Positions 1-64,000 of a stretch of DNA of 64,000 bases are shown piece after piece. The translations under genes were made by a program, and so were the position numbers. The stretch lies in IMG/VR virus record IMGVR_UViG_3300030102_003270, positions 21,686 to 85,685 of that record; one strand, given 5' to 3'. Below the pieces are notes generated by a model. The model saw only the letters and a program-made list of their open reading frames with translations. It had not been told where the DNA came from and did not search any database. This DNA comes from a virus. Numbering within the stretch: the stretch's first letter is position 1; each line of letters starts with the position of its first letter.

Positions 1-1
1 T

Positions 2-136
2 ATACCAGTCAAAAACCAAGATACATGGCTTGCTTGGACTGGAATAAAACAAAAGATGTTAGAAAGGTCAGATGATGAAGGAATATGGGATATTACTGAA
101 GATAGGTATAAAAAATTAACCATGCAAATAAAGTAA
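2..136 (+). CDS. 3' end of an upstream gene (possible portal protein)
   Basis: An open frame enters from the left edge and stops at TAA 134-136, giving the last 44 residues of a protein whose start is outside the window. The fragment is hydrophilic and rich in Trp, Lys and Asp, with no motif I recognise. In tailed viruses the gene directly before the prohead protease is usually the portal protein, so portal is the likeliest identity. This rests on gene order only. Confidence 0.5.
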   Translation: MPVKNQDTWLAWTGIKQKMLERSDDEGIWDITEDRYKKLTMQIK

Positions 137-175
137 TAACGCTCAGTTCATATAGTAAAAGTAGGAAGTGTCCCT

Positions 176-1426
176 GTGTCCGAGTCAAAGTTACTTAAGT
201 CTGGAGATGATAACGAGTTTAATATTCTCAAATCAGATGATTTAATCATAGGTGGATATGCTTCAATAGAAATAGTAGACAAACAAAATGATTTAATTAC
301 ACTAAAAGCATTAGAAGAAGCAGTAACAAAATACATGAAAGATGCAAAATATAGAAATGTAATGTCAAACCATTCAAATGTTCAAGTAGGAGATGTAATA
401 GAAAAGTATAGAGATAAAAATGGTAATCTCCATAGAACACAAGTAGATGATGTAGGATTTTATGTTGTTATTAAATTAAGAGATGACATAGAAAAAGCAA
501 AAGAAATATCAAGAGGTATTAGAAAAGGAACATTACGTTCTTTTAGTATAGGTGGTCAAGCCTTAAGTAAAAGAAAAAAGTCTAATGAAGAATTAGGTGA
601 ATATAACGAAATTGACAAGTTAGAACTCCATGAAGTAACAATTTGTGAGAAGGGGATAAATCCAGAAGCAAAGTTTGACATTCTAAAAGAGGAGAAAGAT
701 AAAATGAGCGAAAAGTTGGAAAAAGCACTTGAGGAGTTGAACGGTCTTATGACGCAGTTGAACGAATTCAAGAAAGAAGAGTCCGACATGGACGACAAAG
801 AGAAAATGTCCATGAAGGAGAAAGACGAAGAGAAAATGTCCATGAAGGACAAAGACGAGGAGAAGATGGGCTATGAGTCTATGGATTCCGATGAGGAAGA
901 CGTTGAGATGATGGCTGAGAAAGACCTCGAAATGGCTGATATGGATGAAGCCGATATGGAAAGAAAGGGAAGAATGGGGCCAGAAGGCTTTGTTGAGAAT
1001 GCTGGTGCAGGTGAACCCGGACAGGGCAAAAAGCACGAACAAGCAGGTCAACTAGGTTCTCTCTACAAAGAGTGGTCGAATGATGAATTCTCCACACTAG
1101 ACCTTTCCAGTGAAAATGTGGAGAAAGCATACGAGGCTTTCAAAGCAGAACAGTTAGAGAAGATGGCTTATGATTCTCTAAAGGAGCAGTTCGCTGCAAG
1201 GTTCGCTAATGAGCAAAGTGTCCGAAAGGCCGAAGTAGCACGAAGCGAGTATGATGCAAAGAACGAAGTTGAAGCACTAAGAGAGGAATTTGCTACACTA
1301 AGGAAATCTCTTTCTGAGCAGACTGATACAATAGCAAAAGCACAGGCATTTGAAATGCCAGATGTTGATGTATCAGAAATGTCATGGGCCGAGATAAACA
1401 GTTTTGTTTCACAATATGAGGAGTGA
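176..1426 (+). CDS. HK97-type prohead protease with C-terminal scaffold region
   Basis: 416 aa from a GTG start, with AGGAAG seven bases upstream. Residues about 20-170 match the HK97/S78 prohead protease fold: a His in the NHSN segment, the catalytic-Ser strand 'SFSIGG', and the closing strand 'HEVTICEKGINPEAKF', the usual end of this domain. The rest is a scaffold-like tail. It has a helical segment at about 177-200, a Met/Lys/Glu/Asp repeat ('KEKMSMK', 'EEKMSMK') at about 200-260, and a charged helical C-terminus. Proteases of this type cut the scaffold and capsid precursor during head maturation. The gene sits directly before the capsid gene. Protease plus scaffold in one chain is common; here an internal start may also release the scaffold alone. 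Confidence 0.88.
   Translation: MSESKLLKSGDDNEFNILKSDDLIIGGYASIEIVDKQNDLITLKALEEAVTKYMKDAKYRNVMSNHSNVQVGDVIEKYRDKNGNLHRTQVDDVGFYVVIKLRDDIEKAKEISRGIRKGTLRSFSIGGQALSKRKKSNEELGEYNEIDKLELHEVTICEKGINPEAKFDILKEEKDKMSEKLEKALEELNGLMTQLNEFKKEESDMDDKEKMSMKEKDEEKMSMKDKDEEKMGYESMDSDEEDVEMMAEKDLEMADMDEADMERKGRMGPEGFVENAGAGEPGQGKKHEQAGQLGSLYKEWSNDEFSTLDLSSENVEKAYEAFKAEQLEKMAYDSLKEQFAARFANEQSVRKAEVARSEYDAKNEVEALREEFATLRKSLSEQTDTIAKAQAFEMPDVDVSEMSWAEINSFVSQYEE
704..1426 (+). CDS. Possible nested scaffold protein from an internal start
   Basis: In-frame ATG 704 (Met177 of the protease) is preceded by AGAGGAG at 688-694, nine bases upstream, a near-ideal ribosome binding site. It lies exactly at the boundary between the protease domain and the acidic, helical scaffold region. 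Translation from here would give a 240-aa scaffold, in the way lambda makes Nu3 from inside gene C. The site could be a chance match in purine-rich coding sequence. Confidence 0.45.
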   Translation: MSEKLEKALEELNGLMTQLNEFKKEESDMDDKEKMSMKEKDEEKMSMKDKDEEKMGYESMDSDEEDVEMMAEKDLEMADMDEADMERKGRMGPEGFVENAGAGEPGQGKKHEQAGQLGSLYKEWSNDEFSTLDLSSENVEKAYEAFKAEQLEKMAYDSLKEQFAARFANEQSVRKAEVARSEYDAKNEVEALREEFATLRKSLSEQTDTIAKAQAFEMPDVDVSEMSWAEINSFVSQYEE

Positions 1427-1431
1427 TTTAG

Positions 1432-2778
1432 ATGAGTGGATATATTAAGACAGTAAAAGATTTAGAGGCCGCAACCTATGGAATTAGAGGCGGTACAGGA
1501 AATACCCTACTGAAAGGTGCAGGTGTTGTTGGTGGATTACATACCGCCCATGACGCTGGAACATCTGTTTTGAGTACGGGTGCAGCAAGCGGATTAACTT
1601 CGCTATATAACACAATATTTGGACAGAAAGTTTGGTCTATGCTTAACCAAGAGGTTAATGCTTTGGCTATTCTTCCAAAGAGGCCATACACGTCAAGTGG
1701 ATGGAGAATACTAAAAAGCAGGGCATTTGGTGGAAGTGGTTCTACCTTTGACGTTGGTACAGGTGATTTTGGAGGGGCTGCTCCAAGAGCAGACAAGTTA
1801 GGTGCTGTTGAGGAGAATGCTGCAATAGGTGTAGGAAACCTATCGGCTGTTGCACCCGAATACACAACGCTGTTTACCAGCCCTAAGACCGTTGCACATC
1901 TGTTTGAGTTTTCTGAGATTGCTCTTGAGATGGCTAAGATTGACGATGGTGTAGGTGACTTAAGAGCCTTAATCCGTGAGGATATGGGTAAACACCACGC
2001 TGAAGTACAGAACAAGATGCTACTAATGCCTCTTGAGAAGTATGACGAAGCAAACACACTAACAGACCTTGGAAGGCAATATACTTCTTTGATGAAGGTA
2101 GTTGCTTCAAGTGCTGAGTTAGCAGCAATGCAGGATGCTTCGTTAATAGCAACAACGTCTGGCTCTACCCCAGATACCATAAGCAAGTTGTACGGTAACA
2201 ACGATAGGGACTTAGATGGTAGCGGTAACCCTACTGCTTCTTTCTTAGACGCAGAAGTTGATTTTGGTGCTGGATATGCTACGGCAAACTGTCGTGTTCT
2301 AACCTTAACTATCTTAAACGATATGCTAAGGCGAATCCGTCAAAACGGTGGTAGTCCAAAAGTTATCTTAACTGGATATGATACTATTCAGCATCTAGGT
2401 GACTTGCTACAAGCACAAGAGAGGTTCATGGACCGAAGGGAGATTATTCCTACGCACAACGGCGTAAGGGGTGTTAAGGGTGCAGAAGTTGGCTTTAGAG
2501 TCGCTACTTACTTTGACATACCAATTATTCCTTGTAAGGATATGCCAAGCACAGGTGAATCTACCTCAAACAGACTAAGTGACATACTGATACTTGATAC
2601 CGACCATCTTTGGATGAGCGTTATGAAGCCTACTCAGTATTTCGAGGACGGTATTGACAACGGCAACCCATTCGGTGTTGGAACATTAGGAAACAGGGCA
2701 ATGTATCGAACCATTGCTGAGACTGGTTGTTCCTTCTTCAAGGGCCAAGGTAAGATAACCAACCTAAAGAGTGCGTGA
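1432..2778 (+). CDS. Major capsid protein (HK97 fold, predicted)
   Basis: 448 aa, five bases after the protease stop, with GAGGAG overlapping that stop as ribosome binding site. The length, the Gly/Ala-rich N-terminus, the alternation of mixed strands and helices, and the position directly after a prohead protease/scaffold gene all fit an HK97-fold major capsid protein. No short signature motif exists for this family, so the call rests on gene order and overall character. The N-terminal 60-90 residues could be a delta domain removed by the protease. Confidence 0.82.
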   Translation: MSGYIKTVKDLEAATYGIRGGTGNTLLKGAGVVGGLHTAHDAGTSVLSTGAASGLTSLYNTIFGQKVWSMLNQEVNALAILPKRPYTSSGWRILKSRAFGGSGSTFDVGTGDFGGAAPRADKLGAVEENAAIGVGNLSAVAPEYTTLFTSPKTVAHLFEFSEIALEMAKIDDGVGDLRALIREDMGKHHAEVQNKMLLMPLEKYDEANTLTDLGRQYTSLMKVVASSAELAAMQDASLIATTSGSTPDTISKLYGNNDRDLDGSGNPTASFLDAEVDFGAGYATANCRVLTLTILNDMLRRIRQNGGSPKVILTGYDTIQHLGDLLQAQERFMDRREIIPTHNGVRGVKGAEVGFRVATYFDIPIIPCKDMPSTGESTSNRLSDILILDTDHLWMSVMKPTQYFEDGIDNGNPFGVGTLGNRAMYRTIAETGCSFFKGQGKITNLKSA

Positions 2779-2789
2779 GGTGATTAAGC

Positions 2790-3152
2790 ATGGCATTGGA
2801 ATATAGCGTAACATTACTTGCCGACCATAAGGGAGTTACACTTCCAAAGGCAGTAGGTGATGAATACGTTGTTGATGCTGTGATAGATGTAACCAAGGTA
2901 GTCGCAGCAGGGTCAGAAATCCCTGCTTCGGCCCTTGGCCTATCATCTATTCATTGTGTATCAATATGCGGTGATGACAACCCTAACAATAGCACAAATG
3001 ACATAGCAATTAAAGTGGTGATTAATTCTGCTGGTGCTTATGCAAGCGCAACATCGTTTGCTCTTAAGCACACTACTATGTCATCAGGTACTACGTTATC
3101 TAATGATGCTAATGGCGGTTCTGTTAGAGTAAGAGTGTGGGGCAATCTCTAA
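2790..3152 (+). CDS. Small head protein, possible capsid decoration protein
   Basis: 120 aa, 11 bases after the capsid gene. The GAGGTGAT just before the start is the extended Shine-Dalgarno sequence seen throughout this virus. The protein is rich in Val, Ala, Ser and Thr, looks mostly beta-stranded, has two Cys and ends 'VRVRVWGNL'. Small beta proteins directly after the capsid gene are often capsid-stabilising or decoration proteins. The role is inferred from position and composition. Confidence 0.7.
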   Translation: MALEYSVTLLADHKGVTLPKAVGDEYVVDAVIDVTKVVAAGSEIPASALGLSSIHCVSICGDDNPNNSTNDIAIKVVINSAGAYASATSFALKHTTMSSGTTLSNDANGGSVRVRVWGNL

Positions 3153-3170
3153 ATAAGTAAATGTGGCCTT

Positions 3171-3192
3171 TGCCCCTATGAAAGTAGGGGCA
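3171..3192 (+). terminator. Intergenic hairpin after the capsid block
   Basis: TGCCCCTA (3171-3178) and TAGGGGCA (3185-3192) form a perfect 8-bp stem with a 6-base loop in the 69-base gap between two head genes. A weaker GGCC/GGTC pairing extends it outward. There is no T-run, so it may be an RNA processing or stability element setting capsid transcript levels and not a true terminator. Confidence 0.45.
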
Positions 3193-3221
3193 TTGGTCAC
3201 TACACTAGAGGATGTATTATT

Positions 3222-3626
3222 ATGGCATTTTTAGAATTGAGTGAGAAAGGTAGTCCGTTGAAGGTTTTACACCCTAACGGAACAGAATATGTTTTTGAGC
3301 ATGGAAAGAAAACTTCTGTTTTGTTTCATTATGCAGTTGCCAAGATAGGCAATCCAGAATTCAAAGTAAGTTTTGAATTAAGTGATAAAGATGCTGTGGC
3401 TTCAGCATCAGATAATATCATTAATATCTTAAAAGACGAATTTGGTGTAAGTGGAAACAGAGAAGATTTAGTAAAAGCAATGTTTCCAGCATCAAAATCA
3501 AGAAAAACACCAAAGCCAGTAAAGAAGGCCGTTGCTCCTGTAAAGGCAACAACAACCAAAGTAACAAGTCCGGTAAAGAAATCACCAAGCAAGGTTGATA
3601 AGGACAATACTGTTTCAAGCAAGTGA
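3222..3626 (+). CDS. Virion-region protein with lysine/proline-rich basic tail
   Basis: 134 aa. Residues 1-85 form a mixed fold and residues about 90-134 are a low-complexity tail rich in Lys, Pro, Thr and Val ('KPVKKAV', 'SPVKKSPSKV'), like histone H1 tails. The start has AGAGG upstream. Placement between head genes suggests a minor head or head-completion protein, perhaps touching packaged DNA through its tail. I recognise no family. Confidence 0.68.
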   Translation: MAFLELSEKGSPLKVLHPNGTEYVFEHGKKTSVLFHYAVAKIGNPEFKVSFELSDKDAVASASDNIINILKDEFGVSGNREDLVKAMFPASKSRKTPKPVKKAVAPVKATTTKVTSPVKKSPSKVDKDNTVSSK

Positions 3627-3633
3627 GAGGACG

Positions 3634-3960
3634 ATGGAAATGGTCGCTGGATGTAATACAACAGGTGTGCTTACCGCCACTAAACTTTGTTACGTCGGAA
3701 AGGCTAGAATCGCATCTATCAAGGCGATGTCTGATGGTAGCACTGATTTTGATACTTCTGGTGGGGTAGCAGCAGGAAACATAGCAGTCTATGATTCCAG
3801 CACTGCCACTACAAGCGGAAAGAAACTCATCACCAAGATGTATGTTGAAGACGATGGAAAACCACATATGTATGACTTTGAGTTTCATGGTGCTATTATG
3901 GCAGAAGGCATCTATGTAGTAGTAACTGGCGACATACAATACTCCGTTGAATTCTTCTGA
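3634..3960 (+). CDS. Small beta-rich virion protein
   Basis: 108 aa from ATG 3634; ATG 3640 is equally possible. AGAGG (3626-3630) precedes both. A longer TTG start at 3595 would overlap the previous gene and has no binding site. The C-terminal pattern 'GIYVVVTGDIQYSVEFF' resembles the last strands of small beta-barrel structural proteins common in tailed-virus head clusters. Likely a capsid accessory protein; function unproven. Confidence 0.65.
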   Translation: MEMVAGCNTTGVLTATKLCYVGKARIASIKAMSDGSTDFDTSGGVAAGNIAVYDSSTATTSGKKLITKMYVEDDGKPHMYDFEFHGAIMAEGIYVVVTGDIQYSVEFF

Positions 3961-3968
3961 GTGATTGA

Positions 3969-4370
3969 ATGCCAGCATTAGAAAAAGAAACAAAACTCGT
4001 AATGACGATATTATTCGTCGGAGCGATAAGCGGAACAAACGTCTACTTCTACTCGAAGTATGGTGATATGATTGCCTTCAACAACTACGCTCATGCGTTG
4101 GTTTTCGGGCTTATGACCATTGGAGGAATACTAGTCATGAAGGCTATTTTTGACCTAGCCTTGAACGACTACATAGAGATGGCCTTACTAGACAGACGAA
4201 TTGCTGCCTATTGGTCTAAGAAACAAAGAGATGACCAGCAAAGGGAGAAGATTAGAGCCACTATGCAACAATATAGAATCCCTCAACAGTTTGCTCCACA
4301 ATTCAATCAACCAGTAGTAGAAGAGAACAGGCAGACCATCGCCCCCTCATTCTTAGCAAAATTAGAGTGA
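3969..4370 (+). CDS. Two-span membrane protein
   Basis: 133 aa, with GAGTGATT six bases before the start. Hydrophobic segments at about 10-28 and 40-63 should cross the membrane, followed by a charged helix and a Gln/Pro-rich tail. The next gene also encodes a membrane protein. Membrane proteins inside a capsid operon are unusual for a non-enveloped tailed virus. They could help DNA entry, hold lysis functions, or partner the GTPase two genes on. Function unknown. Confidence 0.65.
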   Translation: MPALEKETKLVMTILFVGAISGTNVYFYSKYGDMIAFNNYAHALVFGLMTIGGILVMKAIFDLALNDYIEMALLDRRIAAYWSKKQRDDQQREKIRATMQQYRIPQQFAPQFNQPVVEENRQTIAPSFLAKLE

Positions 4371-4374
4371 TGTC

Positions 4375-4596
4375 ATGTTAGATGCCATAGCGTTTGGTAT
4401 GGATGAGGGTTCTTTGGCATATGATATGCAAAGAGCGCATTCAGCAGACGTTTGGTTTCTAAGGGCTAGGTTTTATTTTTGGGGATTCATTGCATCAGTT
4501 ACTAGTTTTCTTGTTGGACATGGAATATCGTTATTTGGAGTTAATCTATATGAATCAGTCTGGGAGGGTCTTAAGGATTTCATCAGCCACCTATGA
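4375..4596 (+). CDS. Small single-span membrane protein
   Basis: 73 aa, four bases after the previous gene. One hydrophobic segment at about 31-56 is flanked by an acidic/charged N-terminus and a short amphipathic C-terminus ('ESVWEGLKDFISHL'). It forms a pair with the preceding two-span protein and lies just before a GTPase gene. A holin-like or membrane-anchor role is possible but not shown. Confidence 0.62.
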   Translation: MLDAIAFGMDEGSLAYDMQRAHSADVWFLRARFYFWGFIASVTSFLVGHGISLFGVNLYESVWEGLKDFISHL

Positions 4597-4605
4597 GGTG
4601 ATTGA

Positions 4606-5274
4606 ATGTCAGTAATGACAGGTTTTGTCATAATAATGGCAGAACAGATAGGACTTCTGTGGAAGAAACTTCATGCAGTATCTTTTGGAGTATATGGAGC
4701 CACCAAGGTAGGAAAGACAACATTACATCACCAATTAAGAACAAGGGGAGAAGTGCCACAGATAAAAGAAAGAACAGTTGGAAGAGGAAGGGCAACTAGG
4801 AAATCAATAAAGATAGATGGCGACCAGCACACAATCAAGACAGCAGACATAGGAGGAGAGACACTTTATTGGGGTGAATGGCTTAAAGACATGAAAAGCC
4901 GTAAAGTCAAATACATTATCTTCATGATTGATGATAGACATATGGATAAACACTATGATATTGAACAGCAGTTGTGTTGGACGTTTCTAGTAGATACAAT
5001 ATGTTCTCCTTATTGGGATGCTATAAATAGAAGACAGAAGAAAAAGAATCACGATTATCCAGTAGCAGTAGGATTATGGGCGAACAAATTTGATTTGTGG
5101 AAAGACAAATATGAATATGAAGACATACAGAAACACCCAATATTTGAATCATTCAAAGACGGTATGCAAAAATTAAACGATAAAGGAATACCTTGTTATA
5201 AGTATATAGTAAGTGCAAAATCAGACTCAGAAATGGTTTATCGTGGTGTAGCAACAATGATAGAGGATTACTAA
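4606..5274 (+). CDS. Ras/Arf-like small GTPase
   Basis: 222 aa with GAGGTGAT directly upstream. Guanine-nucleotide motifs appear in order: P-loop 'GATKVGKT' (31-38), a candidate switch Thr near 57, G3 'DIGGE' (81-85; Glu replaces the usual Gln), G4 'NKFD' (160-163) giving guanine specificity, and 'SAK' near 204 as G5. Order and spacing fit a full TRAFAC small GTPase. Glu85 may lower intrinsic hydrolysis. It sits between two membrane-protein genes and connector genes in the virion operon, so it may act at the host membrane or in head assembly. Both roles are inference. Confidence 0.8.
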   Translation: MSVMTGFVIIMAEQIGLLWKKLHAVSFGVYGATKVGKTTLHHQLRTRGEVPQIKERTVGRGRATRKSIKIDGDQHTIKTADIGGETLYWGEWLKDMKSRKVKYIIFMIDDRHMDKHYDIEQQLCWTFLVDTICSPYWDAINRRQKKKNHDYPVAVGLWANKFDLWKDKYEYEDIQKHPIFESFKDGMQKLNDKGIPCYKYIVSAKSDSEMVYRGVATMIEDY

Positions 5275-5342
5275 TGTCATATGATAACTGTTCCATGTCG
5301 CCGTATTGCTATTGTAAAACATGTAAGGAGAGAAAAGAATGA
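5274..5342 (+). CDS. 22-aa cysteine-rich micro-ORF
   Basis: ATG overlaps the GTPase stop by one base (TAATG) and its TGA overlaps the next ATG (ATGA), so it fills the gap between two genes exactly. The peptide has Cys at residues 6, 12, 14 and 17, a possible zinc-binding knuckle, and its 3' end holds the AAGGAG binding site of the next gene. It could serve only to couple translation. Confidence 0.5.
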   Translation: MSYDNCSMSPYCYCKTCKERKE

Positions 5343-6007
5343 CGATGAATTACCAACCGCCAAGTTTAATCGGTGCTACCAATGCAACGGTAGCCAACCC
5401 GTTTATGCCACCACTGAAGTTTGCTAGGGCTGCGGGTTCTATAATGACATATGAATTTAAGAGTGAAAAACCAAAGAAGCAAGTAAAGGAGATGCTAAAG
5501 GTTCTTTGGCCCGAAAGAAAGTCCTTTTTCAAAATACCATTTGGTTACAAATTTAACACTAAGGACAGATGTGTTGTCTGTGGAACTCATAAAATCTGGG
5601 ATAGGTCAGACCCTATGAGGCCACCTATACCACTTCACAAAGTAAAGAAAGGCTATCCAATGAGAGGGACTTATTGTGAAAAACATGCGGGATTGTATAT
5701 GCAATATGAAATGCTAGAACAACAGATAATCGCACAAGAGCATGGGCTAGAATTTAATCAATATATACCAAAACCAAAGATGCCCAAGATGCTACAATCT
5801 GCACCGCTAACTTCATTAAGGCAATCAGATATAGAGTCATTGTCTACGATAGGTTGGATGATACGACCACCTAAAATGTTAAATGAAACAAAAGAAGATG
5901 AGTTGTTCAGATTAACAATAGAAAGCCAGTCAATAAATACAAGAATAATAGAGTTGATGTCAACAGGCACACAAATAGTACAAAGAGAAATAGAAGAGGT
6001 GGAATGA
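5339..6007 (+). CDS. Zinc-finger virion-region protein
   Basis: 222 aa with AAGGAG upstream. A 'CVVC' pair near 80 and 'CEKH' near 113 suggest one structural zinc site. The C-terminal third is helical and acidic. Position between GTPase and connector genes suggests a minor head or head-completion protein. No family recognised. Confidence 0.68.
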   Translation: MTMNYQPPSLIGATNATVANPFMPPLKFARAAGSIMTYEFKSEKPKKQVKEMLKVLWPERKSFFKIPFGYKFNTKDRCVVCGTHKIWDRSDPMRPPIPLHKVKKGYPMRGTYCEKHAGLYMQYEMLEQQIIAQEHGLEFNQYIPKPKMPKMLQSAPLTSLRQSDIESLSTIGWMIRPPKMLNETKEDELFRLTIESQSINTRIIELMSTGTQIVQREIEEVE

Positions 6008-6008
6008 A

Positions 6009-6716
6009 ATGGGACTTTTTGGAACAAGCAATACAACATTGGCACAGCAGATAACACAACAAGGTGCTGCTGATTTCAAAGCAGTTAACAACTTGCTAAC
6101 GCTACAAGAGAATCATGTAGAGGAATTCTTCACGTATCATGGTGTGGAATTCATTACTGCATTTGAGAAATTATTAGAAGATGTGACTACTAGGGTGATA
6201 GCACAGATGCTTCCTAAACTAAAATTCATCAACAACACAAACGGTGATTTGGAAGTAGAGCAGAATGCACTGAGGGAGTTTGAAACAATAACTGCTGAGA
6301 ACATACAATTAGACATACAGGCTATTGTTTCTGCTGCGTTGAATACAGAAGTGGTCATGCAAAGGAAGATGGCTAAACAACAGTATCTAGAAGCACAAGG
6401 TTTCGCTACATCACAAATGCCACAGCAACAAACAATGCAACCACAAATGGGTATGCCAAACCAAGGAGGACTAAACCCCTCTCAAATAACAGGCGGTAAT
6501 CCTATAATGCAAGCAAATAATATGATAAATCAACAACAACAGGCATTCAACAATCCGTCTGGATATCCTGTTCCACCAGCAGGAACCGATACAATGGGTA
6601 ATCCATATTGGATAGACCCTGCTACCGGACAAGCAACATATACACCGCCGGGTTCTGGGTTAGGTCTAGGTGCAATGATTCAGAAAGGTGCTGCATGGGC
6701 GGCTTGGCTGGCATGA
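6009..6716 (+). CDS. Virion-region protein with Gln/Met/Asn-rich C-terminus
   Basis: 235 aa, starting one base after the previous stop. Residues 1-125 are helical. About 130-180 is low complexity rich in Gln, Met, Asn and Pro, and the end carries 'GNPYWIDPATGQATYTPP' and a short hydrophobic tail. The segment 'YWIDPATGQATY' resembles short Trp/Tyr repeats found in virion and cell-surface proteins. Likely structural; exact role unknown. Confidence 0.65.
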   Translation: MGLFGTSNTTLAQQITQQGAADFKAVNNLLTLQENHVEEFFTYHGVEFITAFEKLLEDVTTRVIAQMLPKLKFINNTNGDLEVEQNALREFETITAENIQLDIQAIVSAALNTEVVMQRKMAKQQYLEAQGFATSQMPQQQTMQPQMGMPNQGGLNPSQITGGNPIMQANNMINQQQQAFNNPSGYPVPPAGTDTMGNPYWIDPATGQATYTPPGSGLGLGAMIQKGAAWAAWLA

Positions 6717-6725
6717 GGCGGATAA

Positions 6726-8600
6726 ATGACCATAGTTATTCCTTCTCGTCTGGTATTGGACAAGCAGAATAGCGTAGTATCTTTAGGTGAAACCATAAGG
6801 CTAGATTCTTCCGACATGGGAAATACATCTAGCCCTATGTTTAGGTTGATGGTAAGATACTTACTTAATCCTGTATCTTCGGGTGACTATGACAAAATAG
6901 AAAGAAACCTACCCAAATTCCTAAACTATGACTTCATGGAGAATGCATCAGAACAAACTCCCGATATGAAATACGATAAAGAGGAATACAAGAAGCATGT
7001 AGATGATGCTTACAGATTAATATCAGAAATGGACATAAGGCAATTCTTAGAGGAACATGTAAAGCCGAAAATAAGACAAAGTGATAAAGCAAGTTTTAGC
7101 CAAAAAGATTTAGATTTCGTTCTGATTAACTTAGGTGAATCAAACCTACCCATGAAGGAGTATCTAACTTCTTCGGGGTTTGACCAAATAATAGGTGCTA
7201 GGAAGACAGGAGAGACTAGCAGAAAAATTAGGAATATAGCAGAATCCAAAGCAATGTATGAAGATGCTTTGAAAAACATTGACAAATACATAGATGTGAC
7301 CCAGACTAAAAATGAACAGAAGGCCGGAGGAGCAGGAGGGTATTTGACAACAGTTGATGGGGTGCGTGAAGAAAGACCTGCTAGTATCATAGAATACGAT
7401 ATAGTAATAGATACAGAAAAGATGTTCAACGATATTTTCAAAGAGGCAGGTATATCCCCTCAAATGAACCTGCAAAAGTCACAGATAAATCTAGATGATG
7501 TCTTGGAAGACTATCAAAAACAAATACAACCCGAAAGCGATTATCAAATGGAAATAAAACCAGACATGCCTACTCTACAAGATTTGAGTGAGTTCAAATT
7601 CATATGGTTTCCTAAAGATTTGAGGGACGAAGCAAGTAAGGATTCTCAACTAGCGGAGAAGATTATCAAAATAAACATGAAGTTGATTTGGAATGAGGAT
7701 AGGTCCGAGTATGAAATGCCATATGATACGCTAGACGAGGAACAAAAAAATCTACTTTTTTTACTCTTTAACACTAACGTAATAAAGATTGATTCAATTT
7801 ATAAGTATGTTAAAGATGGTAAAACACCTTCAAACAGAAGTTTGAACAAAGAAGAGGTAGATTTCCTAAAAACACAAATACAACCAAGAGCCAAAACACA
7901 AGGACAAAAACCTAGTTTCGTAGATGAATATGAACAAAAATTATGGAGTAATGTAAAAGATAAAGTGTTAGCAGATAGAAGAATGGATGTAATATTACAT
8001 GCTCCAGAAGAAAGTAAATATAAAGAAATAAAGTTATTTAAGACACCAATAAATTATTCTAAGCCAGTAGTTAATGGAAAAGAAGGATTATTAAGTGTAA
8101 GAAGAAATGATTCTTCTAAAGTCATGAATGATATTATCAAAAGTATGTTGAATCCTAGTGACATAGGTTTGCATACACTAAAGGCAAGAGTCATTCAAGT
8201 AGATGAGCCTTATGTTAAACTAGGAGAGAACTATCTTAGAAACAAAACAATGCCAAGTGGAGGTTCTTCAAAGGACAATAAGAAAATATTTAGAGAACTT
8301 TTAGATGAGAAATGGAATGTATTTAGATTGATAGATGCAGATTATAAATCAAAGGCAAGACCATTTTTGAGTGATATAGAGGAAGCATTTCCTCAAAGAA
8401 GACCAAACAAAAAGAAACTTACAGATGTTGATTATGAAAGAATGAAAAAACCAATTACTAGACCGGGCAGTAATCCTGTTGGTTCAGCAGGTAGAGTTAA
8501 GGAAGGAGGCCAAGTCAAGATGATTAGTGTCAAGTCAAGGGTATTCAACAGTTCCATAAAGAGACAACTTAGAAGACTAAAGAGGTATGTAAATGAGTAA
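6726..8600 (+). CDS. Large virion-region protein of unknown function
   Basis: 624 aa, soluble, rich in Lys, Asp, Glu and Ile, ending in a strongly basic segment ('SIKRQLRRLKRYVNE'). No catalytic motif is visible. Its place before the putative head-tail adaptor, with an 8-base overlap, suggests a head morphogenesis or ejected protein whose basic end could bind DNA. No family recognised. Confidence 0.66.
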   Translation: MTIVIPSRLVLDKQNSVVSLGETIRLDSSDMGNTSSPMFRLMVRYLLNPVSSGDYDKIERNLPKFLNYDFMENASEQTPDMKYDKEEYKKHVDDAYRLISEMDIRQFLEEHVKPKIRQSDKASFSQKDLDFVLINLGESNLPMKEYLTSSGFDQIIGARKTGETSRKIRNIAESKAMYEDALKNIDKYIDVTQTKNEQKAGGAGGYLTTVDGVREERPASIIEYDIVIDTEKMFNDIFKEAGISPQMNLQKSQINLDDVLEDYQKQIQPESDYQMEIKPDMPTLQDLSEFKFIWFPKDLRDEASKDSQLAEKIIKINMKLIWNEDRSEYEMPYDTLDEEQKNLLFLLFNTNVIKIDSIYKYVKDGKTPSNRSLNKEEVDFLKTQIQPRAKTQGQKPSFVDEYEQKLWSNVKDKVLADRRMDVILHAPEESKYKEIKLFKTPINYSKPVVNGKEGLLSVRRNDSSKVMNDIIKSMLNPSDIGLHTLKARVIQVDEPYVKLGENYLRNKTMPSGGSSKDNKKIFRELLDEKWNVFRLIDADYKSKARPFLSDIEEAFPQRRPNKKKLTDVDYERMKKPITRPGSNPVGSAGRVKEGGQVKMISVKSRVFNSSIKRQLRRLKRYVNE

Positions 8601-9705
8601 ATTGAAGACAGAAAGCGATTATATAATTAGCACTTTGCCTAATTACTCAACAGGAATAGGTCATTATACAACACACACAGAAGTTTCAGATTTACTCCAA
8701 GTAGGTGCTTTCACTGTTGATTCAGTGCCTAGTATAGCAATGGTTGGCAAGATAATAAAAAGAGTAGAGGGTAAGATAGACAACAGCATAAAATTATCCT
8801 TTAGGCCAGAGATAATCAAGGACGAAGTTCATAATTTTGAATCCTTGAGAATGAATTCCTATCCTGTTGTTCCTTTCAAAGACTATGTTGGATTTATACA
8901 ACTACAAAGTGAGTCAATAAGAAAGATAATCAAGTTAGAAGTTTATCAAGGAAGCGAATACGTTGACCTTGCTTCAGCCAGTGTAAAATATACTCCTCCA
9001 GAAAGTCCTGTTAATGGCTCGTTTACCATTACTTTAGGGGTAGGAGATGCAGGGACAGGATATAGATTTACATTAACTAAAGGAAATTCAAACGGTTTTT
9101 ACGATACATTTGGTCAAAAAACAACTGTTTTACAAATATGTGACGCAATAAACGAAGTATTTCCATCAAAGACTGCACAATTTACAGGAGAAACAACATC
9201 CAAAAGCACAACAGATGCTCCCGATAATGGTGGAGTAACTAGAAGTATTTCTGATTTCTTTTATGCAAGTCCTTCAGGGGGAGGAACACAAGTATGCATT
9301 ACTTCTCTACTTCCTTCTGATGCGGGAACTATATGCACTATTGAAGCAACACACGGTAGCCATACTACTTCTACTTCCTTTACGGACAATGAGACTTCTG
9401 GTAGAGAAGATGACTTTTGGACTATCAATGATGAGGGTAAGTTATTCTTCAAACAGAACTATCCTTACTATCAAAACCATTCTATAAGAGTGACATATGT
9501 AAGAGGTAAATCAAGAGTTCCTGCTGAAATACATGAGGCAGCAACTAAACTAGCAGCAGCAGAAATACTTGTCCATGATGACAATACTATCCTTATTGCC
9601 GAGACAGGTTCTAATATTGACATAAAGACCAAGCACGAAATATTGGTCAAAGAAGCAGAAGATATCATCAAAGGAAAGCAGGTTCTACTGCATCTCATAG
9701 ACTAG
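8593..9705 (+). CDS. Putative head-tail adaptor with inserted beta module
   Basis: 370 aa. The N-terminus ('TTHTEVSDLLQVGAFT') and helical C-terminus ('VPAEIHEAATKLAAAEILVH') resemble gp6/gp15-type connector proteins, whose C-terminal helices pack in a ring under the portal. Residues about 135-265 form an insertion of the type 'SFTITLGVGDAGTGYRFTL', like the repeats of the 922-aa adhesin at 15.1 kb. Position between head and tail genes supports a neck role. Similarity was judged by eye. Confidence 0.5.
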   Translation: MSKLKTESDYIISTLPNYSTGIGHYTTHTEVSDLLQVGAFTVDSVPSIAMVGKIIKRVEGKIDNSIKLSFRPEIIKDEVHNFESLRMNSYPVVPFKDYVGFIQLQSESIRKIIKLEVYQGSEYVDLASASVKYTPPESPVNGSFTITLGVGDAGTGYRFTLTKGNSNGFYDTFGQKTTVLQICDAINEVFPSKTAQFTGETTSKSTTDAPDNGGVTRSISDFFYASPSGGGTQVCITSLLPSDAGTICTIEATHGSHTTSTSFTDNETSGREDDFWTINDEGKLFFKQNYPYYQNHSIRVTYVRGKSRVPAEIHEAATKLAAAEILVHDDNTILIAETGSNIDIKTKHEILVKEAEDIIKGKQVLLHLID

Positions 9706-9713
9706 GTGAAGAC

Positions 9714-9956
9714 ATGGACCCCTCAGTAAACTTCTATCGAGTGATGAAGAAGTATGCTGATGAGCAGATTAGGATAGCAAGGGAAAGAGAAGAAATCTTA
9801 TCTGAGTTAGGTTTGGGAATAGAGACAGAAGCAGACTTGAATGAATATCTCCTAGAAGTAGGAACAAAAGCAGCATCATTAAAATTAGTGGAATATAGCA
9901 TGGAGATGTATAAAAATACAGCATTAGCGGTAAAGAGGGAAATCCATGTTAGATGA
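9714..9956 (+). CDS. Small helical neck-region protein
   Basis: 80 aa, all-helical and charged, with AGGTGA before the start. It overlaps the next gene by 11 bases. Small helical proteins here in tailed-virus genomes are often neck or tail-completion factors. No motif. Confidence 0.6.
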   Translation: MDPSVNFYRVMKKYADEQIRIAREREEILSELGLGIETEADLNEYLLEVGTKAASLKLVEYSMEMYKNTALAVKREIHVR

Positions 9957-10491
9957 AGTCACTTTCGTTATCCGTCTTCTCAGCGACAATTGGACAGATG
10001 CGGCTGAAAATACAAACGGAGTAAATGCATACGGCGACCCTACTCCGGGCTTGGCAAATCATCGAGGTAAACCGAACATAATTGATGTTAGGAGCATAGA
10101 ACCGGGACAAGGAAGAAGATACGATGCCGACCAGAAAGAGGTAATCGTGGTTTTCGAGGATAGCGCAAGCCTAACTCTACCCACTATTGATTGGTCTATT
10201 AGAAACGAGGACTATTCCTTTACTCTTCACCTTAGAGTTCTACATCAAAAACAGTGGACGAGTTTAACTTACGGAAGGGATAGACTGCAAAGTTTATATC
10301 AAATCGCAAGATACATCCTAGAGAAGAAAGGTCTGCGACCCGCCGTATATGACGCAAACAATAATATCGAGGGTAGTGCAGAATTAATTCAAATAACAGG
10401 CAGAAGTGAGGCTAATGATAGAGGTAAGCGTTTATTAGGTTATAAGATGTCTGTTACCATGAAAAGGTTCGGAAGAACCACAGTATGTTAG
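9946..10491 (+). CDS. Putative tail terminator/completion protein
   Basis: 181 aa with AGAGGGA upstream of ATG 9946. Mixed alpha/beta with a helix near 105-125 ('RDRLQSLYQIARYILEKKG') between strands, like the tail-terminator family (lambda gpU, HK97 gp10). It sits directly before the tail tube gene, the usual place. Assignment is by order and secondary-structure impression. Confidence 0.45.
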   Translation: MLDEVTFVIRLLSDNWTDAAENTNGVNAYGDPTPGLANHRGKPNIIDVRSIEPGQGRRYDADQKEVIVVFEDSASLTLPTIDWSIRNEDYSFTLHLRVLHQKQWTSLTYGRDRLQSLYQIARYILEKKGLRPAVYDANNNIEGSAELIQITGRSEANDRGKRLLGYKMSVTMKRFGRTTVC

Positions 10492-10503
10492 TAAGGTGAT
10501 AAA

Positions 10504-12087
10504 ATGGGCAGCAGTGAAGTATATACAGGAGCAGGAGCATCGGCAACGTTAATCCCAGAAGCGGATTATAACATTGGAAATCAGTTAGGACCGATATCAA
10601 TAACCACAGATGTAAAGGGTTTTGGTTTCCTTAATTCAAACAATAACAGTGCAGTAGATAGAACAACATTATCATGGGGTTCTGACGCTACTGACGGCGG
10701 CGCAGAATCAGATACCAATAGGCTCCCTGTCAATATATATCAAGGATGTTTTGCTGAAGTCTCTAAATACGAATCGGGTTCAACCACAGAAGTTCCCTTG
10801 GGAATACACGTAATCAAGAGCAACGCTGCACAGACAATAACTTTCGATAGAGAACTTTCTGGTACAGATACAGATAGATTCACAGTAAAAATACTAGGGT
10901 TCGGAACACCTTTACATTCACCAGCAGTAATGACAGGTAAGCACAATTTACTATCAGATAACTGGTTAGGTTTGGTGAACTCAATAACTGCACCAAGCAT
11001 TGATGCTGAAATGAAGCAATTAAATCTAGCACTAGGGGGAACCAGAAACTTTGGTTTCCAATACAAAGGAGCAGAATCCTACGGAAGTGCATCTATTGAT
11101 GTATCTCTAAACAATGGTTCTTGGTTATATTACGCATTAGGAAAGAAAACATTTACTGCAACTCAAAAAACTAATTCTCAAGGTACGGCTATAAATTTAA
11201 GTTTGAATCAAGAAAACGGTAAAGTGTACTATGACGATACAAATAAGACATTTCATAGATTAGAATCAACAACATTAAGCCCACCTAAACCATACGGAAC
11301 AGCAGACGCTAGTATACTGAAGTTATCTGATGATAGTAAAATAGATTATCAATTTACAGAAGCCGATGGAGACTCACTACCGTCTTTTGCATTAGAATTC
11401 ACAAATGAGAAAGGTAATGTTGCTGACGCAAACTATTTTCAAGATGCTTCAGATGAAAGATTATTCTCTCGTATATTCACAGGATGCCAAGTCAATACAT
11501 TATCAATAAATTTTGAAGAGGGTCAAGAAGTTAAGGCTAGTATTGACGCAGTTACTAGAAGAGGATATGATAGCAACCAAAATTACACACCAAAAAGAAG
11601 AGTTAGAACACCATCTTCTTTATTCAACTACAATGATACCGATGCAAACTTACCATTTATGTTTTCAGATGGAACCATTCAAGCATTTGGTCAAAATCTT
11701 GCTAGAGTAAAAAGCGGGACTCTTACTATTAACAACAACATAACTCCACAAAGATACATCGGTAATTATGATAGGTCTATTGTATCTGCACATATACCTG
11801 CACAAAGAACTTATGAAATAACTCTTAACTTACAAATTACAGACAGGTTGATTTTTGATGAATTAAGAAGTGCTGATGAAGTTACTCTAGGAGACATTGT
11901 TCTAACATTTGATAAAAATGCTACTGCCGATACTGATAAGATTACAATGACGTTGAAAGATTACATAGTGCAATCTGTTGATATTCCGTTCCCAGACGAC
12001 AAAGGAATGATTGATGTGGCCGTGACTCTAGCGGCCCGGACCCTACATGAGTGTAAATATCATGGTAAATGGATTATCATTGGATAA
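10504..12087 (+). CDS. Major tail (tube) protein
   Basis: 527 aa, GGTGATAAA before ATG. The opening 'YTGAGASATLIPEADYN' and the run of beta strands ending 'RTYEITLNLQITDRLIFDELR' are typical of siphovirus-type tail tube proteins. It lies just upstream of the frameshifted chaperone and tape measure genes, the canonical order. The length exceeds most tube proteins (150-350 aa), so extra surface domains are likely in the middle (about 230-350). Confidence 0.68.
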   Translation: MGSSEVYTGAGASATLIPEADYNIGNQLGPISITTDVKGFGFLNSNNNSAVDRTTLSWGSDATDGGAESDTNRLPVNIYQGCFAEVSKYESGSTTEVPLGIHVIKSNAAQTITFDRELSGTDTDRFTVKILGFGTPLHSPAVMTGKHNLLSDNWLGLVNSITAPSIDAEMKQLNLALGGTRNFGFQYKGAESYGSASIDVSLNNGSWLYYALGKKTFTATQKTNSQGTAINLSLNQENGKVYYDDTNKTFHRLESTTLSPPKPYGTADASILKLSDDSKIDYQFTEADGDSLPSFALEFTNEKGNVADANYFQDASDERLFSRIFTGCQVNTLSINFEEGQEVKASIDAVTRRGYDSNQNYTPKRRVRTPSSLFNYNDTDANLPFMFSDGTIQAFGQNLARVKSGTLTINNNITPQRYIGNYDRSIVSAHIPAQRTYEITLNLQITDRLIFDELRSADEVTLGDIVLTFDKNATADTDKITMTLKDYIVQSVDIPFPDDKGMIDVAVTLAARTLHECKYHGKWIIIG

Positions 12088-12300
12088 ATCGAGTGAAAAA
12101 CAATTCAAAGGGTTATACAATATTTCTAAGAAAGTCGAGGGCGAAAATGATGCACAAATCTGTGAATCTGTGGGTCTATTCCTGTTTTCGTAGTATGGAT
12201 TCGTCCATATTAGGAGGGCTAAAAAGAGGATAAAATCCTTTTATCTTAACATTCCACTAACAATCGTTTGTTTGTTAGTTTTATATTGTAGGTGGAAAAA
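12088..12300 (+). other. 213-base gap after the tail tube gene with inverted repeats and a weak small ORF
   Basis: This is the longest gap in the rightward unit. A GTG-initiated frame runs 12093-12233 (46 codons) without a convincing ribosome binding site; I do not call it a gene. GGAT-AAA-ATCC near 12228-12238 is a small palindrome. ACTAACAA/TTGTTAGT hairpin at 12256-12279 is followed by T-rich sequence and a TATA-like TTTTATATT (12278-12286). The gap may hold a partial terminator plus an internal promoter or leader for the chaperone and tape measure genes. Confidence 0.45.
12256..12279 (+). terminator. Hairpin followed by T-rich sequence
   Basis: ACTAACAA (12256-12263) pairs perfectly with TTGTTAGT (12272-12279), then TTTAT follows. 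It could end part of the tail-tube transcript, consistent with tube protein being needed in greater amounts than the genes after it. Archaeal terminators mostly need only a T-run, so this is tentative. Confidence 0.4.
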
Positions 12301-12657
12301 ATGGAAAATGTAGTAAGTGATAAGAACAGACTGTTTACAACAGTAGAAACAAAATGTCATCTTTTGAAAGTTGATGAAACTTCAGATGATATATTGAAGG
12401 TGTGGGTCAAAGAACCTACATGGCTTCAAGTAGAACAAGCGTTATCTGTGGTGATGAACCTTAACGCTGACCAAGGAAGTATGGGCATAGACCTAAATAA
12501 AATGTATAGGTTTATGGTTGAAAACTTCATAGAGAAAACAGAACCGTCATTAACGACAGTAGAAATTTTAAGGTTGACTCCTTTTGTTGGAGCGCAATTA
12601 AAAAATGTTCTACCTAATCCCTTTAATGATTTCTTAGGGGATGATACGGGAAACTGA
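12301..12657 (+). CDS. Tail assembly chaperone, short form (gpG-like)
   Basis: 118 aa from ATG 12301 with AGGTGG six bases upstream; a GTG at 12292 would overlap that site. Acidic and helical, like lambda gpG-type chaperones that coat the tape measure before tube assembly. It sits between the tail tube and tape measure genes, where tailed viruses keep this gene, and its last codons carry a -1 frameshift signal giving the long form. Confidence 0.72.
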   Translation: MENVVSDKNRLFTTVETKCHLLKVDETSDDILKVWVKEPTWLQVEQALSVVMNLNADQGSMGIDLNKMYRFMVENFIEKTEPSLTTVEILRLTPFVGAQLKNVLPNPFNDFLGDDTGN

Positions 12658-12869
12658 AAGAGATTCGTAGAGGACTAAGAGGAGGAGAAATAAAACCTAC
12701 TTTAGCCTCACGAATCCTTATTTATTCATATTCAAAAGTATTTGGTATAAGTCCAATGGAAGCATACAATACTCCGGCAACAATAATATTAGAAATGATG
12801 AAGATACATACAGAAGCAGAACAGTTGAAATCAGAAGAAATAGATAAGCAAATAAAGAAGGTAAGATAA
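12301..12869 (+). CDS. Tail assembly chaperone, -1 frameshift product (gpG-T-like)
   Basis: At 12648-12654 the 0-frame codons read ACG-GGA-AAC, containing the heptamer G-GGA-AAC. Slipping back one base continues translation from CTG 12654 to TAA 12867-12869, adding 71 residues for about 189 in total. The extension ('KEIRRGLRGGEIKP', then a helical, charged end) has no good start of its own. The tape measure ATG overlaps its TAA (TAATG), so the long form is translationally coupled to the tape measure gene. Confidence 0.78.
12648..12716 (+). promoter_or_regulatory. Programmed -1 frameshift signal (slippery site plus stem-loop)
   Basis: The slippery heptamer GGGAAAC lies at 12648-12654. After a 7-base spacer, a stem-loop begins: GATTCGT (12662-12668) pairs with ACGAATC (12710-12716), then GAGG with CCTC and CTAA with TTAG. 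Single bulged A residues at 12669 and 12674 interrupt the 5' arm. That is 15 bp around a 23-base purine-rich loop. Heptamer type, spacer length and stem match known -1 frameshift stimulators. Confidence 0.82.
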
Positions 12870-14347
12870 TGGCTAAAGATGCACCTGAACTAACCAACGA
12901 TTTAACTGTTGCTATCAACAGATTAAATCGAGCAAAAGACGGATTAATATTTCGTTTTGGTCAAGCAGGTGAAAGCGGAAATAAACTTTGGAATGTCATT
13001 AGTAGATTTAGTTCTGGTAGCACATTTTGGAGATTACAAAATTATCTTCGTGGTGTCTCAAACGTAGTTAACTTCTTCACAAAAGCACAAGAAGAAAACA
13101 GAACACAAATTTTAGAGTCATTAGAATCTAATCTAGCACTTGCTGATTCATTGAAAATGTTAAAAGAAAGATATGACAAAATAGAAGCAGGTGGAACTAC
13201 ACCATACTATGAATTACTTTTAGGTGATTTAGGAGATGCAAAATTAGCAAAAGAGGAAGCAAAAGGATTTTATAAAAAATATATAGATGAAATTGAAAAT
13301 GTTGTAAAAAAAAGAGGCGCACAACTTAGAAAATCTATATTGAATAGAGGTAAGGGTATAACAAAAAGATTTGCCGAGGCTAATCCTTTTGAGTTCCAAA
13401 AACCAACATTAGAAGGAGGGACAAAAAATGCACCAATACGAGGCTCAATTGGATTTATTTTAAAAGAAACTTTTGCTCCTTTAACGAATATACTAACTAA
13501 GACATTTGAATTTACAAAAGGTCCATTTCTTGACAGTATAAAAGGCCCGGAAAGAATAGTGAGAAAAAAATTATTTGGTCTAAGTAAACTTGAAGAATTT
13601 GAAAATAAAGGTAGAATTGGATATAGAAAGAAAATGACACAAAACCTGCAAGTGATGGGAAAATGGTTCAAAGGAGCAGGTAAGGCTCTAGGAGAATTTT
13701 CAGTTAAAGCGGCTGCTCTCATAGGTAAATTTGCTATGTATGGATTGCTGATTGTCTTTGGAATAACTCTAATTGCTAAAATAATCAACGCAGGATGGCC
13801 TGTGATTAGAAAGCAGTTTGAAGATGCTTTTGGTTTCTTCAAGAAAGCATTTTTGAATGTTCTTGGAATTCTTTTAGGAGTATTCAATCTAATTGGAAAA
13901 ATATTCGCAGGTGATATAGTAGGAGCAATCAAAGTTTTCTTCAAAGAAATTGTATTCAATCTAGTCAAATTGCTAGGTAATCTCCTAGCAGGTCTATTCA
14001 AGATTATGTTAGGTATCATTACAGGAATCTTAGCAGGTATTTACAATGCTACATTTGGAGCGTTAACAGGTCGCAAAATTGGTAAGCATTCAACAGGAGG
14101 TGTATCTAGAGGAGGTCTAGCGGTTGTTGGCGAAAATGGACCGGAACTAGTATCATTACCTAGAGGTGCAAGAGTACAGAACAATGCAAATAGCATGGGT
14201 GCAAGAGCAGGTGGAAACAATATTCACATTCACATAAATGGCCGTGTTGGTGCTTCTGATGCAGAAATAAGAGATATTGCCAACAAGGTAGCAAGAGAAA
14301 TCAACATAAGAATGAACAGAACAGGAGCAAATAGAATAGGTGCATGA
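12869..14347 (+). CDS. Tape measure protein
   Basis: 492 aa. Hydrophilic, helical N-terminal half; long hydrophobic helices at about 280-390; then 'GLAVVGENGPELVSLPRGARV' near 415-435, the characteristic C-terminal motif of tape measure proteins. It ends with an 'IHIHING' strand and a basic helix. It follows the frameshifted chaperone and overlaps it by one base. At about 0.15 nm per residue the tail would be near 75 nm, so quite short. Confidence 0.87.
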   Translation: MAKDAPELTNDLTVAINRLNRAKDGLIFRFGQAGESGNKLWNVISRFSSGSTFWRLQNYLRGVSNVVNFFTKAQEENRTQILESLESNLALADSLKMLKERYDKIEAGGTTPYYELLLGDLGDAKLAKEEAKGFYKKYIDEIENVVKKRGAQLRKSILNRGKGITKRFAEANPFEFQKPTLEGGTKNAPIRGSIGFILKETFAPLTNILTKTFEFTKGPFLDSIKGPERIVRKKLFGLSKLEEFENKGRIGYRKKMTQNLQVMGKWFKGAGKALGEFSVKAAALIGKFAMYGLLIVFGITLIAKIINAGWPVIRKQFEDAFGFFKKAFLNVLGILLGVFNLIGKIFAGDIVGAIKVFFKEIVFNLVKLLGNLLAGLFKIMLGIITGILAGIYNATFGALTGRKIGKHSTGGVSRGGLAVVGENGPELVSLPRGARVQNNANSMGARAGGNNIHIHINGRVGASDAEIRDIANKVAREINIRMNRTGANRIGA

Positions 14348-14348
14348 T

Positions 14349-15092
14349 ATGGTTAATTATGGAACTCTTACCGAAGTAACCTCCTATTGCATGTTAGAGT
14401 TAGCAAGAAGAGGTTCTGGCGATACACTACCAGATACTATAAACGATACAGCATTGTTTCAAAACAGAATAGGACTACTGGCAACTAATATAAACATAGC
14501 AACAAACAAACAATCCATTGCCTTTCCTGTTCCTTTTTCCGGTATAATATCTGGTGAGTCATCCACTTTGGCACTGGATTTAGGTCTAGCAACAAAGACA
14601 GTATCAATAAATGGAATATTATCTGACCAAATGCTATTCAAAAAAACAAAGAACGGTACTCAAAAGAATAAGAAACTGACAGCATATGAAATGGCGCAAT
14701 TACTACACTCATATGTGGATTCTTCTTTCTTACATGAAGACCAAAACGTAAGTAAATTAATCGTATTGATACCAAGTCGTGTAGATACTAATTTTGAATA
14801 TCATGCTGGCGTTAATGAGAACACCCCTTTATCGGAATGTCCTCTAATACCTTTTCACTTTGGCAATCGAACCTTCGATATGCCTACACTAGACGGGACT
14901 AAGATAGACTTTGGCGCAACTGAGTTTCCATCTGCATTGGCTAATATTGACCAAGAGATACCGGGTATGAGTGGATTCATCAATGATTTCTCTACTGATA
15001 TTGCTGGCGACCAAATACCATCAATAAACTTCACTCTTAACTTTACAATATCATCTACTGCTATGTCTGATTTTATCAATAAGGCTTTCTAG
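14349..15092 (+). CDS. Tail protein downstream of tape measure (possible distal tail protein)
   Basis: 247 aa from ATG 14349, seven bases after AGGTG. The GTG at 14340 would overlap the tape measure stop. Mixed alpha/beta, no catalytic motif. The gene after the tape measure usually encodes the distal tail protein or a tail-tip component. No family recognised by sequence. Confidence 0.6.
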   Translation: MVNYGTLTEVTSYCMLELARRGSGDTLPDTINDTALFQNRIGLLATNINIATNKQSIAFPVPFSGIISGESSTLALDLGLATKTVSINGILSDQMLFKKTKNGTQKNKKLTAYEMAQLLHSYVDSSFLHEDQNVSKLIVLIPSRVDTNFEYHAGVNENTPLSECPLIPFHFGNRTFDMPTLDGTKIDFGATEFPSALANIDQEIPGMSGFINDFSTDIAGDQIPSINFTLNFTISSTAMSDFINKAF

Positions 15093-15100
15093 GTGATTCT

Positions 15101-17869
15101 ATGCCGGGTGTATATGTTGGAGATACCAAGTCACTAGTATTTCCAATGTTATGCGATGGATATATCAAACAGGTATATGGCGACCTAAACCTAACCAACC
15201 CTATTCAAGAACTAGGGGTAAGAGGTGGTCTTTGGGGCCAAACTACCCCATTTACATTTGAGGCAATTATAACCCCATACGATGTAAATGGATATGGAAC
15301 AAAGACAGGAACAGGTGTTGGGATATCTGACTCTCAGAAAACAAACCCTAGTTTAAGCATAGACGTAACTAGTAATGAAGCAGATTACCAATCTAATTCC
15401 TTCTTTACAGACCGAACTGCACAAAAAATGCATCTTTTTTACAACAGGAACTTTGAGGTGTATTTAGAAAACACTACTATTTCTACAACAGGGTTGAAAA
15501 ATAAAACATTTAATAGACCAGCAGAATATAGAATAGTAGCAAAAATACATCAAGATAATACAACTAAGGTTACTGCAACATCAGATACAATCATAAAACC
15601 AAACAATCTTCTACATGGTTATTATGATGCTGTTGGTTTCTATGATGGAATAAATACTGAACTAACACAAGTATCAGCAAATGCAATGAACGCACAACCT
15701 AGTAAAGTAATCACTGTATCTAGCAATAGTTTCACAGGAGAGGTTAATGCTCCTGCTGTTGCATCAACAGGAAGTGTAACATTCGATATAAATAATAATG
15801 CGCCTTCTTCCTACTTTCCTGCTACGAGTGCATCAGCAAGCATTACATTCAACAACAACAATTTTGCTGTTGATACCACACCCGTTGCTGGCACAGGAAC
15901 AATAGAATTTCACAATACTCTAGGGGTAGTCACTACCAATGCCTCAAACCGATATATACAGGTGGTGAGTGAAGATGGGAATACAACAACAAGATGGTTT
16001 CCGGTTTCTGGACTAACCTACAATAATAATGTTGACTTGTCAAATGTAGATAATTTTTCTTCGGGAGATAGGGGTTTTACTGTCACAGACAATTCTAACA
16101 ATGTTTTCTCTAGACAGGCACAGGCTAAACAATTTCATGATGCTGTCAATGCTTGGAACAATGGATGGGCTGGAAGTGTAGCCGTGGGACTGGTTCTAGC
16201 AGGACAGGATGATATTGTCACATTCACTGCTGCAATAAGAGGAACATCACCAAATAGACTAGGGACCGGAGGAGACTTATCAACAGGTTCGGGCATTGTA
16301 GATACTGATGTAGAGGTCACATCCAATATGAGTGGAGGGGTAGATGAAGTAGTTAGCAACGAATCCATAACGATAAACACAGGTAGTGGTGATAAGAAGT
16401 ACAGGATATTTAGCAGTGGTGTTGTGGGTTCTATACAGACATCATCATCAGTGAATTATATCACATTCAGAAAAGGAAATTCCTTAACCAATACTATGGC
16501 TTCATTGGTTTCTGCTATCAATGACCCAACAAATGGCAACACCGAAGTCACTGCATCTGCACTAAGCAACAATGGGGTCACATTGACTGCCAATACTGGT
16601 GGAACTAATGGAAACAGTTTCACAATAACAACAAGCAACATGTCAACATCAAACACTTCTCCAAATCCTACAATAAGTTCTTTTTCTGGTGGAGTAAACG
16701 AAAATATTCCTAATGAACACATACAACTAACAGATGCAGATGGAACAACAGTCAAGTTTCTAGCCGCACATCCAACCACTAATAGTAATAACTATCCAAC
16801 AGGCTCTACCATAACGCTCAGTGGTATTCAGTATGTCATTTACAGATTACCATCAACAGGCTCCAATAGGGCTAATTTTGCAAACGCAGTAAATAATGCG
16901 ACCAATCTAGACATAACTGCAACCAATGATGGAGTTGATGAAGACAAGGTGAATCTAACTCAAGACAATGGAGGAACAAGTGGAAATACAAGCATTACAG
17001 GAGTGAATACCAGCAATATAACGGCGGCGAATTTTAGTGGTGGTCTGAACGCTGCAAATCCAACTGATTCTCTTGACATAACGGATGCTGGTGGTGTGTT
17101 AAAGAAATACAAACCGTCAACAAACGCTTCTGGTGAGACTGATACCACTTACGAGTTCTTTCAAATAGGTGCTGATAATAATGCAACTGCTACTAATTTA
17201 GCATCAAAGATAACCAGCGCACACGGAGGAAATATATCAGCAACTCCTTCTAATAACACAGTGACAATAAAAATATTAACAATAGGAAACTCTTATGCGA
17301 TTTCCAATAACTTGGATAATATAGCATTATCAAATAACAACACTACCTTCGATACATCGGGAGTTAGAATAATAACAGTTCAAACAACACAAGCAGATAC
17401 AATAGGAGCAGGTGAGAAAATATACGATGTAAATGCTAGGTTGATAGGAACCACTGCTGATGTAAGTGGGAATGATATAACTTTAGATGCAGACCCACTT
17501 GTTCCTGTTACATCTGTAATATATGCTTCTCAACCAAGAGAGGCATTGTATGTAGAATCAACATATAGGATATCTTGCTCATACAACACTAACTCCTTGA
17601 GAATATACGTCAATGGAAATGAAGTTGCATCTCAACCTATAACAACGACAATATTGCCACACGGTTTCTTCTTTGACCCTAGTGATTGTAGGATTGGTCA
17701 AGGTGAGACTAGAACAGGTTCTTCATACAGTAATGACAAAGCGAATCAGTTTATGGGAGAGATGTTTGAGGTATGTATGCATTCAAGTGGGGAACCAAGC
17801 CCAAGAAACAGCACACTCTCCGTTGGACTTAGCGATATCATATTCTATTACAGGTTTGGTGATGAGTAA
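15101..17869 (+). CDS. Tail adhesin with LamG-like ends and repeated beta modules
   Basis: 922 aa, AGGTGATT upstream. The N-terminus 'FTFEAIITPYDV' and C-terminal 'RISCSYNTNSLRIYVNGNEV' followed by 'FMGEMFEVCMHSSGE' look like two parts of one laminin-G/concanavalin-like jelly roll. Between them lie about four related modules of 115-120 residues, with 'SGGV/SGGL' boundaries at about residues 409, 529 and 645. Each starts with an 'I.I.D..G....Y' strand, has an 'A..L..AIN' helix and ends '.VTLT...GT.GNS'. Probably a virion protein that binds host surface sugars. Confidence 0.68.
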   Translation: MPGVYVGDTKSLVFPMLCDGYIKQVYGDLNLTNPIQELGVRGGLWGQTTPFTFEAIITPYDVNGYGTKTGTGVGISDSQKTNPSLSIDVTSNEADYQSNSFFTDRTAQKMHLFYNRNFEVYLENTTISTTGLKNKTFNRPAEYRIVAKIHQDNTTKVTATSDTIIKPNNLLHGYYDAVGFYDGINTELTQVSANAMNAQPSKVITVSSNSFTGEVNAPAVASTGSVTFDINNNAPSSYFPATSASASITFNNNNFAVDTTPVAGTGTIEFHNTLGVVTTNASNRYIQVVSEDGNTTTRWFPVSGLTYNNNVDLSNVDNFSSGDRGFTVTDNSNNVFSRQAQAKQFHDAVNAWNNGWAGSVAVGLVLAGQDDIVTFTAAIRGTSPNRLGTGGDLSTGSGIVDTDVEVTSNMSGGVDEVVSNESITINTGSGDKKYRIFSSGVVGSIQTSSSVNYITFRKGNSLTNTMASLVSAINDPTNGNTEVTASALSNNGVTLTANTGGTNGNSFTITTSNMSTSNTSPNPTISSFSGGVNENIPNEHIQLTDADGTTVKFLAAHPTTNSNNYPTGSTITLSGIQYVIYRLPSTGSNRANFANAVNNATNLDITATNDGVDEDKVNLTQDNGGTSGNTSITGVNTSNITAANFSGGLNAANPTDSLDITDAGGVLKKYKPSTNASGETDTTYEFFQIGADNNATATNLASKITSAHGGNISATPSNNTVTIKILTIGNSYAISNNLDNIALSNNNTTFDTSGVRIITVQTTQADTIGAGEKIYDVNARLIGTTADVSGNDITLDADPLVPVTSVIYASQPREALYVESTYRISCSYNTNSLRIYVNGNEVASQPITTTILPHGFFFDPSDCRIGQGETRTGSSYSNDKANQFMGEMFEVCMHSSGEPSPRNSTLSVGLSDIIFYYRFGDE
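16327..17160 (+). repeat. Tandem beta-module repeats in the adhesin gene
   Basis: Module boundaries at about 16327, 16686 and 17035 share the coding pattern Ser-Gly-Gly-[Val/Leu]-[Asp/Asn]-[Glu/Ala]. Spacing is about 350-360 bases. The copies are divergent in DNA, so they are old duplications. Confidence 0.55.
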
Positions 17870-20800
17870 TGGCTGATAACTATACTTATGTAATCAATCA
17901 AACCGAAAACCAATCCCTCTCTCTAAACCATGTATATGCTAATAGGGATGACCCCTTTCCTAATTCTGCATTTACAGATACATCAGTAAATCCTGTATTG
18001 AAGAATCCCGGTCTTAATACCAATGACCAAGATTCTGCTAACTTCTTTGAGATAAGAAATGCACCAACTAGTGTGGGTTCTAATGATGAGCCAATAATTT
18101 CTGGTCATACCAAAACCAGACTCGTAAATAGAATAATTCCATCTAGCAATCAGTCAACCTTGGCTAACTATGCTAAGAACAAGCAAGAGACATCATCCTA
18201 CAAGATTAGAGTGTATGACAGAAATGCCAGTATTACTGGTCAATTGTTAGCAGGTTCAACAGGACCGGGAATGGACTTAGAAAGCAAAGACTACTTCGTT
18301 CTAATCAACCCAGAAATACGTGGCGATGATGGAGCAGTGAAGAACAGACCGCATTTCGCTAAGATAAAGAGACTGACCACATATGATTACTATGGTGATG
18401 GTTTTGAGTTTGAACCTAGATACCCAACTTCAATACCAAAGGACACAAACTTTGAGATTTACGAGGGTCCGGCAAAGACAGATACTAGTGTGGTAGCAGT
18501 ATCATATGGATTAAGAGGTAAAACAGACACCACTTCTGGTAGAACATCCTTATTCGATAAATACGATGTTAGCAGCACAGTAAGTAGACCTACTTGGTAT
18601 TTCTATGAGGATAGGCTACAACACAAGAATCAATTGGATTACAACACCAAGTATCAACTTACTACTTGCAGATGGTTTAGTGATTGGGCGGCAAGAGGCG
18701 CAATACGCTCTAGCACTATCAATACAGTGACTCTATATCAAACAACATACAAAACTGCTGTAAATGCCTCATACAATGGTTGGACTAATGCTGATATCGG
18801 AAGAAGTGTATTTTCTGGCATTGGCGCAGGACTCGTAGAATGGATAGGGAATATTGCTTCCTTTGATAACAGTGCGAATACAATAACATTAGATTATCCA
18901 AGAAGAACATTACCCACTAATGCAGGTCTATCTAACGTAGACATTTACGTGGGGAGAGACATACAGCAAACGATATTTCTAACCGAACAAGAGTATGGAG
19001 TGAATATCACAGACTTAGGAGACATAAAACACAATGGAATACTAATTGACAACAACAGAAGTGAAGATACAACTAGAGCATCATTTCAAAATATTAGTGG
19101 AGGAACGGATGTTGATACCGACACAGTATACAATTTTGCCCCAGATAGATGGGGATATGCATTTAGAAATTACAGTAGAAGTTCTGAGGACAAGACTTCT
19201 TCTCATCCAGATACATTTCCAACAGGCTCGTATAGATTTAATCATGGTAATTTTATAGGACCAAGTAGATACCTATACTACAAATCATCACATCTTAAGA
19301 ATAACATTGTGGACCCAATACTAGAATCTTCAGTTAACTTTCCAAGAAACAAAATGAGTCAAATAGCAAGGGCCAAGGTCTTCGACATATCTGGAATACA
19401 GCATTTGAAACTCAAAGAAGACCATTCCTTCGTTGTAAGAACTACATTGCATACATCGTCATTAGGCCAATACAAATTGCCATTCAAGGCAACAAGCATC
19501 ACAGGAAACAAGATAAGACTAAGTAAACTTACTGAGAATTTTGATGTGAGAAAAGATGATTTCTTGAAGGTAAACGATTTGATAAGAGTAGAAAATAACT
19601 ACTACATCATATCTGCCTTTGATTCTCCTGCTATTGTAAACGAAATGATAGTGCAAGACATAACAGTGAACAAGATAAAGACTGATTCAGAAACAACGTG
19701 GGGAAACATTACCACTATGCCATCATTTACTGATGTAGACGCATACGTTAGAGCATGGAATGGTGGACTCAAAGGAACATTCCCCCTTGATACAGAAGCA
19801 GTGTATGGCGCAAACCATTCTTTCCAGCGACTAACAATAAATGGTAATACCATTAGCAAAACAAACGCTTCAATGAACGATAATAAAATAGTATTGTTAA
19901 GTCCAGAATTCTCAAATCATCAGATAGACATAGACTATGGAGACTCAGTTCATCAACAAATAAAACTCACATCTGAATTTACAGCAAAGAAATATTACCA
20001 ACCAACGCCAATATCTATGCTATATTATATATCTGGGAACTATGCTATTGATGAAGAAATATTTAGTGGTTCAGTTGAAGATATAAATTCACAAAACAAG
20101 CATGGATTGATTAGTTATGAAATATTAGGTAGAGATAAACTTTCTAAACTTCTAGGCTCTACTACTAATAAAAACCTAAATCACACTAATGATATTGTAT
20201 ATTCTACATTATTACCAATGTTAAACAACAGTGTGAATGTAACAATTGATGGTAACTTAATCGCCACAGGAACAACAACAGAACTGAGAATAACTGATGC
20301 CCAATTTGCTTTGGGTATAGTGCCTAAGCCATTTGATATTCTTATGGATAGCAGTAACAATCTATTAGGTGAAATAAGCGTAGTCGGACCTAGATTTACG
20401 GGTACGGGTTATAGGCAATACCCTATTACACTAAGAAGTCCCAACATATCTGAAACTCAAGTAACTAGCGGGGCTACTGTAAAGTTATACAGGAGAGATG
20501 TAGGGTCATATATTTCGGGAGTCAAAGCACTATTATCAAATCCAACACTCACTACATCACCTACTGATTTCACTTCAATAGGAGATAAGGGTGTAGTTTT
20601 CATAGACGGAGAGAGGATAGCATTCACCGATAACGGGGTTGGCCCTATAACAACCACCATTTCATATTCAGACTTAGCGTATTCTTCTGCAATTGGAGGA
20701 TATAACAAAGACACTTCGCTTGGTTTTGACATAATAGATACGGACAACATAGGAGTAAGTGATTCAAAGTTTGCGTTTAAGGCAGGATTAGAAAGTGAAG

Positions 20801-23800
20801 TTACTAGTGTAATGAATGAGATAAGCACTCTTTCCACTTCTACATACTTCAATGTGTTAGATTCTGTTTCTCAAGACGGCCAAACTATCATTACTCTATC
20901 TCCTACCTTCCCAATAGTTCTAGGCAGTATAGAAGACAATTCTTCTGACACTACCTTTAGTTCACACAACAGCGATTTGTATATAGTGAATAGAAACATT
21001 CCAAGGTCGGGTTTTATTCATACTCTCAAAAATGAAAATACAACACAGTATGTGCCAAGAGAGACTTTCAAGTATAATCCAATCCAAGAAATCAGACCGG
21101 GTGAACTCAAGGAGACTTTTACATCCGTTTTGAACGATGCTAAAATAAATCAGAAGATAATGGGATATTCTTCTGGGTATAGAATAAACGCTGATGGTTC
21201 TATCAACGGAACTAATTACTCTACTCCTAACAACAATCCCATTATGGGTAGCAATTTCCACGATGAAAACTATACGGGAAACGATAAACTAACACTACTA
21301 CCAAAACAATTCCCTAGTTCTAGGTCATCGAAGTTTGTTGGAGTTGACACGATTAGAGACATAGAGCAAAAGGATTTCAGAAGCAAGAGATATGAATTGT
21401 TGAGTGTAGGAGATTTATATCCAGAATCGAAACTTAGATACAACAGCATATTCAACGCAGCCTCTTTCTCTAATTACGGTCTGTTGACAGAAACAAAACC
21501 ACAGAAAGATGTAAACAGCATTTCTCACACTAATTACACAGGAGGCAGTTTTGCATCGTTAATGAATGAGGCTAACTTCAAAACAAACAAGATAAATTCA
21601 TCTTCGATTCTTCCTTCAGAAATAAAAAGATTCGGAGTCATGAGATTGGTTGAGGCCACATTTGATTGGCACTTTACCCCGATAGATGCTGAATCTCTAA
21701 GTGACATAGATACCATGCCTAAGATAAGCCCTCAAATCATGATATATCCAAGATGGAGCAACCCTACTGATTTGACTTTTACATTGTCTTCTGAGAATGC
21801 CTTCAATATTACCACTAACCAGATTACTTGCAGTGGTTCTACCACAAGAACATTCAAAGAAGGAGATATGATATTCAAGGAATCTGATGGTAGCCTAATC
21901 GCTAGAATAAATAGCGCAACAGACGGCGGGAATGTAACTACCAATAGTTCTGGTGTATTGTCTGGTTCTGGGGTAACTGTATATCAGAACGTATCTGCGG
22001 GTACTAATGTATTCAAAGCGAATGTTAGGATTTGGGACTTATGTGCAGATGATGGATTTGGATTGGATTCTCTAGCGGTAGGTGCCGATTTCAGACATAT
22101 GGCGGTATATTTAGTCAAAGGAGACATAGACAAAACTTACTTTCAACACGCTAGGAGACTGAGCGAAGGCGGAAATACTTTCAAATCGCACAATATATTC
22201 CTGCCAATCATTCCAAAAGTATTCGATAACAACGGAGTTGCCCCAAACAACACAGACAATGATGATGTTAGGAGAACTCCTTTCCACGCAGAAGCAGATT
22301 GGGGATTGACGGGGGTTACTAGTTCAGACAAATATTGGCATTATTCTAGAGTGATAAATGCACTTCATACTCAGACATTCCTTTCTAACACTAGTCAAGA
22401 ACAATACAAAGTGGCGAGAGGCACACACTTGTATGACAACTGCATAGCCGTATTCAAACACCTTAGAGGCTCGATATCACAGTCACAGGGATTGAGCCAA
22501 AGAAGAATAGATACCATGTCATGTCTTTTGGAATTAGATACTCAGTCAAATTACAATTCATACAATATTGCTGTATCGCATAACCAACTTGGCGACCCAG
22601 ATAATAGACAGCAACATAGTAGAAACATGAGGATAGACCAATTAGGAAGCCCAGATGTAGCGTATATCGGGACTAAAACTAAAATTTCCTTGTTTTCGGG
22701 AGAAGAAGACTATTCCAATCCTCCTGTTAGACAACATCACAATGACGCAAATCAAAGTGATGGAGAGATGTATCAAGCCCAGATGATAATCAAACCCACA
22801 ATAGATACAACGGGAATGACAGAAAACAACACGATAGAAATCACAATGGATGCAAACAACAAACACAATTGGATTCACTATGTACCTAATCTAGCAGGGT
22901 ACTATCTAGTTAGAGCAGGTAATGGTAGGGACACTTTGAAGATACTATCCCATACAGTGAATGACAGTGGTAATCATGCAGTTCATACTTTGACATTAAA
23001 TACTAACCTTACAGCAAGCCAGAGGTATAGATTAATGAGAATATCAGAAACCACATTCGATAGGACTCCGGGTTTCATTGAATTCAACAAGGAGATACAT
23101 ACAGGACTGCAATATTCTGATGTTGTCAATAGACTCGATACAGGACAAAAAGCGACAATGGGAGAAAGCACTACCGATTTCGTAGGAGAGGGAATAGTCT
23201 CCATGTATGTTCTATTAGACGTAGATGATGATTTAGACTCCAACAATAAAAGAGTGGAGAACATAGACTTAGTAGAACAAAGCCTAGAGTTATTTAGTGA
23301 TGGAGAGGTAATTGATTGTTGTATAACAGATGGTAGGACAACGACTAGAAAGAATATCACTGTGAGCAAATCAACTTCCAGTGGTGCAGAAAGCCTTAGA
23401 TTTGACTATGAAGGAACACTTTCTGGAAATGGGGTTGTCTCCTTCGGTAAAACATTCACAATAACAACAAACACAGACTTCCCCAACGGTGTAGAAAGAG
23501 CATACATAGGAGCAACTATGGCAATAGGTCTAGATGCAGAGAAGGCAATCAATGAGATATTGAATGAGAATGACATAGAAGTGGACGATAATGAGAGAAA
23601 CATAACCTTCACAGGGGCTATCGTTGAAAGCACCAGCACAAACACAATCACATTAGAATCAGAAGTATCTACCGATGTAATAGCAAATGGAGATGTTCTA
23701 TACAATCAAGAGGGTAAACTCATTGGTATAGTAGCATCGGGTCAAGGAACTACTACGTTAACGATGAGTGATGTTGATTACGATAGTGATAGCACTGTTG

Positions 23801-24654
23801 ATGTATTCTATACTCCACAACAATACGAGGAATTAGTCAAATACACAAGAAGGCCGTTTGTAATCAACACAAAGTTCGCTGAGAGTGATGTATTCACAGC
23901 AGTAAATTTCCTAGCATCTAAGAAAGGACTAGAGTATATTTTCAAGGGAGATAAGATACAGATTAGAGACATTGATGATTATTCATCTAGAAGACTATTC
24001 TCCTTGAGATATAGAGATGGTCAAAATTTGTTAAGTGCAGAAAATAATACTTCTCTGTTTGATAAAGCAAACAAAGTGATAGTGATAGGAGACAACGTAA
24101 AAGCAACATCAGAAATACCTACTGATAAAAACACAAGAACATTGACTCATGTTGATTCTAACATCAAATATGCTAAAGAGGCACAAATAAAAGCAGAACA
24201 ACTGCTTGCTTTGCACAATACAAAAACAACAAAAGTAACTATTGAGATAGAGCGTAAAGACAAAATGAAATTAATGAAGCCCGGTGATATTATTACATTG
24301 AATTTTCCAAACCATAACATTCCACCGGATGATTACATTGTTTACGAAATAGAGAACGCTATGTCTTCTATAAGTAAAATAACAGTCGGAACGTTTAATA
24401 AGACAATAGCAGAAAGGCTTGCTGAAATGAATATAGAAAGAAAAGGTGGCTTTTCTACCCTGTTAACGAGGGAAGTTACAGTTGAAGTAACTAGCAAAAC
24501 AATTCTAGATGAAATAGGAATTCGTGAGGTTTCACTTAAAACACAAAGAACAACTCCCACAGGCACACCGATAGGTTGGGGAACCTTAATAGGTTGGACA
24601 GAAGTAATGAATGCAGGGAGTGATGTTGTTACAACGGAGGAAATAGGACTATGA
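17869..24654 (+). CDS. Giant tail protein with hub/baseplate-like C-terminus
   Basis: 2261 aa; its ATG overlaps the previous TAA. The C-terminal 300 residues look like the gp27/gp44-type tail hub: 'FAESDVFTAVNFLASKKGLEYIF' followed by 'KIQIRD', an 'ANKVIVIGDNV' strand and a 'MKPGDIITLNFP' strand, as in baseplate-hub and prophage tail proteins. The other about 1900 residues are beta-rich and unassigned. Hub domains in such large chains often carry extra modules for host binding. No peptidase motif was seen. Confidence 0.6.
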   Translation: MADNYTYVINQTENQSLSLNHVYANRDDPFPNSAFTDTSVNPVLKNPGLNTNDQDSANFFEIRNAPTSVGSNDEPIISGHTKTRLVNRIIPSSNQSTLANYAKNKQETSSYKIRVYDRNASITGQLLAGSTGPGMDLESKDYFVLINPEIRGDDGAVKNRPHFAKIKRLTTYDYYGDGFEFEPRYPTSIPKDTNFEIYEGPAKTDTSVVAVSYGLRGKTDTTSGRTSLFDKYDVSSTVSRPTWYFYEDRLQHKNQLDYNTKYQLTTCRWFSDWAARGAIRSSTINTVTLYQTTYKTAVNASYNGWTNADIGRSVFSGIGAGLVEWIGNIASFDNSANTITLDYPRRTLPTNAGLSNVDIYVGRDIQQTIFLTEQEYGVNITDLGDIKHNGILIDNNRSEDTTRASFQNISGGTDVDTDTVYNFAPDRWGYAFRNYSRSSEDKTSSHPDTFPTGSYRFNHGNFIGPSRYLYYKSSHLKNNIVDPILESSVNFPRNKMSQIARAKVFDISGIQHLKLKEDHSFVVRTTLHTSSLGQYKLPFKATSITGNKIRLSKLTENFDVRKDDFLKVNDLIRVENNYYIISAFDSPAIVNEMIVQDITVNKIKTDSETTWGNITTMPSFTDVDAYVRAWNGGLKGTFPLDTEAVYGANHSFQRLTINGNTISKTNASMNDNKIVLLSPEFSNHQIDIDYGDSVHQQIKLTSEFTAKKYYQPTPISMLYYISGNYAIDEEIFSGSVEDINSQNKHGLISYEILGRDKLSKLLGSTTNKNLNHTNDIVYSTLLPMLNNSVNVTIDGNLIATGTTTELRITDAQFALGIVPKPFDILMDSSNNLLGEISVVGPRFTGTGYRQYPITLRSPNISETQVTSGATVKLYRRDVGSYISGVKALLSNPTLTTSPTDFTSIGDKGVVFIDGERIAFTDNGVGPITTTISYSDLAYSSAIGGYNKDTSLGFDIIDTDNIGVSDSKFAFKAGLESEVTSVMNEISTLSTSTYFNVLDSVSQDGQTIITLSPTFPIVLGSIEDNSSDTTFSSHNSDLYIVNRNIPRSGFIHTLKNENTTQYVPRETFKYNPIQEIRPGELKETFTSVLNDAKINQKIMGYSSGYRINADGSINGTNYSTPNNNPIMGSNFHDENYTGNDKLTLLPKQFPSSRSSKFVGVDTIRDIEQKDFRSKRYELLSVGDLYPESKLRYNSIFNAASFSNYGLLTETKPQKDVNSISHTNYTGGSFASLMNEANFKTNKINSSSILPSEIKRFGVMRLVEATFDWHFTPIDAESLSDIDTMPKISPQIMIYPRWSNPTDLTFTLSSENAFNITTNQITCSGSTTRTFKEGDMIFKESDGSLIARINSATDGGNVTTNSSGVLSGSGVTVYQNVSAGTNVFKANVRIWDLCADDGFGLDSLAVGADFRHMAVYLVKGDIDKTYFQHARRLSEGGNTFKSHNIFLPIIPKVFDNNGVAPNNTDNDDVRRTPFHAEADWGLTGVTSSDKYWHYSRVINALHTQTFLSNTSQEQYKVARGTHLYDNCIAVFKHLRGSISQSQGLSQRRIDTMSCLLELDTQSNYNSYNIAVSHNQLGDPDNRQQHSRNMRIDQLGSPDVAYIGTKTKISLFSGEEDYSNPPVRQHHNDANQSDGEMYQAQMIIKPTIDTTGMTENNTIEITMDANNKHNWIHYVPNLAGYYLVRAGNGRDTLKILSHTVNDSGNHAVHTLTLNTNLTASQRYRLMRISETTFDRTPGFIEFNKEIHTGLQYSDVVNRLDTGQKATMGESTTDFVGEGIVSMYVLLDVDDDLDSNNKRVENIDLVEQSLELFSDGEVIDCCITDGRTTTRKNITVSKSTSSGAESLRFDYEGTLSGNGVVSFGKTFTITTNTDFPNGVERAYIGATMAIGLDAEKAINEILNENDIEVDDNERNITFTGAIVESTSTNTITLESEVSTDVIANGDVLYNQEGKLIGIVASGQGTTTLTMSDVDYDSDSTVDVFYTPQQYEELVKYTRRPFVINTKFAESDVFTAVNFLASKKGLEYIFKGDKIQIRDIDDYSSRRLFSLRYRDGQNLLSAENNTSLFDKANKVIVIGDNVKATSEIPTDKNTRTLTHVDSNIKYAKEAQIKAEQLLALHNTKTTKVTIEIERKDKMKLMKPGDIITLNFPNHNIPPDDYIVYEIENAMSSISKITVGTFNKTIAERLAEMNIERKGGFSTLLTREVTVEVTSKTILDEIGIREVSLKTQRTTPTGTPIGWGTLIGWTEVMNAGSDVVTTEEIGL

Positions 24655-24998
24655 TAACTGATGCAGGTAAAAACGCCACAGCCGATTTAATGATTGGAAC
24701 TAATGGATTCACCCATATAGCCGTTGGAGATGGGGGTGATGATACTTCTAGTAGTCAAAATACTTTAGATAATGAAATAATTAGAAAGCCAGCAGATTCT
24801 AAAACAGTAGTTGGTAATACAATAGTCTATACTGTGTCTTTTACAGGTTCAGAACTAGTATCAAATGTAATATCAGAAATGGGAGTTTTTGATGATGCTA
24901 ATGGAGGTAATATGTTAAGCCGGGTCAACTTTAAGAGCATAGGACCATTAGCATCAAATGAGACATTGAGTTTCACTTTTAGGGTGGTGATTCCCTAA
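24651..24998 (+). CDS. Small tail-fibre-associated protein
   Basis: 115 aa, ATGA overlap with the hub gene and TAATG overlap with the fibre gene. The start 'MITDAGKNATADLMIG' followed by 'FTHIAVGDGGDD' resembles a widespread family of small proteins, or fibre N-terminal domains, in tailed viruses that connect fibres to the baseplate. Probably a fibre adaptor. Confidence 0.62.
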   Translation: MITDAGKNATADLMIGTNGFTHIAVGDGGDDTSSSQNTLDNEIIRKPADSKTVVGNTIVYTVSFTGSELVSNVISEMGVFDDANGGNMLSRVNFKSIGPLASNETLSFTFRVVIP

Positions 24999-27900
24999 TG
25001 ACAGAATTTTCTGGTTTTATCAGCACCTTGAAAATAGCCCCCTCAACATCAGACCATTTAGAAGACGCTATTGACAATATCCATAGTGGTATCATCAAGG
25101 CACTGAATGTTGCAGATGCAGGTTCATTCATAGCGCATGGTTTCATGGTGACATCAAACATCAATGGGACATTCAACATAAGTGAAGGAGGTTACTTCGA
25201 TAAGGGAGAGTACAAGACTCTAGGAGCGCAGACTAACGCTGACCCCGGAAATGCATTTACAGGAGCCACTGACTATGATTGGTATGGTTTCATTGTAATC
25301 AACTCAAGTGGAGCCATAGCGTTTAGAGGAGACAGTAGTTTAGGAAATAGTGCTGCTAAGACTGCCGACCTTAATGATGGCGACATACCAATATGCGTAG
25401 TTCAGATAGGAAAGGGAACAACTAATACCAATCTTTCAGCAGCAAGAAAGATACAGTATTTTGGTATAAAGAAAACAAGCAACGTCCTCACAGCAGGTGA
25501 GGAAAATAGTGGAGACTTCAGAAAGTTATTCGAGGTTAAGACTGATGGAGATATATATTCATATAACGCATCAAACGCTTTCCATACTAAGTTAGCATTT
25601 ACAAATGCTTCTGGTTCAAACAAAACTGTAACTGTCCCAAGCATAACAGGGACATTGATTACAACAGGAGATAGTCAAACAGTTTCTACTTCTATGATTG
25701 AAGATGGCGCAGTTACACTTGCCAAGACATCTGGACTACAAGGCTCACTTACATTTGGCATAGCAAATACCAATGCAGTAAAGGTAGACGGCACAATAAC
25801 AAATGGAGACTTTGCCAGATTCACTGGTACAGGATTAGAAGGAAGAAGCATATCAGAAGTAAAGACACAACTAGCGTTGGATAAAGGGGATGTTGGACTA
25901 GGTAATGTAGATAACAAATCATCTTCCACACTACAAACTGAGATACTAAATGCTGCAACCGCTAGTGATGTAGGACTAGGAAACGTCACTAACGAATCAA
26001 AGGCAACGATGTTTACATCTCCTACATTTACAGGAACAATATCAATACCTAATATTTCTAACTTAGAAACAGCAGTAGCAGCAAACACAGCAAAGACAGT
26101 TAGAACAGACTCGGAGATAAATGCACTGGCACAGGCTTTGATTGATGACCTAATTGCTGGCGCACCTACCGCTTTGAATACTCTAAACGAATTAGCAGTT
26201 GCCATACAATCTAATGATTCTGATATTACTGGAATAACTACTGCTTTAGGTAATAGACTAAGAATAGATATCAACAATCAGAACTTGAACGCTACACAAT
26301 TAACCAACGTTAAAACAAACCTATCACTGTCTAAGGCAGACGTTGGCCTTGGTAATGTTGACAATGACTCCACTGCAACAATAAGGGCAGGGACAACAAA
26401 GGCAAACGTTGGTCTTTCTAACGTTTTGAATCAAGCACAAATCACAACATTCGTTTCTGATAATGCTCCTACTGCTACTGCCATTGGTGATTTGTGGATT
26501 GACTCGAATGACAACAATAAGATGTATAGAGCATCTGCAACAGGTAGCAGTGATTGGGTTGCAGTAACATTAGGCAAAGGTGCTTTGGGACTAGTAAAGG
26601 CAGATGTAGGGCTTGGTAATGTAGACAACATAACAACTGCACAAATGAGAGCAGGTGTTACTCATTCAGATGTAGGGACAACAAAATCAGATATAGGACT
26701 AGGCAATGTAGAAAATAAATCATCTGCAACTATCAGAGGAGAAATAGAAGTTAGTAACATACCAGACCTACCCACCAGCAAAATAACAACTGGGACTTTT
26801 GCTGACGGTCTTATATCAAAGAGTTCAGTTATAGCACACTCTCCTTCTGCAACTAAGGGTGACATAGGTGATTTGGGTTCAGATATAGATATCTCTAATG
26901 ACTTCATGTATGTCTTTGATAGTTCAGCGAACAATAATATCAAAGGTACTACGATAGATGAAATACTAGGTAAGATAACATCTTCTCAATTAGTAGGAAC
27001 AGGAAAGGTATTCAGCACATTACCCGCTAGTGGTGCGGAAGTAAACGTTCAAGCAGACTTCAATGAAACGGATAACACATCAGATGCATTCATACAGAAT
27101 AAGCCTACAATACCTAGCGGCAATCAGATTATTGATTGGACTCAAGACCAAGGCTCAACAAACATAAACGCTGGAAACTACATCAACACCAATCAACTAA
27201 CAACATTCGATATTGGCGTAGATACTGATAACAATCCTACAACTATTGCTCATGGTGAGACTCTCACCTTTACAGGCGGAACGGGCATCTCAACAACAAC
27301 TACTGCTGATGGAACAATCACAATCACAAACGATAACCCAGACCAAACTGTTTCTCTAACAGGTTCGGGTGCGACTAGTGTAAGTGGCACTTATCCTAAC
27401 TTTACGATAAGTTCCACTGATAACAATACCTTCAGAACAGTATCAGTAGATACAAACGGAGATGGTAGTGCAAATGAGACATTAGGAACTAGTGAGACTC
27501 TAACTATCAAGAAAGGCTCAAACATAACACTAGCAGAAGCAAGTGGGGTAGTGACGATAACAAACGCTGCTCCCCATATTGCAACAAACTTAGGAAGTTC
27601 AACCGCTACTAATCAAATCACCATTACAAGCAGTACAGGAAACAATGTAGTTGTTGGGGAAGCAACTAGTAGTATTGCTGGATTAATGTCAACTACTCAT
27701 CATGATAAATTGGACGGTATTGAAGCATCTGCTGATGTGACAGATACGGATAACGTCACTAACGCAGGTGCTTTGATGGATAGTGAGGTGACTAACCTTG
27801 CACAAGTAAAAGCATTTGACTCATCTGATTACGCTACTGCTGCTCAAGGAGCAAAGGCTGATTCAGCACAACAACCTCCAAGTGAAGGCGCATTCGCTAA

Positions 27901-30900
27901 TGGCGACAAAACCAAACTAGACCATATCACTGTCACACAAGCAGTTGATTTAGATACGATGGAAAGTAATATAGCAACTAACAATGCTAAAAACACAAAC
28001 GTTTCAACGAACCTATCAGTAAGTAGAGATGGAACTAAATTACACGTTGTATCTTCTGACGGTACTAATGCAGAACTTCCATTGGCAGACACTAACAATT
28101 GGGGTGTTATGTCTGATGAGATGTTCGATAAATTAGATGGTATTGAAACAAACGCAACTGCTGACCAAACAGGAGCAGAAATAAAGACAGCACTTTTCAA
28201 TGAATCTGACACTAATAATCTTACAAATGCCCTATTGAGTAAACTCAATGCTATTGAAGCATCAGCAGATGTCACTGATGCAGATAATGTAGCAGATGCC
28301 GGAGCAATAATGGATGGAGACTTCACCAGTAATGGATTCATGAAAAGAACAGGTGCAGGTCAATATAGCGTAGATACAAACACCTACCTAACTGCACATC
28401 CAACAATTAGCGGTGCTGCGAGTAGTAGTGACAATTCTGGGAGAACGTATATCCAAGACATAACTCTAGATTCTAATGGTCACGTTATTGGTATCGCCAC
28501 TGCTACTGAAACTGTCACTAACACTGATTCAGATGTATCTGTTCTATCTTTGAAAACAAGATTGAATTCTGACTTCAATGGAGACATAACCATAGGAAAT
28601 CAGACTGATGATACTGTAATTATCACAGGCGATTTATCAGTTGGAGGAGATTTCAATATCACAGGAGACATAAACACAGTAAACGTTACTGACTTGGATG
28701 TGGTTGATAAAACAATTACAGTAGCAAGTGGAGCAACAACATTGTCTAATACTGATGGTGCTGGAATACAATTTGGTGCAAATGCCAGTGCGCCTACATT
28801 CAAATGGGATAACAGCAATTCTAGACTTGCATCCAGCAGACCAATATCCGCTAGTAGTTTTATTGGTGACTTAACTGGAAATGTCACAGGAAACGCTTCG
28901 GGTCTTTCTTCGACTTTAGCGATATCTAGCGGAGGAACAGGAGTCACAAACAGCAATACTTGGTTGAATAGTAGAATCACCACAAATGCTGATGGTTCGC
29001 TTAACTATGATGCTACTACTGCCACAGCAGTAAATCACGATAGCCTAGCAGGTTTCGTAGCGGCAGAACATTATAGATGGGATAATGACATAAGCAGCAC
29101 TGCACAAATCAATGCTGCTAATATTCCTACATTGAATCAAGATACAACAGGAACAGCAGCAGGTCTTTCTGCAACCTTAGCAGTTTCTAGTGGTGGAACA
29201 GGGTCTACGACTGCTCCTATGGTTGGAGTGATTACTGCTGCTAATGCTGGTGCTGCAAGAACAGTATTAGGATTAGGAACAGCAGCAACACTGTCTGGCA
29301 CAGGTAATATCCTAAATGGCAACACAGGACTAGTAACTGGTGATACGGTATTTGATTACTTTAGAGCAACCACATTAACAGTGGGGCAGACAATAGAAGC
29401 AGCAGGGACAAATAAACTTCAACTAAAAGCAGGTTCAAGTTATATTGACATTCTAGACGGTGGTGGAAACAATCACATCAATGTCGTTCCTGCTAGTGGC
29501 CGTTTGAATATATTCGGAGAAACAATTGCTATTGGTGAGGCAGATTCAACAATAACAACCGGAGGAGCGTATGACTTGACTCTAGATACAAACGGAGGAA
29601 CAAACTCCGGTTCGATAAAGATACTAGATGGTGCAAATGGAAACATAGAGTTGGATAACAATGGTTCGGGACAAGTGGTATTCAAGGGTAATTCAACGAA
29701 GGGTTCCGGTCAATTTGTATTGAACTGTGAACAAAACTCACATGGTATAACAATCAAAGGTCCACCACATTCCGCAGGAGCGTCATACACACTGACATTA
29801 CCAAATAATGATGGCAACTCTAACCAAGTCCTAAAGACAGATGGTTCTGGTAATCTCAGTTGGGTTGACCAAAGTAGTGGTGGTATCTCCGATGTGTCTT
29901 CTGACACAACACCACAATTAGGTGGTGATTTAGATGTTAATGGAAATAAGATTACATCGGCCTCAAATGCTGATATCACAATAGAACCAAATGGAACAGG
30001 TGACATTAATCTCTACGCTGATACAGTAATTGCTGGAGATGCTTCTACTGACTTCAAGATACAGCACAGGACAAAAACAAATTCGCATATGACATTCTTG
30101 AATAACGGTAACAATCAATTTACTGCTGATGCAAATATATTTCTCAATGCAGATGAAGCGGGTAATGGTAACAGTCTAATTAGGTTGAATGCCCTTAAAA
30201 CCACACTTGGAAAGTCCAATTTCGATGCTACTCTAACTACACAAGGAACAGGCGACTTAACTCTAAGCACAAATGGAGGAACAAATTCTGGAACAATACA
30301 AATCAGTGATGGTGCTAATGGAGACATTACAATCACACCAAACGGAACAGGTCAAGTAAATATGGGTAATTACCAATTTAAGGTAGACCAAACATTAGGT
30401 TCTGGACAAGATAACTATGTTCTAACTTATGATGATAGTGAGGGAACTATTAGTTTTGAGGCCAATGGTGGTGGTGGCGGTGGTGGTGCTGTTTCGGCAG
30501 TAGCCAACGGTGCTAACAATCGTATTGCTACGTTTAGTAGCACAGATGCTTTGAATGGTGAGGCTAATCTCACATTCGATGGAAGCACTCTATCAGTAAA
30601 TGATGCGGGTATAGACATAAGGGAACAATATGGAAGATTAAATTTCAAGAGGGATGCATCTACTAATTTTGCGAATAACTACGCTATCTACTTCTATAAC
30701 AATCAGAATTCAATTAGAGGTGGAATACAATTCAATGTATCTGGCGATAGATTAGGATTTGCTAGTGGTGGTGGAGGTGGCGGTAATTACCAACTATACA
30801 TCCAAGATGGTGTTATTTATCCTCCTGTTGATGATGACGTAGATTTAGGAAAATCAACTAACAAGTTCAAGGATTCCTTCTTCGGCCTAGTTGATGCTGA

Positions 30901-31804
30901 GAACTTCAAGATAAATGGTGGACAAGGTTCTGATGGTCAAGTGCTAACATCAACAGGTAGTGGTGTTGCTTGGGAAAATCCAAGTGGAGGAGGTGGTAGT
31001 GCATCACCTTCTGGTAGTGATGGTCAAATACAGTATAACAACAATGGAAGTTTTGGTGGAGATGCAGACTTTGTTTGGGATGATACCAATAATAGATTGG
31101 TCATAGGCTCAGTCACATCACAACATGACAGTCTAAAGCAATTGACCGTCAAGGGACCAGATGCGGGAATGCTCATAGAGAAACATGATAATAGTTCAAG
31201 TGGTGGACCTACTATCGCACTTTACAGGTATTCTGCATCAGAAGCCGATGGTGACTTGATTGGGCAGGTGACTTTTAGAGGTGAAGGCTCAACAGGAAAC
31301 CCATCAACATACATGATGATAAGAGCAGAAATAGAAGATACAACTGAAGGAACAAAAGATGGTTCATTGATTATTAGAGGATTGGTCAACAACTCACAAA
31401 CAGACTTTGTTGAAATAAACTCAGCAGGGCATACTCTAAATCAAGGGTCATACAACGTAGGCAATGCATCTACTGATGCTAATACAGTATCGGGGTCTAG
31501 TCTTGGTAATGGTAGTTCTGTGACATTATTTACTGTTCCAGCCACTACTAGAGGTTTTAGAGCAACTATATACGTCAAAGACACAAGTAATACTGAATAT
31601 CAGATTGAAGAGATAATAGGATATAACACAGGTTCGGGAGTTGATTTTTCATCATTCGGTCAAGTATACAGTGGTTCTGCACCTATTGGTTCTTTGAATG
31701 CAACAAACAGTAGTGGCACAACATTAATACAATTCACAAATGGACAGGGTAGTGCAATTAACTATCAAGCCAGCATTAGTGTGACACATATGGATTTAAG
31801 TTGA
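24998..31804 (+). CDS. Giant tail fibre
   Basis: 2268 aa, TAATG overlap with the previous gene. It contains classic tail-fibre repeats: at least five 'VGLGNVDN'-type repeats (residues about 297-573), three 'KLDGIEA.A' repeats (about 900-1090), and two 'TNGGTNSG.I.I.DGANG' repeats near 1530 and 1755. A typical 'LKTDGSGNLSWVDQ' segment and poly-Gly linkers also occur. These are collagen-like or triple-beta fibre elements. The last 150 residues may be the receptor-binding tip. No S74 chaperone domain is visible. Confidence 0.85.
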   Translation: MTEFSGFISTLKIAPSTSDHLEDAIDNIHSGIIKALNVADAGSFIAHGFMVTSNINGTFNISEGGYFDKGEYKTLGAQTNADPGNAFTGATDYDWYGFIVINSSGAIAFRGDSSLGNSAAKTADLNDGDIPICVVQIGKGTTNTNLSAARKIQYFGIKKTSNVLTAGEENSGDFRKLFEVKTDGDIYSYNASNAFHTKLAFTNASGSNKTVTVPSITGTLITTGDSQTVSTSMIEDGAVTLAKTSGLQGSLTFGIANTNAVKVDGTITNGDFARFTGTGLEGRSISEVKTQLALDKGDVGLGNVDNKSSSTLQTEILNAATASDVGLGNVTNESKATMFTSPTFTGTISIPNISNLETAVAANTAKTVRTDSEINALAQALIDDLIAGAPTALNTLNELAVAIQSNDSDITGITTALGNRLRIDINNQNLNATQLTNVKTNLSLSKADVGLGNVDNDSTATIRAGTTKANVGLSNVLNQAQITTFVSDNAPTATAIGDLWIDSNDNNKMYRASATGSSDWVAVTLGKGALGLVKADVGLGNVDNITTAQMRAGVTHSDVGTTKSDIGLGNVENKSSATIRGEIEVSNIPDLPTSKITTGTFADGLISKSSVIAHSPSATKGDIGDLGSDIDISNDFMYVFDSSANNNIKGTTIDEILGKITSSQLVGTGKVFSTLPASGAEVNVQADFNETDNTSDAFIQNKPTIPSGNQIIDWTQDQGSTNINAGNYINTNQLTTFDIGVDTDNNPTTIAHGETLTFTGGTGISTTTTADGTITITNDNPDQTVSLTGSGATSVSGTYPNFTISSTDNNTFRTVSVDTNGDGSANETLGTSETLTIKKGSNITLAEASGVVTITNAAPHIATNLGSSTATNQITITSSTGNNVVVGEATSSIAGLMSTTHHDKLDGIEASADVTDTDNVTNAGALMDSEVTNLAQVKAFDSSDYATAAQGAKADSAQQPPSEGAFANGDKTKLDHITVTQAVDLDTMESNIATNNAKNTNVSTNLSVSRDGTKLHVVSSDGTNAELPLADTNNWGVMSDEMFDKLDGIETNATADQTGAEIKTALFNESDTNNLTNALLSKLNAIEASADVTDADNVADAGAIMDGDFTSNGFMKRTGAGQYSVDTNTYLTAHPTISGAASSSDNSGRTYIQDITLDSNGHVIGIATATETVTNTDSDVSVLSLKTRLNSDFNGDITIGNQTDDTVIITGDLSVGGDFNITGDINTVNVTDLDVVDKTITVASGATTLSNTDGAGIQFGANASAPTFKWDNSNSRLASSRPISASSFIGDLTGNVTGNASGLSSTLAISSGGTGVTNSNTWLNSRITTNADGSLNYDATTATAVNHDSLAGFVAAEHYRWDNDISSTAQINAANIPTLNQDTTGTAAGLSATLAVSSGGTGSTTAPMVGVITAANAGAARTVLGLGTAATLSGTGNILNGNTGLVTGDTVFDYFRATTLTVGQTIEAAGTNKLQLKAGSSYIDILDGGGNNHINVVPASGRLNIFGETIAIGEADSTITTGGAYDLTLDTNGGTNSGSIKILDGANGNIELDNNGSGQVVFKGNSTKGSGQFVLNCEQNSHGITIKGPPHSAGASYTLTLPNNDGNSNQVLKTDGSGNLSWVDQSSGGISDVSSDTTPQLGGDLDVNGNKITSASNADITIEPNGTGDINLYADTVIAGDASTDFKIQHRTKTNSHMTFLNNGNNQFTADANIFLNADEAGNGNSLIRLNALKTTLGKSNFDATLTTQGTGDLTLSTNGGTNSGTIQISDGANGDITITPNGTGQVNMGNYQFKVDQTLGSGQDNYVLTYDDSEGTISFEANGGGGGGGAVSAVANGANNRIATFSSTDALNGEANLTFDGSTLSVNDAGIDIREQYGRLNFKRDASTNFANNYAIYFYNNQNSIRGGIQFNVSGDRLGFASGGGGGGNYQLYIQDGVIYPPVDDDVDLGKSTNKFKDSFFGLVDAENFKINGGQGSDGQVLTSTGSGVAWENPSGGGGSASPSGSDGQIQYNNNGSFGGDADFVWDDTNNRLVIGSVTSQHDSLKQLTVKGPDAGMLIEKHDNSSSGGPTIALYRYSASEADGDLIGQVTFRGEGSTGNPSTYMMIRAEIEDTTEGTKDGSLIIRGLVNNSQTDFVEINSAGHTLNQGSYNVGNASTDANTVSGSSLGNGSSVTLFTVPATTRGFRATIYVKDTSNTEYQIEEIIGYNTGSGVDFSSFGQVYSGSAPIGSLNATNSSGTTLIQFTNGQGSAINYQASISVTHMDLS
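25889..26716 (+). repeat. Five DVGLGNV-type fibre repeats
   Basis: Copies start at about 25889, 25967, 26339, 26603 and 26690. Each encodes Asp-[Val/Ile]-Gly-Leu-Gly-Asn-Val-x-Asn. Spacing is irregular (78-372 bases). Such repeats can drive recombination and fibre length variation. Confidence 0.75.
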
Positions 31805-31813
31805 GGTGATTGA

Positions 31814-32533
31814 ATGGGAAGACAGCCATTTAGATTAGTGCAAGCAGATGGAACGGTTAAGTCGGCAGCAGATGTAGGTGCTGGTGGAGGTGGTGGTAGT
31901 TATGCAAATCCACCTCTCAAGACTGATGGTTTCTATTGGTATGGAAGTCAATTAAAAGACATTAGGACTACCTCTCTACCGCCATATGGAAGTAAACTGG
32001 CTAGTATTTTTACAATGAATACAAGTTCACAATGGGATAAGACCATGTTCTTTCCATTCGTTGCACCAAAAACAGGAAACGTATCAAGAGTTATGGCTTA
32101 TCTCCAATCTGGAAACTCTGGATTAAGTCTTCTTGTAGGGTTATATAGTGACAGTAATGGCTATCCGTCTAACTTACTTTACAAATTTGAGTTGGATGCC
32201 CAAAGTGGTGGAAATAAAACTGCTACATCTTTTGAAGATGCAAGTGGTAATGCTGCGACCTTTGCATTGACAGCAAACACTCAATATCATTGGGGATTCG
32301 TTAGAGATACTGCTACCACACAATTACAAATTTATGGCCTAGATGCTAGATACACTGCAAATTCGGGTTTGAACCTAAATATGGCTGATGGATATGCAGG
32401 TGCAGGTGATTTGATTGTCCAAGTCGGTGGTGACAGTAACACATTAGCCTCATCTTATGATGGTGGTTATGAAGACTTTAGCATATTCAATGCAAGCGTG
32501 AAGAATCCTAATTTTGGAATAAGGTATACATGA
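31814..32533 (+). CDS. Tail-tip or fibre-associated beta protein
   Basis: 239 aa, GAGGTGATT before ATG. The opening 'GRQPFRLVQADGTVKSAADVG' plus a poly-Gly linker resembles the end of the preceding fibre. The remainder looks like a jelly roll ('GNVSRVMAYLQSGNSGLSLLVG', then 'YHWGFVRDTATTQLQIYG'). It could be a receptor-binding tip made as a separate chain. Confidence 0.6.
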   Translation: MGRQPFRLVQADGTVKSAADVGAGGGGGSYANPPLKTDGFYWYGSQLKDIRTTSLPPYGSKLASIFTMNTSSQWDKTMFFPFVAPKTGNVSRVMAYLQSGNSGLSLLVGLYSDSNGYPSNLLYKFELDAQSGGNKTATSFEDASGNAATFALTANTQYHWGFVRDTATTQLQIYGLDARYTANSGLNLNMADGYAGAGDLIVQVGGDSNTLASSYDGGYEDFSIFNASVKNPNFGIRYT

Positions 32534-32542
32534 GGAATTGTT

Positions 32543-32827
32543 ATGACTATTGATTTGAGAACATACACTACCATTAAAGAAAATGGAGAAAGGGAAACCA
32601 CTATTGAAGAGGCAACTTGGGATTTAGTGAGAGGTGCTAGACTAAATTACTTGCAAATGACTGATACTTTGATGGGTAATCAATGGGATAGACTGACAGA
32701 AACTCAACAAGAGGAGTTAAAAACACTAAGACAACATTGGAGAGATATCCCCTCACTATACGATTCACCTAATGAGGCATGTGACAACCTACAAAATATG
32801 CCTCTATGGTTAACACTTTTACTTTAA
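32543..32827 (+). CDS. Tail-fibre assembly chaperone-like protein
   Basis: 94 aa. The pattern 'ARLNYLQMTDTLM...LTETQQEELKTLRQHWRDIP' (residues about 32-74) matches small tail/fibre assembly chaperones, where a [RD]..L...D segment is followed by 'YR..LRDIP'. It directly follows the fibre genes, as expected for a factor needed to fold or attach fibres. Confidence 0.65.
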   Translation: MTIDLRTYTTIKENGERETTIEEATWDLVRGARLNYLQMTDTLMGNQWDRLTETQQEELKTLRQHWRDIPSLYDSPNEACDNLQNMPLWLTLLL

Positions 32828-32841
32828 AGGAATGATACAGA

Positions 32842-33132
32842 ATGGCACTTAGAATAACATATGAAACAGACCACGGAATAAACTGCACTGAAGCGCATTG
32901 CGTTATAAGCAGAACAAAATGCATTAAAAGCGGAACAAGATTTATATTGACATATAATGGAGAAATATATTACAATGAACAATCTTACTCAGAAGGAAAG
33001 AATCCTATTTCTGGATTTGAGATGGAATATGACTTAAATTCCACTGATGATAATAATTACTATAATGTTATAAAAGAGTGTTATGAACACCTAAAAACTA
33101 TTTCAGGCTTTGATAATGGTATTGATTGCTAA
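32842..33132 (+). CDS. Last gene of the rightward unit, unknown
   Basis: 96 aa, four or more Cys, mostly beta strands, soluble. AAGGAATGATACAGA precedes the start. The opening 'ALRITYETDHGINCTEAHCVI' resembles short proteins at the end of fibre clusters in marine viruses, but I do not know a function. Confidence 0.6.
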   Translation: MALRITYETDHGINCTEAHCVISRTKCIKSGTRFILTYNGEIYYNEQSYSEGKNPISGFEMEYDLNSTDDNNYYNVIKECYEHLKTISGFDNGIDC

Positions 33133-33250
33133 ATCAAAGATAAATATTTCATGTTAATTAGCATGAGAGGCATATCCCCGCCGTATATGAACTTCCAAAT
33201 GGCTTGGCATAAAAAATTGAACTTTTATCCCAAAATAAGAACGTAATTTC
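33133..33250. terminator. Convergent junction of the two transcription units
   Basis: The rightward genes end at 33132 and the leftward genes end at 33251. The 118 bases between have no ORF. CATGTTAATTAGCATG at 33150-33165 is self-complementary apart from one G-T pair, and several T- and A-runs flank it, so terminators for both directions could lie here. Confidence 0.5.
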
Positions 33251-33472
33251 TTAATTTTGGATTTTGCCAAATTTTTTGAGGTTGGCCCCCACAGCAGGTA
33301 AGACCTTTTCGGACCATAGAAAGAAACACTCTCTACACTCCCAAATCTTCACCCTTTGTGGGGAACCAACATAAAAACCTAGAATTCTTCTAGGTATCGT
33401 ATCTAGTCCACAATCGGGACACTTCTCTCTAAGAGCCACGATTATTTCCGCCCCAATCCTGTTGTTCTTCAC
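33251..33472 (-). CDS. Small zinc-ribbon protein
   Basis: 73 aa from GTG 33472; an alternative GTG at 33439 would remove most of the overlap with the upstream small gene. 'CPDC' (18-21) and 'CREC' (46-49) form a zinc ribbon. The last gene of the leftward unit. Zinc ribbons of this size occur in many archaeal virus regulators; target unknown. Confidence 0.6.
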   Translation of the reverse strand: MKNNRIGAEIIVALREKCPDCGLDTIPRRILGFYVGSPQRVKIWECRECFFLWSEKVLPAVGANLKKFGKIQN

Positions 33473-33599
33473 TCATCAGATTATCCATGTATTCTTCGAT
33501 TGTTTGATTAGAAACTCTATCTCCACTAAACGCTGCAAAGAATAACAGACATACTGCTATCAGAAACAATGCCCATAATATCCATTCTATTGTTGTCAC
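33429..33599 (-). CDS. Small single-span membrane protein (56 aa)
   Basis: GTG 33599 overlaps the exonuclease stop (GGTGA), indicating coupling. Residues 5-24 ('EWILWALFLIAVCLLFFAAF') form one membrane span, and the C-terminus is acidic and Gln/Asn-rich. It fills a gap otherwise without a gene. Function unknown. Confidence 0.55.
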   Translation of the reverse strand: MTTIEWILWALFLIAVCLLFFAAFSGDRVSNQTIEEYMDNLMSEEQQDWGGNNRGS

Positions 33600-34192
33600 C
33601 AGTTCACCTCTATTTCTCTTGTTTTTTCTTCGTTCATATCGAAGCCTTTTACAACTCCGTTGTCAATACCATACTTCCACAGGTCATAGACTAATTCACA
33701 ATCCTTCAAACAGTATTCTGCTACTTCTGAGTAGCCCCCTGCTTTCCAGACTTTAGGCGCATCTTCACTATGCATTATTTTTCCATCTCCCAAAGTATGT
33801 GTGACTAAGTTATCTAGGGTATATCTTTCACCCATTACACTGCTCACCTCACGACTAGTATCAATGTAGGCTTTCTTGTTCATATACTTCTGAATGCAAA
33901 AGATATCCAAAGAATCCCTAAGCACAGGCAAGTCAAACCCTGCTATGTTATGTCCTAGAAGTAGTCCTCCTTTCTGTAAATGCTCGTCTAAATCAAACTT
34001 CAATTGGGATATAGGCTTGACTTCAACATTAGACTTCTTCAGTTCGTCCACTGCTTTGTCTATGTATATTGTTCCTTTGTCACCATCCCAAGTGCATACA
34101 GTAGACACTTGAAACATATGGGTATTACCCCAACCCCCTATATCATAGGAGTAGTTCTTAGTCTCCAAATCTATTGCTAATACCTCAGACAT
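33596..34192 (-). CDS. DnaQ-like 3'-5' exonuclease (DEDDy type)
   Basis: 198 aa from ATG 34192, with GAGTGATT upstream. The three exonuclease motifs are present: Exo I 'AIDLET', Exo II 'GHNIAGFDLPVL', Exo III 'YCLKDCELV' (Tyr-x3-Asp). This is separate from the exonuclease domain inside the virus PolB, so it may be an extra proofreader, or degrade DNA or RNA primers. It lies at the end of the replication operon. Confidence 0.8.
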   Translation of the reverse strand: MSEVLAIDLETKNYSYDIGGWGNTHMFQVSTVCTWDGDKGTIYIDKAVDELKKSNVEVKPISQLKFDLDEHLQKGGLLLGHNIAGFDLPVLRDSLDIFCIQKYMNKKAYIDTSREVSSVMGERYTLDNLVTHTLGDGKIMHSEDAPKVWKAGGYSEVAEYCLKDCELVYDLWKYGIDNGVVKGFDMNEEKTREIEVNW

Positions 34193-34197
34193 GTGAA

Positions 34198-34299
34198 TCA
34201 CTCTACGAATCCATCACCGCCGCCTCTAAACAAGAACGACCAAGGACTTACGCCCCACATACGCATGATTTGTCTATCTTCCTTTTTCCACCATTTCAT
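34198..34299 (-). CDS. 33-aa micro-ORF between two coupled genes
   Basis: ATG overlaps the preceding TGA (ATGA). Its own TGA lies inside the binding site of the exonuclease gene, so it fits the gap exactly. The peptide is basic and aromatic at the N-terminus ('MKWWKKEDRQ') with a Gly-rich end. Position is the main support. Confidence 0.5.
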   Translation of the reverse strand: MKWWKKEDRQIMRMWGVSPWSFLFRGGGDGFVE

Positions 34300-34529
34300 T
34301 CGCCACCACCCCAAAGTCTAGCGATATTTGCTTTCTTATCGTCTTCTGGGTTTGGCATCTTAATGTCCTTTGCTCTCTTTAGGAAGGCAATCATATGGTC
34401 GCCCCCACCAACAGATATGATTGAACATAGTTCCCAACCCTGTTCTCCCTCAGTATTTAGGTTATCTATTACATTCTTAGGGCCGTTAGCCGCATCGAAA
34501 ACCATGTATTTATTCTCCCACTTCACCAT
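34296..34529 (-). CDS. DUF4177-like small protein
   Basis: 77 aa. 'VKWENKYMVFD' followed by 'LNTEGEQGWELCSIISVGGG' and 'MIAFLKR' matches the DUF4177 pattern (a strand, a 'GxxGWELV' turn, then 'hhFLKR'). The family is widespread and of unknown function. It overlaps the helicase-like gene upstream by 20 bases. Confidence 0.65.
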   Translation of the reverse strand: MVKWENKYMVFDAANGPKNVIDNLNTEGEQGWELCSIISVGGGDHMIAFLKRAKDIKMPNPEDDKKANIARLWGGGE

Positions 34530-35991
34530 CTTTCTTGTCCTCCAATAATCTTACATAAACTACTCTATTTATTTTGTCTTCTTCAAAGTATTCTTCAATC
34601 TTTGCCCACCATTTGTAAAGTGTGGATTGACCTTTCTTTGTCTTTTCTCTAACCTTTTGGAACAAAACGTTCTTGTTAACCCATCCGTCCTTAGATTGCA
34701 ACTCTCTATAAACTGTTTTAAACGCACTAATATTGGCTCTTTCTTGCAGACCCTTCTTCTCTTCACGTAGGCTTTCATCTAGCCAAGATACGAGGGACTT
34801 ATAGCACTTCCTAATTAGAGAGGATGCTTGTAGCACGTTTTTTTGAGTGACAATGAACCTTTTATCTTTATCAGATATACTTGGTGCTTCTGCCACTGCA
34901 CACAATATTGCCATCTTTTGAATGTGCTTTAGCATTCTATTGATGAAAGTCTCTACTGACTGAAACACTTCTATTCTACTACTTTCGATATATTTCTCCA
35001 TTAGTTCACATTCTCTCTCTAAAGCATCATTAGCATTCTTACTAAACCTCATTACCTTTAGTGGGTCTTGGCCCACATCATCGAACCTATCTTTCAAGGT
35101 ATCATATAGAGTCAAGAAGTTTTTAGCGTAAGTTGTCTTAGGCAATGTTCTGTTTCCAACGATACCCCAATCTTTGATTAGTTGTCTTCGCATCTGCTTC
35201 TGTTGATGTTGAGGAACTTCATAGATGAATATCAGAATCCTTTGAAGAACCCCCTTCTCAGTAATAACAGTGGTCAACTCCTTTGGAATGTAAGTAGTAG
35301 CATACACTGACCTTCTACACTTGCAGATAATAGGGTCTTCTCCTTGTTTCAATTTCTTGCTTATAATCCAAGTCTCTCCCCATAGAGTATTCATGAATGT
35401 ATTGAGATACACGATTGCCTGTTCTTTGTGCTGGCTTTGCTTGAATATACCCGAATACTCAAACTCATCCCACATAGCCATTCCTTCTCCTTCCAATTGA
35501 CCGGGAACTTGAACATCAACCTCAACCCTTCTCATCTGTCCATTATCATCTTCAACCTCTTCTCTTCTCTTCTCATAAGAACCAATCAATGCTGCATCAG
35601 TATAGTCGGTTATGTCAAAGATGTCAAAATGGGTATCATGCTTGGCATTGATTGTATCGAAGGTCAACCTCAATACAGGTAGGAACCAGTTGGTCAAAGT
35701 TGACTTTCCTGTTCCCGATGTCTGCATCCAAAGAAACTGAATACGTGTATCGTCCACATTCAGATTACTAGGAATGGCAATCATGTCTTTACATAATTGA
35801 CCCAATACTGAGAAGAAGGCCAATGCCGCAGGAACGTCATTGTAATTTGATGCCAATACAGCATCAGCAGTCCACTTCTCTACAATCTTTGGCAACGTCA
35901 ACTTATTGCTTTCTGCTGCCACATTATCATCTACGAAACTGTAATACAGTTCGTCTTCATACTCATTTCTATTAGTTTCTGTCCAATTCAT
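34510..35991 (-). CDS. P-loop ATPase, predicted replicative helicase (DUF3987-like)
   Basis: 493 aa. Walker A 'SGTGKST' at about 92-98 and Walker B 'MAMWDEFE' near 190 lie in a RecA/AAA-like core resembling DUF3987/primase-associated helicases of mobile elements. The C-terminus (410-490) is a predicted winged helix, common in such proteins. It sits directly after the XPF nuclease and primase genes. No other replicative helicase is seen in the window, so it is the best candidate. Confidence 0.6.
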   Translation of the reverse strand: MNWTETNRNEYEDELYYSFVDDNVAAESNKLTLPKIVEKWTADAVLASNYNDVPAALAFFSVLGQLCKDMIAIPSNLNVDDTRIQFLWMQTSGTGKSTLTNWFLPVLRLTFDTINAKHDTHFDIFDITDYTDAALIGSYEKRREEVEDDNGQMRRVEVDVQVPGQLEGEGMAMWDEFEYSGIFKQSQHKEQAIVYLNTFMNTLWGETWIISKKLKQGEDPIICKCRRSVYATTYIPKELTTVITEKGVLQRILIFIYEVPQHQQKQMRRQLIKDWGIVGNRTLPKTTYAKNFLTLYDTLKDRFDDVGQDPLKVMRFSKNANDALERECELMEKYIESSRIEVFQSVETFINRMLKHIQKMAILCAVAEAPSISDKDKRFIVTQKNVLQASSLIRKCYKSLVSWLDESLREEKKGLQERANISAFKTVYRELQSKDGWVNKNVLFQKVREKTKKGQSTLYKWWAKIEEYFEEDKINRVVYVRLLEDKKDGEVGE

Positions 35992-36668
35992 ACTACCACT
36001 TTATCTTCACTATTTAGTGTGTCTATTATTCTCTTTGCTATCGTTGGCCCTATGCCATCAATAGAAGATAATTCATTTACATTCGATTCCCCTACTTCCA
36101 TAACGGAACCATATCTATCTATTATTTTCTTTGCCTTAGACTTGCTAACGCCCTTGATTGTGCATAGCATATCTAATCTTAAATCATCTGTTGTGATTCT
36201 CTTCAACAATGTTGGTTGAATCACACTTCTCTTTACTGGTCGCATCTTGCATATCGTTGTAACTATCTTCGCTGCCTTTTGTGCGCTCTCTACCCAAAAA
36301 ACCTTACAATCAGTATCTAATGTAAGTCTACCAATAGCACCGTAGAACTTGTGTGTTAGTAGTTTTGGGTTTATATCTAGGTTGACATACTTCGGATATG
36401 CCATGACTTGATGTAGAGAACCATGTATTATCACTATACTATATTCGTAGTGCCTATCCATGTTATCTACTTGGTTCCACAACCTTCCATTCAACACAGA
36501 TTGCAGAAAATCAATGCTTGACTTTGCCTCAAAGCAAACGTCTTGATAAACATAGTCGCCTATCTCCAACCATTTCTTCTCAGTAGGTAAGTTTAGTTTA
36601 CTGGCTTCTGATATTATGAATTCAGATAAATCTGAAGTCTCTCTACTGTCTATTATTATCTTGTTCAT
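35988..36668 (-). CDS. XPF/ERCC4-type structure-specific nuclease
   Basis: 226 aa. The nuclease core has 'IDSRE' (6-10), 'GDYV' (37-40) and 'EAKSSID' (47-53), matching GDx(n)ERKxxxD with Ala in place of Arg. Residues about 165-222 hold two helix-hairpin-helix motifs ('IKGVSKSKAKKII', 'IDGIGPTIAKRII') that bind DNA junctions. The order matches archaeal XPF/Hef without a helicase part. It probably cuts branched replication or recombination intermediates. It overlaps the primase and helicase genes by four bases each. Confidence 0.85.
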   Translation of the reverse strand: MNKIIIDSRETSDLSEFIISEASKLNLPTEKKWLEIGDYVYQDVCFEAKSSIDFLQSVLNGRLWNQVDNMDRHYEYSIVIIHGSLHQVMAYPKYVNLDINPKLLTHKFYGAIGRLTLDTDCKVFWVESAQKAAKIVTTICKMRPVKRSVIQPTLLKRITTDDLRLDMLCTIKGVSKSKAKKIIDRYGSVMEVGESNVNELSSIDGIGPTIAKRIIDTLNSEDKVVV

Positions 36669-37660
36669 TCACAATACCTCCAACACTTTCCGGGGCAATA
36701 TCCCTGTGGTATCAGTTTTTCTTTACAACTAGGGGCATGATAACCACCATCAACCACGAACTTGACATGATGCCTAGTGGTCTTCTCATCCCAATCTAGC
36801 CATACCTCTTCCTTGTTGGCTATGGCCTTGAATTCATTGATTATTATCTCCATTACTTCTGACTTACGTTCATCACTTATATGACGTTCTCTACTAGTCA
36901 ATATGTCTCTATACCACTGTGTTAGATACACCCTAGCAAAATGACCGGGATTCTCAACCATAATCGCATTATTCAAACAAGGGAGTATTGGCAACTCACC
37001 CACAGGCTTTGGTGCCTTTATTTCTATATCGCTAACCTCAATGGGTTTGACGCTAGGCCATTTAACCAACTTGCTTCCGTATCTAACTTGAGGATGATTG
37101 CCTGTCATTGCCTTCTTTAAAATTAAACTCAAACCCATACCCAAGTCTTCTACTGTGATAGGAATACAGAAATACGGTCCTTCACTACTGAGATTAACTG
37201 TATTGGGTATTCTACGAAGCCTCTTAACCTGTATTCCGCTTCTATCCAAAGAAGGAGCAAGGGGAACCAACGTGGAGAAATACGACTGAATGCATCTGAT
37301 ATCATCAGTCCTCTCACCGTAAACTATCATATGAAAGCCTTTACCACTGAAATACATATTGAACAGAACATCTTGCTCCAATAGAAAATCACATACTGCA
37401 ACACAATCATTGTATGCTTTCTCCAAAGGCTCCCCATGTGCATCGAAGTCCAAGAACATTCTATCCTTGATACAAGTAGAATCAATCGCAGCATCTTCAG
37501 CATACTTGGCAAAATCATAGACTGAGGTGTAGCAATTCATTTTCCCGTTGAAGGAATTGACCCAATCTACAAACTCACTCTTGTTGTTTATCTTTACTCT
37601 CTTCATCTGTGGAGCGTTTTTTATGTGACTTCCCGCCCACACTTCCCTCGGAAACTTCAT
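36665..37660 (-). CDS. Archaeo-eukaryotic primase (PriS-like) with Cys-rich C-terminus
   Basis: 331 aa, AGGTGAATAAAA before ATG. Metal-binding 'FLDFDAHG' (Asp71, Asp73), 'YFSGKGFHMIV' (103-113) and 'RRIPNTVN' are the AEP primase motifs in order. The C-terminus carries four Cys ('CKEKLIPQGYCPGKCWRYCE'), a possible metal or Fe-S site like PriL or zinc-binding primase tails. It would make primers for the virus PolB. Its 5' end overlaps the upstream gene by 86 bases, unusually long for this genome. Confidence 0.83.
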   Translation of the reverse strand: MKFPREVWAGSHIKNAPQMKRVKINNKSEFVDWVNSFNGKMNCYTSVYDFAKYAEDAAIDSTCIKDRMFLDFDAHGEPLEKAYNDCVAVCDFLLEQDVLFNMYFSGKGFHMIVYGERTDDIRCIQSYFSTLVPLAPSLDRSGIQVKRLRRIPNTVNLSSEGPYFCIPITVEDLGMGLSLILKKAMTGNHPQVRYGSKLVKWPSVKPIEVSDIEIKAPKPVGELPILPCLNNAIMVENPGHFARVYLTQWYRDILTSRERHISDERKSEVMEIIINEFKAIANKEEVWLDWDEKTTRHHVKFVVDGGYHAPSCKEKLIPQGYCPGKCWRYCE

Positions 37661-37955
37661 TTTTATTCACCTTAAATTCTATTGTTGCTGATTCTAATTC
37701 TTCTTTCACTATCTTTGCTATCTCTTGAGTCATTGTGTCTTGAACTAACTTTTGAAAGAACTGACCGAATGGCATTCCATCAAGTTGATTCGGAAGCCAA
37801 ATCTCCACGTTCCAAATCAAATCCAACTTTTCCTGTGCATTCAAATCAGAATAGCACATATCCATCAATCCATCTACTACTTCTGCTATACTCGTTATCT
37901 CTTGGAATGTCCAAGTCTTTCCTCTCAATTGTTCTTTTACCTTATCTTTCAACAT
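37575..37955 (-). CDS. Unknown protein in the replication operon
   Basis: 126 aa from ATG 37955, chosen because GGTGATAAT lies just upstream. Helical throughout, with a hydrophilic Lys/Glu/Ser tail. It lies between the Cas4-like nuclease and primase genes, so a replication accessory role is possible. The final 86 bases overlap the primase gene in another frame. Confidence 0.6.
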   Translation of the reverse strand: MLKDKVKEQLRGKTWTFQEITSIAEVVDGLMDMCYSDLNAQEKLDLIWNVEIWLPNQLDGMPFGQFFQKLVQDTMTQEIAKIVKEELESATIEFKVNKNEVSEGSVGGKSHKKRSTDEESKDKQQE

Positions 37956-37959
37956 ATTA

Positions 37960-38826
37960 TCACCACATCTCAGATTGTGCAGCATCGCATATTGGCATGA
38001 AACTACAATGTTGGCAGGTCTTGAAATAATACTTAGTGGGAAATTCTTCTCCTACCCTGCATTTATTCTCATACGCCTTTATCAATAGAGTAATGCCTCT
38101 CATGACTGCATTGATGCTAGTTTGCTTTACGGGTTCAGTCTCAATGTAATTTGAAACAGGGTAATACCAACCCCAATGGGTTATCGGTATTTCTCTATCT
38201 ATACCTGCTTCTACTAACATTTCATCTGTGGCGTTGTCTACAAGCAATTTGTAGAACGATAATTCCTGTCTCATTGTTGTTCTCTTGTAGTCTTTCCACG
38301 GCCCTGTTTTCAATTCAATAGGTATGTATGCATTATCCTCTATGAACATCCTATCTATGATACCTTGGAGATGAACGGTATAGTCCCTCTCTAATACGCA
38401 CTTGGGATTCAAGTCCTGCGGGATGAACAATTCTGCATCTAACTTAACTTCATTTATCACAGGCAAGTAACTATGCAGTTTGTTTGCTTGCTTGGCTTCA
38501 ATGAACCTGTTTGCCTCAAAGACTGATATGTTCCTGTATATGTCGGTGTAGCCATCAATAGGATGCAACCCCATATTATATTCTATCAATTCATCATTTG
38601 ACATATTCTCAGCCTTCTTAACATCAAAGACTTCAAAGAAATCCTCTCTACTATTGTGAACCGCAGTGCCTTTTATCATGGCCTCGCTGGTATCTTGTGG
38701 TAGTCTGTCAATATACGAAAACTCGTATTTCTTAGGACACCACTTAAATGAACCATACGAAGATTTTGTTATCTTCAAAGTAGGTTCGTCGTCTTCTACA
38801 TTCCATTGGTATGTGTATTCTCTCAT
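37960..38826 (-). CDS. Cas4/RecB-like PD-(D/E)xK nuclease with Fe-S cysteines
   Basis: 288 aa from ATG 38826 (GGTGGT upstream). Motifs in order: 'SYGSFKWCPKKYEFSYID' with the first Cys, 'GTAVH', 'GIIDRM', 'IPIELKTG' (the E-x-K catalytic strand), 'QELSFYKLL' (QxxxY), and a C-terminal 'CQHCSFMPIC' triad. The layout of one Cys early and three late is the Fe-S cluster of Cas4/AddB exonucleases. There is no CRISPR array or cas1/cas2, so it probably processes DNA ends during viral replication or recombination. Confidence 0.82.
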   Translation of the reverse strand: MREYTYQWNVEDDEPTLKITKSSYGSFKWCPKKYEFSYIDRLPQDTSEAMIKGTAVHNSREDFFEVFDVKKAENMSNDELIEYNMGLHPIDGYTDIYRNISVFEANRFIEAKQANKLHSYLPVINEVKLDAELFIPQDLNPKCVLERDYTVHLQGIIDRMFIEDNAYIPIELKTGPWKDYKRTTMRQELSFYKLLVDNATDEMLVEAGIDREIPITHWGWYYPVSNYIETEPVKQTSINAVMRGITLLIKAYENKCRVGEEFPTKYYFKTCQHCSFMPICDAAQSEMW

Positions 38827-38828
38827 TA

Positions 38829-39746
38829 TTACCACCATTCATCTAACGTCTTTTGTTTTGAGTCATTTTTTATTGGGGCTAGACTCCAACCCATTGCCTT
38901 GTATATTGGTTCAGCCTTCTTTATAATAGATTCTGCATAATGGGGCCAATCTGGTGTATGTCTATACAATTCTTCCTTTGTAGAAGCAGCGATATAGGAC
39001 GGTCTTTTGACTACGCCTGTAACCGGATTAACGTAGGTTGTTCTCCTAACGTCATCTGCTACCTTTAGATAAACATAAGAATCATCTATCTTATTGTCTT
39101 CATTCTGATGATTCCAGATAACACCTTCAATGCCAGAACCTATACTTGGCCTTTTACCAGAAGTTGTGACCACATTCAATTTTTGACCGCACTTACTACA
39201 ACATGCCTCATGACTGTCTCGCTTTGCTTCATTGTGAATATCAATGCAATCTTGCATTGAAAGTGCTTTTTTGCAGTCATTACACTTGTAAGATAGCCTT
39301 TCTGGTCTATATCTGCTTCTGTTAATCAGATAGTCAACTGGGACTTTTCCTTCAAGGACTGCGTAATATGCCTTCTTCAACATGCTAGTTATTTCTAACT
39401 CGGTGAATTGACCAACCCACATTTTCAGAATGCTCATCTGAGTCTCCTTGGCTAGTTTGGTTATTGATAACCGCTTTGCAGTAAAACCCGTCATTACAAA
39501 TTCTGGCTCATTCAGATACTTTCCATCCTTCCAAGAAATCAAACCAGCGTTTCTATTCTTAGTTAGACCTACACCTAGAGACTGATAGTATTTCTCAAAC
39601 TCCAAAGTAACAGGATGTTCATCCAAACCTAACAAGTTAGGAAATATCTGCCTAACATGATTGTTTAGTAATTGTAACGTTGCTTCTGCTTCTTCCATAG
39701 GCATTTGAACGTATATTGAATCAGTGTGTCCATAAACAACCTTCAC
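38829..39746 (-). CDS. polB2: DNA polymerase B, C-terminal half (motif C, thumb, PIP box)
   Basis: 305 aa from GTG 39746 with GGTGATT five bases upstream. It begins almost at once with 'VVYGHTDSIYVQ', family B motif C (His where the first Asp of DTD usually is; the catalytic Asp is kept). 'FVMTGFTAKRLSITKLAKETQ' matches the palm-thumb junction. A zinc-ribbon insertion ('CNDC'...'CSKC') lies at about 155-190. The chain ends 'KQKTLDEWW', a PCNA-binding PIP box. It must pair with the N-terminal half encoded upstream to make an active enzyme. Confidence 0.88.
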   Translation of the reverse strand: MKVVYGHTDSIYVQMPMEEAEATLQLLNNHVRQIFPNLLGLDEHPVTLEFEKYYQSLGVGLTKNRNAGLISWKDGKYLNEPEFVMTGFTAKRLSITKLAKETQMSILKMWVGQFTELEITSMLKKAYYAVLEGKVPVDYLINRSRYRPERLSYKCNDCKKALSMQDCIDIHNEAKRDSHEACCSKCGQKLNVVTTSGKRPSIGSGIEGVIWNHQNEDNKIDDSYVYLKVADDVRRTTYVNPVTGVVKRPSYIAASTKEELYRHTPDWPHYAESIIKKAEPIYKAMGWSLAPIKNDSKQKTLDEWW

Positions 39747-39829
39747 TTACAATCACCACACCTATACCTTCTATCTAGACCAAAAGGGTGTATAGCACCA
39801 CACCATCTACATTGTCTTCTGTTCTTCAT
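39743..39829 (-). CDS. 28-aa zinc-ribbon micro-ORF between the PolB halves
   Basis: ATG 39829. 'CRWC' and 'CGDC' with an 18-20 residue spacing make a complete minimal zinc ribbon ('MKNRRQCRWCGAIHP' start). Its TGA overlaps the GTG of PolB-C (GTGA), and its end holds that gene's GGTGAT site. Confidence 0.58.
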   Translation of the reverse strand: MKNRRQCRWCGAIHPFGLDRRYRCGDCK

Positions 39830-39831
39830 AT

Positions 39832-39930
39832 CTAGCACACTCCTACGATAATAGAATTCAATACAAACGCAATCGTGCCGGATATATAGAAACTCATTCT
39901 TCCATAAAATATCTTATCTTCCCTATTCAT
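39832..39930 (-). CDS. 32-aa membrane micro-ORF between the PolB halves
   Basis: ATG 39930 has GGTGATTAGA directly upstream, one of the best ribosome sites in the region. The peptide has a hydrophobic segment ('SGTIAFVLNSIIVGVC') after a charged N-terminus. Function unknown. Confidence 0.55.
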   Translation of the reverse strand: MNREDKIFYGRMSFYISGTIAFVLNSIIVGVC

Positions 39931-39931
39931 T

Positions 39932-40018
39932 CTAATCACCAAACAGAAAGCGATACAGGATAACGCTCATAGCGGAAACATACAATACAATTATACTGAA
40001 ACTGACGACATTCATCAT
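39932..40018 (-). CDS. 28-aa hydrophobic micro-ORF between the PolB halves
   Basis: ATG 40018 overlaps the TGA of PolB-N (ATGA), with GGTGATGGAG upstream. Nearly the whole peptide is one hydrophobic helix ('VVSFSIIVLYVSAMSVILY'). It ends 'RFLFGD', and its 3' end forms the binding site of the next micro-ORF. Confidence 0.52.
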   Translation of the reverse strand: MMNVVSFSIIVLYVSAMSVILYRFLFGD

Positions 40019-41685
40019 AACTCCATCACCTTGAAAGCCGCTTCCCTAATTGCTTCTCTAGCACTAGCAGTTATACTAGCAGCCAAATCAACATCAGCCC
40101 AACCAAATCCTTGATACCCAACCACTCCATAGAATGAAGCCATCAGTCTCTTAACTGCTAATTGGTTGTTGTTCCACTTAGCATATTCAGCAGGGTCTTT
40201 TGCGTTATACATTCTCTTCTTGTATTCCGTCCTTAGTTTCTTTAGGTCTAATACTGCCTTTGGCAGAAGACCCAATTCATCCGTCCTGTAATATTTCCAG
40301 TCTTCAAACTTGACAGGACTGAAATCTCTTGGTATCAGGACGTTCACACCAAACTCAGTTGGTTCCTTTGATTTAGTCTCCCATGATATATTACGGGCAA
40401 TCATCATACTAGGATATAGCCCTGCAAAATCAAATGCAGCAACACCTAGATGCAAACCATTGGTTCCTTCTGTCTCCGGGTTGTAAATCATAGCACCCTC
40501 ATACTCCACCCTGTCACCTTCTTTGTCTCCTGTTGGAGCCTTCCAAGTAGCATTACGCATGAAGTATATTCCACCCATGTTTGATGCATAGAAACATGCA
40601 TCGAATGGTGCAACAATCAAACGCTGAAGTGATATGATTGCCTCAGAAGTATAGTTTTCTTCATCCAATCTAACAATCAAGTCAACGTCCTTTCTAGCAT
40701 AGTCTAGATAGTTTTGAGTATCTTCTAACCATCCTCTTTGAAAGAACTGATTCTTGTCTGGAAACCTATCACTGACTAGTTTCTTCTCACCAAGGACATT
40801 CTCAGAAACATAGTCCAATGCCAATGAGGGTAATGTTCCCCTTTGAGCATCATTCCATTGTCTCTCAAACGCCAAGTCTAGATTCAGAATCAACCTTCCT
40901 CTAATCGGTTGCTCGATAGGAGTATAGGAATTGACTGCCTTACTGAGTTTTATGCCACCAGAATAATACACTCCCTTGACATCATTGTAAGGAGATAGAA
41001 GTCTTGGGTCTATATCATTGGCATGTAATCTCTCAATTAACTTAGGCAAATCGAACTTTGAACCAAACCAAGCAATAAGCATGTCTGGGTCTTTTTCCGT
41101 AATCTCCTTGACGAATGCAAAAAGCATACTCTTCTCAGAATCATAGGGCTTTGAATGTCCTCTAATCTTTCTATTGATTGAATCTGGTTGCCACCAATAT
41201 ACATTAGATTTCTTAGTATAGTTGTCATAATAGGAAATACAAGTAATAGCACCGTTATACTTACCACGCTGTTGCCACTCTAAATCCCAGTAAAACTTCC
41301 TAAGTCTGTATTCTGGCAGTGATGTTAATCTGTCAATTGCATACCGATAATGAAAGGGAACGTCTGCCTCAAAGGTTTCATTCCATTGCTTACGCAGTTC
41401 CCTAACGTAGTTTGGTTTTGGTGGACTCCAAGTAACTTTCTTCAAAGCCCTACCATCAAGAGATACAGAACCATCAACAGTATAACTTAGATTGATTCTA
41501 AACGAATCCTTCCTACCATTGACGTATTCTGTAATGTTGACTCCTTGCCTTTCATTCTCATTTGCCAGAATGTAGAAATACGGATTGAAATCCGCATAAC
41601 TTACATTCGACTCTAATCTATTGTTGTTCTCATCTCTCCATCTAAGAACAAACATATTCGCATTGTCTATTGCACTAATTATCAT
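40015..41685 (-). CDS. polB1: DNA polymerase B, N-terminal half (exonuclease, motifs A and B)
   Basis: 556 aa, start at ATG 41685. Exo I 'WDLEW' (Asp134, Glu136), Exo II 'WFGSKFDLP' (Asp212), Exo III 'YARKD' (Tyr329, Asp333), motif A 'DFAGLYPSM' (Asp419) and motif B 'KRLMASFYG' (512-520) are all present. The frame then stops after 'ITASAREAIREAAFKVMEL', exactly the helix that precedes motif C in intact family B polymerases. Motif C is encoded 269 bases downstream in a second gene. Proofreading residues look intact. PCNA lies directly upstream. Confidence 0.93.
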   Translation of the reverse strand: MIISAIDNANMFVLRWRDENNNRLESNVSYADFNPYFYILANENERQGVNITEYVNGRKDSFRINLSYTVDGSVSLDGRALKKVTWSPPKPNYVRELRKQWNETFEADVPFHYRYAIDRLTSLPEYRLRKFYWDLEWQQRGKYNGAITCISYYDNYTKKSNVYWWQPDSINRKIRGHSKPYDSEKSMLFAFVKEITEKDPDMLIAWFGSKFDLPKLIERLHANDIDPRLLSPYNDVKGVYYSGGIKLSKAVNSYTPIEQPIRGRLILNLDLAFERQWNDAQRGTLPSLALDYVSENVLGEKKLVSDRFPDKNQFFQRGWLEDTQNYLDYARKDVDLIVRLDEENYTSEAIISLQRLIVAPFDACFYASNMGGIYFMRNATWKAPTGDKEGDRVEYEGAMIYNPETEGTNGLHLGVAAFDFAGLYPSMMIARNISWETKSKEPTEFGVNVLIPRDFSPVKFEDWKYYRTDELGLLPKAVLDLKKLRTEYKKRMYNAKDPAEYAKWNNNQLAVKRLMASFYGVVGYQGFGWADVDLAASITASAREAIREAAFKVMEL

Positions 41686-41689
41686 TGAA

Positions 41690-42469
41690 TCATCCTCTAA
41701 TATAGGGTGCTACTATTAATTTTCTATCTACACCACACAATAGTATGGGTGCATCGTCTTTCATATACAGATACATAGTACCGGAACAGAACTTGTCTAG
41801 TGGTGCAGATACCTCAAGTGTGGAGTTTTCTCCTTCTCCTAGAATGATTGGTATGTTCACTTTATACTTCTCAGTCTGATGGAAGTTCACAGAAGAGGCA
41901 GTCAACTCACCATCCTCAAAGTTAATCCTGTAAGTAGCAGTTCCTACAATACCACAGTTCTTGATAGCATTGGCTAAAGCATCTCCTTGCACTGTTACTT
42001 TTGTCTCAAAGGTAGTCCTACCAAACGTAGGAAACTCATCTCCTTCTACATCCACTCTCATGCCAAATATTCTACTAATAGCAGCCATACCAGAATGCTC
42101 TACAAGCAATGGTATCTGCGCTCTTTGTGACGAAGTTTTCAAGATAACGTTTGACGCTGTAATAGTAATATACATATCATCGTCCTTGAAGGTCTTCAGA
42201 TACTTCAATATCCTCTCAACCTCAAAAATGAACATAGACTGCTCACTCTTTGTCACTATGTCAGTAATACCAACATTGCACATTGCTGCCATAGTATCGC
42301 TGGCATTAGCCAAGGTCAATGTTGTGCCATCATTGCTTATCACTCCGGCTACATCATTGCTTATGGCTGCTAACTTTGAAGTATGAGCATTCTTATACTT
42401 GCCCTTCAAAGTAACTGCATTCAACGCAGAATCAAACTCTTTTCTATTCACTGTAAATTTAACATTCAT
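41690..42469 (-). CDS. pcn: Sliding clamp (PCNA)
   Basis: 259 aa with the two-domain PCNA layout: a 'MNVKFTVNRKEFDSALNAV' start, an interdomain segment near 115-135, and the C-terminal 'KLIVAPYIRG' strand equivalent to the usual 'LAP.I'. Length is typical (245-260). It sits five bases upstream of the PolB N-terminal gene and just after a RecA-like ATPase gene. PIP-box motifs in PolB-C, the RFC-large-like protein and a micro-ORF suggest what it binds. Confidence 0.87.
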   Translation of the reverse strand: MNVKFTVNRKEFDSALNAVTLKGKYKNAHTSKLAAISNDVAGVISNDGTTLTLANASDTMAAMCNVGITDIVTKSEQSMFIFEVERILKYLKTFKDDDMYITITASNVILKTSSQRAQIPLLVEHSGMAAISRIFGMRVDVEGDEFPTFGRTTFETKVTVQGDALANAIKNCGIVGTATYRINFEDGELTASSVNFHQTEKYKVNIPIILGEGENSTLEVSAPLDKFCSGTMYLYMKDDAPILLCGVDRKLIVAPYIRG

Positions 42470-43305
42470 ATTGCACCATCTCGTAGTTCAGTAATACCAT
42501 GCCAAACTACGTTAGGTGGCTTACCATCCCTCGTCGTCCACGTAGTTCCAACTAGGTTTCCTTTGGTTCTACTACCAATTAGTTTAGCAAAATACTTCAA
42601 TTCGCCTTTGTCCTCTCTACTATAACATCGTATTTCCTGTTCTAGTTTACCGCCCCAATCTTGCCAAGCGGGGATAAAGCCAACAACAGTATTGTCAATG
42701 TATTGTTCCTTCTCATGCGTGATGTATATCACATCGCAATCCAAGGAATACACTGCTTCCATCATGAAATTGAAGGTCTTGTTTCTTTCACCATATTGCC
42801 AAGGCATTACTTTAGTGACCTTTGTTGGGTCATTGTTAACCTTCAGTAGACAGGAATTGAAGTAAGTATCAACGCCATCGAATACAAAGACAGGCTTCTC
42901 TCCCTCTAGTATTCTTTGTCTAACCATGTTGATGAACATCAAAGACTCCTTCTCAGACTTGTTGATGTCTATTATGTTCCTCTTATCCCTGTTGATAGGA
43001 CAATGGATTTGAATCCTATCAGTAGAATCGTGGTGTTCTCTCCATGTGGATTCAACACCTCTATCCCAATCAAGGACGTATATCTGCCTATTAGGAAAAT
43101 CTAGAGATAGACCTGTCTTACCTGTCTTTGGCTTACCCCATATACCCAATACCAATCTTGCTCTATTATCTTCCTTCTTCTTCAAGAACTTCTGAGCATA
43201 TGCCTTGTTCCATGCCTCTTGCTCTTTACCGAAGTCAACATCTTCTGCCTTCGATATCTTTTCATTACTCACTGCGTTTCCTTTGTTTTCAGTAGTCCAA
43301 CTCAT
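42466..43305 (-). CDS. RecA/RadA-like P-loop ATPase (Sak4-type)
   Basis: 279 aa from ATG 43305 with AGGTGAT four bases upstream. Walker A 'GKPKTGKTGLS' near 56 and Walker B 'PVFVFDGVDTY' near 135 match short RecA-fold ATPases (Sak4/AAA_24) that tailed viruses use for recombination with an ssDNA-binding partner. The candidate ssDNA-binding gene is two genes upstream. It lacks the long L1/L2 DNA loops and N-terminal domain of cellular RadA. Confidence 0.78.
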   Translation of the reverse strand: MSWTTENKGNAVSNEKISKAEDVDFGKEQEAWNKAYAQKFLKKKEDNRARLVLGIWGKPKTGKTGLSLDFPNRQIYVLDWDRGVESTWREHHDSTDRIQIHCPINRDKRNIIDINKSEKESLMFINMVRQRILEGEKPVFVFDGVDTYFNSCLLKVNNDPTKVTKVMPWQYGERNKTFNFMMEAVYSLDCDVIYITHEKEQYIDNTVVGFIPAWQDWGGKLEQEIRCYSREDKGELKYFAKLIGSRTKGNLVGTTWTTRDGKPPNVVWHGITELRDGAI

Positions 43306-43540
43306 TTGCATCACCTAATTCTAATTTCAATTCATATTCCGCCCATTCGTTAATTATTGTGCGTAGGTCTTCTAGATTGACCTTTATTCTTATTTCTTTA
43401 TTTGATGGCAAGTGGAACTTCATCCAATACTCGCCTGTGTCTGCATTCATTCTCCATGTAATGAACTCGACTGTCCTTAACATAGTAGCATAACTACCAC
43501 CATGTATTATTCCGTTTTCAATTTTAAACATACTATTCAT
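43289..43540 (-). CDS. Small unknown protein next to the RecA-like gene
   Basis: 83 aa, AAGGTGATAAA before ATG. Compact mixed fold: strands ('EFITWRMN', 'YWMKFHLP', 'EIRIKVNLE') then a helix. The end overlaps the RecA-like gene by 17 bases. A recombination accessory role is plausible only from context. Confidence 0.62.
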   Translation of the reverse strand: MNSMFKIENGIIHGGSYATMLRTVEFITWRMNADTGEYWMKFHLPSNKEIRIKVNLEDLRTIINEWAEYELKLELGDANELDY

Positions 43541-43554
43541 TTTATCACCTTTTT

Positions 43555-43571
43555 AGGGGCTTTGCACCCCT
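43555..43571 (-). promoter_or_regulatory. Hairpin just before a ribosome binding site
   Basis: AGGGG (43555-43559) pairs with CCCCT (43567-43571) in the 67-base gap between the ssDNA-binding candidate and the 83-aa gene, a few bases before the AGGTGAT site on the leftward strand. It could act as an attenuator or RNA-processing site. Confidence 0.35.
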
Positions 43572-43607
43572 TTGTCGGACACTACTACCGATAGGAAGAG
43601 ACTGGTA

Positions 43608-44831
43608 TCAGAACCAATCAATGTCTTCTTCTGTTGACTCGTATGGTTCTGCTACGACTCCACGGTTCTCAGTGCATAAAACACCACTAACGTTTATCGT
43701 AATATCACCGGGTCCACCATCTTGGTTTCTTCCTTGTGATGTTCTACCAACAAGAACCAATGATGAACCAATACCAAAGTCAATGTCAATGTTGGCAGGA
43801 ATCCAACAGGTTGTTCCCGCCCATGAACCACCATCATAGTCGAAATCAGAATTCAAATCGCTTACGGTTATCCTTCTAGTTCCTATGCTGTTTGGTGTCA
43901 TGTTGACACTAGATACAGAACCATCTGTAATTACAAATCTTTGTGCATATGGCTTTCCTTCAGATTCAGCATGATGTCTAGCAATGTCAGATAGACTGCA
44001 ATAGTGACCACCAGCAGTCTCCATCATGTGATTCTGTATGTCAGTCACACTTGGGTTTTCTGTCCTCAATGGGTCATCATCAGACAAATCAGCGTTATAC
44101 ACTAGACTCTCCATTGTTCCCATCTTGAAACCATAAATCCTGTCAGCATTATTACTGTCTGGAATACAGTCAAAGTGAACAAAGTGGAAGGTCTGTGGAT
44201 TGAATGTCTTACAACCATCTCCTTTGTAGGAGAAGTAGTAAAGACCCTCATTGCCGTCAACACTCCCAATAAAGACTCCTGCGAGCCTAAATTGCTCAGA
44301 AGGTAGTGGCCTACCATAATTGGCATTAGGGCCGCTAGAATACTGCTGTATGCTATCTAACGGCACAATCCATTTACCTACCTCTATCTCATGAGAGTTA
44401 GAAGGTAACTCAACCACAATCTTAGTCTGCTCATCCCCCTTGTGCATCCTACTGATTTCATAGCCACCGTTGCTCTCTAGAACAACTGCTACTTTACCTA
44501 GAGAGAATGTAGTATCAGCATCTCTAAGATACTCATTCTTAATTCTCTCGTTTTGCATTTTAGCCATGTCTCTAGGGGCATCTAGGGATATGAAATACCC
44601 AGATGCTTTCTTCACTAGTGAATTACCACTAGATTGTTGCTTTGGTGCGTCTTTATAGGCAAAGGTTCCACTGAACCATTGTCTAAACAAAGATAGGGCC
44701 AAGGCCCAATCTTCTTCTGGTTGAAGATTGTTTGCCTCACATATCTCCATATATTTTGTTTCTGTTTCAGAAACCTGCATTCCCAAGACTTCAGCAGCCT
44801 TGGCTATTTCCATATTTACTTTTTCTTCCAT
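43608..44831 (-). CDS. Candidate single-stranded DNA-binding protein
   Basis: 407 aa from ATG 44831, nine bases after GGAG. The C-terminal part (about 330-385) has an OB-fold-like strand series ('CWIPANIDIDFGIGSSLVLVG', 'DITINVSGVL'). The chain ends in an acidic tail closing with an aromatic residue ('YESTEEDIDWF'), like the tips of SSB and T7 gp2.5 that recruit partners. It lies between MazG/RFC and the RecA-like ATPase, where an SSB would fit. The N-terminal helices are unassigned. Fold is inferred. Confidence 0.5.
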   Translation of the reverse strand: MEEKVNMEIAKAAEVLGMQVSETETKYMEICEANNLQPEEDWALALSLFRQWFSGTFAYKDAPKQQSSGNSLVKKASGYFISLDAPRDMAKMQNERIKNEYLRDADTTFSLGKVAVVLESNGGYEISRMHKGDEQTKIVVELPSNSHEIEVGKWIVPLDSIQQYSSGPNANYGRPLPSEQFRLAGVFIGSVDGNEGLYYFSYKGDGCKTFNPQTFHFVHFDCIPDSNNADRIYGFKMGTMESLVYNADLSDDDPLRTENPSVTDIQNHMMETAGGHYCSLSDIARHHAESEGKPYAQRFVITDGSVSSVNMTPNSIGTRRITVSDLNSDFDYDGGSWAGTTCWIPANIDIDFGIGSSLVLVGRTSQGRNQDGGPGDITINVSGVLCTENRGVVAEPYESTEEDIDWF

Positions 44832-44836
44832 TTTTT

Positions 44837-44902
44837 TCATCTCCAATATTTTCTTTTCATTTTGTATTTTTTCTTTCTTTCAAAGTATTCAGACCACTTC
44901 AT
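44837..44902 (-). CDS. 21-aa basic micro-ORF
   Basis: ATG 44902 follows GAGTGATAAA. The peptide is strongly basic and aromatic ('MKWSEYFERKKKYKMKRKYW'), and its TGA lies inside the ribosome site of the next gene. It may only couple translation. Confidence 0.42.
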   Translation of the reverse strand: MKWSEYFERKKKYKMKRKYWR

Positions 44903-44906
44903 TTTA

Positions 44907-44978
44907 TCACTCAAAAACAAATCCGAACTCATCTAAAGTTGTCTGTCTACTATTCTCTAGTGACATTATGGTACTCAT
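44907..44978 (-). CDS. 23-aa micro-ORF carrying a PIP-box motif
   Basis: ATG 44978 overlaps the preceding TGA (ATGA). The peptide ends 'RQTTLDEFGFVFE'. 'QTTLDEF' matches the PCNA-binding consensus Q-x-x-L-x-x-aromatic and closely resembles the PolB tail 'QKTLDEWW' in the same virus. It could be a free clamp-binding peptide that modulates viral or host PCNA. Confidence 0.5.
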   Translation of the reverse strand: MSTIMSLENSRQTTLDEFGFVFE

Positions 44979-45139
44979 ACATCGTCACTCTCCATCTGTT
45001 GTTGTTGCAGTGGTGTCCAATTTCTCTGTGGTTCATCCATTCTGAAACAACGCAATAAAGCCTCATCGAATGTTATATCATTCTCTAAAGCATAATCACT
45101 TATCTTATCATACATTTCTTTCGGTATTCTTATCTTCAT
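44975..45139 (-). CDS. 54-aa ribbon-helix-helix-like protein
   Basis: ATG 45139 overlaps the MazG stop (ATGA), with GGTGATGATAG upstream. 'MKIRIPKEMYDKISDYALEN' followed by 'ITFDEALLRCF' fits the strand-helix-helix pattern of small RHH repressors. The tail is Gln-rich and acidic. Possibly a regulator of the replication genes. Confidence 0.58.
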   Translation of the reverse strand: MKIRIPKEMYDKISDYALENDITFDEALLRCFRMDEPQRNWTPLQQQQMESDDV

Positions 45140-45486
45140 CTATCATCACCTTCTCCTTTTATTACATTTCTTTCCTTTCTATCTTCTAATTTTTTTATGT
45201 TGTTTTCTGCTATTAGGCTTAGACTCAAACCTAAATCACTCGCAAGATTAGATAGATACCATAGGACATCTCCTATCTCCCTTTCTATCTTATGTGGATA
45301 GGCATACAATCTAGGTTGCTTTGTCATCATAGTTTTTATGAAGCCGTCATCACGAATGATTTTCTTTATCTTTTCAGCGACTTCACCACTTTCACCACAT
45401 AGACCTAAAGCGGGATAGATGATATTCATATCAACAGGGTATATCGCAAATCTCTTTGCTTGCATTTGATAGTCATCGAACTCCAT
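45136..45486 (-). CDS. mazG: MazG-like NTP pyrophosphohydrolase
   Basis: 116 aa. 'ALGLCGESGEVAEKIKKIIRD' and 'REIGDVLWYLSNLASDLGLSL' carry the E-x2-E...E-x2-D metal-binding helices of the all-alpha MazG family. Family members hydrolyse dNTPs or ppGpp, cleaning nucleotide pools in infected cells. It lies between RFC-S and small regulator genes. Confidence 0.82.
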   Translation of the reverse strand: MEFDDYQMQAKRFAIYPVDMNIIYPALGLCGESGEVAEKIKKIIRDDGFIKTMMTKQPRLYAYPHKIEREIGDVLWYLSNLASDLGLSLSLIAENNIKKLEDRKERNVIKGEGDDR

Positions 45487-46392
45487 TCAAATCAACTGCC
45501 CTATCATCCATGCTGCTAATACTTTAGGAGTCATACTACCACTTCTCCATTCACTTTCTCCTATTACTCTAAGATATTTGAATTTCTTAGCAGTTGGTAG
45601 ATTCTTTTTAACGATAACATCATGCATACCTACACAAATAGTTTTCATGTCTAACGACATATGTATCATATCATGCATTTTCTTGAGGGCTAATTCATAT
45701 TGGTCATTAAGAATGTGTTCTAACAAATCATTGTAAGGTTGTTGCATTCTTTCTATTTGCATTGTTAACGGGGTATCACTTGAAACAGACGCCTGTAATT
45801 CAGTAATCCCTCGTCTTAAGTCACCATTTAGTGTCCCTATAAACTCTTCCAACTGAGGAAAATCTGCGCTGGATATGCCTTCAGCCGACAGTATTCTATT
45901 CAACGCAACCGCTATCTGTTGGTCGGATAGTCTGGTAAATCCATAGTTTGCACATCTTGACTGCAATGGATAAATTATCTTGTGCCTATGGTTGCATGTA
46001 ATGATGAAACGAACATTGGAACTATAACGCTCCATTAGTCTCTTCAATGCATTCTGAGCATCGGGAGTCATACCGTCCATCTCATCAAGCAATATTATCT
46101 TATGAGGCACATCGCCTATCTTCATAGCAGATGAAATCTCTTTGATTGTGGTTCTAACCACTTCAAGCCTCCTATCATCCGAGGCATTTATTTCAAAGAA
46201 GTTCGACTCCTTATCCTCACCTAGCACAAAGTTTGCTATTACACCTGCTGCCGCAGTTTTACCTATACCTGCTTCTCCAAAGAGAAGGAGATTAGGCATT
46301 CCATCTTTCCAATTTCTAGCATCACTAACGAATTTATCTTGTCCTAAGATTTCCTCTAGTGTTTCCGGTCTATATTTTTCTGTCCATAACAT
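45487..46392 (-). CDS. rfcS: Clamp loader small subunit (RFC-S)
   Basis: 301 aa. 'WTEKYRPETLEEILGQ' (RFC box II), Walker A 'GEAGIGKT' (39-46), Walker B 'LLDEMDGM', and the 'SRC' box are all present. This AAA+ ATPase loads PCNA onto primed DNA. It partners the RFC-large-like gene six bases upstream. Length is slightly shorter than cellular RFC-S (about 320-330). Confidence 0.93.
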   Translation of the reverse strand: MLWTEKYRPETLEEILGQDKFVSDARNWKDGMPNLLLFGEAGIGKTAAAGVIANFVLGEDKESNFFEINASDDRRLEVVRTTIKEISSAMKIGDVPHKIILLDEMDGMTPDAQNALKRLMERYSSNVRFIITCNHRHKIIYPLQSRCANYGFTRLSDQQIAVALNRILSAEGISSADFPQLEEFIGTLNGDLRRGITELQASVSSDTPLTMQIERMQQPYNDLLEHILNDQYELALKKMHDMIHMSLDMKTICVGMHDVIVKKNLPTAKKFKYLRVIGESEWRSGSMTPKVLAAWMIGQLI

Positions 46393-46398
46393 TTCAAT

Positions 46399-47235
46399 TC
46401 ACATCCAATTATCTAATCCTAACTGTTTATCTTTCTTCTTTCTTTTAGATACTCTATCTGGTATCTTGGCCCTGCGTTTCTGAACGTTGTTCAGTTTAGT
46501 CTTCATGTATTTCACGAATACAGGGTCTTGCTTCAATTGCTCTAAGATATACTTCTCATGGCTTTTCAGCCCAACCTTTCTACATATCTGAGCATCCCTA
46601 TCATATGCTCTCTTTGATGGAATGATTGCACTACGGGCAAGTGTTCCATTGTGAGAGTATGCCAATAACTCGTAGAAGTAGTCCTGTGACCATCTTCTCT
46701 TTACCTTAGCATCAATGTAGGCTAATTTATTGGGATGTATGTTGGCTGTCAACCAAGATAACAATTGAACATCCGGTGGTTTGTTCAATTTAAGTTTCAA
46801 TGCAACATCATCACGGTCTTTGTTCTTCAAGAAATCATGAGTAATCTCAAACACGTTCTTGAAGTAATCTTCTGGTTCATCTGAATTAGGAGCCATTAAC
46901 TTTAACTTTGCTTGTAATTTAGATTTACCTGCTCTCTTTAATTTACACAAAGAAAATATCTTCTTAGGCACGTCTTTTTGGTTTGCCGATGTAAGAACAA
47001 CATCACCTCGATATTTCAACAAAGTATCAACAATCAAATCCGTTTGTGGTTTGAAGTTGGCCTCTAGTATGACTATACCCCTATCAATAGGAATACTGTA
47101 ATTATCAACAATGTCATACTCGTTGGCATACTTTACAATTGGGTCATCGAAAAAGGCTATTGCTTGTTCTTTCTTCTCCGTTCCTTCTTTTCCTACAATT
47201 ATTATTGGTCTTTTAGTTTCCATTCCTATTATCAT
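46399..47235 (-). CDS. RFC large-subunit-like protein with degenerate ATPase and PIP box
   Basis: 278 aa, AAGGAGATATC before ATG. 'IIIVGKEGTEKKEQAIAFF' near the N-terminus looks like an AAA+ strand with a ruined P-loop. The C-terminus is basic ('RVSKRKKKDKQLGLDNWM') and ends in a PIP box, as archaeal RFC-L does. Position beside RFC-S supports a clamp-loader role where this chain binds PCNA and RFC-S supplies ATPase activity. It is about half the length of cellular RFC-L. Confidence 0.68.
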   Translation of the reverse strand: MIIGMETKRPIIIVGKEGTEKKEQAIAFFDDPIVKYANEYDIVDNYSIPIDRGIVILEANFKPQTDLIVDTLLKYRGDVVLTSANQKDVPKKIFSLCKLKRAGKSKLQAKLKLMAPNSDEPEDYFKNVFEITHDFLKNKDRDDVALKLKLNKPPDVQLLSWLTANIHPNKLAYIDAKVKRRWSQDYFYELLAYSHNGTLARSAIIPSKRAYDRDAQICRKVGLKSHEKYILEQLKQDPVFVKYMKTKLNNVQKRRAKIPDRVSKRKKKDKQLGLDNWM

Positions 47236-47447
47236 GATATCTCCTTCATATGCATTATATCTGTATATTCAACATTGCACTTAGGACATTCTATCTTCAA
47301 GAAGAAAACCTTAGTTTCTTCCTCAACACTTATGCATGTCTGAAATACAACATGGCGGTAGCCACAATCCTTACATCCATCTCTAAGTGTTCGATATGTC
47401 TCAGTCTCTAATATCGCAATATCTTCCTCATCGGGATATTCCATCAT
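47232..47447 (-). CDS. Small zinc-ribbon protein
   Basis: 71 aa, ATGA overlap at both ends. 'CKDCGYRHVVFQTC' and 'IECPKCNVEY' form a TFIIS/RPB9-like ribbon. Possibly a transcription or nucleic-acid accessory protein. Confidence 0.65.
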   Translation of the reverse strand: MMEYPDEEDIAILETETYRTLRDGCKDCGYRHVVFQTCISVEEETKVFFLKIECPKCNVEYTDIMHMKEIS

Positions 47448-47842
47448 ATCTCTCCCTTTAATCTAAGAATCTTATCTAGTCCTTCTAGAGTATGATGTTC
47501 TCCACTATCTATTATTTTTATTACCTGTCTTAATTCACCCCAACAGTCCTTCGCATCTGGCAATGTTTCTGGCACAAGTTGAGTAAGTTTCCATATATTC
47601 AACACCCCTCCTACGGTAAGGATTGGTCTTGGTCTACTTCTATGTTCTTCTGATTTATATTTTGATTCTATTCCCTTTTGGTGTAGTGTTCTATGAATAC
47701 CAAGCAAGAATGCTTCCGACCCTCTTATGTTAACTCTAACTCTAACACGATAACCTATGTTGGTGTTATCTGCCCTAGATACATGTATCTCTGGCTTTGC
47801 GATAGAAATTAGAATTCCTATTAGTTGGTCGTCGTTATACAT
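47444..47842 (-). CDS. LAGLIDADG-fold-like DNA-binding protein, probably without nuclease activity
   Basis: 132 aa from ATG 47842. The pattern of 'NIGYRVRVRVNIRGSEAFLLGI', 'GIESKYK', 'RPILTVGGVLNIWKL' and 'HHTLEGLDKILRLKG' looks like one LAGLIDADG half. The catalytic acid of the first helix appears lost ('LIGILISIAKPE'). It is encoded as a free-standing gene, not within an intron or intein. Could be a domesticated DNA-binding regulator. Confidence 0.5.
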   Translation of the reverse strand: MYNDDQLIGILISIAKPEIHVSRADNTNIGYRVRVRVNIRGSEAFLLGIHRTLHQKGIESKYKSEEHRSRPRPILTVGGVLNIWKLTQLVPETLPDAKDCWGELRQVIKIIDSGEHHTLEGLDKILRLKGEI

Positions 47843-48167
47843 CACTAACTATCTCCCTTACTTCCACTAATTCATGCTTCACTCGTAACTCATCCAAGCC
47901 CATTGATATCCACTCAGCCATCTTAGTTTCTTTGATATCATAAGTGAATATGAAAGTAATCAACCAACCACGTTTAACATCATATGCTCTAGCCTGTTCC
48001 TCGGTTATCTCTTCAACCTTGACAAAATAAGGATGCTTATACACATCTTCTATGCCGGACTTTAGAATAAGCATGTCTCTATTTCCGGGTTTAGAGTAAA
48101 ACATATACCTAATCAAATCACACCCACCATATTGGGCTACTACATCACTAACATCAACATCATACAT
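47835..48167 (-). CDS. Unknown small protein
   Basis: 110 aa, soluble, alpha/beta ('GWLITFIFTYDIKE' strand in the middle). It overlaps neighbours by eight bases at each end, so it is clearly part of the operon. No family recognised. Confidence 0.62.
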   Translation of the reverse strand: MYDVDVSDVVAQYGGCDLIRYMFYSKPGNRDMLILKSGIEDVYKHPYFVKVEEITEEQARAYDVKRGWLITFIFTYDIKETKMAEWISMGLDELRVKHELVEVREIVSDV

Positions 48168-48642
48168 CTTCTACATCCTCCATCTTTGTTTTCTCTTCCA
48201 ATAGATATTTCTTGTATTCCTTGGCAAACTCACGATTCTCATCCCATTTACCATAACCCTGTTGAGGGGCTAGTTGTAGGTGATACCAGTGGGCCGCAGT
48301 TATTCTACTATCCCCATTCTGTATGGCATTCTCTTCTGCTCTAGAAGCCAATGAGTATACCAATCCCTCAAGGTGGTCTGCAACATAATATGCCAAATCA
48401 TGAGACAGTGGTAATTCAGTTGCTTCCTTGATTACCTTCACAAAATGAAACCTAGACAAACGCTTTCTATTGACGGGAGGTGGCTTTGGAACTACTAATG
48501 TGCCGTTATCATCCACATATGGAACCATTTTCGCCTCCATTTTCTTGAATCTCCCCCTAGTTTCATCACCTGCTCTCTTCAAATACGCCATATTACCTTC
48601 AATTTTTACACAATTATAAGGTATAGCGTCTATAAGGGTCAT
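48160..48642 (-). CDS. Histone-fold protein 1
   Basis: 160 aa from ATG 48642 (AAGAAGG upstream; a TTG at 48660 after GGAGGTAATG is also possible). Residues 64-124 align by eye with archaeal histones: helix 1 'HFVKVIKEA', loop 'LPLSHD', long helix 2 'LAYYVADHLEGLVYSLASRA', then 'SRITAAHW' matching the third helix start. A basic/Pro-rich N-terminal arm and a charged C-terminus flank it. It could package DNA, or pair with the second histone-fold protein encoded just past the ligase. Confidence 0.6.
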   Translation of the reverse strand: MTLIDAIPYNCVKIEGNMAYLKRAGDETRGRFKKMEAKMVPYVDDNGTLVVPKPPPVNRKRLSRFHFVKVIKEATELPLSHDLAYYVADHLEGLVYSLASRAEENAIQNGDSRITAAHWYHLQLAPQQGYGKWDENREFAKEYKKYLLEEKTKMEDVEDV

Positions 48643-48660
48643 TGAACCTTCTTTAATCAA

Positions 48661-50217
48661 TTACATTACCTCCTTTAAGGTATCTAGCGTATCAACTTCA
48701 GAAGCATACTTATCTTTTCTAATCCTAATACAACGTGGAAAACGTAGACCAATGTTATTATTGGAGTCTGTGGTAACTAAGTCACACGTTACCTCAAGAA
48801 CGATACGTGGTAGGAAATGCATCCTATCATCGGAATACGATTCGACATTCTTTCTCAGTTCAGTTGTCAACCACTCTAAATCATGCTCACTGAATCCTGT
48901 CCCTACTTTACCCACAGGGACGTAATCTGAGCCATCCTTTACGGATATGCCATATGTCCCAAAGACATGACTTCTCTTGCCTTCACCATATGATGCAGAC
49001 GTTATAACAACGTCATAGTTGAATCTAGGTGGCTTGTGTTTCAACCAACCCTTGCTTCTCTTCCCAGAATGATATGGCAAGTTCGGGTCTTTCACCATTA
49101 TTCCCTCGAAACCCAAGTCTATGGCAGTTCTATATGCGCTTTCCATAGTTATGTTATCTGGAAATACATACGTCTGGTATTCTGGGTCTATTGCTTCCTT
49201 CAACGCATTCATCCTATCTCTTTGGGAATCTTCCATCAATACAATTCCATCTAGGTAAAGCAAATCAAAAACTGCTAATTTGACAGGGCATTGTTGAACT
49301 GCCTCTTCCTTGTTCTTCTTATGGACTCTCTTTGCGAGCATCTTGTGTTCAGCAGGGTTTCCCTGCATGTCAACTGGATAAATCTCACAATCCATGATAA
49401 TGTCATAATGACCCATGTTAGATACTATGTCAACGATGTCAGGAAATTGATTGGTGACTACATTTCCCTTACGATTGAATATTATCGTAGAAGTCTGGTT
49501 TAGACCAGATACGAATGAATGATGTATCTGATATCTATTACCATCATACTTGATATCTATTATTGGATTCTGTATGATATCCGTTTCCTTCTTTGCCTTT
49601 GCTAACATAGGCTTAACGAATTGACCATGCACTAACTTGCATTCTGGCTCAACATCGTTTGATAGAGATACGCATATCTCATGTGTTTTATTGAACCTAG
49701 AATACTTCTCAACATCCTTTATTGCCTTGCCATAGTATTTGGCAATCGCCTTCAAAGGTATCTTGTTGTTAATACCGTTTCTGGGTGTTCTCAACCAATA
49801 GCGAAGGAACCATTTCTTTTCCCTCGCACTCATCTTGTTAAGATTCTCCTTGAATATTGTGAAGGAGTTACTAGTCATTGATGAGCAATCATTCTCCAAT
49901 AATGCAACAAAGGCACTCATGGATATATCAGAATCCTTCTCATTACCCTCATCTATCTCGTAGACTGCTTCACCAATATCTCCCCATGTATGGACTGCTG
50001 ATTCTACTTCTTCCTCAAACAACCCAAGTGCTTCTGCAATCCAAGTTATTGCTCTCCTGTTACCTATGTTGTTTATCTCATACTCCATAGAAAGAACATA
50101 CATCAGTCTTCCAATGCTATCAAAGGAAGGCATTGAACTTACAATGATGTCTACTGTTGCTGTGGGTGTTTTATTCTCTAATGCTTGGCACATACTAGAG
50201 AATGATGCCAATGTCAT
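48661..50217 (-). CDS. lig: ATP-dependent DNA ligase
   Basis: 518 aa. Nucleotidyl-transferase motif I 'KYDGNR' (Lys223 is the adenylated residue), motif III 'MDCEIYP', motif IV 'EGIMVKD', and motif V 'KGWLKHKP' are intact. An N-terminal helical DNA-binding domain (1-200) and C-terminal OB domain are present, as in archaeal/eukaryotic ligase I. It seals Okazaki fragments. ATGA overlap with the small histone-like gene upstream. Confidence 0.94.
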   Translation of the reverse strand: MTLASFSSMCQALENKTPTATVDIIVSSMPSFDSIGRLMYVLSMEYEINNIGNRRAITWIAEALGLFEEEVESAVHTWGDIGEAVYEIDEGNEKDSDISMSAFVALLENDCSSMTSNSFTIFKENLNKMSAREKKWFLRYWLRTPRNGINNKIPLKAIAKYYGKAIKDVEKYSRFNKTHEICVSLSNDVEPECKLVHGQFVKPMLAKAKKETDIIQNPIIDIKYDGNRYQIHHSFVSGLNQTSTIIFNRKGNVVTNQFPDIVDIVSNMGHYDIIMDCEIYPVDMQGNPAEHKMLAKRVHKKNKEEAVQQCPVKLAVFDLLYLDGIVLMEDSQRDRMNALKEAIDPEYQTYVFPDNITMESAYRTAIDLGFEGIMVKDPNLPYHSGKRSKGWLKHKPPRFNYDVVITSASYGEGKRSHVFGTYGISVKDGSDYVPVGKVGTGFSEHDLEWLTTELRKNVESYSDDRMHFLPRIVLEVTCDLVTTDSNNNIGLRFPRCIRIRKDKYASEVDTLDTLKEVM

Positions 50218-50456
50218 TGACGTTCAACTCCCGGCTCAGTGCCAACGTGAAGCATATAATTTGCCTCATACACATGGTTCTTGTTGAACCTACTAGCAGA
50301 ATCATCATCCCTAAAGACGAGGATTGCTGCTCTAACTAGCCTTTCTGTATAAACCTCAGATAATCTTGCTAGTGTAGCATAAACTTCGGGAGATACGTGT
50401 GTCCCTTCATTCAGTTTGCTCTTTACTCTTTTCTTCATCGAATTTACTGTTTCCAT
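50214..50456 (-). CDS. Histone-fold protein 2 (minimal)
   Basis: 80 aa from ATG 50456 with AGGTGAT upstream. Residues 8-70 follow the archaeal histone pattern: helix 1 'KKRVKSKLNEG', 'HVSPEV', long helix 2 'YATLARLSEVYTERLVRAAI', and 'RFNKNHVYEANYML' at the loop 2/helix 3 site. The length is almost that of a single cellular archaeal histone (65-70 aa). Histone assignment is by eye; a different helical DNA-binding protein is possible. Confidence 0.55.
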   Translation of the reverse strand: METVNSMKKRVKSKLNEGTHVSPEVYATLARLSEVYTERLVRAAILVFRDDDSASRFNKNHVYEANYMLHVGTEPGVERQ

Positions 50457-50658
50457 TCTCATCACCTATTGCTTTTCTTAATGCTTTAATTAGCGTCTTA
50501 CATTCTTCTACATTTACTCTCAATCCCTTTCTAGTAGGATTTCCACCACTATACCATCGCATATCAACGATATCAATGTTCCAAGTGTTTGCCGTCCTAA
50601 CAACCAATTCTTGATTGGCGTTTCTTGGGATTCTTGCTATTATCTTCTCATCATTCAT
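50407..50658 (-). CDS. PC4/YdbC-like ssDNA-binding coactivator
   Basis: 83 aa from ATG 50658, GGAGG upstream. 'NIDIVDMRWYSGGNPTRKGL' followed by 'VNVEECKTLIKALRKAI' matches PC4-like proteins: a 'DIR.WY' strand, a 'PT.KG' turn, then a helix. Such proteins bind ssDNA and melted promoters. It overlaps the histone-like gene by 50 bases. Possibly a transcription or replication cofactor. Confidence 0.65.
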   Translation of the reverse strand: MNDEKIIARIPRNANQELVVRTANTWNIDIVDMRWYSGGNPTRKGLRVNVEECKTLIKALRKAIGDENGNSKFDEEKSKEQTE

Positions 50659-51064
50659 TTTGGATGCCTCCTTTGAATAACTCCAAGTCTTGATGACTGA
50701 ACATGTATCTAGGTGCAGCAAACTCATCTAATCTGTTTGCTACCCATACTGAACCACCTAGACTACTAATCTGAACAATCTCAAAACTACCCATCTCAGT
50801 TTCTATCACCTCAACAGTATTTACCTTCGGCACCAATCCATATAACCTAGTCAGTTCTGAAGATACTGCGCTTAGATTGTTAGCCACATATTGTATTATA
50901 TGCGCTCTTTGTATTGGTATCTTAGCATCCACTGTGAGATTTATCTTGCCCTCAAACTTACAGGCAATACAACCCCTACCTTTCTTTCCATCCTCATATC
51001 TACAAATGGGACATGGTATCTCAGCAGGTAAGGGTGCAGGGAATTTGACTGTTATAGCACTCAT
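50651..51064 (-). CDS. Zinc-finger protein
   Basis: 137 aa from ATG 51064, which overlaps the upstream TGA (ATGA). 'CPIC' and 'GCIACKFEG' near the N-terminus (about 18-40) resemble a DnaJ-type CxxC zinc site; the remainder is alpha/beta. Function unknown. Confidence 0.6.
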   Translation of the reverse strand: MSAITVKFPAPLPAEIPCPICRYEDGKKGRGCIACKFEGKINLTVDAKIPIQRAHIIQYVANNLSAVSSELTRLYGLVPKVNTVEVIETEMGSFEIVQISSLGGSVWVANRLDEFAAPRYMFSHQDLELFKGGIQNE

Positions 51065-51513
51065 TCCCTGCCATCCCAAACCCTGTATATTATCTCATAC
51101 TCTATGGTAACATCAAATGGGAATGCAGCGAAATGCATCGTGGCATTACCCAATTCTGGTGCTAGACCATTAGACCATAGATAACCATCCTGTTGTAGAA
51201 GTCCGGTCATCCTGTATGTTTTGTTGGTGAAGGTCACTGTGTTGTTATCAACAACATAACTCAAATGCTTCGCAGTGTAGTTGAAACTGAGTAAGTCAAT
51301 CAAACCGTGTGTGGTATTGGTATCTAACCACATTTCTTCTGCGTAGACCAAGGTTGTGTTATTTTCTAGCATTAGAGTGAATTCACCATTCATCTTCTGC
51401 CATTCCTTCTGTATTCCATCATCTCCACCATATACATCCTCCGGGTCTGGAATTGCTTCAGCACAACCAGCAAACAAAGCACATACAATCATCAAACTCA
51501 TTATTTTCTTCAT
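51061..51513 (-). CDS. Secreted lipoprotein with many glycosylation sites
   Basis: 150 aa. Signal peptide with lipobox-like 'LFAGC' (Cys17) after a short basic start. The mature part is beta-rich and holds six N-x-[ST] sequons (NNT, NTT, NYT, NNT, NKT, NAT). This indicates a protein anchored outside the archaeal membrane and N-glycosylated. It could block superinfection or alter the host surface. ATGA overlap with the JAMM gene upstream. Confidence 0.68.
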   Translation of the reverse strand: MKKIMSLMIVCALFAGCAEAIPDPEDVYGGDDGIQKEWQKMNGEFTLMLENNTTLVYAEEMWLDTNTTHGLIDLLSFNYTAKHLSYVVDNNTVTFTNKTYRMTGLLQQDGYLWSNGLAPELGNATMHFAAFPFDVTIEYEIIYRVWDGRE

Positions 51514-51974
51514 TCTTCTTCCTCTCCCACAAAGTAGTGCTGGACATATTCTTGATAGTCTTGACCGAAGGGACCAACGCCGAACTTCAAAGCCATTCTC
51601 TCGTTACTACCTAAAACAGTTGCCTCATCCATGTGATTTCGATACAAAGATATCGTCCTCAAATCTGTGCTACTAAAGTATGCTTTGCCAAAAGGATGGG
51701 TATGAATCCATTCTTTCAACGGAAACTTCATCTTGGGTTTGTCTTTACCGTATAATTGCTCATCTTGTCCATCAAAGGAAACATAACCGGGAGAACCGAC
51801 TGAGATGAAAAGATTATCATTTGCATCTATTAGCACTTGAACCTCTCTAGGTTTATCAAAAGCAGTTAGAGACATTTCCCATATAGCATAATACAAAACT
51901 TCTCTATTCCATTTGAATCCTGCTTCAATCTGTTTTCTCCAATCATGTTTTTTAACTTCTAAGTCTTCATACAT
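51510..51974 (-). CDS. JAMM/MPN metallopeptidase
   Basis: 154 aa from ATG 51974, overlapping the preceding TAA. 'WIHTHPFGKAYFSSTDLR' gives the exact JAMM signature: His91-x-His93, seven residues, Ser101, two residues, Asp104; Glu33 is a candidate for the upstream acid. JAMM enzymes remove ubiquitin-like proteins from targets or trim their precursors. The E1-like gene two positions upstream and the Gly-Gly-Leu protein at 59.1 kb make that role likely here. Confidence 0.82.
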   Translation of the reverse strand: MYEDLEVKKHDWRKQIEAGFKWNREVLYYAIWEMSLTAFDKPREVQVLIDANDNLFISVGSPGYVSFDGQDEQLYGKDKPKMKFPLKEWIHTHPFGKAYFSSTDLRTISLYRNHMDEATVLGSNERMALKFGVGPFGQDYQEYVQHYFVGEEEE

Positions 51975-52321
51975 TAATAAACCCACCAATATACTATAAC
52001 ACCTATTACCAGCGATAAGAATCCAATAACAGCGTATTTAATGTTGTTGCTTTTAGGTTCCTTTGTTTCTAAATGCATCTTTACTTCTTCAAGTATAACT
52101 ACATCTTCTTCTGGTTTTTCTACTTCAATTACTGTATGTTCCTCAACAGGCTTGCTAGTAGGCCAAGATTCTCCTGTCATAGCCCTGTATTTTGCCCTTA
52201 CAGAACGTGGTGTTCTGTTCTCATAGCCATTCGCTATCATTTCCTCAGATGTCGAATTGACATCTCTTCCTTCTTTAACTAACATCATTAGCATTTCTTC
52301 TTGTTCTTTCGTCCAACTCAT
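51974..52321 (-). CDS. Membrane-tethered SANT/Myb-like protein
   Basis: 115 aa, GGAAGTGAATAA before ATG. 'SWTKEQEEMLMMLVKEGRDV' then 'RTPRSVRAKYRAM' is a SANT/Myb-type three-helix unit (1-52). After an acidic linker, residues about 92-115 ('IKYAVIGFLSLVIGVIVYWW') form a tail-anchor membrane span. It lies between the E1-like and JAMM genes. It might hold DNA or the ubiquitin-like machinery at the membrane. Confidence 0.65.
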   Translation of the reverse strand: MSWTKEQEEMLMMLVKEGRDVNSTSEEMIANGYENRTPRSVRAKYRAMTGESWPTSKPVEEHTVIEVEKPEEDVVILEEVKMHLETKEPKSNNIKYAVIGFLSLVIGVIVYWWVY

Positions 52322-52335
52322 TTATTCACTTCCTT

Positions 52336-52923
52336 TCATATATTTACTATTCTTTTGTCAAATACGTTCTCCCCATTGAACCATCTTTGCATCCATTGTG
52401 CTGCCATGCCAGCGATTGCCACATGGGTAAAATGCAAATTCTCAGTCTTCATTGACTTTCCAAACGATTCACCTTGACAACTGAATGAACCGTCTGGCCC
52501 TGCTAGGAATGTATCGCATAGTTTTGGGTCAGTCAAATAACTGATTAATGCACCATTCCTACCTTGCGCTCTCAAGTCCAACCACTTTGTTTTGCAGTCT
52601 TCTTGAAACCCCTGTCTGTAAAGCAAACGCCTAACATCTAGATTATCTGCACAACACACAACCAAATCAAAACCATTCAATTGCTGTTTCGTAAGGATAG
52701 GGAAAGGCTTCCTACTACCTATCACGTCATTCTCCACAATACAACTAACTTTGGGTTTATCTAAGTGCGTAGTATTGAAGTTCTGATAAAACAGATTCTT
52801 CTCTTCAACGCTATCTGGGTCTGATATGTGTATGTCATACAACCCTGTCTTATGCAATAGTGGAGTCAAATAACTCCCTATTCCACCTACTCCTATTATC
52901 AATATCTTTCTTTTCTTATTCAT
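52336..52923 (-). CDS. E1/ThiF/MoeB-like Ubl-activating enzyme
   Basis: 195 aa with AGGTG upstream. Nucleotide loop 'GVGGIG' (11-16), 'SDPDSVEEKNLFYQ' (35-47, matching D.D...NL.RQ with Tyr for Arg), 'ADNLDVR' (92-98, matching DN..xR), and 'SCQGESFG' (Cys149) at the place of the catalytic Cys, then 'AIAGMAAQWMQRWFNG' matching the usual 'GA.QA.E..K...G' helix. Adenylation features are kept in a short chain. It would activate a Gly-Gly-ending protein. Confidence 0.82.
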   Translation of the reverse strand: MNKKRKILIIGVGGIGSYLTPLLHKTGLYDIHISDPDSVEEKNLFYQNFNTTHLDKPKVSCIVENDVIGSRKPFPILTKQQLNGFDLVVCCADNLDVRRLLYRQGFQEDCKTKWLDLRAQGRNGALISYLTDPKLCDTFLAGPDGSFSCQGESFGKSMKTENLHFTHVAIAGMAAQWMQRWFNGENVFDKRIVNI

Positions 52924-53851
52924 ATCTTACACCTGCAATAAACTGCTTGACTGTCATTTTAGCCAAGGCTTTCTTGTCCACATTGAACATACTGAATGTC
53001 TCTTTGTTCCTATTCCTCAATGATACAGGAGTACAATTGGTGGCATTGCCTATCTCATGTTGAGTAAATTCTGGCTGTGTTCCAAATGCCCTTAGACATA
53101 CTGTAATCCATAACGCAGAAGCCATGTAACTCTTAGTGAATGTTATATCTCTACTAGTCACATAGTTGTGGACGTATTCTATCACTTCTGCTGAGTCCTT
53201 CTTAAAATTCCTCTTTAGTTCCTCATTGCCATACTTCGATATTATTAGGTCATGTGTGACCCTATCGCTCCAAGACTTTATCGGCATTGAATGTAATATG
53301 TATGGCTTGTTCAATGCTCTCGCTAACTTTCTAGCACACTTAGATACCTTTGAATTAGGTAAACTGTTATTCTGCGCTACCTCAAATACAGTCACAGGTA
53401 TTCCATTTTCACGTAGAACTATCAGTGCTATTGCTGCTGCTCTAATGTCTATGTTATATCCCTGCATTTCCCTGCTGAAGAACAGCCTCTTGTAATAGTG
53501 ATGCGCTCTCTCCTTCAGTGAGTTATTCGGTAGATATGGTGATAGAACCATATTCAACTCAATGAAACCCCTGTTTAGGGATTGTTGTTGCCTACCCTTG
53601 AACTTCAATTGAGTCCTACTTAGCCTCTTGATATAACTACCACTGAAACCAGTGCTGTTGAATACAGAACCCAATCTTCCTTTGTCACCAATCCTCAAAG
53701 CCTCAGTGCCATCTTCATTCAATGGTAGTGATTGTGATACCCTGTCCTCAAATATATTAGAAACAAGGACAAGGCCACAATCAGAACATACAGTTTCACC
53801 TAATCTATCGTCAACATAAGTTGATGTTGAGTCACAATTCATGCAATTCAA
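52916..53851 (-). CDS. tfb: Transcription initiation factor B (TFB)
   Basis: 311 aa. N-terminal zinc ribbon with Cys3, Cys6, Cys22 and Cys25, a B-reader/linker region, then two cyclin-like repeats (about 105-200 and 210-305). Length matches archaeal TFB (300-330). It would recruit host RNA polymerase to viral promoters. It is placed between the E1-like gene and a gene of unknown function. Confidence 0.9.
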   Translation of the reverse strand: MNCMNCDSTSTYVDDRLGETVCSDCGLVLVSNIFEDRVSQSLPLNEDGTEALRIGDKGRLGSVFNSTGFSGSYIKRLSRTQLKFKGRQQQSLNRGFIELNMVLSPYLPNNSLKERAHHYYKRLFFSREMQGYNIDIRAAAIALIVLRENGIPVTVFEVAQNNSLPNSKVSKCARKLARALNKPYILHSMPIKSWSDRVTHDLIISKYGNEELKRNFKKDSAEVIEYVHNYVTSRDITFTKSYMASALWITVCLRAFGTQPEFTQHEIGNATNCTPVSLRNRNKETFSMFNVDKKALAKMTVKQFIAGVRYE

Positions 53852-55200
53852 CCGTTAATCACCTTCCAATCTTCCTCATGACCCATTATATCACCGAAGG
53901 GGATGGGGAACCTAGATTCCGCATCCTCAACATTCTTCAAGTTATTAGGTAGATACCTACCAATGGTATTCACTAGTTTAATCGTTATATTGTCATTCAA
54001 CAATGCTAGACCCCTAGCAGCATATTGGTCGCCAAGGCTTGAATTGGTGTGGATGTTATCTATGCAAATCGGGCCTCTTAATTTGCCACCCATGAAATTC
54101 ATACCATGTGTAGAATTGTTCCTGCCTGTATCGTCTTCTGGAACGAAATCCTTGTGTATATACACAAAGGTCTTCACCTTCTGAATCTGGGTCTTGTAAT
54201 TGGAGTCAACAATAACCCAATCTGCTTTCTTTCCACGAACAAGCATAGCAACGTAATTTTCGTTGATTTCAACCAATCTTATTCTATCTGGGTATCTGAC
54301 TGTCAATGAATGCATCAGTTCTTTGGCTCTCTCCTCAACTATATCCTGTGTTCTGTTTTGACATAGGAATTCAACCATAAGTTGTTCTTGTGAAGATGTT
54401 GGCGGTTCTCCCATCAATTCTGTCCATAGTTTCTTGGGTGACATATACGCCCATTTTCTTGCTCTTGTTTGACCATGATAGAAGTAATTGACAAACACAT
54501 CCAAGTCCTTTACACTTATTGGACCCCATACTCCATCAGATATCTCCAATACAGCAACGTCATTATCAATCATCTTAGTATTCAGTCTAACCTCAACCTT
54601 CTCCCTAGTCTCAACGTCGAAGAACCAAAACGGTGTTCTATTCTCAAGCACGTATGAGACATTCTCCGGTAGCATTATCATTCTGAATAGGTATATTGTC
54701 AAGACTTGAGCATCTTCCTCAAAGCAAGACCTATACAAAGCACGACTCAATGCAGTCATCAGATTCTTCTTAGTGATTCTTTGACTCATCAGTTTGTAGT
54801 ATGGGTCATTCTTCTCTACCATGAATGTAGCATTGTTGTTATTGGGTAATACGAAGGCCACCTTGAAATCTTTAGGTGCTTGTCTCCATCTGCTTCTAGC
54901 CCCCCAACATAGGAAATTCGTCAGTGATTGCTTTATTCCCTCAATCAAAGGTTCTCCCTTATTGGTTCCTCTAGCAACATGGCAGTTCAATTCATACCTG
55001 TTTTCCCAATCAGCACTAGTACCACTCATTATCGCATATGTTGAATAGACATCAACATCAGTATAGTGATGTCTGTTACTGTCATCGGCAGTATTGACAA
55101 TCAATTTGATTCTGCACTTGTGTCCATAATCATCGAACATATCACTCAGTCCCTTTGAGAATGAGTTTCTTTCTCTTTTCATATTCATCGAGAGAACCAT
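53848..55200 (-). CDS. Unknown protein, possible E2-like C-terminal domain
   Basis: 450 aa from ATG 55200, AGAGG upstream. No clear family. The C-terminal third has strands 'IRLVEINENYVAMLV', 'WVIVDS' and 'VKTFVYIHKDF', then 'THGMNFMGGKLRGPICIDNI', whose 'GPICIDN' (Cys about 379) is reminiscent of the active-site 'G.ICLD' of E2 ubiquitin-conjugating enzymes, with a His upstream. Its place next to TFB and the E1-like gene makes this worth testing, but the match is weak. Confidence 0.6.
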   Translation of the reverse strand: MVLSMNMKRERNSFSKGLSDMFDDYGHKCRIKLIVNTADDSNRHHYTDVDVYSTYAIMSGTSADWENRYELNCHVARGTNKGEPLIEGIKQSLTNFLCWGARSRWRQAPKDFKVAFVLPNNNNATFMVEKNDPYYKLMSQRITKKNLMTALSRALYRSCFEEDAQVLTIYLFRMIMLPENVSYVLENRTPFWFFDVETREKVEVRLNTKMIDNDVAVLEISDGVWGPISVKDLDVFVNYFYHGQTRARKWAYMSPKKLWTELMGEPPTSSQEQLMVEFLCQNRTQDIVEERAKELMHSLTVRYPDRIRLVEINENYVAMLVRGKKADWVIVDSNYKTQIQKVKTFVYIHKDFVPEDDTGRNNSTHGMNFMGGKLRGPICIDNIHTNSSLGDQYAARGLALLNDNITIKLVNTIGRYLPNNLKNVEDAESRFPIPFGDIMGHEEDWKVING

Positions 55201-55294
55201 CAAAGCCCTCTTGATACCTAGTCTTGTTCATTATCCTTCTATATTGATTCCTTGTGCATCCATATCTTCTCATGTAATAATTATCTCTATTCAT
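55142..55294 (-). CDS. 50-aa basic small ORF
   Basis: ATG 55294 overlaps the preceding TGA (ATGA), with GGAGGAAGAGGA upstream. Rich in Arg, Tyr and Asn ('MNRDNYYMRRYGCTRNQYRR'). Its 3' end overlaps the next gene by 59 bases in another frame, which lowers confidence. Confidence 0.45.
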   Translation of the reverse strand: MNRDNYYMRRYGCTRNQYRRIMNKTRYQEGFDGSLDEYEKRKKLILKGTE

Positions 55295-55473
55295 TCCTCT
55301 TCCTCCTTAGCAATATCATTTATCTTCTCTCTAAGAGATTGCATCTCTTTAACCAACCATCTAACAGAATGGTTATTCACATCTCTTCTGTTGATTATAT
55401 TCAAGGCCAATTCCATCCCATCTAACTTGCCTTGAACATAATCCATGTTCTCTTTTTGTGGTAGTGTTGTCAT
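55291..55473 (-). CDS. Small coiled-coil protein
   Basis: 60 aa, ATGA overlap with genes on both sides. Charged helix with heptad-like spacing ('VRWLVKEMQSLREKINDIAKEEEE'). Unknown role. Confidence 0.55.
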   Translation of the reverse strand: MTTLPQKENMDYVQGKLDGMELALNIINRRDVNNHSVRWLVKEMQSLREKINDIAKEEEE

Positions 55474-55787
55474 TCTTCTTCCTCTCCCAAAAATATACTC
55501 TTACCGAAATTGACGTGCCATTCTCTTTGTTCATTGTAGAATCCTTCTGCATCTAGTTTCCTCATGTATTCCAAGTCACATCCCTGTGATATCATGTGAA
55601 CCAATATAGCATCCTTTGGAAGCCTTGGGAACTCACTCCAAGAATACCTTAGTCCATTTACTATCGGTTGCCTTAGTTTACCATATTTCCTACTCTTGTT
55701 GAATACCTTGTTATCCAAAAGCCATCTCCTGTAAGACTTAATCAGAAGACCCTTGTTCATTTTATCGTGAACCTGTTTCATATCCAT
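55470..55787 (-). CDS. Unknown small protein
   Basis: 105 aa, basic N-terminus, two Trp-rich segments ('SWSEFPRLPKDAILVHMI', 'QREWHVNFGKSIFLG'), acidic end. It overlaps its upstream neighbour by one base and its downstream neighbour by four. No family recognised. Confidence 0.62.
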   Translation of the reverse strand: MDMKQVHDKMNKGLLIKSYRRWLLDNKVFNKSRKYGKLRQPIVNGLRYSWSEFPRLPKDAILVHMISQGCDLEYMRKLDAEGFYNEQREWHVNFGKSIFLGEEEE

Positions 55788-56215
55788 CAGTAAACCACCT
55801 TCACGAACTCTACCTTCTTGTGATACTTAGTTGTCAAATACTTCGTATCTGTCAATGAAAGGAACTCCATCTCCAATCTCTTCCTCTTTGGATTGAAGAA
55901 GTATCTCCAATAGATGTGCTTGTTGTTCCACTTTGTTCCTTGTGTTCTCTTCATGGTAGTGGCCTTCTCTATTGCTAGAGCATCTTTGACCAAATCATCC
56001 ATCGTTATGTTCTTGTGTGAGAAGTTACTCTCAAACCTGTCAATGAAATGAGGGGTAAATACAACGTAGAAGTAATGTTTACCGTTAGGTTTCATCACCT
56101 TGTATTCTTGGGATGAGAATGGGCTAAACCAGTTACCACACTTAACACACTCCATCTTACCGTTTCTTGTCATCTCAAATTCAGTGCTACCACATTTACA
56201 ACTAGTGAATCTCAT
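55787..56215 (-). CDS. Zinc-ribbon protein
   Basis: 142 aa. 'CKCGSTEFEMTRNGKMECVKCG' (6-27) is a typical N-terminal zinc ribbon. The rest is alpha/beta and basic, suggesting nucleic-acid binding. ATGA overlap upstream. Confidence 0.65.
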   Translation of the reverse strand: MRFTSCKCGSTEFEMTRNGKMECVKCGNWFSPFSSQEYKVMKPNGKHYFYVVFTPHFIDRFESNFSHKNITMDDLVKDALAIEKATTMKRTQGTKWNNKHIYWRYFFNPKRKRLEMEFLSLTDTKYLTTKYHKKVEFVKVVY

Positions 56216-56475
56216 TCCGAATCCTCCATAGTTGCATCTGCTCCATAGACTATGATAGGCTTATGAGAGTCTTTCACTTTCTGCTCCATTGACCTGCTAT
56301 CTACTTTCTTCTTTCCTGTAAATACGTTAAAGTTGCGTAGGTTCCACACTATACCGTGTGCAGTATATCCGCTTCTTTCCCATTTACTTATTTTTTCACA
56401 GACGATAGCATCTAATTCTTCCTCTAGTTTCGTTCTATATTCTTCCAGTTCTTTTATTGTTATTTCCATTTTCAT
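56212..56475 (-). CDS. Unknown small helical protein
   Basis: 87 aa. Helical N-terminus ('IKELEEYRTKLEEELDAIV'), then a basic middle. ATGA overlaps on both sides place it firmly in the operon. No motif. Confidence 0.58.
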   Translation of the reverse strand: MKMEITIKELEEYRTKLEEELDAIVCEKISKWERSGYTAHGIVWNLRNFNVFTGKKKVDSRSMEQKVKDSHKPIIVYGADATMEDSE

Positions 56476-56813
56476 TCCTCTTTGTTCATTTTAATATACA
56501 TAGCCATATCATATAGGTTTCTTAATCTAGAATTAACCTCACTATCACTTTCCGCTAGACCTGAGACTATGTAAAATCTGCGTAAATAACGCAGAAAAAA
56601 GTCTAGCGGTGCTTCTTCTCTTAGTGTATCTCCCATAAATGCTCGGAAGGCTTTCTTTGCCTCCTTAACATTTCTATAATTATATTCGGGCTTATAGTAA
56701 TGAGTAACCACACTAGGCATTATGTTGTCAATAGTGTCTATCTCATCCAAGAGATATTCACTAATCAAATTCAAGTCATCCAAATTCTTTACTATCTGGT
56801 AACTATATTTCAC
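56472..56813 (-). CDS. Unknown protein overlapping the ribonucleotide reductase end
   Basis: 113 aa from GTG 56813, five bases after AGGTGG. The longer frame would run back through the reductase C-terminus with no binding site. Helical, with Tyr-rich segments. It overlaps the reductase by 11 bases. Function unknown. Confidence 0.58.
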   Translation of the reverse strand: MKYSYQIVKNLDDLNLISEYLLDEIDTIDNIMPSVVTHYYKPEYNYRNVKEAKKAFRAFMGDTLREEAPLDFFLRYLRRFYIVSGLAESDSEVNSRLRNLYDMAMYIKMNKEE

Positions 56814-58677
56814 ATGCCCCACCTGCACAAGCCGGATTATCATTAAAATTATCATTATCATCATCAGTGACTTGTGTTAAGTCAATACTGTTCAGTGATT
56901 GCATCATCTTGTCATACGTCTTCTTATCCGTTGCCTCAAATGGTGGCTGTGGATATGCATTCTCATCATATGGGAAACAAGATAGTCCGTTGTAGAAGTG
57001 TCTATTCAACCACATCCACTTACCAACCTCATCCCACTTACCATCTGGAATATAGACGGTAGCAGATACATTATGCGTATTTTGACCATTGCTATGTCCG
57101 GGTGAAACCCATCGAATAGAAGCATCCTTCACTCTCTCAAGGAAAGCGAAAACATCCTCATCCTTGCTAGTGGTTGCTCCTATTGGTGCTTTTTGTGGTA
57201 GAGCAATACAATACCCATTGGGATTGAATTGGTCTTTCTCCATCAATTCTGGGTGATTCTCGTTAAGATAAACCGATATAGGCTCATCATCATTCACCCT
57301 TATTCTTCTGATGTAATATGGTGAATGCCATGCATGAATACCGCTTGACGTTCCCAATACACAAGAAGCAGTGCCAGAAGGCTTTATGCAAGTTAATCTT
57401 GCAGCCCTTTGGACACCAATCAAGTCTGCCACTCTAGCATTTTCTCTCTTGGCAACGAATACCGCACCTGTAACGTCTAGATTAGCAACCTTGTTACTTG
57501 CTAGTCCTGTCATTGAAACGCCTAGTAATGCATCCTTCTCCGTTGTTTCCTTCCATATATCCCTAAGATAGTGGAAGTCCGTGTATGAGGCTTGTAGTGT
57601 CCCTAAGAAAGATGCTGCCTTCACTCTATCATTCAAGTCATCTTGGTCTACGACATTAGAGACATTGCACTCAGTTAGATTGCAGAATTGATATGGCCTC
57701 AATGCTATCTCACAACAAGGGTTAGTTCCCCAATCCTTGTCATTTGTGAAATATAGTCCCGGTTCCCCGGTTCCTCCATCCTCTATTCTCTTCCATAGTT
57801 TGAAGAAAACATCCTCATCTATCTTATGCCTCAAAATGACTGCTGAGTTATTCGCTCTCATTCTTTGTGCATTACCATCCCAAAATGGCCCTGCTTTACA
57901 ATTAATCATCTCATCATCATCAATGCTGAATAGACTAATCATTGCTGCTCTACGAATACCACCAGACAATACCGCATCTGCTATGTGGCACATTATGTCA
58001 TGGCACTCAAGAGTAGTCAAATTAGTTCCATTCTCCTTGTTCTGAAGAATTCCCTCAATGATACTGATACAAGTTCTAAGAGGTGCTGGACCGGGTGCTT
58101 TACCACCACTAGTCTTCAACCTAGAGCCTTTTGGCCTAATATCATCATAGATGAATCTAGGTGTTTGAGTCAAATCTCCTGTGTAAGACCTAAACAATTC
58201 CTTGATTGCATCAGCCCAACCCATGATAGAATCCTCTATCACTATCTTTCTCTTTCTGTTGGGATTAGGATGCTGAATTGGAGGCAATTGCCTCACATGA
58301 TGCTTTTGAACGGAGAAACCTACTCCTGTTCCACCTAACAATAGGAACATTGCCTCATTGAAGCAACGTACATCATTGATAGGCATGTATGCACAATTGT
58401 ATATTCTGTTAGGGGATATCTCAATCGGCTTACCTGCGAAATGCATTGACCTCATCGAAGGCAATATCTTTCTAGGTATGACGTAATCAGCATATACATC
58501 CTCTATCTCTTGAAGGAAGTCTTCACCTAGATGCTTAAACTTCTCAATATGCATATCCATATTTCTTTGGCATAGTTCCAACCATGTCTCCTTCCTATTC
58601 TGTTCTGGCATATACTTTGCATACTTCATATATACCGTTATATCACTTAATATCTCTCTTGCTTTACTCTCTTGCAT
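56803..58677 (-). CDS. nrdJ: Class II (adenosylcobalamin) ribonucleotide reductase
   Basis: 624 aa from ATG 58677. 'RIYNCAYMPI' and 'LLLGGTGVGFSVQKHHV' match the monomeric class II type (L. leichmannii RTPR-like). 'NPCCEIALRPYQFCNLTE' carries the active-site Cys and Glu, and the C-terminus 'ACAGGACEI' has the redox Cys pair. No radical-bearing small subunit is encoded, in line with B12 use. It supplies dNTPs for replication, and a glutaredoxin-like gene lies about 2 kb upstream in the operon. Confidence 0.9.
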   Translation of the reverse strand: MQESKAREILSDITVYMKYAKYMPEQNRKETWLELCQRNMDMHIEKFKHLGEDFLQEIEDVYADYVIPRKILPSMRSMHFAGKPIEISPNRIYNCAYMPINDVRCFNEAMFLLLGGTGVGFSVQKHHVRQLPPIQHPNPNRKRKIVIEDSIMGWADAIKELFRSYTGDLTQTPRFIYDDIRPKGSRLKTSGGKAPGPAPLRTCISIIEGILQNKENGTNLTTLECHDIMCHIADAVLSGGIRRAAMISLFSIDDDEMINCKAGPFWDGNAQRMRANNSAVILRHKIDEDVFFKLWKRIEDGGTGEPGLYFTNDKDWGTNPCCEIALRPYQFCNLTECNVSNVVDQDDLNDRVKAASFLGTLQASYTDFHYLRDIWKETTEKDALLGVSMTGLASNKVANLDVTGAVFVAKRENARVADLIGVQRAARLTCIKPSGTASCVLGTSSGIHAWHSPYYIRRIRVNDDEPISVYLNENHPELMEKDQFNPNGYCIALPQKAPIGATTSKDEDVFAFLERVKDASIRWVSPGHSNGQNTHNVSATVYIPDGKWDEVGKWMWLNRHFYNGLSCFPYDENAYPQPPFEATDKKTYDKMMQSLNSIDLTQVTDDDNDNFNDNPACAGGACEI

Positions 58678-58679
58678 AA

Positions 58680-59063
58680 TTAACACTTCACTTGTTTACT
58701 GTATGGCATCTCACTTAGATTAGAAAACGCTGCCACCCATTCTCCTTCCTTTTTTATAGCCCATTGTTTTTCGACCAAGACCTCCCAATCTGGGAAAGTC
58801 TCGTAGGCTTTTTCACCGTATTTTTGAAGCATTTCCTCAAAGTCGGTGAACGTCTGTCCGTCATGGATTACTCGCATCGAACCATCACATATTATGATTG
58901 CCTTCTTACTGAATCCTAATACATAACCAACAGGGTAAAAGTCTGCTCTAACGACATCCCAATCCCTGTAAGTTTTTACTTCTCTAACTTGCCAACCGAA
59001 GATATTGAAAAGTGCTTCAAATTGGCCTTTATCTATAAAATTAATATTGTCTTTCAAATCCAA
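58680..59063 (-). CDS. Unknown protein
   Basis: 127 aa from a TTG start that follows GGAGGTTATGGT; no ATG fits. Mixed alpha/beta with several Trp. It ends two bases before the reductase start. No family recognised. Confidence 0.6.
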   Translation of the reverse strand: MDLKDNINFIDKGQFEALFNIFGWQVREVKTYRDWDVVRADFYPVGYVLGFSKKAIIICDGSMRVIHDGQTFTDFEEMLQKYGEKAYETFPDWEVLVEKQWAIKKEGEWVAAFSNLSEMPYSKQVKC

Positions 59064-59137
59064 ACCATAACCTCCAATGGTGGAGAGATAGGTGGACGAG
59101 AGGCTACGCCCACACTATCTCAAAACTGTGTAACGGT
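59064..59137 (-). other. Short gap with a small inverted repeat
   Basis: 74 bases without an ORF between the Gly-Gly-Leu protein and the next gene. CTCCA/TGGAG can pair near the ribosome site of the 127-aa gene. I see no promoter. Confidence 0.3.
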
Positions 59138-59347
59138 TCAAAGACCGCCAACAACAGCAGGGATTAACTCAACGTTCTCAACGCTATCCCAGTTAACCTC
59201 AGAAATCTGCTCTCTTGAGGTTAGTTCAGAATCAATAACCACCCAATGTGTTGGATGGTCGTTTATCTGCTCAATCACATCAGTATGGGAAATTCCCACT
59301 AACTCAGTGTGTCCTGTCTCATTTATTATTATCAATGTCAAACTCAT
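59138..59347 (-). CDS. Ubiquitin-like beta-grasp protein ending Gly-Gly-Leu
   Basis: 69 aa, with AGGAGG upstream of ATG 59347. The layout is that of ThiS/MoaD/SAMP: a first strand 'SLTLIIIN', a helix after 'GISHTDVIEQIN', a strand 'HWVVIDSELTSREQ', and a last strand 'NVELIPAVVGGL'. ThiS-type proteins end '.VEII.AV.GG'; here one Leu follows the Gly-Gly (67-68). The extra residue would have to be removed before activation, a job the JAMM enzyme at 51.5 kb could do. With the E1-like enzyme at 52.3 kb this forms a candidate conjugation or sulfur-transfer system. Confidence 0.68.
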   Translation of the reverse strand: MSLTLIIINETGHTELVGISHTDVIEQINDHPTHWVVIDSELTSREQISEVNWDSVENVELIPAVVGGL

Positions 59348-59385
59348 TTCATTATCCTCCTAATTCATTTCTTTGTCTCAATTTC

Positions 59386-59604
59386 TTAATTAACTTGTCG
59401 CCTAGCCTCTATTAGACGACCAGTTAGTATGTTGATTGTCTCTTCATACTTCATTACTAGGGCTTGCAAATTGTTAACATTCCCTACTAGTCCTTGATAA
59501 CCAGCACTAACTTGTTGTAACTGCTCGGTCAATTCATCTACTTTTGCCCCCAAGGTGACAACTTCTTCCTCTAACTGTTTTTTGGTCATTTCTTTCTTAC
59601 TCAT
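59386..59604 (-). CDS. Small coiled-coil protein
   Basis: 72 aa, strong heptad pattern across almost the whole length ('EEEVVTLGAKVDELTEQLQQV', then 'LQALVMKYEETINILTGRL'). GGGGTTGATATA precedes ATG. Perhaps a homodimeric structural or regulatory helix; no family. Confidence 0.6.
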   Translation of the reverse strand: MSKKEMTKKQLEEEVVTLGAKVDELTEQLQQVSAGYQGLVGNVNNLQALVMKYEETINILTGRLIEARRQVN

Positions 59605-59608
59605 TATA

Positions 59609-60811
59609 TCAACCCCATTTCTTTTTCTTTAGTTTGCTTATCTCAGTGCTTGCATCAGCCTTTGTTATATGGTCTATATCTCCTTCAAACCCCAAACGAA
59701 TCAAATAGTTCTTTTGCCTCTCGGTTGCTGGAACATCTTCTCTCTTCTCAGAAGACAATACTTCCCATAGTTTCTTTGCTTGCTTCTCACTTAGAGACTC
59801 ACCTTTTATCATCCTACTTTTCATATCCGATAAGAATCTTTCTTCCCATGAATCTTTGCCCTGCTCCGGTATGAAGGGAGCAACCCCATAGTAATCACAG
59901 GCAGAAACGAAAGTAGGCTGATGGTTTATGTCTTGGACAGTGGCTACGAGTTTTTTCTTTCTTTCTATCGCAGCAACCTTTCTAGCCCGAACTTTTTCGT
60001 CGTTATTTTTCAGTTGTTCTAGTCTAGACTCCAAGAAATCGTCCTCTTTTTTAATCTGCTCATTTGCTTTTTCCAATGTAAAATAAAACATCAGTAAATC
60101 ATTATACAGATTTTGATTAGGATAACCCTTGGTGTTTATCTGAGCCTTTGGATTGTTCGGGTGATTCCAACGCCATACTATCGAGGCCATCTTATAGAAA
60201 GGCTCACCATATTTTCCTTCGCTTCTCTTTCTGATGAAGGTCTTATCACGATACATTCTATATGTCGAATCATAGTATCTTCCATTTGTTCTGACATTCA
60301 CTCTCAAATCCATATCCTTGACCTCGTTGAACATCCTTGTGAACTCATCACCATGCATCTTCCACCAAGCATCTTTCTTCAGTGCCTCAACCCTAACTTC
60401 AATCCATTCCTCAATCATCTCATCCGTGATTTGGTCATCGGATAGACCAGTTTCCTCACGTATGGCACGTAGAATAAGATAGGAGTTTATGTGGTCTGAA
60501 CCAACTGATTCCCTAACATCAGTCTCAGTATTGTGTATCTCAAAGTGATATACAATATTGTGACCGCATAGGCACTTGTATGGATGCTTAGTTACCCATG
60601 TGGGCATTGCACCCAATGAATCCCACCATACTTTGCCTGTTGCTATCCACTCATGTTTAGCGTCATCATAGTTATCCGCCTTGGATAGAGAAACCATTCT
60701 TCTCTTCAGTTCTCTATCCCATCTTCCATTACCTAGCGACCTTTTTGCACTAGGCGTTTCTTGTCTTTCCATTGTTAATTCTATTGCTTCTCTTGGTATT
60801 TCCATTTTCAT
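59609..60811 (-). CDS. Zinc-finger protein with C-terminal 'TERQ' domain
   Basis: 400 aa. 'YKCLCGHNIVYHFEIHNTET' near 90 is a motif known in many tailed-virus proteins, with 'VGSDHI' completing a Cys/His site. A central coiled coil (about 265-300) and a C-terminal 'ATERQKNYLIRLGFEGDID' followed by 'TKADASTEISKL' unit, found in various DNA-related proteins, follow. Role unknown, probably nucleic-acid linked. Confidence 0.6.
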   Translation of the reverse strand: MKMEIPREAIELTMERQETPSAKRSLGNGRWDRELKRRMVSLSKADNYDDAKHEWIATGKVWWDSLGAMPTWVTKHPYKCLCGHNIVYHFEIHNTETDVRESVGSDHINSYLILRAIREETGLSDDQITDEMIEEWIEVRVEALKKDAWWKMHGDEFTRMFNEVKDMDLRVNVRTNGRYYDSTYRMYRDKTFIRKRSEGKYGEPFYKMASIVWRWNHPNNPKAQINTKGYPNQNLYNDLLMFYFTLEKANEQIKKEDDFLESRLEQLKNNDEKVRARKVAAIERKKKLVATVQDINHQPTFVSACDYYGVAPFIPEQGKDSWEERFLSDMKSRMIKGESLSEKQAKKLWEVLSSEKREDVPATERQKNYLIRLGFEGDIDHITKADASTEISKLKKKKWG

Positions 60812-61072
60812 TCACTCTTCTTCATTCATATCATTATTCATATACATTAAAATTTCTTGCAGTCCTATTGCTACAACCTTGTAATGTAGCCTTCCATTCA
60901 GCATACCTAGTTCCTTTACCAAGGAAGGTGCTGATTTAACTGCTAAAGCATCAAAGAAATCTGGTTCCTCATGATGCCATTTTGTTGTCCAATCCAGACC
61001 CTTTGACTCTACTATGCTATGTAATTGCCTACATGGTAGACATCTTTTCTTACTCAGTATTATGTGTGTCAT
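60812..61072 (-). CDS. Glutaredoxin/thioredoxin-like protein
   Basis: 86 aa. 'ILSKKRCLPCRQLHSIVESKG' has the CxxC redox motif at the start of helix 1, and 'VKSAPSLV' the cis-Pro loop. Length is typical for glutaredoxins. It probably reduces the viral ribonucleotide reductase. Confidence 0.78.
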   Translation of the reverse strand: MTHIILSKKRCLPCRQLHSIVESKGLDWTTKWHHEEPDFFDALAVKSAPSLVKELGMLNGRLHYKVVAIGLQEILMYMNNDMNEEE

Positions 61073-61281
61073 CCTAATAAACTCCTTATTGTGTGGTATT
61101 CCATTTCTATTGCTTCGCTTTTACTCTCAGCAACATGATAACGTCCACATGAACTGCATAAGAATGTTTGCAGGTTCTTATTCGGCTGATTGCGAACTGC
61201 TGCTTTAGCCTGTTCTTTGGTATAGCCAATCTTACGCTTGCCATTACGACTCACGCATCTATCGTTGAAATAATTAGACAT
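61069..61281 (-). CDS. Small basic zinc-binding protein
   Basis: 70 aa from ATG 61281 after GGAGTGATTTA. 'CVSRNGKRKIGYTKEQA' and 'FLCSSCGRYHV' carry three Cys and a His; basic. Small proteins of this kind are widespread in tailed viruses. Function unknown. Confidence 0.62.
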   Translation of the reverse strand: MSNYFNDRCVSRNGKRKIGYTKEQAKAAVRNQPNKNLQTFLCSSCGRYHVAESKSEAIEMEYHTIRSLLG

Positions 61282-61285
61282 TAAA

Positions 61286-61540
61286 TCACTCCATCTTCTC
61301 ATACATTCTTTGCTCAGTCAAATGCGCTGTTAGCAAATCATCTATCTTATCATATAGAGACTCGGCACATCCACCTATCGTCTTTCGATATAGGCTCAAC
61401 CAAATCTGATGCTTCTGATTGAGAACCACCTTTGGCAAGTCATTGTCTCCAATCGTTATGATGATTGGAGGTAACTCATCGTCGTTCACCAATTTGAACT
61501 CAATCTCTCTCTTTATCGCTTCATGTTGTTCTACTCTCAT
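61286..61540 (-). CDS. Unknown small protein
   Basis: 84 aa, alpha/beta ('PPIIITIGDNDLPKVVLN' strands, helical end). One base separates it from the preceding gene. No motif recognised. Confidence 0.6.
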   Translation of the reverse strand: MRVEQHEAIKREIEFKLVNDDELPPIIITIGDNDLPKVVLNQKHQIWLSLYRKTIGGCAESLYDKIDDLLTAHLTEQRMYEKME

Positions 61541-61918
61541 TCAAGCACTCCCCTTGTTCTTTGCTAACTCCTCTTGGAGTTTCTTCTCGTTATCGAGATG
61601 TTCTATGCTTTGTGTTATCTCATTGTCTAGGTTTCTCATTCTGAGTTTAGCAGCGTCAACGACTTGCTTCTCAGACAATACAGCCCACTTCGGTAGTTCC
61701 TTCCATACTATCTTCAGAACAAGTTCCCTTGAGATACTCTCAACCTTTCCATCCTTGTCCCTAATCGTCAAGAAACTTCCTGCAAGTGGAGTATTGACGT
61801 AATACATCTCTCCCTCCAACACCTGCACACTATCTAGGTAATCCTTTGACTCCTTATACTTGTCAAGTGAATACCACACTTTCATCATCATTCTATTTTC
61901 TTTCTTCCAACTTTTCAT
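61541..61918 (-). CDS. Unknown protein
   Basis: 125 aa, GAAGTGATAAA before ATG. N-terminal beta segment ('GEMYYVNTPLAGSFLTI') and a C-terminal charged helix. No family recognised. Confidence 0.62.
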   Translation of the reverse strand: MKSWKKENRMMMKVWYSLDKYKESKDYLDSVQVLEGEMYYVNTPLAGSFLTIRDKDGKVESISRELVLKIVWKELPKWAVLSEKQVVDAAKLRMRNLDNEITQSIEHLDNEKKLQEELAKNKGSA

Positions 61919-61922
61919 TTTA

Positions 61923-62039
61923 TCACTTCTTCAATCCTTTGAACCATTCTTCCATTACACAATCGCATGGTTCTGGTATATATTCTGCGACTGCTATTTG
62001 TTTCATTATCACTCCATTAACACATTTATTGCATTTCAT
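61923..62039 (-). CDS. 38-aa cysteine-rich micro-ORF
   Basis: ATG 62039 follows AGTGATTTGG and overlaps the preceding gene by 14 bases. Cys at 3, 6, 24 and 26 (rough spacing 'CNKC'...'CDC') could bind one zinc. An in-frame ATG at 62006 after GGAGTGATA would give 27 aa. It lies in a gap otherwise without a gene. Confidence 0.52.
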   Translation of the reverse strand: MKCNKCVNGVIMKQIAVAEYIPEPCDCVMEEWFKGLKK

Positions 62040-62478
62040 CCAAATCACTTCTTATTTTTATTAACTCATTATTTAATTTCAATAACTGCCGTTGTATCTT
62101 ATCATGATACTCCGGGCCTTTGTCGTATAGGGACTCGGTTATCTTAGAATTCAAGTCCCTCATCATGTTGAAGTTTGAATCCAACACGTCTTGCTTCTGT
62201 TTGATTTTATCCATCTTCTCATTAGTCATCCGATTATAGTCGAACAACTTGGTTATCTTCTTCTCTATCTGTTCCCATTTGTAAGTGTAAAGTTCCTCAA
62301 CAAACTTACGCATGTTCTCTTGCTTACCCGTTATTCTAACAGGACTTGATGCTGGTCTAACTCTCTTTGATTCATGTTCTGGGCAAAGTTTCCTTTGTGA
62401 TGTGTTCGTTCTAACACCAAAGGTTCTATTGCATCTATGTCCATCTTCCATTATGAATTGGCAATGTCTGTAAGGCAT
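62026..62478 (-). CDS. Zinc-finger plus coiled-coil protein
   Basis: 150 aa. Cys/His set at 6, 16, 32 and 35 ('CQF', 'GHRCNRTFG', 'KLCPEH') forms an N-terminal zinc finger, followed by a basic segment and a long coiled coil (70-148). Such proteins often dimerise and bind nucleic acids. No family recognised. Confidence 0.63.
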   Translation of the reverse strand: MPYRHCQFIMEDGHRCNRTFGVRTNTSQRKLCPEHESKRVRPASSPVRITGKQENMRKFVEELYTYKWEQIEKKITKLFDYNRMTNEKMDKIKQKQDVLDSNFNMMRDLNSKITESLYDKGPEYHDKIQRQLLKLNNELIKIRSDLDEMQ

Positions 62479-62479
62479 A

Positions 62480-63004
62480 CTATCTGCTCCTCATTTTCGC
62501 TATATGATTTTTGGGCCACCAATCTGGTTCCTTAGTCTTCCAAGAGGCAAACCACCATTTATCGTGAATGTAATACTGTCTGTATTTCTCAACTACGTCC
62601 ATTTCGTCAAAGCCATCCAACTGTCTACAATTCATGTTGTCTGATATTGCCACTGCAAACTCAGTCAAGCCCAAGTCTGGAAGATAGTCTATCAGTAACT
62701 CAATCTCCGAGTGAAACAGGTTGAGACTCTTCTCCACTTGATGTGTCTTTCCATATCGAATGGTGTATTCTTGGCACAATGCATATGCATGAGTGAATAG
62801 CCATTCCATGTTCTGCTTGCTATGCCTCGCCCAAATAGTGCAAGGATGATAGGCAAACGACTTTCGATACGGGGCATTGAATCCCCTTAGAATCAAACAG
62901 GTAGAAATCATCTGCAACGTTTCAGTTGCCATCTTGATTACGTGCTTGTCTATCATCATCTGTGCTGCTGTTATCGGGCATTTGTCTACTACGAATATAT
63001 TCAT
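62480..63004 (-). CDS. Conserved tailed-virus protein of unknown function
   Basis: 174 aa. 'MNIFVVDKCPITAAQMMIDKHVIKM' (start), 'HPCTIWARHS.QNMEWL' and 'EYTIRYGKTHQVEK' match a family common in marine tailed viruses. It carries conserved His, Lys, Cys and Tyr residues that look catalytic, but I know no proven activity. It lies directly downstream of the tRNA. Confidence 0.68.
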   Translation of the reverse strand: MNIFVVDKCPITAAQMMIDKHVIKMATETLQMISTCLILRGFNAPYRKSFAYHPCTIWARHSKQNMEWLFTHAYALCQEYTIRYGKTHQVEKSLNLFHSEIELLIDYLPDLGLTEFAVAISDNMNCRQLDGFDEMDVVEKYRQYYIHDKWWFASWKTKEPDWWPKNHIAKMRSR

Positions 63005-63027
63005 TGTTATTTCTCCTATTTATTGAG

Positions 63028-63114
63028 TGGTTGCGAGAGTGGGATTTGAACCCACGAAGCACTACGCACCGAATCTTAAGTCCGGCCCCTTTGACCATAC
63101 TTGGGAATCTCGCA
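63028..63114 (-). tRNA. tRNA-Leu (UAA)
   Basis: 87 nt including an encoded CCA. The acceptor stem TGCGAGA/TCTCGCA is perfect. The anticodon stem CCGGA/TTCGG encloses loop CTTAAGA with anticodon TAA (63076-63078). The T arm GTGGG-TTCAAAT-CCCAC is canonical, the variable arm is long as in leucine tRNAs, and the D-loop has its GG. No intron. It may help translate Leu UUA codons, common in this A/T-rich genome. Confidence 0.93.
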
Positions 63115-63320
63115 TTGTAATAGAGAGAGGAAAACACAACCCGTCCACCTAAACGGGAACAGGTAGGAGGTATGCAAACGTAGCCATGATTGCTTTTGTG
63201 TTTATTATCCCTGTAAAACCTCTCTCTTTCGAGTGTGAATATGTAGGAAAACATTACTATTGCCTAAAGGATAAGGAAGGAGGTGTAATGTTTTTACTCG
63301 GCAAACCTACATTATGCATA
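63115..63320 (-). ncRNA. Structured non-coding region upstream of the tRNA
   Basis: 206 bases without a supported ORF. AGAGAGAGG (63122-63130) pairs with CCTCTCTCT (63219-63227). ATGTAGG (63241-63247) pairs with CCTACAT (63306-63312), enclosing the perfect AAAACATTAC/GTAATGTTTT stem (63248-63257 with 63285-63294). In the leftward transcript this lies between the stop of the 164-aa gene and the tRNA. It could be a processing signal for tRNA release, a terminator/promoter, or a small RNA. Confidence 0.5.
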
Positions 63321-63815
63321 TCAACATTCTTTCATGCTGATTAAAAGTAGTATCAAGTAACCAATCAAGTCTTTGATTACGTCTTCATCAGACTCTATAT
63401 TAGAGTTACCTTGAACTAATCTATTTAATTTATCATCAATTCTAACTTTCAACTGCTCATCTTTAGCAGCCTTTGAAAAGATACGAATTGGTTCTAATGC
63501 CGAATCCCCATACTGGTCATTCTTCAACAATAGGAAGTCACGAATCTCATTAATAGTCTGAACTATCTTCATTTGTGAATCTTCTTCTTTAGGCATATTA
63601 TCATCTTTAATGTCTTTTATTGTTGAAGCAGTGTTTGGGGTAGCACTCTTATACCTCCTCTCAATGACTCCTTTTCTTCTTAAATATTGCGTTTTGTTTC
63701 TTACGTTGACCATGTTTTTACCTTTCATCTTCTTGGCAATTTCCTTAATGGTCAAACCTTCATTCCATAATCTTACTAGTTTTGCTTCTTCTTTCTTTGT
63801 CCATGTTTTGTTCAT
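63321..63815 (-). CDS. SANT-like HTH plus DUF1599 protein
   Basis: 164 aa, AAAAAGGTGACAAA before ATG. Residues 1-50 ('TWTKKEEAKLVRLWNEGLTI') form a SANT/Myb-like helix-turn-helix. Residues about 90-162 ('KNDQYGDSALEPIRIFSKA', 'VRIDDKLNRLVQG', 'DLIGYLILLL') match DUF1599/Nmad1, a domain tied to nucleotide modification in viruses. The fusion suggests a DNA-bound regulator or modification factor. Confidence 0.72.
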   Translation of the reverse strand: MNKTWTKKEEAKLVRLWNEGLTIKEIAKKMKGKNMVNVRNKTQYLRRKGVIERRYKSATPNTASTIKDIKDDNMPKEEDSQMKIVQTINEIRDFLLLKNDQYGDSALEPIRIFSKAAKDEQLKVRIDDKLNRLVQGNSNIESDEDVIKDLIGYLILLLISMKEC

Positions 63816-63819
63816 TTTG

Positions 63820-63960
63820 TCACCTTTTTGTTAATCTTCTAATGTCAGAGATTCTTTCCACTATTTTTCCAACCCAATGTGGAACTGAGAGTTTGCCAGT
63901 TTGACCGACAGATATACACAATACTTGCTCAGTTTCATTTGACATTCTCATTTCTCTCAT
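63820..63960 (-). CDS. 46-aa small protein
   Basis: ATG 63960 follows GGGTGGAA. 'QVLCISVGQTGKLSVPHWVG' then a basic helical end. Its TGA lies in the ribosome site of the SANT/DUF1599 gene, indicating coupling. The frame stays open to the window edge, so the true start may lie further right. Confidence 0.52.
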   Translation of the reverse strand: MREMRMSNETEQVLCISVGQTGKLSVPHWVGKIVERISDIRRLTKR

Positions 63961-63965
63961 TTCCA

Positions 63966-64000
63966 CCCCCCCATCTAAATAATAATAGATAAGGGGGGGG
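63966..64000. other. C-run/G-run hairpin at the window edge
   Basis: Seven C (63966-63972), ATCTA, an AATAATAA loop, TAGAT, AA, then at least eight G (63993-64000). The arms pair almost perfectly. Homopolymer runs of this length occur nowhere else in the window. It may continue past base 64000. Confidence 0.5.

Follow-up and report, generated by a model that had tools for sequence, protein, structure and literature searches.

Comparative sequence evidence for a programmed −1 frameshift cassette, with a conserved Shine-Dalgarno-like element, in the tail assembly chaperone gene of magrovirus-like archaeal viruses

Introduction

Do archaeal ribosomes change frame at the end of a small tail gene of an uncultured virus, and which elements around the site would hold them there? 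The gene, G, lies in a window of 64,000 nucleotides (the whole stretch of DNA analyzed; all positions are those of the window) from a virus contig of 96,269 bases, IMG/VR record IMGVR_UViG_3300030102_003270. A first-pass annotation had read its end as a −1 frameshift signal in an archaeal-virus tail chaperone.

Frameshifting on archaeal ribosomes has already been inferred for haloviruses (available parts of PMC5009743 and PMC8211752). The available text of the former lists −1 frameshifting for the tail chaperones of HVTV-1, HCTV-1, HCTV-2, and HCTV-5, with HCTV-1 using G_GGA_AAC, the heptamer found in our window; the latter, a 2021 review, names in its available part the Saccharolobus fucosidase as the only archaeal −1 frameshift that had been studied experimentally, and treats the haloviral cases as predictions. 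Tail-chaperone frameshifting in archaeal viruses is thus not new. For magroviruses, only PMC8651126 in the literature searched contained both "magrovirus" and "frameshift" wording, and the frameshift passage in its available text is a cobalt chelatase reference. The description of the Aoguangviridae/magroviruses names the tail assembly chaperone (TAC) gene in a genome map legend, and its family profile, in which translation is entered as unknown, makes no mention of frameshifting (PMC10768690).

Methods

Four homologue searches matched 181, 244, 208, and 66 relatives, and up to 80 from each were examined. Among the 390 loci examined, 332 contained a G homologue, and these comprised 130 distinct regions. 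The non-redundant set of 89 sequences was obtained by dropping two loci with a short T frame (L051 and L367) and clustering at 90% identity. Pairing energies were calculated with what we take to be the archaeal anti-Shine-Dalgarno (anti-SD) sequence.

Results

By its gene content, the source virus can be classed as a magrovirus-like, marine archaeal virus of the order Magrovirales. It encodes an RFC small subunit, an archaeal-type ATP DNA ligase, a split family B polymerase (PolB), an ERCC4-type nuclease, and a TFIIB-type zinc ribbon; MCM, PCNA, and primase were not among the replication genes identified in this virus. The features by which Magrovirales are recognized were found together, namely an archaeal replication set, split PolB, an HK97-type major capsid protein (MCP), opposed gene blocks, and a size of 90–100 kb. 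Compared by its description (PMC10768690), the Aoguangviridae/Magrovirales group shares with the window two opposed gene blocks, the RFC small subunit, ATP DNA ligase, TFIIB-type protein, a size of ~90–100 kb, and the split polymerase, which is as in that description. When the MCP was searched by tblastn against a phage collection, there were nine matching records, and all came from archaeal viruses: eight were of Haloarcula viruses and the ninth was of a Methanofastidiosa virus. The host of this uncultured metagenomic virus is presumably a member of Poseidoniales. A link to the alphaproteobacterium Maricaulis through L165 (NZMJ01000011.1), a 10.5-kb contig with a G 88% identical to ours in a metagenome-assembled genome labelled Maricaulis, was not accepted; L165 is probably a mis-binned virus contig. 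The window also carries two very long ORFs in the tail block on the plus strand (17869–24654, 2261 aa; 24998–31804, 2268 aa) and, on the minus strand, a tRNA-Leu (UAA) gene (63028–63114) and a gene for a ThiF-family protein (52336–52923) that adjoins the TFIIB-type zinc-ribbon gene.

Within the tail module the order is tail tube, G, T, and tape measure (Table 1). The tail assembly chaperone family phrog_25860 was matched by G in 31 of the 32 aligned relatives. The AlphaFold model of G had a mean pLDDT of 83, and a structure search with the predicted fold gave no significant solved match, with the HK97 chaperone 2ob9 third (E 3.6). GTG 12292 is a less likely start for G than ATG 12301, because GGTGG lies 6 nt 5' of the latter. 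In the gap 5' of G, a short inverted repeat (12255–12285, plus strand; ACTAACAA ... TTGTTAGT) followed by a T-rich stretch looks terminator-like by eye.

Table 1. Features of the putative frameshift cassette and of its genomic context in the window.
Feature	Position	Strand	Evidence or remark
Major capsid protein	1432..2778	+	tblastn, 9 archaeal-virus records; marks archaeal-virus context
Tail tube protein, gene preceding G	10504..12087	+	Pfam PF18906 Phage_tube_2, E 1.1e-18
GGTGG, likely G ribosome binding site	12290..12294	+	anti-SD pairing −7.1
G, tail assembly chaperone, 0-frame product, 118 aa	12301..12657	+	ORF; phrog_25860, E 5.9e-5
Shine-Dalgarno-like element AGGGGATGAT	12636..12645	+	2 nt 5' of heptamer; G-run ends 7 nt before heptamer
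Slippery heptamer G_GGA_AAC	12648..12654	+	in phase; equivalent heptamer in 130/130 distinct relatives
0-frame stop TGA, directly after heptamer	12655..12657	+	0-nt distance in 19/89 relatives
T extension, −1 frame, 71 codons + TAA	12654..12869	+	conserved protein; weak match to phrog_9001 tail assembly chaperone, E 0.018
Probable stimulatory hairpin	12658..12719	+	main helix 12662–12716; three further pairs extend outwards
Tape measure protein	12869..14347	+	phrog_991, E 1.3e-8; phrog_19914, E 2.2e-7
Family B DNA polymerase, two ORFs (exonuclease/N-terminal part; C-terminal part)	38829–39746, 40015–41685	−	split

The heptamer GGGAAAC reported by the first-pass annotation is in the phase claimed for it, the G frame reading ACG-GGA-AAC-TGA, that is, X_XXY_YYZ. 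All 130 distinct relatives examined carry an in-phase slippery heptamer in a short overlap with an open −1 frame, and none of them lacks both heptamer and stem, the combination that the annotation had named as counting against it. This is more than chance would give: elsewhere in 44 non-redundant G genes, 22 of 5052 codon positions had an in-phase slippery heptamer. The heptamer varies in type (GGGAAAC in 54, AAAAAAC in 31, GGGAAAA in 20, AAAAAAA in 12, GGGAAAT in 10, GGGAAAG in 2, and AAAAAAT in 1), with at least 20 type changes on a G tree of the 89 sequences, a tree built from few columns and with many unresolved forks. GGA-AAC and AAA-AAA encode different residues, yet the site stays slippery, and two relatives with identical upstream G residues have GGGAAAA and AAAAAAA, respectively. 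GGA was in the P site in 77 of the first 81 sequences, and the codon before it ended in G in 77/77 by way of ACG, ATG, AAG, GAG, TTG, or TCG. The changes of heptamer type and preceding codon therefore indicate that slippery nucleotides were kept while amino acids varied.

The A-site codon of the heptamer was AAC in 85, AAA in 32, AAT in 11, and AAG in 2 of the 130 relatives (summed from the heptamer counts). Where it encoded Lys in the non-redundant set, it was AAA in 25 sequences and AAG in 1, whereas AAG makes up 42% of T Lys codons (binomial 2e-5, a figure that ignores kinship). Decoding by archaeal tRNA-Asn and tRNA-Lys may explain this bias. According to the available text of PMC5009743, A_AAG is preferred in E. 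coli, and both types occur among haloviruses. The AAAAAAA or AAAAAAC runs of some relatives would suit a frame change in which RNA polymerase, not the ribosome, slips; we regard this as highly improbable, because GGGAAAN, which has no long homopolymer, is found in the window and in most relatives, and because the site has features specific to ribosomes, namely the codon phase of the heptamer, the SD-like element, and the hairpin.

Past the heptamer, the −1 frame runs open from 12648 to a TAA at 12867–12869, giving 71 codons after the slip and a 1-base overlap with the tape-measure ATG at 12869, in agreement with the first-pass annotation. The T frame is under purifying selection: of 118 pairs, 82 were usable, and their dN/dS had a median of 0.12 and never reached 0.5; the other two frames of the region averaged 7.7 and 4.2 stops per 60 codons. 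Two relatives have short T frames: in L051 (4001–4400), the SD-like element and heptamer are kept with a T frame of only 38 nt, apparently owing to an internal deletion just 5' of the tape measure start, and in L367 the frame is cut by the contig end.

Since the heptamer is universal among the relatives examined, changes in type while remaining slippery, and leads into a frame under purifying selection, a programmed −1 frameshift is very well supported by comparison. We hold it very probable that the magrovirus tail assembly chaperone gene carries a cassette for programmed −1 ribosomal frameshifting, giving G and a G-T fusion. Comparison strongly supports the archaeal-virus setting as well as the frameshift, through gene order, PHROG matches, and the MCP in addition to the heptamer.

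Immediately 5' of the heptamer, where the window reads AGGGGATGATAC, lies an SD-like element that the first-pass annotation overlooked and that is, across the sequences compared, more conserved than the hairpin. Anti-SD pairing of −7 kcal/mol or lower was found at the site in 89/89 non-redundant sequences vs 114/7083 other codon-spaced positions in G, and the mean pairing energy was −9.2 compared with −7.1 in synonymous shuffles. This conservation is visible at the synonymous level. At codon −4, GGG was used for 60 of 65 Gly (15% elsewhere in G) and GAG for 22 of 23 Glu (31% elsewhere in G); at codon −3, GAT was used for 58/58 Asp and GCT for 18/18 Ala; and at codon −2, GAT was used for 74/76 Asp (n = 89 throughout). 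The pairing optimum lay 12 nt 5' of the heptamer, or 13 nt 5' of the 0-frame P-site codon, and the optimum for 56 start codons of the window was also 13 nt; the element therefore has, relative to GGA, the placement expected ahead of a start codon.

This normal initiation spacing is also what would be expected if T were a separate gene with its own initiation inside or just after G, where the SD-like sequence would serve as ribosome binding site. CTG is the first T-frame codon past the slip in the window, and 13/89 relatives have ATG, GTG, or TTG among the initial 8 codons of T, but ATG occurs there in 0/89, the T-frame codon at the spot that the element would serve is mostly CGA, AGC, or AGA, and T protein conservation begins 5' of most possible starts. 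As a separate start would also leave unexplained why the heptamer is kept in every relative, we give this reading very little weight beside a frameshift.

Downstream, the hairpin of the first-pass annotation is where it was placed, with a spacer of 7 nt, and its size needs revision, from the 15 bp given to a main helix of 20 pairs. The segment 12655–12730 folded with a minimum free energy of −22.5 kcal/mol (z = −4.5 against dinucleotide shuffles, 1/200 of which were equally stable). With synonymous shuffles of 72 nt, z was −4.3 in the window and −5.8, −4.3, −4.4, −3.5, −3.9, −3.8, and −4.1 in L005, L006, L007, L015, L019, L022, and L027, respectively. The annotation had proposed covariation of the stem in related viruses as a check, and the outcome was divided. 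In 11 sequences of the window's lineages, selected because they carry the stem, 85% of cells paired, 7 pairs had changed on both sides, and the covariation score was reached by 0/500 shuffles, whereas a broad alignment of 18 sequences gave no consensus hairpin; we therefore claim the hairpin for the window's clade only.

Across the non-redundant set, z at the site was below −2 in 41/89 and below −3 in 25/89 relatives, compared with 63/443 and 16/443 control stretches of G and 10/89 and 2/89 downstream stretches of T. These counts exceed those of the controls, and the local hairpin signal is therefore real, yet not universal: a structure peak directly past the heptamer was absent in clades B, C, and F. 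The hairpin thus appears lineage-specific on these comparisons, strong and covarying in the window's clade and not clearly present in roughly half of the relatives. A two-window structure test was barely specific, with p ≤ 0.05 at 54/89 sites vs 40/88 control stretches. Longer structures in stem-poor lineages were considered and set aside, as some long folds were seen but the two-window test fired nearly as often in G controls. Compensation between SD strength and hairpin was not seen, the weak correlation being opposite in direction and uncorrected for kinship. An Rfam search returned one chance-level match, on the other strand.

The patchy hairpin, together with a synonymous-shuffle structure test that also fires in control stretches and a common peptide (MGDD) at the SD-like site, could mean that the heptamer acts alone and that the SD-like element and hairpin are by-products of amino-acid or codon constraints. 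We consider this rather unlikely. The excess of GGG among Gly codons at codon −4 speaks against it, as does the replacement of GGG by GAG at that codon, which changes the residue and retains the same purine-rich pairing, and as do the double-change pairs of the window's clade, although these come from rows picked for the stem.

Discussion

On the preferred reading, most ribosomes would translate G and stop at TGA 12655. In a minority, the P-site tRNA-Gly, reading GGA, and the A-site tRNA-Asn, reading AAC, would slip by −1 to GGG and AAA, and these ribosomes would continue for 71 codons to yield a G-T fusion of 189 aa. Pairing of the SD-like sequence with the 16S rRNA 3' end while GGA is in the P site may hold the ribosome on the heptamer, as may the downstream hairpin in the window's lineage. 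By analogy with lambda, G would coat the tape measure protein, and recruitment of tail-tube subunits would fall to the rare T part. The sequences themselves show the heptamer, its phase, the coding T frame, the conservation of the SD-like element, and the covariation of the hairpin in the window's clade; from these we infer that ribosomes slip here at some rate, with stimulation by both the SD-like element and the hairpin, and that T has such a role.

The locus resembles lambda G/G-T (G_GGA_AAG) in several respects: the site lies between the tail tube and tape measure genes, the in-phase heptamer near the end of G is of the same kind, the shift has the same direction, G is homologous to tail chaperones, and a startless, overlapping −1 frame under protein selection overlaps the next gene, as T does in lambda. 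It differs in the A-site codon, which is AAG in lambda and AAC in the window, and in the upstream element, since no SD-like element precedes the lambda heptamer (anti-SD −2.5). In HK97, anti-SD pairing near the heptamer is −5.8, without magrovirus-like pairing.

The likeness to the E. coli dnaX cassette lies in its three parts, an upstream SD, a slippery heptamer, and a downstream hairpin (available text of PMC5009743). The window too has an SD-like element 5' of its heptamer, and it shares the hairpin with its own clade but not with all relatives. The 10-nt spacing between the SD and the heptamer of dnaX was not found in the window, where it is 7 nt; dnaX also differs in having A AAA AAG and in being a cellular gene.

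Closer in setting are HCTV-1, HCTV-2, HCTV-5, and HVTV-1 (Druskaviridae, Saparoviridae), which have annotated joined tail chaperones and a gene order in common with the window. We confirmed −1 heptamers of the GGGAAAC, AAAAAAC, and GGGAAAG types in their sequences. The MCP of the window is related to those of HCTV-1, HCTV-5, and HVTV-1, and the halovirus chaperone sequences are only distantly similar to the window's. The haloviruses differ in that HCTV-1 (−5.4) and HCTV-2 (−2.5) have weak SD-like pairing 5' of the heptamer or none, and in HVTV-1 (−9.1) it lies further upstream, so the element is not general among archaeal viruses. An SD-like element ancestral to magroviruses and haloviruses was ruled out, because only HVTV-1 among three distinct sites pairs strongly. 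Haloferax has been reported to make no use of the SD mechanism at 5'-UTRs (PMC3986360, in part).

SD stimulation as such is known, since the available part of PMC10885494 shows that PRFect already takes a ribosome binding site (RBS) score as a frameshift feature; in the literature searched, we found no report of SD-stimulated frameshifting in archaea. Given the halovirus precedent, the device itself is known, and the magrovirus case is a new example of it that is larger and more elaborate. What is new is the magrovirus cassette, its upstream SD-like element, and the A-site bias for Asn over AAG. We think it reasonably likely that the magrovirus cassette works in three parts, its extended SD (GGGGNTGAT or GGAGG) pairing again with the archaeal anti-SD while the ribosome is elongating, in initiation register with the P-site codon, and so pausing it on the slippery heptamer. 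The avoidance of AAG in the A site (2/130) suggests that slippage in archaea obeys eukaryote-like tRNA rules rather than those of E. coli.

Magroviruses thus provide more than 100 natural variants of one site, in which the logic of the heptamer and the SD-like element are constant and the hairpin is variable. With this set of variants, SD-driven −1 slippage on archaeal ribosomes, and which A-site codons are slippery there, become directly testable. If true, the three-part cassette would show, on comparative grounds, that SD pairing can drive frameshifting by archaeal ribosomes.

Follow-up and report, generated by a model that had tools for sequence, protein, structure and literature searches.

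A family B DNA polymerase encoded by two separate genes, with an altered motif C, in viruses that probably infect marine archaea

Introduction

Family B DNA polymerases (PolBs) that are encoded in two pieces are known from Methanobacteriales and Nanoarchaeum equitans (PMC4104785), from Aeromonas phages (PMC2988022) and from phage MIJ3 (PMC6892783). In the Aeromonas phages, the insert between the genes of gp43A and gp43B is an endonuclease gene or an untranslated spacer, and the two halves co-purify and are active as a polymerase (PMC2988022). A case closer to the one described here is found in a figure of the 2023 ICTV profile of the Aoguangviridae, where a PolB-NTD and a PolB-CTD are labelled in a magrovirus (PMC10768690), and the split itself has, as far as this figure goes, been annotated before. 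Term searches in Nishimura 2017, Lopez-Perez 2017, Liu 2021 and Xu 2023 gave no mention of a split PolB.

Results

The PolB of the window, i.e. the 64,000-nucleotide stretch of viral DNA that was analysed (IMG/VR record IMGVR_UViG_3300030102_003270, positions 21,686 to 85,685), appears in the ORF listing as two minus-strand ORFs, the second of which starts directly at motif C (Table 1). A sequence-only reading of this DNA had proposed a PolB split between motifs B and C, and both ORFs lie exactly where it placed them. The exonuclease, motif A and motif B residues that it assigned to the first gene are all within the ORF at 40015-41685, and motif C, the thumb and the PIP box are all in the ORF at 38829-39746, whose product ends in QKTLDEWW.

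Table 1. Features of the two polymerase genes, the seam between them and the neighbouring genes (positions in the window)
Feature	Position	Strand	Basis
PD-(D/E)XK nuclease, next gene after PolB-C, with conserved synteny in relatives	37960..38838	-	PF12705 3e-14, synteny
PolB C half (PolB-C), 305 aa: palm from motif C onward, thumb with Cys4 insertion, C-terminal PIP-like box	38829..39746	-	PF00136 222-377, phrog_262 574-715, alignment
PIP-like box QKTLDEWW, C terminus of PolB-C	38832..38855	-	alignment
Cys4 zinc-ribbon-like insertion (CNDC ... CSKC), thumb of C half; not in L115, L263	39189..39284	-	alignment
KNRN replacing KKRY motif	39549..39560	-	alignment
Motif C YGHTDS, His for first Asp of DTD, second Asp kept	39717..39734	-	alignment
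Seam micro-ORF 3, 28 aa from ATG (31 aa from GTG 39838), CxxC...CxxC; homologues in 12 other seams	39743..39829	-	ORF reading, seam comparison
GGTGAT, Shine-Dalgarno-like, 5 nt before PolB-C start	39752..39757	-	sequence
Seam micro-ORF 2, 32 aa from ATG (36 aa from TTG 39942), hydrophobic; homologues in 13 other seams	39832..39930	-	ORF reading, seam comparison
Seam micro-ORF 1, 28 aa, hydrophobic; ATG overlaps PolB-N stop (ATGA)	39932..40018	-	ORF reading
PolB N half (PolB-N), 556 aa: N-terminal domain and 3'-5' exonuclease, then motif A (palm) and motif B (fingers)	40015..41685	-	Pfam PF00136 + PF03104, phrog_262 19-559
Motif B KRLMASFYG, Ala516 for Asn of NSxYG	40126..40152	-	alignment
Motif A DFAGLYPS, catalytic Asp419, Gly for Ser of SLYP	40408..40431	-	alignment
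Exo III, YxxxD, residues 329-333, Tyr and Asp invariant	40687..40701	-	alignment
Exo II, GSKFDL, residues 208-213, Asp212 invariant	41047..41064	-	alignment
Exo I, DxE, residues 134-136, invariant	41278..41286	-	alignment
Probable sliding clamp, PCNA-like; homologue directly upstream of PolB-N in relatives	41690..42469	-	phrog_947 E 1e-3 (weak), synteny
Clamp loader small subunit, RFC-S-like	45487..46392	-	phrog_168 3e-54

PolB-N ends in ...SAREAIREAAFKVMEL followed by a stop codon, and PolB-C begins with GTG-KVVYGHTDS. Profiles of one-piece PolBs cover the two halves on complementary stretches (36-195 and 222-377 for PF00136, 19-559 and 574-715 for phrog_262). At the junction, where nothing had seemed to be missing, the halves match adjacent stretches of phrog_262, and about two residues fewer are present than in one-piece haloviral PolBs (...IKRTAKYVDEESIANVAYGD versus IREAAFKVMEL / MKVVYGH). 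This places the break in the short segment that links a palm helix to the strand of motif C. Intein motifs are absent from both ends, as had been noted.

Relatives were collected from IMG/VR in scans that used the two halves and their alignments as queries, taking the best 80 matches per scan, and were supplemented with one genome contig, which sits in a bin labelled Maricaulis and is probably a contaminant there. This gave at least 159 distinct C halves, where distinct means differing in the first 300 nt of PolB-C, so that many close relatives are among them. A tblastn search with the C half against the phage collection found no match. Among the matches listed, the halves are separate in all 151 distinct contigs in which both are visible and fused in none, and N precedes C in 150 of the 151; such a survey of related viruses for fused or split genes had been proposed as a check, and its outcome supports the split. 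In the exception, L305, the clamp gene is followed by PolB-C, the nuclease gene and then PolB-N, which argues that the halves are independent units. At most loci, the N half ends in ...AAFKV(M/R)EL and the C half starts with M-K-V-V-Y. The median dN/dS is 0.075 for PolB-N and 0.060 for PolB-C, and the tree of one half agrees with that of the other (Mantel r 0.71, p 0.001). Both halves are under strong purifying selection.

These data also bear on the possibility of a sequencing or assembly artefact, or of a freshly broken gene. Single-contig viral genomes can hold frameshifts, and the N half of one relative (L174) does look frameshifted. However, the agreement of all 151 listed contigs and the strong constraint on both halves (dN/dS 0.06-0.08) refute an assembly error, and the probability that we leave to this explanation as a whole is close to nil.

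The 268 bp between the halves, to which we refer as the seam, turned out to be coding. They hold three overlapping ORFs of 28, about 32 and about 28 aa that are chained to PolB-N on one side and to PolB-C on the other, where the stop of the third overlaps the GTG of PolB-C (GTGA). The GTG start and the ribosome site that had been attributed to the C gene are both there, with GGTGAT located 5 nt upstream of the GTG. At 61 of 139 loci, the PolB-C start is preceded by a Shine-Dalgarno match of 5 nt or more, compared to 6% of random places. The coding capacity of the seam had been overlooked in the sequence-only reading, as had the altered active-site residues, including HTDS instead of DTDS.

Across the relatives (matches listed), the seam length ranges from -4 to 2392 bp with a median of 413 bp. 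At four loci the genes are joined by ATGA or TAATG overlaps, i.e. there is no insert. Counted over 133 seams, there are 360 ORFs, up to ten per seam, with an ORF coverage of 93%; about a quarter of these ORFs encode paired CxxC/H motifs and about a quarter are membrane-like. HNH-type genes are present in the seams of L299 and L198 and, as recognised by eye, in those of L454, L463 and L465. The seam is thus an insertion hot spot across relatives, HNH endonuclease genes included, and we found no description of it in the literature, of which our search covered the key papers in part. The seam of L263 encodes a protein of 616 aa that looks Vsr-like by eye only; Pfam and PDB searches with it gave no usable match, and its sole match is phrog_22677, a family of unknown function.

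The properties of the seam speak to whether the halves might be joined into one chain by trans-splicing inteins, by RNA splicing, or by ribosomal frameshifting or bypassing over the seam. Split inteins serve this purpose in N. equitans (PMC4104785) and phage MIJ3 (PMC6892783), and relatives have PolB inteins as well. Nevertheless, at the loci listed no intein block follows PolB-N and no His-Asn precedes PolB-C, and the ends are near-identical throughout. An Rfam intron match is absent from the seam, and the four overlapping junctions leave no room for an intron. The length of the longest seams, their number of ORFs and their high ORF coverage, the C half's own ribosome-binding sites and the reversed order in L305 also argue against joining, which we therefore regard as very improbable.

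In the 96-kb virus genome (G000, 96,269 bp), the two halves are the sole PolB genes; one additional, weak match is a separate small exonuclease-like ORF. A second PolB is absent from G000 and from 20 other long relatives (79-98 kb), so that the case named beforehand as counter-evidence, a split pair accompanied by an extra intact PolB, has no example among these 20. The order of clamp and PolB-N and of PolB-C and nuclease is kept in relatives with exceptions only in distance, or in order in L305 and L080, and the clamp/PolB-N junction is mostly shorter than 25 bp. In the alignment of split sequences, the PIP-like box of PolB-C retains its Gln in 125/126 and its first Trp in 126/126. The source is a marine virus, probably with an archaeal host. 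Gene content and the legend of the ICTV figure (PMC10768690) agree with a possible magrovirus (order Magrovirales). The viruses of the split group probably infect Poseidoniales, abundant uncultured archaea of the ocean, an assignment made from gene content only.

The 39 split sequences group together in the phylogenetic tree as a single clade (SH-aLRT 100) that requires one change of state and sits on a branch of 2.65 changes per column. It lies among viral PolBs, next to one-piece haloviral PolBs, although its exact neighbour is uncertain because long branches meet there. Relatives of haloviral type illustrate the ways in which a PolB gene can be broken. Several carry inteins, namely at motif A (L332), motif B (L331) and motif C (L346, L350 and L351). 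The PolB of L348 and L349 is split in the thumb by HNH-type genes, and in L332 the exonuclease and polymerase parts are in addition separated from each other, with a LAGLIDADG-like ORF.

To compare the active sites, 126 split sequences were aligned with 71 one-piece ones. The residues of Exo I-III (D134, E136, D212, Y329 and D333) are kept in 126/126 split sequences, and neither set shows any variation in the exonuclease residues, the motif A Asp, the Lys, Ser, Tyr and Gly of motif B, the second motif C Asp or a palm Glu. In contrast, the first Asp of motif C, which in RB69 is D621 of the D411, D621, D623 triad (PMC3792054), is Asp in all 71 one-piece sequences but His in all 126 split ones, and HTDS is present in all 159 C halves of the matches listed. 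The second Lys and the Tyr of KKRY are each replaced by Asn in 126/126 split sequences (KNRN), whereas these positions are canonical in 71/71 one-piece sequences. The Asn of NSxYG in motif B, kept in 71/71 one-piece sequences, is Ala in 124/126 split sequences. The Ser of SLYP in motif A, invariant in the one-piece set, is Gly in 94 and Gln in 19 split sequences and still Ser in 12. Among the best 80 matches per scan, including scans with patterns that omit motif C, there was no one-piece relative with HTDS. The split clade therefore lacks the canonical DTD, NSxYG and KKRY, which are usual in the family but do not define it; its placement in the PolB family stands by homology and fold, and the claim of a standard PolB has to be lowered. 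We found no description of these exchanges in the part of the key literature covered by our search.

As the exchanges affect four to five active-site residues that are normally invariant, full polymerase activity should not be assumed. The polymerase half might have degenerated, leaving the pair chiefly the role of an exonuclease in proofreading or repair, or of a slow, damage-tolerant polymerase, while a host replicase copies the genome. The replacements at motif C and KKRY in all split members and at motif B in nearly all fit this explanation. So does crenarchaeal Dpo2, another enzyme without the first Asp of motif C: inactivity was long predicted for it, and it shows low primer extension yet acts in damage tolerance (PMC7390963). 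On the other hand, the exonuclease and the remaining catalytic residues are 100% kept in the split clade, whereas Dpo2 has lost its exonuclease; in the C half, which comprises palm and thumb only, dN/dS is as low as 0.06; and the PIP-like box, the clamp and the clamp loader are retained. The replaced residues are, moreover, uniform and not scattered as they would be in decay, which suggests a changed rather than a decayed site. Degeneration is hence an unlikely explanation in our estimate.

For structure prediction, the in-frame seam of a close relative (L003) was used with its stops read as Gly, so that the AlphaFold input was one chain consisting of the N half, a 61-residue nonsense linker and the C half. 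With 22 alignment rows the model was poor (pTM 0.39). With 51 rows that included one-piece relatives, it reached a pLDDT of 86.9 and a pTM of 0.79, and only the linker was below 50. VIA-align superimposed the linked model on RB69 gp43 with a Z-score of 32.5 (716 aligned residues, rmsd 3.5, model 1-908 on chain residues 6-893), and it also matches thermococcal PolBs. The exonuclease and the right-hand polymerase fold that characterise a T4/halovirus-like PolB are both found (linked model, phrog_262, PF00136 and PF03104). The model shows that the halves, when linked, can form one RB69 gp43-like PolB fold. A linked chain with a shared alignment favours docking if the halves were once one protein.

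Discussion

The findings are in best agreement with two independently translated chains that most likely form one polymerase. This reading draws its support from the ancient split in all relatives listed, the purifying selection, the lack of another PolB, the C half's own ribosome-binding site, the complementary match to one fold and the reversed order in L305. As in the two-subunit PolBs of Methanobacteriales and Aeromonas phage 25, two separate genes jointly encode one PolB, with no intein. We are fairly confident that one PolB of the T4/halovirus lineage exists here as two permanently separate polypeptides that assemble non-covalently and that the split arose once; assembly, activity, origin and host are what we infer.

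Such a polymerase could work as follows. Reading of the operon would begin with the clamp and proceed through PolB-N, the seam genes and PolB-C to the nuclease, and translation of each half would start on its own, helped by the C-half ribosome-binding site and the start/stop overlaps along the seam. The two chains, not joined covalently, would then fold against one another, the final helix of PolB-N meeting the first beta strand of PolB-C, so that motif A of the first chain and motif C of the second build one active site. The C chain would also supply the thumb and the clamp-binding tail.

As to the origin, a single split event probably preceded the radiation of the group, most likely through a mobile endonuclease gene or an intein inserted at the conserved stretch. 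The mobile element would have decayed and the seam turned permissive for small genes. An ancient insertion of this kind, later lost and replaced by small genes, is likely; among the seams examined, there was no intact mobile element that accounts for the exact break. The split might have come from the decay of an intein and not from a free-standing homing endonuclease gene, which would be compatible with two chains. The same origin was proposed for Methanobacteriales by Makarova et al. 2014 (PMC4104785), and haloviral PolBs of the same tree have inteins at motifs A, B and C. However, the motif C inteins sit inside the motif, at YGD^TDS, a few codons past the seam position; HNH-type genes are present in several seams and an intein remnant in none of those examined; and haloviral PolB is split by free-standing HNH genes at another site. 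Intein decay is thus a possible origin, though we lean away from it.

The exchanges may also mean that the two-chain enzyme is catalytically distinct. The coordinated replacements of the motif A Ser, the motif B Asn, the motif C Asp (by His) and KKRY (by KNRN), fixed beside the break, could give a replicase of two chains that differs in its use of metals, its choice of nucleotides or its fidelity, and that might be controlled by chain association or by the seam micro-proteins. We put this forward tentatively, as an idea with somewhat worse than even prospects. The split clade is on a single long branch, which gives no order in time for the split and the exchanges.

These viruses seem to have no DNA polymerase other than the split enzyme, which is a naturally two-part polymerase. 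A replicase able to work with no peptide bond beside motif C, and with HTDS in place of DTDS, would be a direct test of which active-site residues of family B are essential. The seam, in turn, is a gene break held open over long evolution as a landing site for small genes.

Among known systems, the split PolB of Methanobacteriales (Kelman et al. 1999, cited in PMC4104785) is, as here, encoded by two genes without an intein. It belongs to the cellular PolB3 lineage and is proposed to be intein-derived. Both of its polypeptides are needed for activity and the small one carries motif C, which is canonical; its halves are not known to lie in one operon. The PolBs of Nanoarchaeum equitans and jumbo phage MIJ3 also consist of two parts, but these are trans-spliced by inteins, of which there are none here. 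The likeness to the Methanothermobacter and Nanoarchaeum enzymes that had been pointed out earlier is a fair comparison, but a closer functional precedent is Aeromonas phage 25. In phages 25 and 44RR, a T4-like PolB is encoded by two adjacent genes, gp43A and gp43B, as in the window (PMC2988022). Breaks of the Aeromonas type are suggested to lie before motif B, as, of the shorter polymerase PHROGs with a match, phrog_2062 ends at N-half residue 502 and phrog_1918 begins at 480, whereas the break described here is between motifs B and C and is fixed in the whole clade.

The nearest named homologues of the N half are those of the haloarchaeal tailed viruses HF2, HRTV-25 and HRTV-27 (Hafunaviridae), with about 26% identity and the same fold family. 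Their PolB is also adjoined by Cys-rich micro-genes, but unlike that of the split clade it is one piece with canonical YGDTDS, KKRY/KKFY and NSxYG. Crenarchaeal PolB2/Dpo2 shares the substituted first Asp of motif C, but it is a one-piece, DNA-damage-tolerance enzyme without an exonuclease (PMC7390963).

The closest counterpart is Poseidoniales virus YSH_150918 of the Aoguangviridae, in which the N and C parts of PolB are labelled as separate genes, as here, and the genome is of the same kind, with two opposite gene blocks, PCNA, RFC-S and TFB (PMC10768690). The profile text, in that part, is without seam position, residues, conservation or mechanism (PMC10768690). Judged from the labels and the kind of genome, the split of YSH_150918 (ON649702) is very likely the same as the one described here.

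Arrangement and integrity of PolB in related viruses

The order of the two genes is reversed in the related contig L305, where the motif C and thumb half (PolB-C) is followed by the PD-(D/E)XK nuclease gene and then by the half carrying the exonuclease and motifs A and B (PolB-N). In L174 / L455 (91.7-kb genome), PolB-C is intact and PolB-N is disrupted across several frames, which reflects either a sequencing error or genuine decay. L320, a contig of the window's virus type, was found inside a genome bin labelled Maricaulis sp., where it is probably a binning contaminant.

Haloviral-type relatives outside the split clade show other interruptions of PolB. In two haloarchaeal viruses (L348 and L349) PolB is interrupted at a second site, in the thumb, where a free-standing gene of HNH type encoding 247 or 283 aa has split it. 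Two ORFs sit in the break of L332, one LAGLIDADG-like and the other RNase H-like, and the same polymerase additionally carries an intein near motif A. Inteins are also found in motif B (L331) and within motif C (YGD^TDS in L350 and L351, DTD^S in L346).

Within the window, the weak match of a 201-aa ORF suggests that its product may be a further 3'-5' exonuclease-like protein beside PolB.

Coordinates of features in the window and in related contigs
Locus	Position	Feature
Window	33596-34201	ORF weakly matching PolB exonuclease region (phrog_262 273-324)
L305	2588-5619	Reversed halves
L348	3980-7413	PolB broken in thumb
L349	3533-6884	PolB broken in thumb
L332	1614-7104	PolB broken between exonuclease and polymerase parts
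L044	5410-5754	Circovirus-type Rep domain (PF02407, 4e-17)
L152	5380-5721	PemK/MazF-like toxin (PF02452, 4e-16)
L263	114-1964	616-aa ORF

Gene content of the seam

The stretch between the two halves (the seam) holds a Rep-domain gene in the archaeal-type virus L044, a PemK/MazF-like toxin gene in L152 and also in L158, and MazG-type nucleotide pyrophosphohydrolase genes in L277, L276 and L279. The seam ORF of L263, immediately 5' of PolB-C, matches phrog_22677 (function unknown), and its C-terminal EFHGDYWHGNP-type stretch appears similar to Vsr-like homing endonucleases.

Follow-up and report, generated by a model that had tools for sequence, protein, structure and literature searches.

The DNA analysed here (the window) is a stretch of 64,000 nucleotides that forms part of a 96,269-base virus record. 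It encodes an HK97-type capsid protein and protease, split PolB, RFC-S, PCNA, a ligase, and TFB with a TFIIB-type zinc ribbon, and its genes form two clusters of opposite orientation. The same set of proteins and the same two opposed clusters are given in the published description of the Magrovirales, viruses of Poseidoniales archaea (PMC10768690). By this match the genome is that of a magrovirus, and it encodes a clamp and a clamp loader of its own besides the split PolB. The features considered below are as follows.

34606–34629, minus strand: PIP-like site QSTLYKWW in a 493-aa protein (34510-35991), recognised as a motif, 31 residues before the protein end
38829–39746, minus strand: C-terminal part of PolB, with the tail QKTLDEWW at 38832-38855 (family match and motif)
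40015–41685, minus strand: N-terminal part of PolB (family match)
41690–42469, minus strand: viral sliding clamp of PCNA fold (predicted structure and structure matches)
43608–44840, minus strand: 412-aa ORF without a family match, conserved in the clade, listed from TTG 44846 with a probable start at ATG 44840
44837–44902, minus strand: second, basic micro-ORF, MKWSEYFERKKKYKMKRKYWR, beginning four bases behind the stop of the PIP micro-gene
44907–44978, minus strand: PIP micro-gene of 23 codons, MSTIMSLENSRQTTLDEFGFVFE, conserved and under selection
44919–44945, minus strand: motif QTTLDEFGF within the micro-gene, a putative non-canonical PIP box
44975–45139, minus strand: 54-aa ORF upstream of the micro-gene, weakly similar to ribbon-helix-helix repressors
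45487–46392, minus strand: RFC small subunit-like clamp loader ATPase (family match)
46399–47235, minus strand: clamp-loader-like protein of 278 aa, with the tail QLGLDNWM at 46402-46425 (motif of relatives and a low-confidence model)

The clamp was undetected by Pfam, and its PHROGs match was weak. An AlphaFold2 model of it was confident (pLDDT 91, pTM 0.88); archaeal PCNAs were the best PDB matches to this model, and PDB 5da7, a PCNA with a small protein inhibitor bound, was among its structure matches. Residues P241, A254 and P255 are among those invariant across 19 homologues, and we take them, by position and with the PCNA numbering assumed, to correspond to C-terminal residues of the PIP pocket. 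The 278-aa protein gave a model of low confidence (pTM 0.40), for which the 50 matches listed were clamp-loader complexes or subunits, and the sequence GK.GTGKT is present in some of its relatives. Searches of Pfam and PHROGs with the 412-, 278- and 493-aa proteins returned a single weak match, below the Pfam cut-off. Close relatives of the 493-aa protein keep its PIP-like site as QSTLYKWW, QQTIYNWW or QATIYRWW; it was not seen in several others.

The start of the micro-gene overlaps the stop of the 54-aa ORF as ATGA. On its other side, the stop of the basic micro-ORF overlaps the ATG at which the 412-aa gene probably starts. In many magroviruses, including those without the PIP gene, the 412-aa gene is directly preceded by a basic, W/Y-rich relative of this second micro-ORF (M[TK]WEEY..K.YK...KxWK). 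The 412-aa protein itself has an acidic tail with aromatic residues (EEDIDWF) that is kept in many relatives; single-strand-binding proteins have ends of this kind. The preliminary description had drawn attention to similar motifs in the C-terminal part of PolB, the RFC-large-like protein and the micro-gene, and all three lie where it had located them. Their shared form, Q..LD[EN][FWY], occurs exactly three times among the 1134 ORFs of at least 15 aa in the window, compared with an average of 0.05, and never more than 1, in 500 residue-shuffled controls. In text from PMC6881253, the canonical PIP box is given as Q-x-x-aliphatic-x-x-aromatic-aromatic, and its eight positions are used as numbering below.

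Relatives of the micro-gene were sought both by gene neighbourhood and by motif. Scanning with RFC-S as query identified 49 virus loci, many with a tiny motif-bearing ORF in the same place; these ORFs include ENSRQTTLLEYGL.., MRQTSLTEFGLKVGIRQTVITEFVE, MRQTKLTEFGLIIDIRQASILEFVE and MKQKTLIDYGFMYGFSKIDKGRQMTLTEFVK. Pattern scans of viral_contigs gave 36 and 55 loci, with 25 of the 36 and 38 of the 55 matches in ORFs of at most 60 aa, and a codon-permuted control of the second scan gave 2 loci against 55. Among the pattern loci examined, only one (L090) had no homologue of the window's genes. The motif was not used in an unbiased survey of 132 loci chosen by protein similarity only. Here a broad PIP-like pattern occurred in 31 of 3599 distinct small forward ORFs. 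Only 2 of 6287 antisense ORFs had it, and shuffling of residues gave 4.5 on average (maximum 10 of 200). Two motifs were present in 8 of the 31, and sorting by eye assigned 20 to the family and 11 to apparent chance. The cellular genome collection yielded 20 pattern matches where about 15 were estimated by chance, and none of the 20 was on an archaeal-labelled contig. One match (L253 of genome_contigs, NZMJ01000151.1) lies in a Maricaulis MAG, but its contig has the gene order of the window, belongs to a magrovirus and was evidently misbinned.

The preliminary description had named conservation of the motif against its surroundings as one of the points to check, and it was confirmed. In the five 23-codon forms found by synteny, pN/pS was 0.07 over the ten motif codons and 0.48 over the leader. 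Across 14 clades, pN/pS was 0 at the Gln of position 1, 0.05 at the aliphatic position 4, 0.04 at the Glu of position 6 and 0.12 at the Phe/Tyr of position 7, as against 0.51, 1.37 and 0.67 at positions 3, 5 and 8. We also assembled 45 distinct forms, mostly with a pattern that fixed R, Q, T, L, E, F and G of one motif and left the second motif and position 9 free; the ATGA overlap with the upstream stop was present in 19 of these genes, one motif was found in 22 of the proteins and two in 23, and the residue after position 8 was hydrophobic in 43.

The micro-gene is kept in distant magrovirus relatives, at one place within each clade and at four places in the replication cluster between clades. 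It lies before the 412-aa gene in clade A, which includes the window; between the p159 and p150/p142 genes in clade B; between the p331 gene and an ERCC4/XPF-type nuclease gene in clade C; and behind an unsplit PolB in clade D. On a 76-row tree of the 412-aa protein, its place follows the phylogeny with 6 changes, a count that leaves out rows of unknown state and is taken from a quick tree with some long branches. The gene is absent from 7 rows in which all three places were covered (one subclade and L012), and no PIP gene was present in the stretch examined at 3 of 23 clade D loci; it is therefore not indispensable. In the druskavirus HVTV-1, no comparable free small PIP ORF was seen within 24 kb.

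With 23 codons and no family match, the micro-gene might be taken for a chance open reading frame. We rejected this explanation, which is hardly conceivable given 55 loci against 2 in the control, the excess in the motif-blind survey and the codon constraint; the phylogenetic placement and the ATGA overlaps also argue against it. The micro-gene is thus a real gene under strong protein-level constraint, conserved at the PIP positions.

The features at positions 1, 4 and 7 that help to mark a PIP box are present: Gln at position 1, Leu or Ile at position 4, and Phe or Tyr at position 7 in the 14 clades, with Trp in some clade D forms. The aromatic residue of position 8 is lacking; this residue is mostly Gly, and also Val, Ile or Glu. 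As position 8 is mostly not aromatic, the motif was filed as PIP-like and non-canonical. Data quoted in PMC6881253 put the fraction of 77 confirmed PCNA-binding motifs without one aromatic at 43%. Judged from its sequence, the micro-motif Q-x-x-L-x-E-F-G-hydrophobic is a non-canonical PIP box. The tail of the C-terminal PolB is more regular, with Q..[LIM]..W[WF] in 28 of 30 distinct homologues and W at position 7 in all 28, compared with F or Y at this position in the micro-motif of the 14 clades. Tails of loader-like proteins are looser (QLGLDNWM, SQLTLGDF, TLDKWL). A PDB search with a two-motif peptide returned chance matches only.

The best evidence for reading the micro-motif as a PIP box comes from relatives in which canonical boxes (QMTLDEWF, QTKLTDFY, QTKLTDYF) replace it or are paired with it. 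One clade D small protein carries the canonical QMTLDEWF at the site that is QTTLDEFG in its apparent homologue in L070, and other clade D proteins pair QTTLEEFGF with QTKLTDFY or QTKLTDYF. Further motifs in this clade include QTTLEEFL at the very C-terminus, QTTLTEWG and QTTIDEWS. These swaps, the conservation of positions 1, 4 and 7, and the similar tails of PolB and the loader in the same genomes all speak against a short linear motif for some partner other than a clamp, with an accidental likeness to a PIP box. Such a motif could account for the Gly at position 8 and for the conserved Glu at position 6, neither of which defines a PIP box, and for the lipoprotein-like forms described below; we consider it unlikely. 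The preliminary description, which proposed a PIP-box micro-gene, was right in part. The gene is genuine and conserved, the positions at which it is conserved match a PIP box, and it clusters with a clamp, a loader and a clamp-tagged polymerase; the box is non-canonical, with Gly in place of an aromatic residue at position 8. The forms with two motifs and the extent of the family lay outside what that description could see.

Two-motif forms have a regular geometry, with a Gln-to-Gln spacing of 13-15 residues in 22 of 24 (L013 added). By the geometry that we assume for the PCNA ring, this seems too short for two pockets of one ring, and bridging of two such pockets was judged unlikely from the short linker. 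Since the spacing seems too short for the pockets of one ring, the use of two motifs would be avidity, rebinding or cross-linking of two rings.

In 14 clade B pattern loci (L100, L103-L106, L112, L115, L125, L130, L133, L138 and L142-L144), a lipoprotein-like protein of 145-168 aa begins with NSRQTTL[KR]EFG (NSRQTTLKEFGLVFLVAVMLSGC..). These proteins have a hydrophobic stretch and an LSGC/LAGC lipobox-like site, and are located where relatives have the free micro-gene. The sequence SRQTTLK.. resembles the Tat-like signature S-R-R-x-F-L-K. A reading of the motif as a signal peptide or Tat-like signal was discarded, as it fits only the 14 lipoprotein-like ORFs and not the tandem forms without a hydrophobic stretch. 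A 79-aa domain is encoded by a separate gene upstream of the micro-gene in L010 (3128-3367) and is fused to the motif in a 96-aa protein of L202 (3209-3499), where the motif forms the tail.

Clade D differs in its replication proteins. Its PolB is a single chain that ends in ..PKAYGWW or ..PKSYW, without the Q and L of a PIP tail. The protein in the position of the clamp is distantly homologous to the clamp (hhalign probability 87, E 4e-6, 168 columns) and lacks the A-P C-terminus. A PIP micro-gene or small gene lies just behind PolB in 16 of 23 loci with complete PolB, and an 80-aa protein with QS[KT]L.EFGD precedes the clamp gene in 4 of the 23, some of these loci not being independent of the motif because the scan was seeded from motif-bearing contigs. 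The tandem micro-gene behind PolB in L313-L316 has an apparent TTG start one base after the PolB stop, a junction read in L313 and L315 only; the sister L312 has ATG. A frameshift fusion of PolB and the PIP peptide was suspected for L313-L316, where the front of the micro-ORF has no ATG, but a separate TTG start is simpler.

The persistence of the micro-gene across wide divergence makes it probable that its product is a peptide that sits on a clamp, either that of the host or that of the virus. Knowledge of the motif makes it quite likely that the peptide binds a clamp. The explanation that we favour overall, and hold to be reasonably probable, is a free clamp ligand of one or two motifs that competes for PIP pockets, with host PCNA slightly favoured as its target. 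The gene would yield a free peptide of little more than one non-canonical PIP box, or in many relatives two in tandem, which would dock in the PIP pocket of a sliding clamp and compete with proteins that reach the clamp by PIP tails of their own. In this way host PIP proteins might be denied access to host PCNA while the virus makes use of the viral clamp. The Gly at position 8 in place of an aromatic counts against this explanation, as do the tree rows and clade D loci that lack the gene, and the 14 lipoprotein-like clade B forms are hard to reconcile with a simple clamp ligand of the cytosol.

The slight preference for host PCNA comes from clade D, which has retained the motif although its clamp and PolB tail have diverged. 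The motif has stayed more constant than the viral clamp and the viral PolB tail, and its F-G differs from the W-W of that tail. As main target, host PCNA is a tentative choice, with less support than clamp binding as such, and the viral clamp is possible rather than probable. With the viral clamp as target, in what is a variant of the favoured explanation, the peptide might act as a regulator or adaptor that tunes the exchange between PolB, loader and nucleases, or that gives a tail-less PolB its clamp contact in trans. The operon overlap with replication genes, the fusion of the motif to small proteins and the clade D gene directly behind a PolB without a PIP tail (16 of 23 loci) are consistent with such a role, but the motif is kept while the viral clamp and PolB tail diverge, and in clades A-C PolB has its own tail, from which the peptide differs at positions 7 and 8. 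We regard this role as conceivable, short of an even chance. To return to the host as target, a stronger form of the favoured explanation can be put forward as a speculation: bare PIP peptides of one or two motifs, made by an ancient micro-gene across the magroviruses, may selectively fill the pockets of host PCNA and stop host replication, while the virus uses a diverged clamp of its own and a W-type polymerase tail. As part of the same speculation, the take-over of the host would be achieved by a single short linear motif, which would be portable and so could be moved, doubled, or fused to small domains and to lipoprotein-like signals.

In a whole group of viruses of marine archaea, a motif-only gene with one or two motifs appears to have survived deep divergence. 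Gene callers tend to pass over genes that consist almost entirely of a short linear motif, which is why such genes seldom come to notice. No earlier description of such peptides was found in the portions of the open-licence literature covered, which included parts of PMC10160649, PMC7544198 and PMC12999244. If host PCNA is the target, the peptide would be a natural clamp inhibitor of minimal size and would provide a mechanism for shutting off host replication in archaea; with the viral clamp as target, it would show regulation of a replisome by a free PIP peptide.

The nearest functional analogue among the known systems, as far as these are covered by the sections of the papers drawn on here, is TIP, the Thermococcales inhibitor of PCNA (PMC6204406). 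Both are small archaeal proteins with a non-canonical PIP motif, and the micro-gene peptide, like TIP, would act on PCNA. TIP, however, is cellular and breaks the trimer, with a 17-residue amphipathic helix after its motif, whereas the micro-gene peptides are viral, have 19-51 residues and often two motifs. They are too short for such a helix: the window form has 3 residues after QTTLDEFGF and most others have few. PIP peptides of the p21 type likewise shut out partners by a PIP box that occupies the clamp pocket (PMC6881253, PMC9690074, in the passages used), but p21, a regulator of cellular origin, is larger, and its box has the two aromatics of the canonical form. The Caulobacter toxin SocB blocks replication through a clamp-binding motif; according to the relevant part of PMC9690074, it acts on the bacterial beta clamp, belongs to a toxin-antitoxin pair and has another motif. 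T4 gp33 and gp55 are virus proteins that act with the clamp of the same virus in late transcription (PMC9690074, in part). Since magrovirus and T4-like replisomes are described as related in text from PMC7544198, we considered a gp33-like coupling of the viral clamp to viral late transcription. This is very unlikely: gp33 and gp55 work with RNA polymerase, 19-51 residues leave little room for a polymerase-binding part, none was seen in the micro-gene peptides, and no other supporting sign was found. The motif itself, Q-x-x-L-x-x-aromatic, is that of the C-terminal PIP tails of archaeal replication proteins as they appear in the text used from PMC6881253, and the magrovirus PolB has one; what is the tail of an enzyme there is a gene of its own here.

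Follow-up and report, generated by a model that had tools for sequence, protein, structure and literature searches.

A candidate virus-encoded ubiquitin-like pathway in the replication module of a magrovirus-like genome

Gene content and setting of the locus

The DNA analysed here, a window of 64,000 nucleotides from a magrovirus-like virus record of 96,269 bases, carries three minus-strand genes whose products resemble the parts of a ubiquitin-like (Ubl) protein system: a 69-residue protein with a predicted beta-grasp fold and the precursor-type ending ...IPAVVGG-L (59138..59347), a minimal E1/ThiF-like adenylating enzyme of 195 residues (52336..52923), and a JAMM/MPN+ metallopeptidase of 154 residues (51510..51974). 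All three open reading frames are present where a first-pass annotation had placed them; that annotation gave no strand, and the plus strand of 59138-59347 contains many stop codons. Its estimate of roughly 6 kb between the Ubl and E1 genes is also accurate, the gap being about 6.2 kb here, on one strand. Three context genes share this strand. A TFB-like protein with a TFIIB zinc ribbon (52916..53851; Pfam Zn_Ribbon_TF, 1.7e-8) is encoded in a frame that shares 8 bases with the beginning of the E1 gene, an overlap of the same length being present in locus L007, and the TFB-like gene is found in 151 of 157 E1 loci. The next gene (53848..55203) encodes p451, a conserved 451-residue protein of unassigned family, and downstream of the JAMM gene lies a conserved zinc-ribbon protein (CPIC...CxxC; 50651..51079) that is present in 146 of 156 JAMM loci and has four cysteines that are invariant in its family.

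The minus strand of the record encodes PolB in two open reading frames, a clamp loader, a processivity factor, TFB and DNA ligase, and the plus strand encodes tail genes. Magrovirales are tailed viruses of 90-110 kb in which a module with split PolB, RFC-S, a PCNA-like protein, TFB and DNA ligase lies opposite the structural module (PMC10768690), and the record fits this group as judged by gene content and layout. The trio sits in the replication/transcription module.

Predicted modifier, E1-like enzyme and JAMM peptidase

The Ubl protein ends in NVELIPAVVGGL. AlphaFold2 models it with a pLDDT of 90.5 and a pTM of 0.75 in the order strand-strand-helix-strand-strand-helix-strand, and its fold-search neighbours, tail tip J proteins among them, are nearly all ubiquitin-like domains, with modest scores (best PDB E 0.02, TM about 0.35-0.55, none below E 0.001). 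The model and these neighbours bear out the earlier proposal of a beta-grasp protein. There is no significant sequence match in Pfam, PHROG or PDB. A family profile aligns over its full length with E. coli ThiS, ending at the GG, and this match beats 150 of 150 shuffles in which the terminal GG was kept; the ThiS and MoaD sequences used for comparison agree with the E. coli K-12 records. By sequence, the protein is ThiS-like rather than ubiquitin-like. The reading frame and the Gly-Gly, the retention of which the first-pass annotation had treated as decisive, are kept in all 84 distinct homologues, followed by 0-9 residues that make up 36 different endings. An invariant Gly-Gly with a freely varying tail is the mark of a processed precursor, which favours the suggestion that the leucine after Gly-Gly makes this protein a precursor. 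Nine of the 84 distinct proteins have no tail at all.

The second protein is, as proposed, a short E1/ThiF-like enzyme, recognisable by IGVGGIGS, DPD, CADNLDVR and SFSCQG and matching Pfam ThiF at 2.2e-16 (60.2 bits; cut-off 28.1). Its family profile matches UBA5 at 3e-10 as well as MccB, Cap2, MoeB and Uba4. The match to the NCBIfam model SAMPActivE1UbaA (24.3 bits, 1.8e-5) falls far below the cut-off of 450 bits, so that orthology with UbaA is not indicated. Invariant in 66 of 66 family rows are G11xGGIG, D35, D37, N43, Q47, K58, D93, N94, R98 and C149, a set that takes in the ATP, Mg and candidate catalytic-cysteine residues. Cys149, in GSFSCQG, aligns ambiguously, either with the catalytic Cys184 or with the Zn-binding Cys172 of ThiF. 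In MoeB and ThiF, an N-terminal arm and the arginine of NLxRQ both aid adenylation. The canonical arginine fingers are absent from the viral enzyme, which lacks both the RYxRQ arm and the NLxRQ arginine: a stop codon just upstream of the start codon means that no arm is encoded, and NLFYQ (pattern NLxYQ) stands where ThiF/MoeB-type enzymes have NLQRQ. With neither arm nor arginine, activity is not assured. The related crAss001 protein gp76 (NMSGQ) likewise lacks the arginine. A further match, in a Moraxella phage, was set aside as an ordinary host-like ThiF/MoeB enzyme, with RYARQ, NLQRQ and chromosomal-type neighbours near attR.

For the JAMM protein, the 154-residue ATG reading coincides exactly with 51510-51974, and the previously noted signature is present as HTHPFGKAYFSSTD, which reads HxHx7SxxD. 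E44, H91, H93, S101 and D104 are invariant in 66 of 66 family rows. The single protein of the window scores under the Pfam Prok-JAB cut-off (16.7 vs 25 bits), and 53 of the 66 family members reach E 0.01 or better against this model; the family profile matches AMSH-LP at 2e-5 and a 26S proteasome regulatory subunit N11-like protein at 1e-3, and the Rpn11-like protein of Caldiarchaeum is among its matches. Since some Ubls are tail-less, maturation cannot be the sole job of the peptidase. Its motif is intact in all 15 loci with a tail-less Ubl, so that it probably also acts in deconjugation.

Linkage of the three genes across relatives

Among relatives with records of at least 60 kb, 43 of 44 carry Ubl, E1 and JAMM together, and the sole exception is cut by the contig end; E1 and JAMM are present in all 44. 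When loci were found via DNA ligase instead, E1 and JAMM were present in 45 of 45 and the Ubl in 40 of 44 records, the remaining four being too short on the Ubl side. The order Ubl-E1-JAMM on one strand holds in 126 of 126 loci, with 2.3-8.3 kb between the Ubl and E1 genes, and in several relatives the E1 and JAMM genes touch or almost do so. Independent presence and absence of the three genes, which would speak against a common pathway, is therefore not seen. Co-occurrence of this kind is expected anyway for a vertically inherited gene set within one virus lineage. Co-evolving distances were discarded as a signal specific to the trio, because gene distances correlate throughout the region (0.54-0.83). 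A functional tie to the ribonucleotide reductase beside the Ubl gene was likewise rejected, since the reductase accompanies the E1 gene in just 86 of 157 loci, whereas the Ubl is retained. A cellular origin was dismissed as well: the only Ubls outside viral records are on two contigs of one Altibacter MAG, probably a mis-binned virus. Retention of the trio by relatives makes it probable that the virus runs its own tagging or sulfur-carrier pathway while infecting.

A proposed pathway, its alternatives and known counterparts

The fold, the catalytic residues, the tail pattern and the linkage of the trio were all tested computationally. On balance, we favour the reading that the three proteins form one virus-encoded, E2-less Ubl pathway of the SAMP/Urm1 type, with reversible protein modification as its most likely role. 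The JAMM enzyme would cut the precursor after Gly-Gly wherever a tail exists, and the minimal E1 would use ATP to adenylate the exposed end of the viral Ubl, probably handing it on to its own Cys149 as a thioester. We infer that the activated Ubl would then be linked to viral proteins or to those of the infected archaeal cell, rather than serve as a sulfur carrier, and that the JAMM enzyme could take it off again. There are archaeal precedents for several of these steps: a Caldiarchaeum pro-ubiquitin is matured by a JAMM enzyme (PMC5654768), SAMP1 is removed by JAMM in Haloferax (PMC4443979), and Haloferax TBP2 carries SAMP2 modification and undergoes proteasomal degradation (PMC4895103). The TBP2 precedent and the overlap of the E1 gene with the viral TFB gene point to the transcription machinery (TBP/TFB) as one candidate target, others being equally open.

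The trio could instead constitute a viral sulfur carrier of the CysO/Mec type, in which the E1 and a host sulfur donor would produce a thiocarboxylate for a cofactor, tRNA or nucleotide, and the JAMM enzyme would mature or free the carrier. This is the less probable reading, though one to be taken seriously: the Ubl is most like ThiS, the E1 is ThiF-like and searches gave no E2, sulfur-assimilation clusters combine JAMM and E1-like with ThiS/MoaD-like genes (PMC1779556), and dual roles are common among archaeal Ubls (PMC2948915). Against it, searches of the virus record detected neither a rhodanese nor a cysteine desulfurase nor a PP-loop thiolase, with controls positive, and no conserved neighbour was recognised as an acceptor enzyme, although the host could supply both. 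It is very unlikely that the three proteins have separate roles, with the E1-like enzyme modifying a small molecule or peptide in the manner of MccB, the JAMM enzyme acting like a host deubiquitinase on host SAMPs and the small protein inhibiting or decoying host UbaA. MccB is indeed among the E1 profile matches, the E1 lacks canonical arginines and some kilobases of DNA separate the Ubl gene from the others, but a substrate, not a decoy, would be expected to combine an invariant Gly-Gly with variable tails, and the trio is constant in joint presence, order and strand.

Returning to the E2-less SAMP/Urm1-type pathway, the description of the genes as a complete set holds in that Ubl, E1 and JAMM are all present; it goes too far in that no E2 was found and the E1 is minimal. 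The lack of a detectable E2 or E3 counts against conjugation, and the E2 models, which have no match in the virus, have none in any control genome either. Could p451 supply an E2-like step, giving a four-part cascade? It is universally linked to the E1 (147 of 157 loci), and Cys379 in GPICIDN, invariant in 79 of 79 rows, follows a helix and four strands and precedes helices in the predicted C-terminal half. The motif resembles an E2 active site, and the profile alignment gives E 0.024 vs 0.12-0.82 for unrelated controls. That value, obtained with four E2 sequences, is not significant, however. Pfam-wide scans of 79 members yielded no E2, there was none among the 50 best fold-search matches in the PDB, and profile comparisons with E2 and with crAss001 gp78 gave no significant match. 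We therefore rejected p451 as an E2 and consider such a step improbable. The broader idea of a core magrovirus reversible conjugation cascade that redirects transcription or proteolysis in marine archaea, and in which p451 might serve as a novel E2-like carrier, is unlikely too, if slightly less so.

A close archaeal counterpart, the SAMP/UbaA/HvJAMM system of Haloferax volcanii, also combines a Gly-Gly beta-grasp modifier, a single E1/MoeB/ThiF-like enzyme and a JAMM enzyme; it has no dedicated E2 or E3, and none was detected in the virus. The present set differs in being virus-encoded, in its shorter E1 without the usual arginine finger positions and in that most viral Ubls are synthesised with extra residues beyond Gly-Gly, the point at which SAMPs end. 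In the ubiquitin/E1/E2/small RING/Rpn11-like operon of Caldiarchaeum subterraneum, residues after Gly-Gly are similarly removed by JAMM (PMC5654768); here the genes are viral, no E2 or RING was detected and the Ubl is ThiS-like in sequence. ThiS-ThiF and MoaD-MoeB share the fold, the Gly-Gly end and the adenylation residues, and differ from the viral set, which has a JAMM enzyme, an E1 without the arm and the arginine, and no accompanying partners for sulfur transfer within the virus record. CBASS Cap2/Cap3, Bil, Bub and PRTRC follow a similar Ubl-type E1 and JAB logic, and PADLOC models for E1-E2 proteins hit the E1 part at 2.4e-9, but the virus has no E1-E2 fusion, no detected E2 and no adjoining defence genes. 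The lambda-type tail assembly pair of a Ubl (TAPI) and a JAB-NlpC protein (TAPK) is a viral precedent for a beta-grasp protein with glycine and a JAB domain (PMC1779556); identity with it was excluded by the presence of an E1, the absence of an NlpC domain and of tail gene neighbours, and the location in the replication/transcription module.

Among tailed viruses, crAss-like phages (Crassvirales) hold the nearest viral relatives found of both the E1 and the JAMM enzyme: in crAss001, adjacent genes encode the E1-like gp76, with a long extra N-terminal part (1.8e-18), and the JAMM protein gp77 (2.6e-6), and the neighbouring gp79 resembles a Ubl on visual inspection alone and lacks a terminal Gly-Gly. 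The claim of novelty therefore needs narrowing for tailed viruses, which include this linked JAMM/E1-like pair; for archaeal viruses, a literature search that left the 2017 magrovirus and 2025 Poseidoniales virus papers outside found no description of a virus-owned Ubl pathway with modifier, activator and peptidase.

The gene set is small, and the Gly-Gly precursor provides a clean prediction. This group of marine archaeal viruses is abundant and has been reported from surface oceans worldwide, and the trio is present in essentially every long relative examined. If the proposal is correct, the set would provide a minimal E1 without arginine fingers, a useful case for asking how signalling arose from the activation of Ubls, and infection of very abundant marine archaea would involve virus-controlled tagging of proteins or transfer of sulfur, making the genes more than an odd passenger.

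Gene neighbourhood and lineage

The 69-aa Ubl (59138-59347), the E1-like enzyme (52336-52923) and the JAMM peptidase (51510-51974) are all encoded on the minus strand, at the coordinates given by the first-pass annotation, and the observation of this trio is confirmed. Within the 96,269-base source record, of which the window is bases 21686-85685, their minus-strand neighbours are replication and transcription genes, with a clamp loader, a processivity-factor match, an ATP-dependent ligase, and two separate ORFs that match DNA polymerase B (38829-39746 and 40015-41685, minus strand), in agreement with the description of Aoguangviridae; a TFIIB zinc-ribbon protein and a class II ribonucleotide reductase are also encoded there. 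Tail genes occupy the opposite, plus strand. Two opposed modules, a split PolB, RFC-S, TFB and ligase have been described for Aoguangviridae/Magrovirales (PMC10768690), and because of this match we judge the virus, by gene content and layout, to be magrovirus-like; Poseidoniales are the likely host. Two very long plus-strand ORFs (17869-24654 and 24998-31804) encode 2261 and 2268 aa.

All three genes recur together in related viral genomes. Of 44 records that are 60 kb or longer, all carry E1 and JAMM and 43 carry Ubl; in the exception, 3.7 kb separate the start of E1 from the contig end, less than the distance of many Ubl genes (Ubl-E1 spacing across relatives is 2.3-8.3 kb). Because these records had been found via Ubl or E1, a second sample was chosen by DNA ligase: E1 and JAMM occur at all 45 ligase loci that have 6 kb or more of sequence to the right, and Ubl in 40 of 44 ligase-chosen records; the remaining four stop 6.6-9.2 kb away from the ligase, roughly as far off as the Ubl sits. 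Since this lineage also supplied the ligase profile and the two samples overlap in some records, these data show that the trio is a standard set within the lineage and are no evidence of independent scatter. Order and strand agree in 126/126 loci, and the E1 and JAMM frames touch in several relatives. All gene distances in the region correlate with one another, leaving no co-evolution signal special to the trio. One 184,733-base relative has a second Ubl copy 92,933 bases from the first, near one magrovirus genome length, and probably represents a circularly permuted genome (~93 kb) assembled twice over.

Downstream of JAMM, a zinc-ribbon protein (CPIC...CxxC; 50651-51079) is found in 146 of the 156 JAMM loci of relatives; between the two lies a putative lipoprotein (51061-51513; signal with an AGC lipobox-like site), matched in 58 loci. 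A conserved 451-aa protein (p451; 53848-55203) accompanies E1 in 147/157 loci and has an invariant Cys in GPICIDN; its AlphaFold2 model (pLDDT 89.5) has no clear fold match, and it belongs to no known family. A role for p451 as a hidden E2 was tested and not supported. E2 families were not found, a weak absence given that the E2 models rang in no control genome.

The three proteins

The Ubl sequence has no match in Pfam, PHROGs or the PDB. Its AlphaFold2 model (74 sequences; pLDDT 90.5) runs strand, strand, helix, strand, strand, helix, strand. Most PDB structures retrieved by fold search are ubiquitin-like domains, among them archaeal Mth1743, a bacterial Ubl and ThiS; scores are weak (best E 0.02). 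Against a viral library, the top match reaches E 0.002 and TM 0.63, and several matches are tail tip proteins. The Ubl profile aligns to E. coli ThiS end to end, scoring above all 150 shuffles that kept the terminal Gly-Gly, both locally (18.1 vs. a shuffle maximum of 15.4) and globally (16.3 vs. 10.7). Together, model, fold searches and profile alignment make the beta-grasp/ubiquitin-like fold anticipated in the first-pass annotation very nearly certain.

Scans of viral contigs gave 91 Ubl relatives, which collapse to 84 distinct proteins (a further row gives the same ORF in a longer reading). Gly-Gly is kept in all 84, followed by 0 to 9 residues in 36 different endings, including none, L, Q, Y, C, TQ, SC, SL, RF and SCTIDDDDY. 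An invariant Gly-Gly before a variable tail is characteristic of ubiquitin-like precursors; the earlier proposal of a precursor stands as regards the tail, and we infer cleavage after Gly-Gly, putatively by the JAMM enzyme. The Ubl is also encoded on two contigs from an Altibacter MAG (EAC109), which are probably viral and mis-binned with the bacterium. Immediately 3' of the Ubl gene, 58680-59063 encodes a 127-aa protein of no family, matched in 68 loci and often ending in Cys.

The E1-like protein matches Pfam ThiF at 60 bits, and its family profile matches UBA5, MccB, Cap2, MoeB, Uba4 and ThiF. Invariant across 66 diverse rows are GxGGIG, D35, D37, N43, Q47, K58, D93-N94, R98 and C149; the alignment leaves the match of C149 to the ThiF catalytic Cys ambiguous, making it a candidate only. 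It departs from the textbook enzyme twice, having no N-terminal arm, since a stop lies in frame directly before the start, and NLxYQ where NLxRQ is expected. In MoeB and ThiF these positions give arginines to the ATP site; the crAss phage homologue likewise lacks the second.

All 66 rows of the JAMM family keep E44, H91, H93, S101 and D104, against a mean column identity of 25% over the remainder, as expected of a working metal site. Its profile matches AMSH-like proteases and Rpn11-like proteins.

Modifier or sulfur carrier

That the three proteins act jointly in some form, as first proposed, is well supported and highly probable; protein tagging as the purpose is our best choice, held with modest confidence. 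The Ubl could instead be a sulfur carrier, which we consider rather unlikely: no rhodanese, cysteine desulfurase-type aminotransferase or PP-loop thiolase was found in the virus record, by searches that rang in controls. We keep this reading because host enzymes could supply the missing sulfur-transfer steps and archaeal Ubls are capable of both jobs. For the preferred protein modification, the best hint within the sequences comes from 15 loci where the Ubl ends at Gly-Gly and the JAMM motif is intact in 15/15; maturation alone would be insufficient to keep the motif there, which argues that JAMM likely removes Ubl from targets and hints at reversible modification.

By sequence, the nearest viral relatives found here are the adjacent crAss001 gp76 (E1) and gp77 (JAMM), which, unlike the magrovirus-like set, are without a recognised Gly-Gly Ubl. 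The surrounding crAss001 block (gp79-gp75; 1250-6472 of our crAss001 sequence) resembles a Ubl pathway and carries no annotation beyond metalloprotease and thiamine biosynthesis protein; gp79 has a possible Ubl-like N-terminus, and gp78 conserved HSH and Cys and no assigned family. Phage tail Ubl-JAB pairs are noted in a survey of Ubl systems in prokaryotes from 2006 (PMC1779556). Magroviruses and ubiquitin are joined in no paper of the literature searched, whose coverage leaves key magrovirus papers outside. In Caldiarchaeum, nine residues after the Gly-Gly of pro-ubiquitin are cut away by a JAMM enzyme (PMC5654768). The closest functional counterpart is the SAMP system: UbaA activates SAMPs with no dedicated E2, JAMM1 takes them off (PMC4443979), and modified TBP2 is broken down by proteasomes (PMC4895103).
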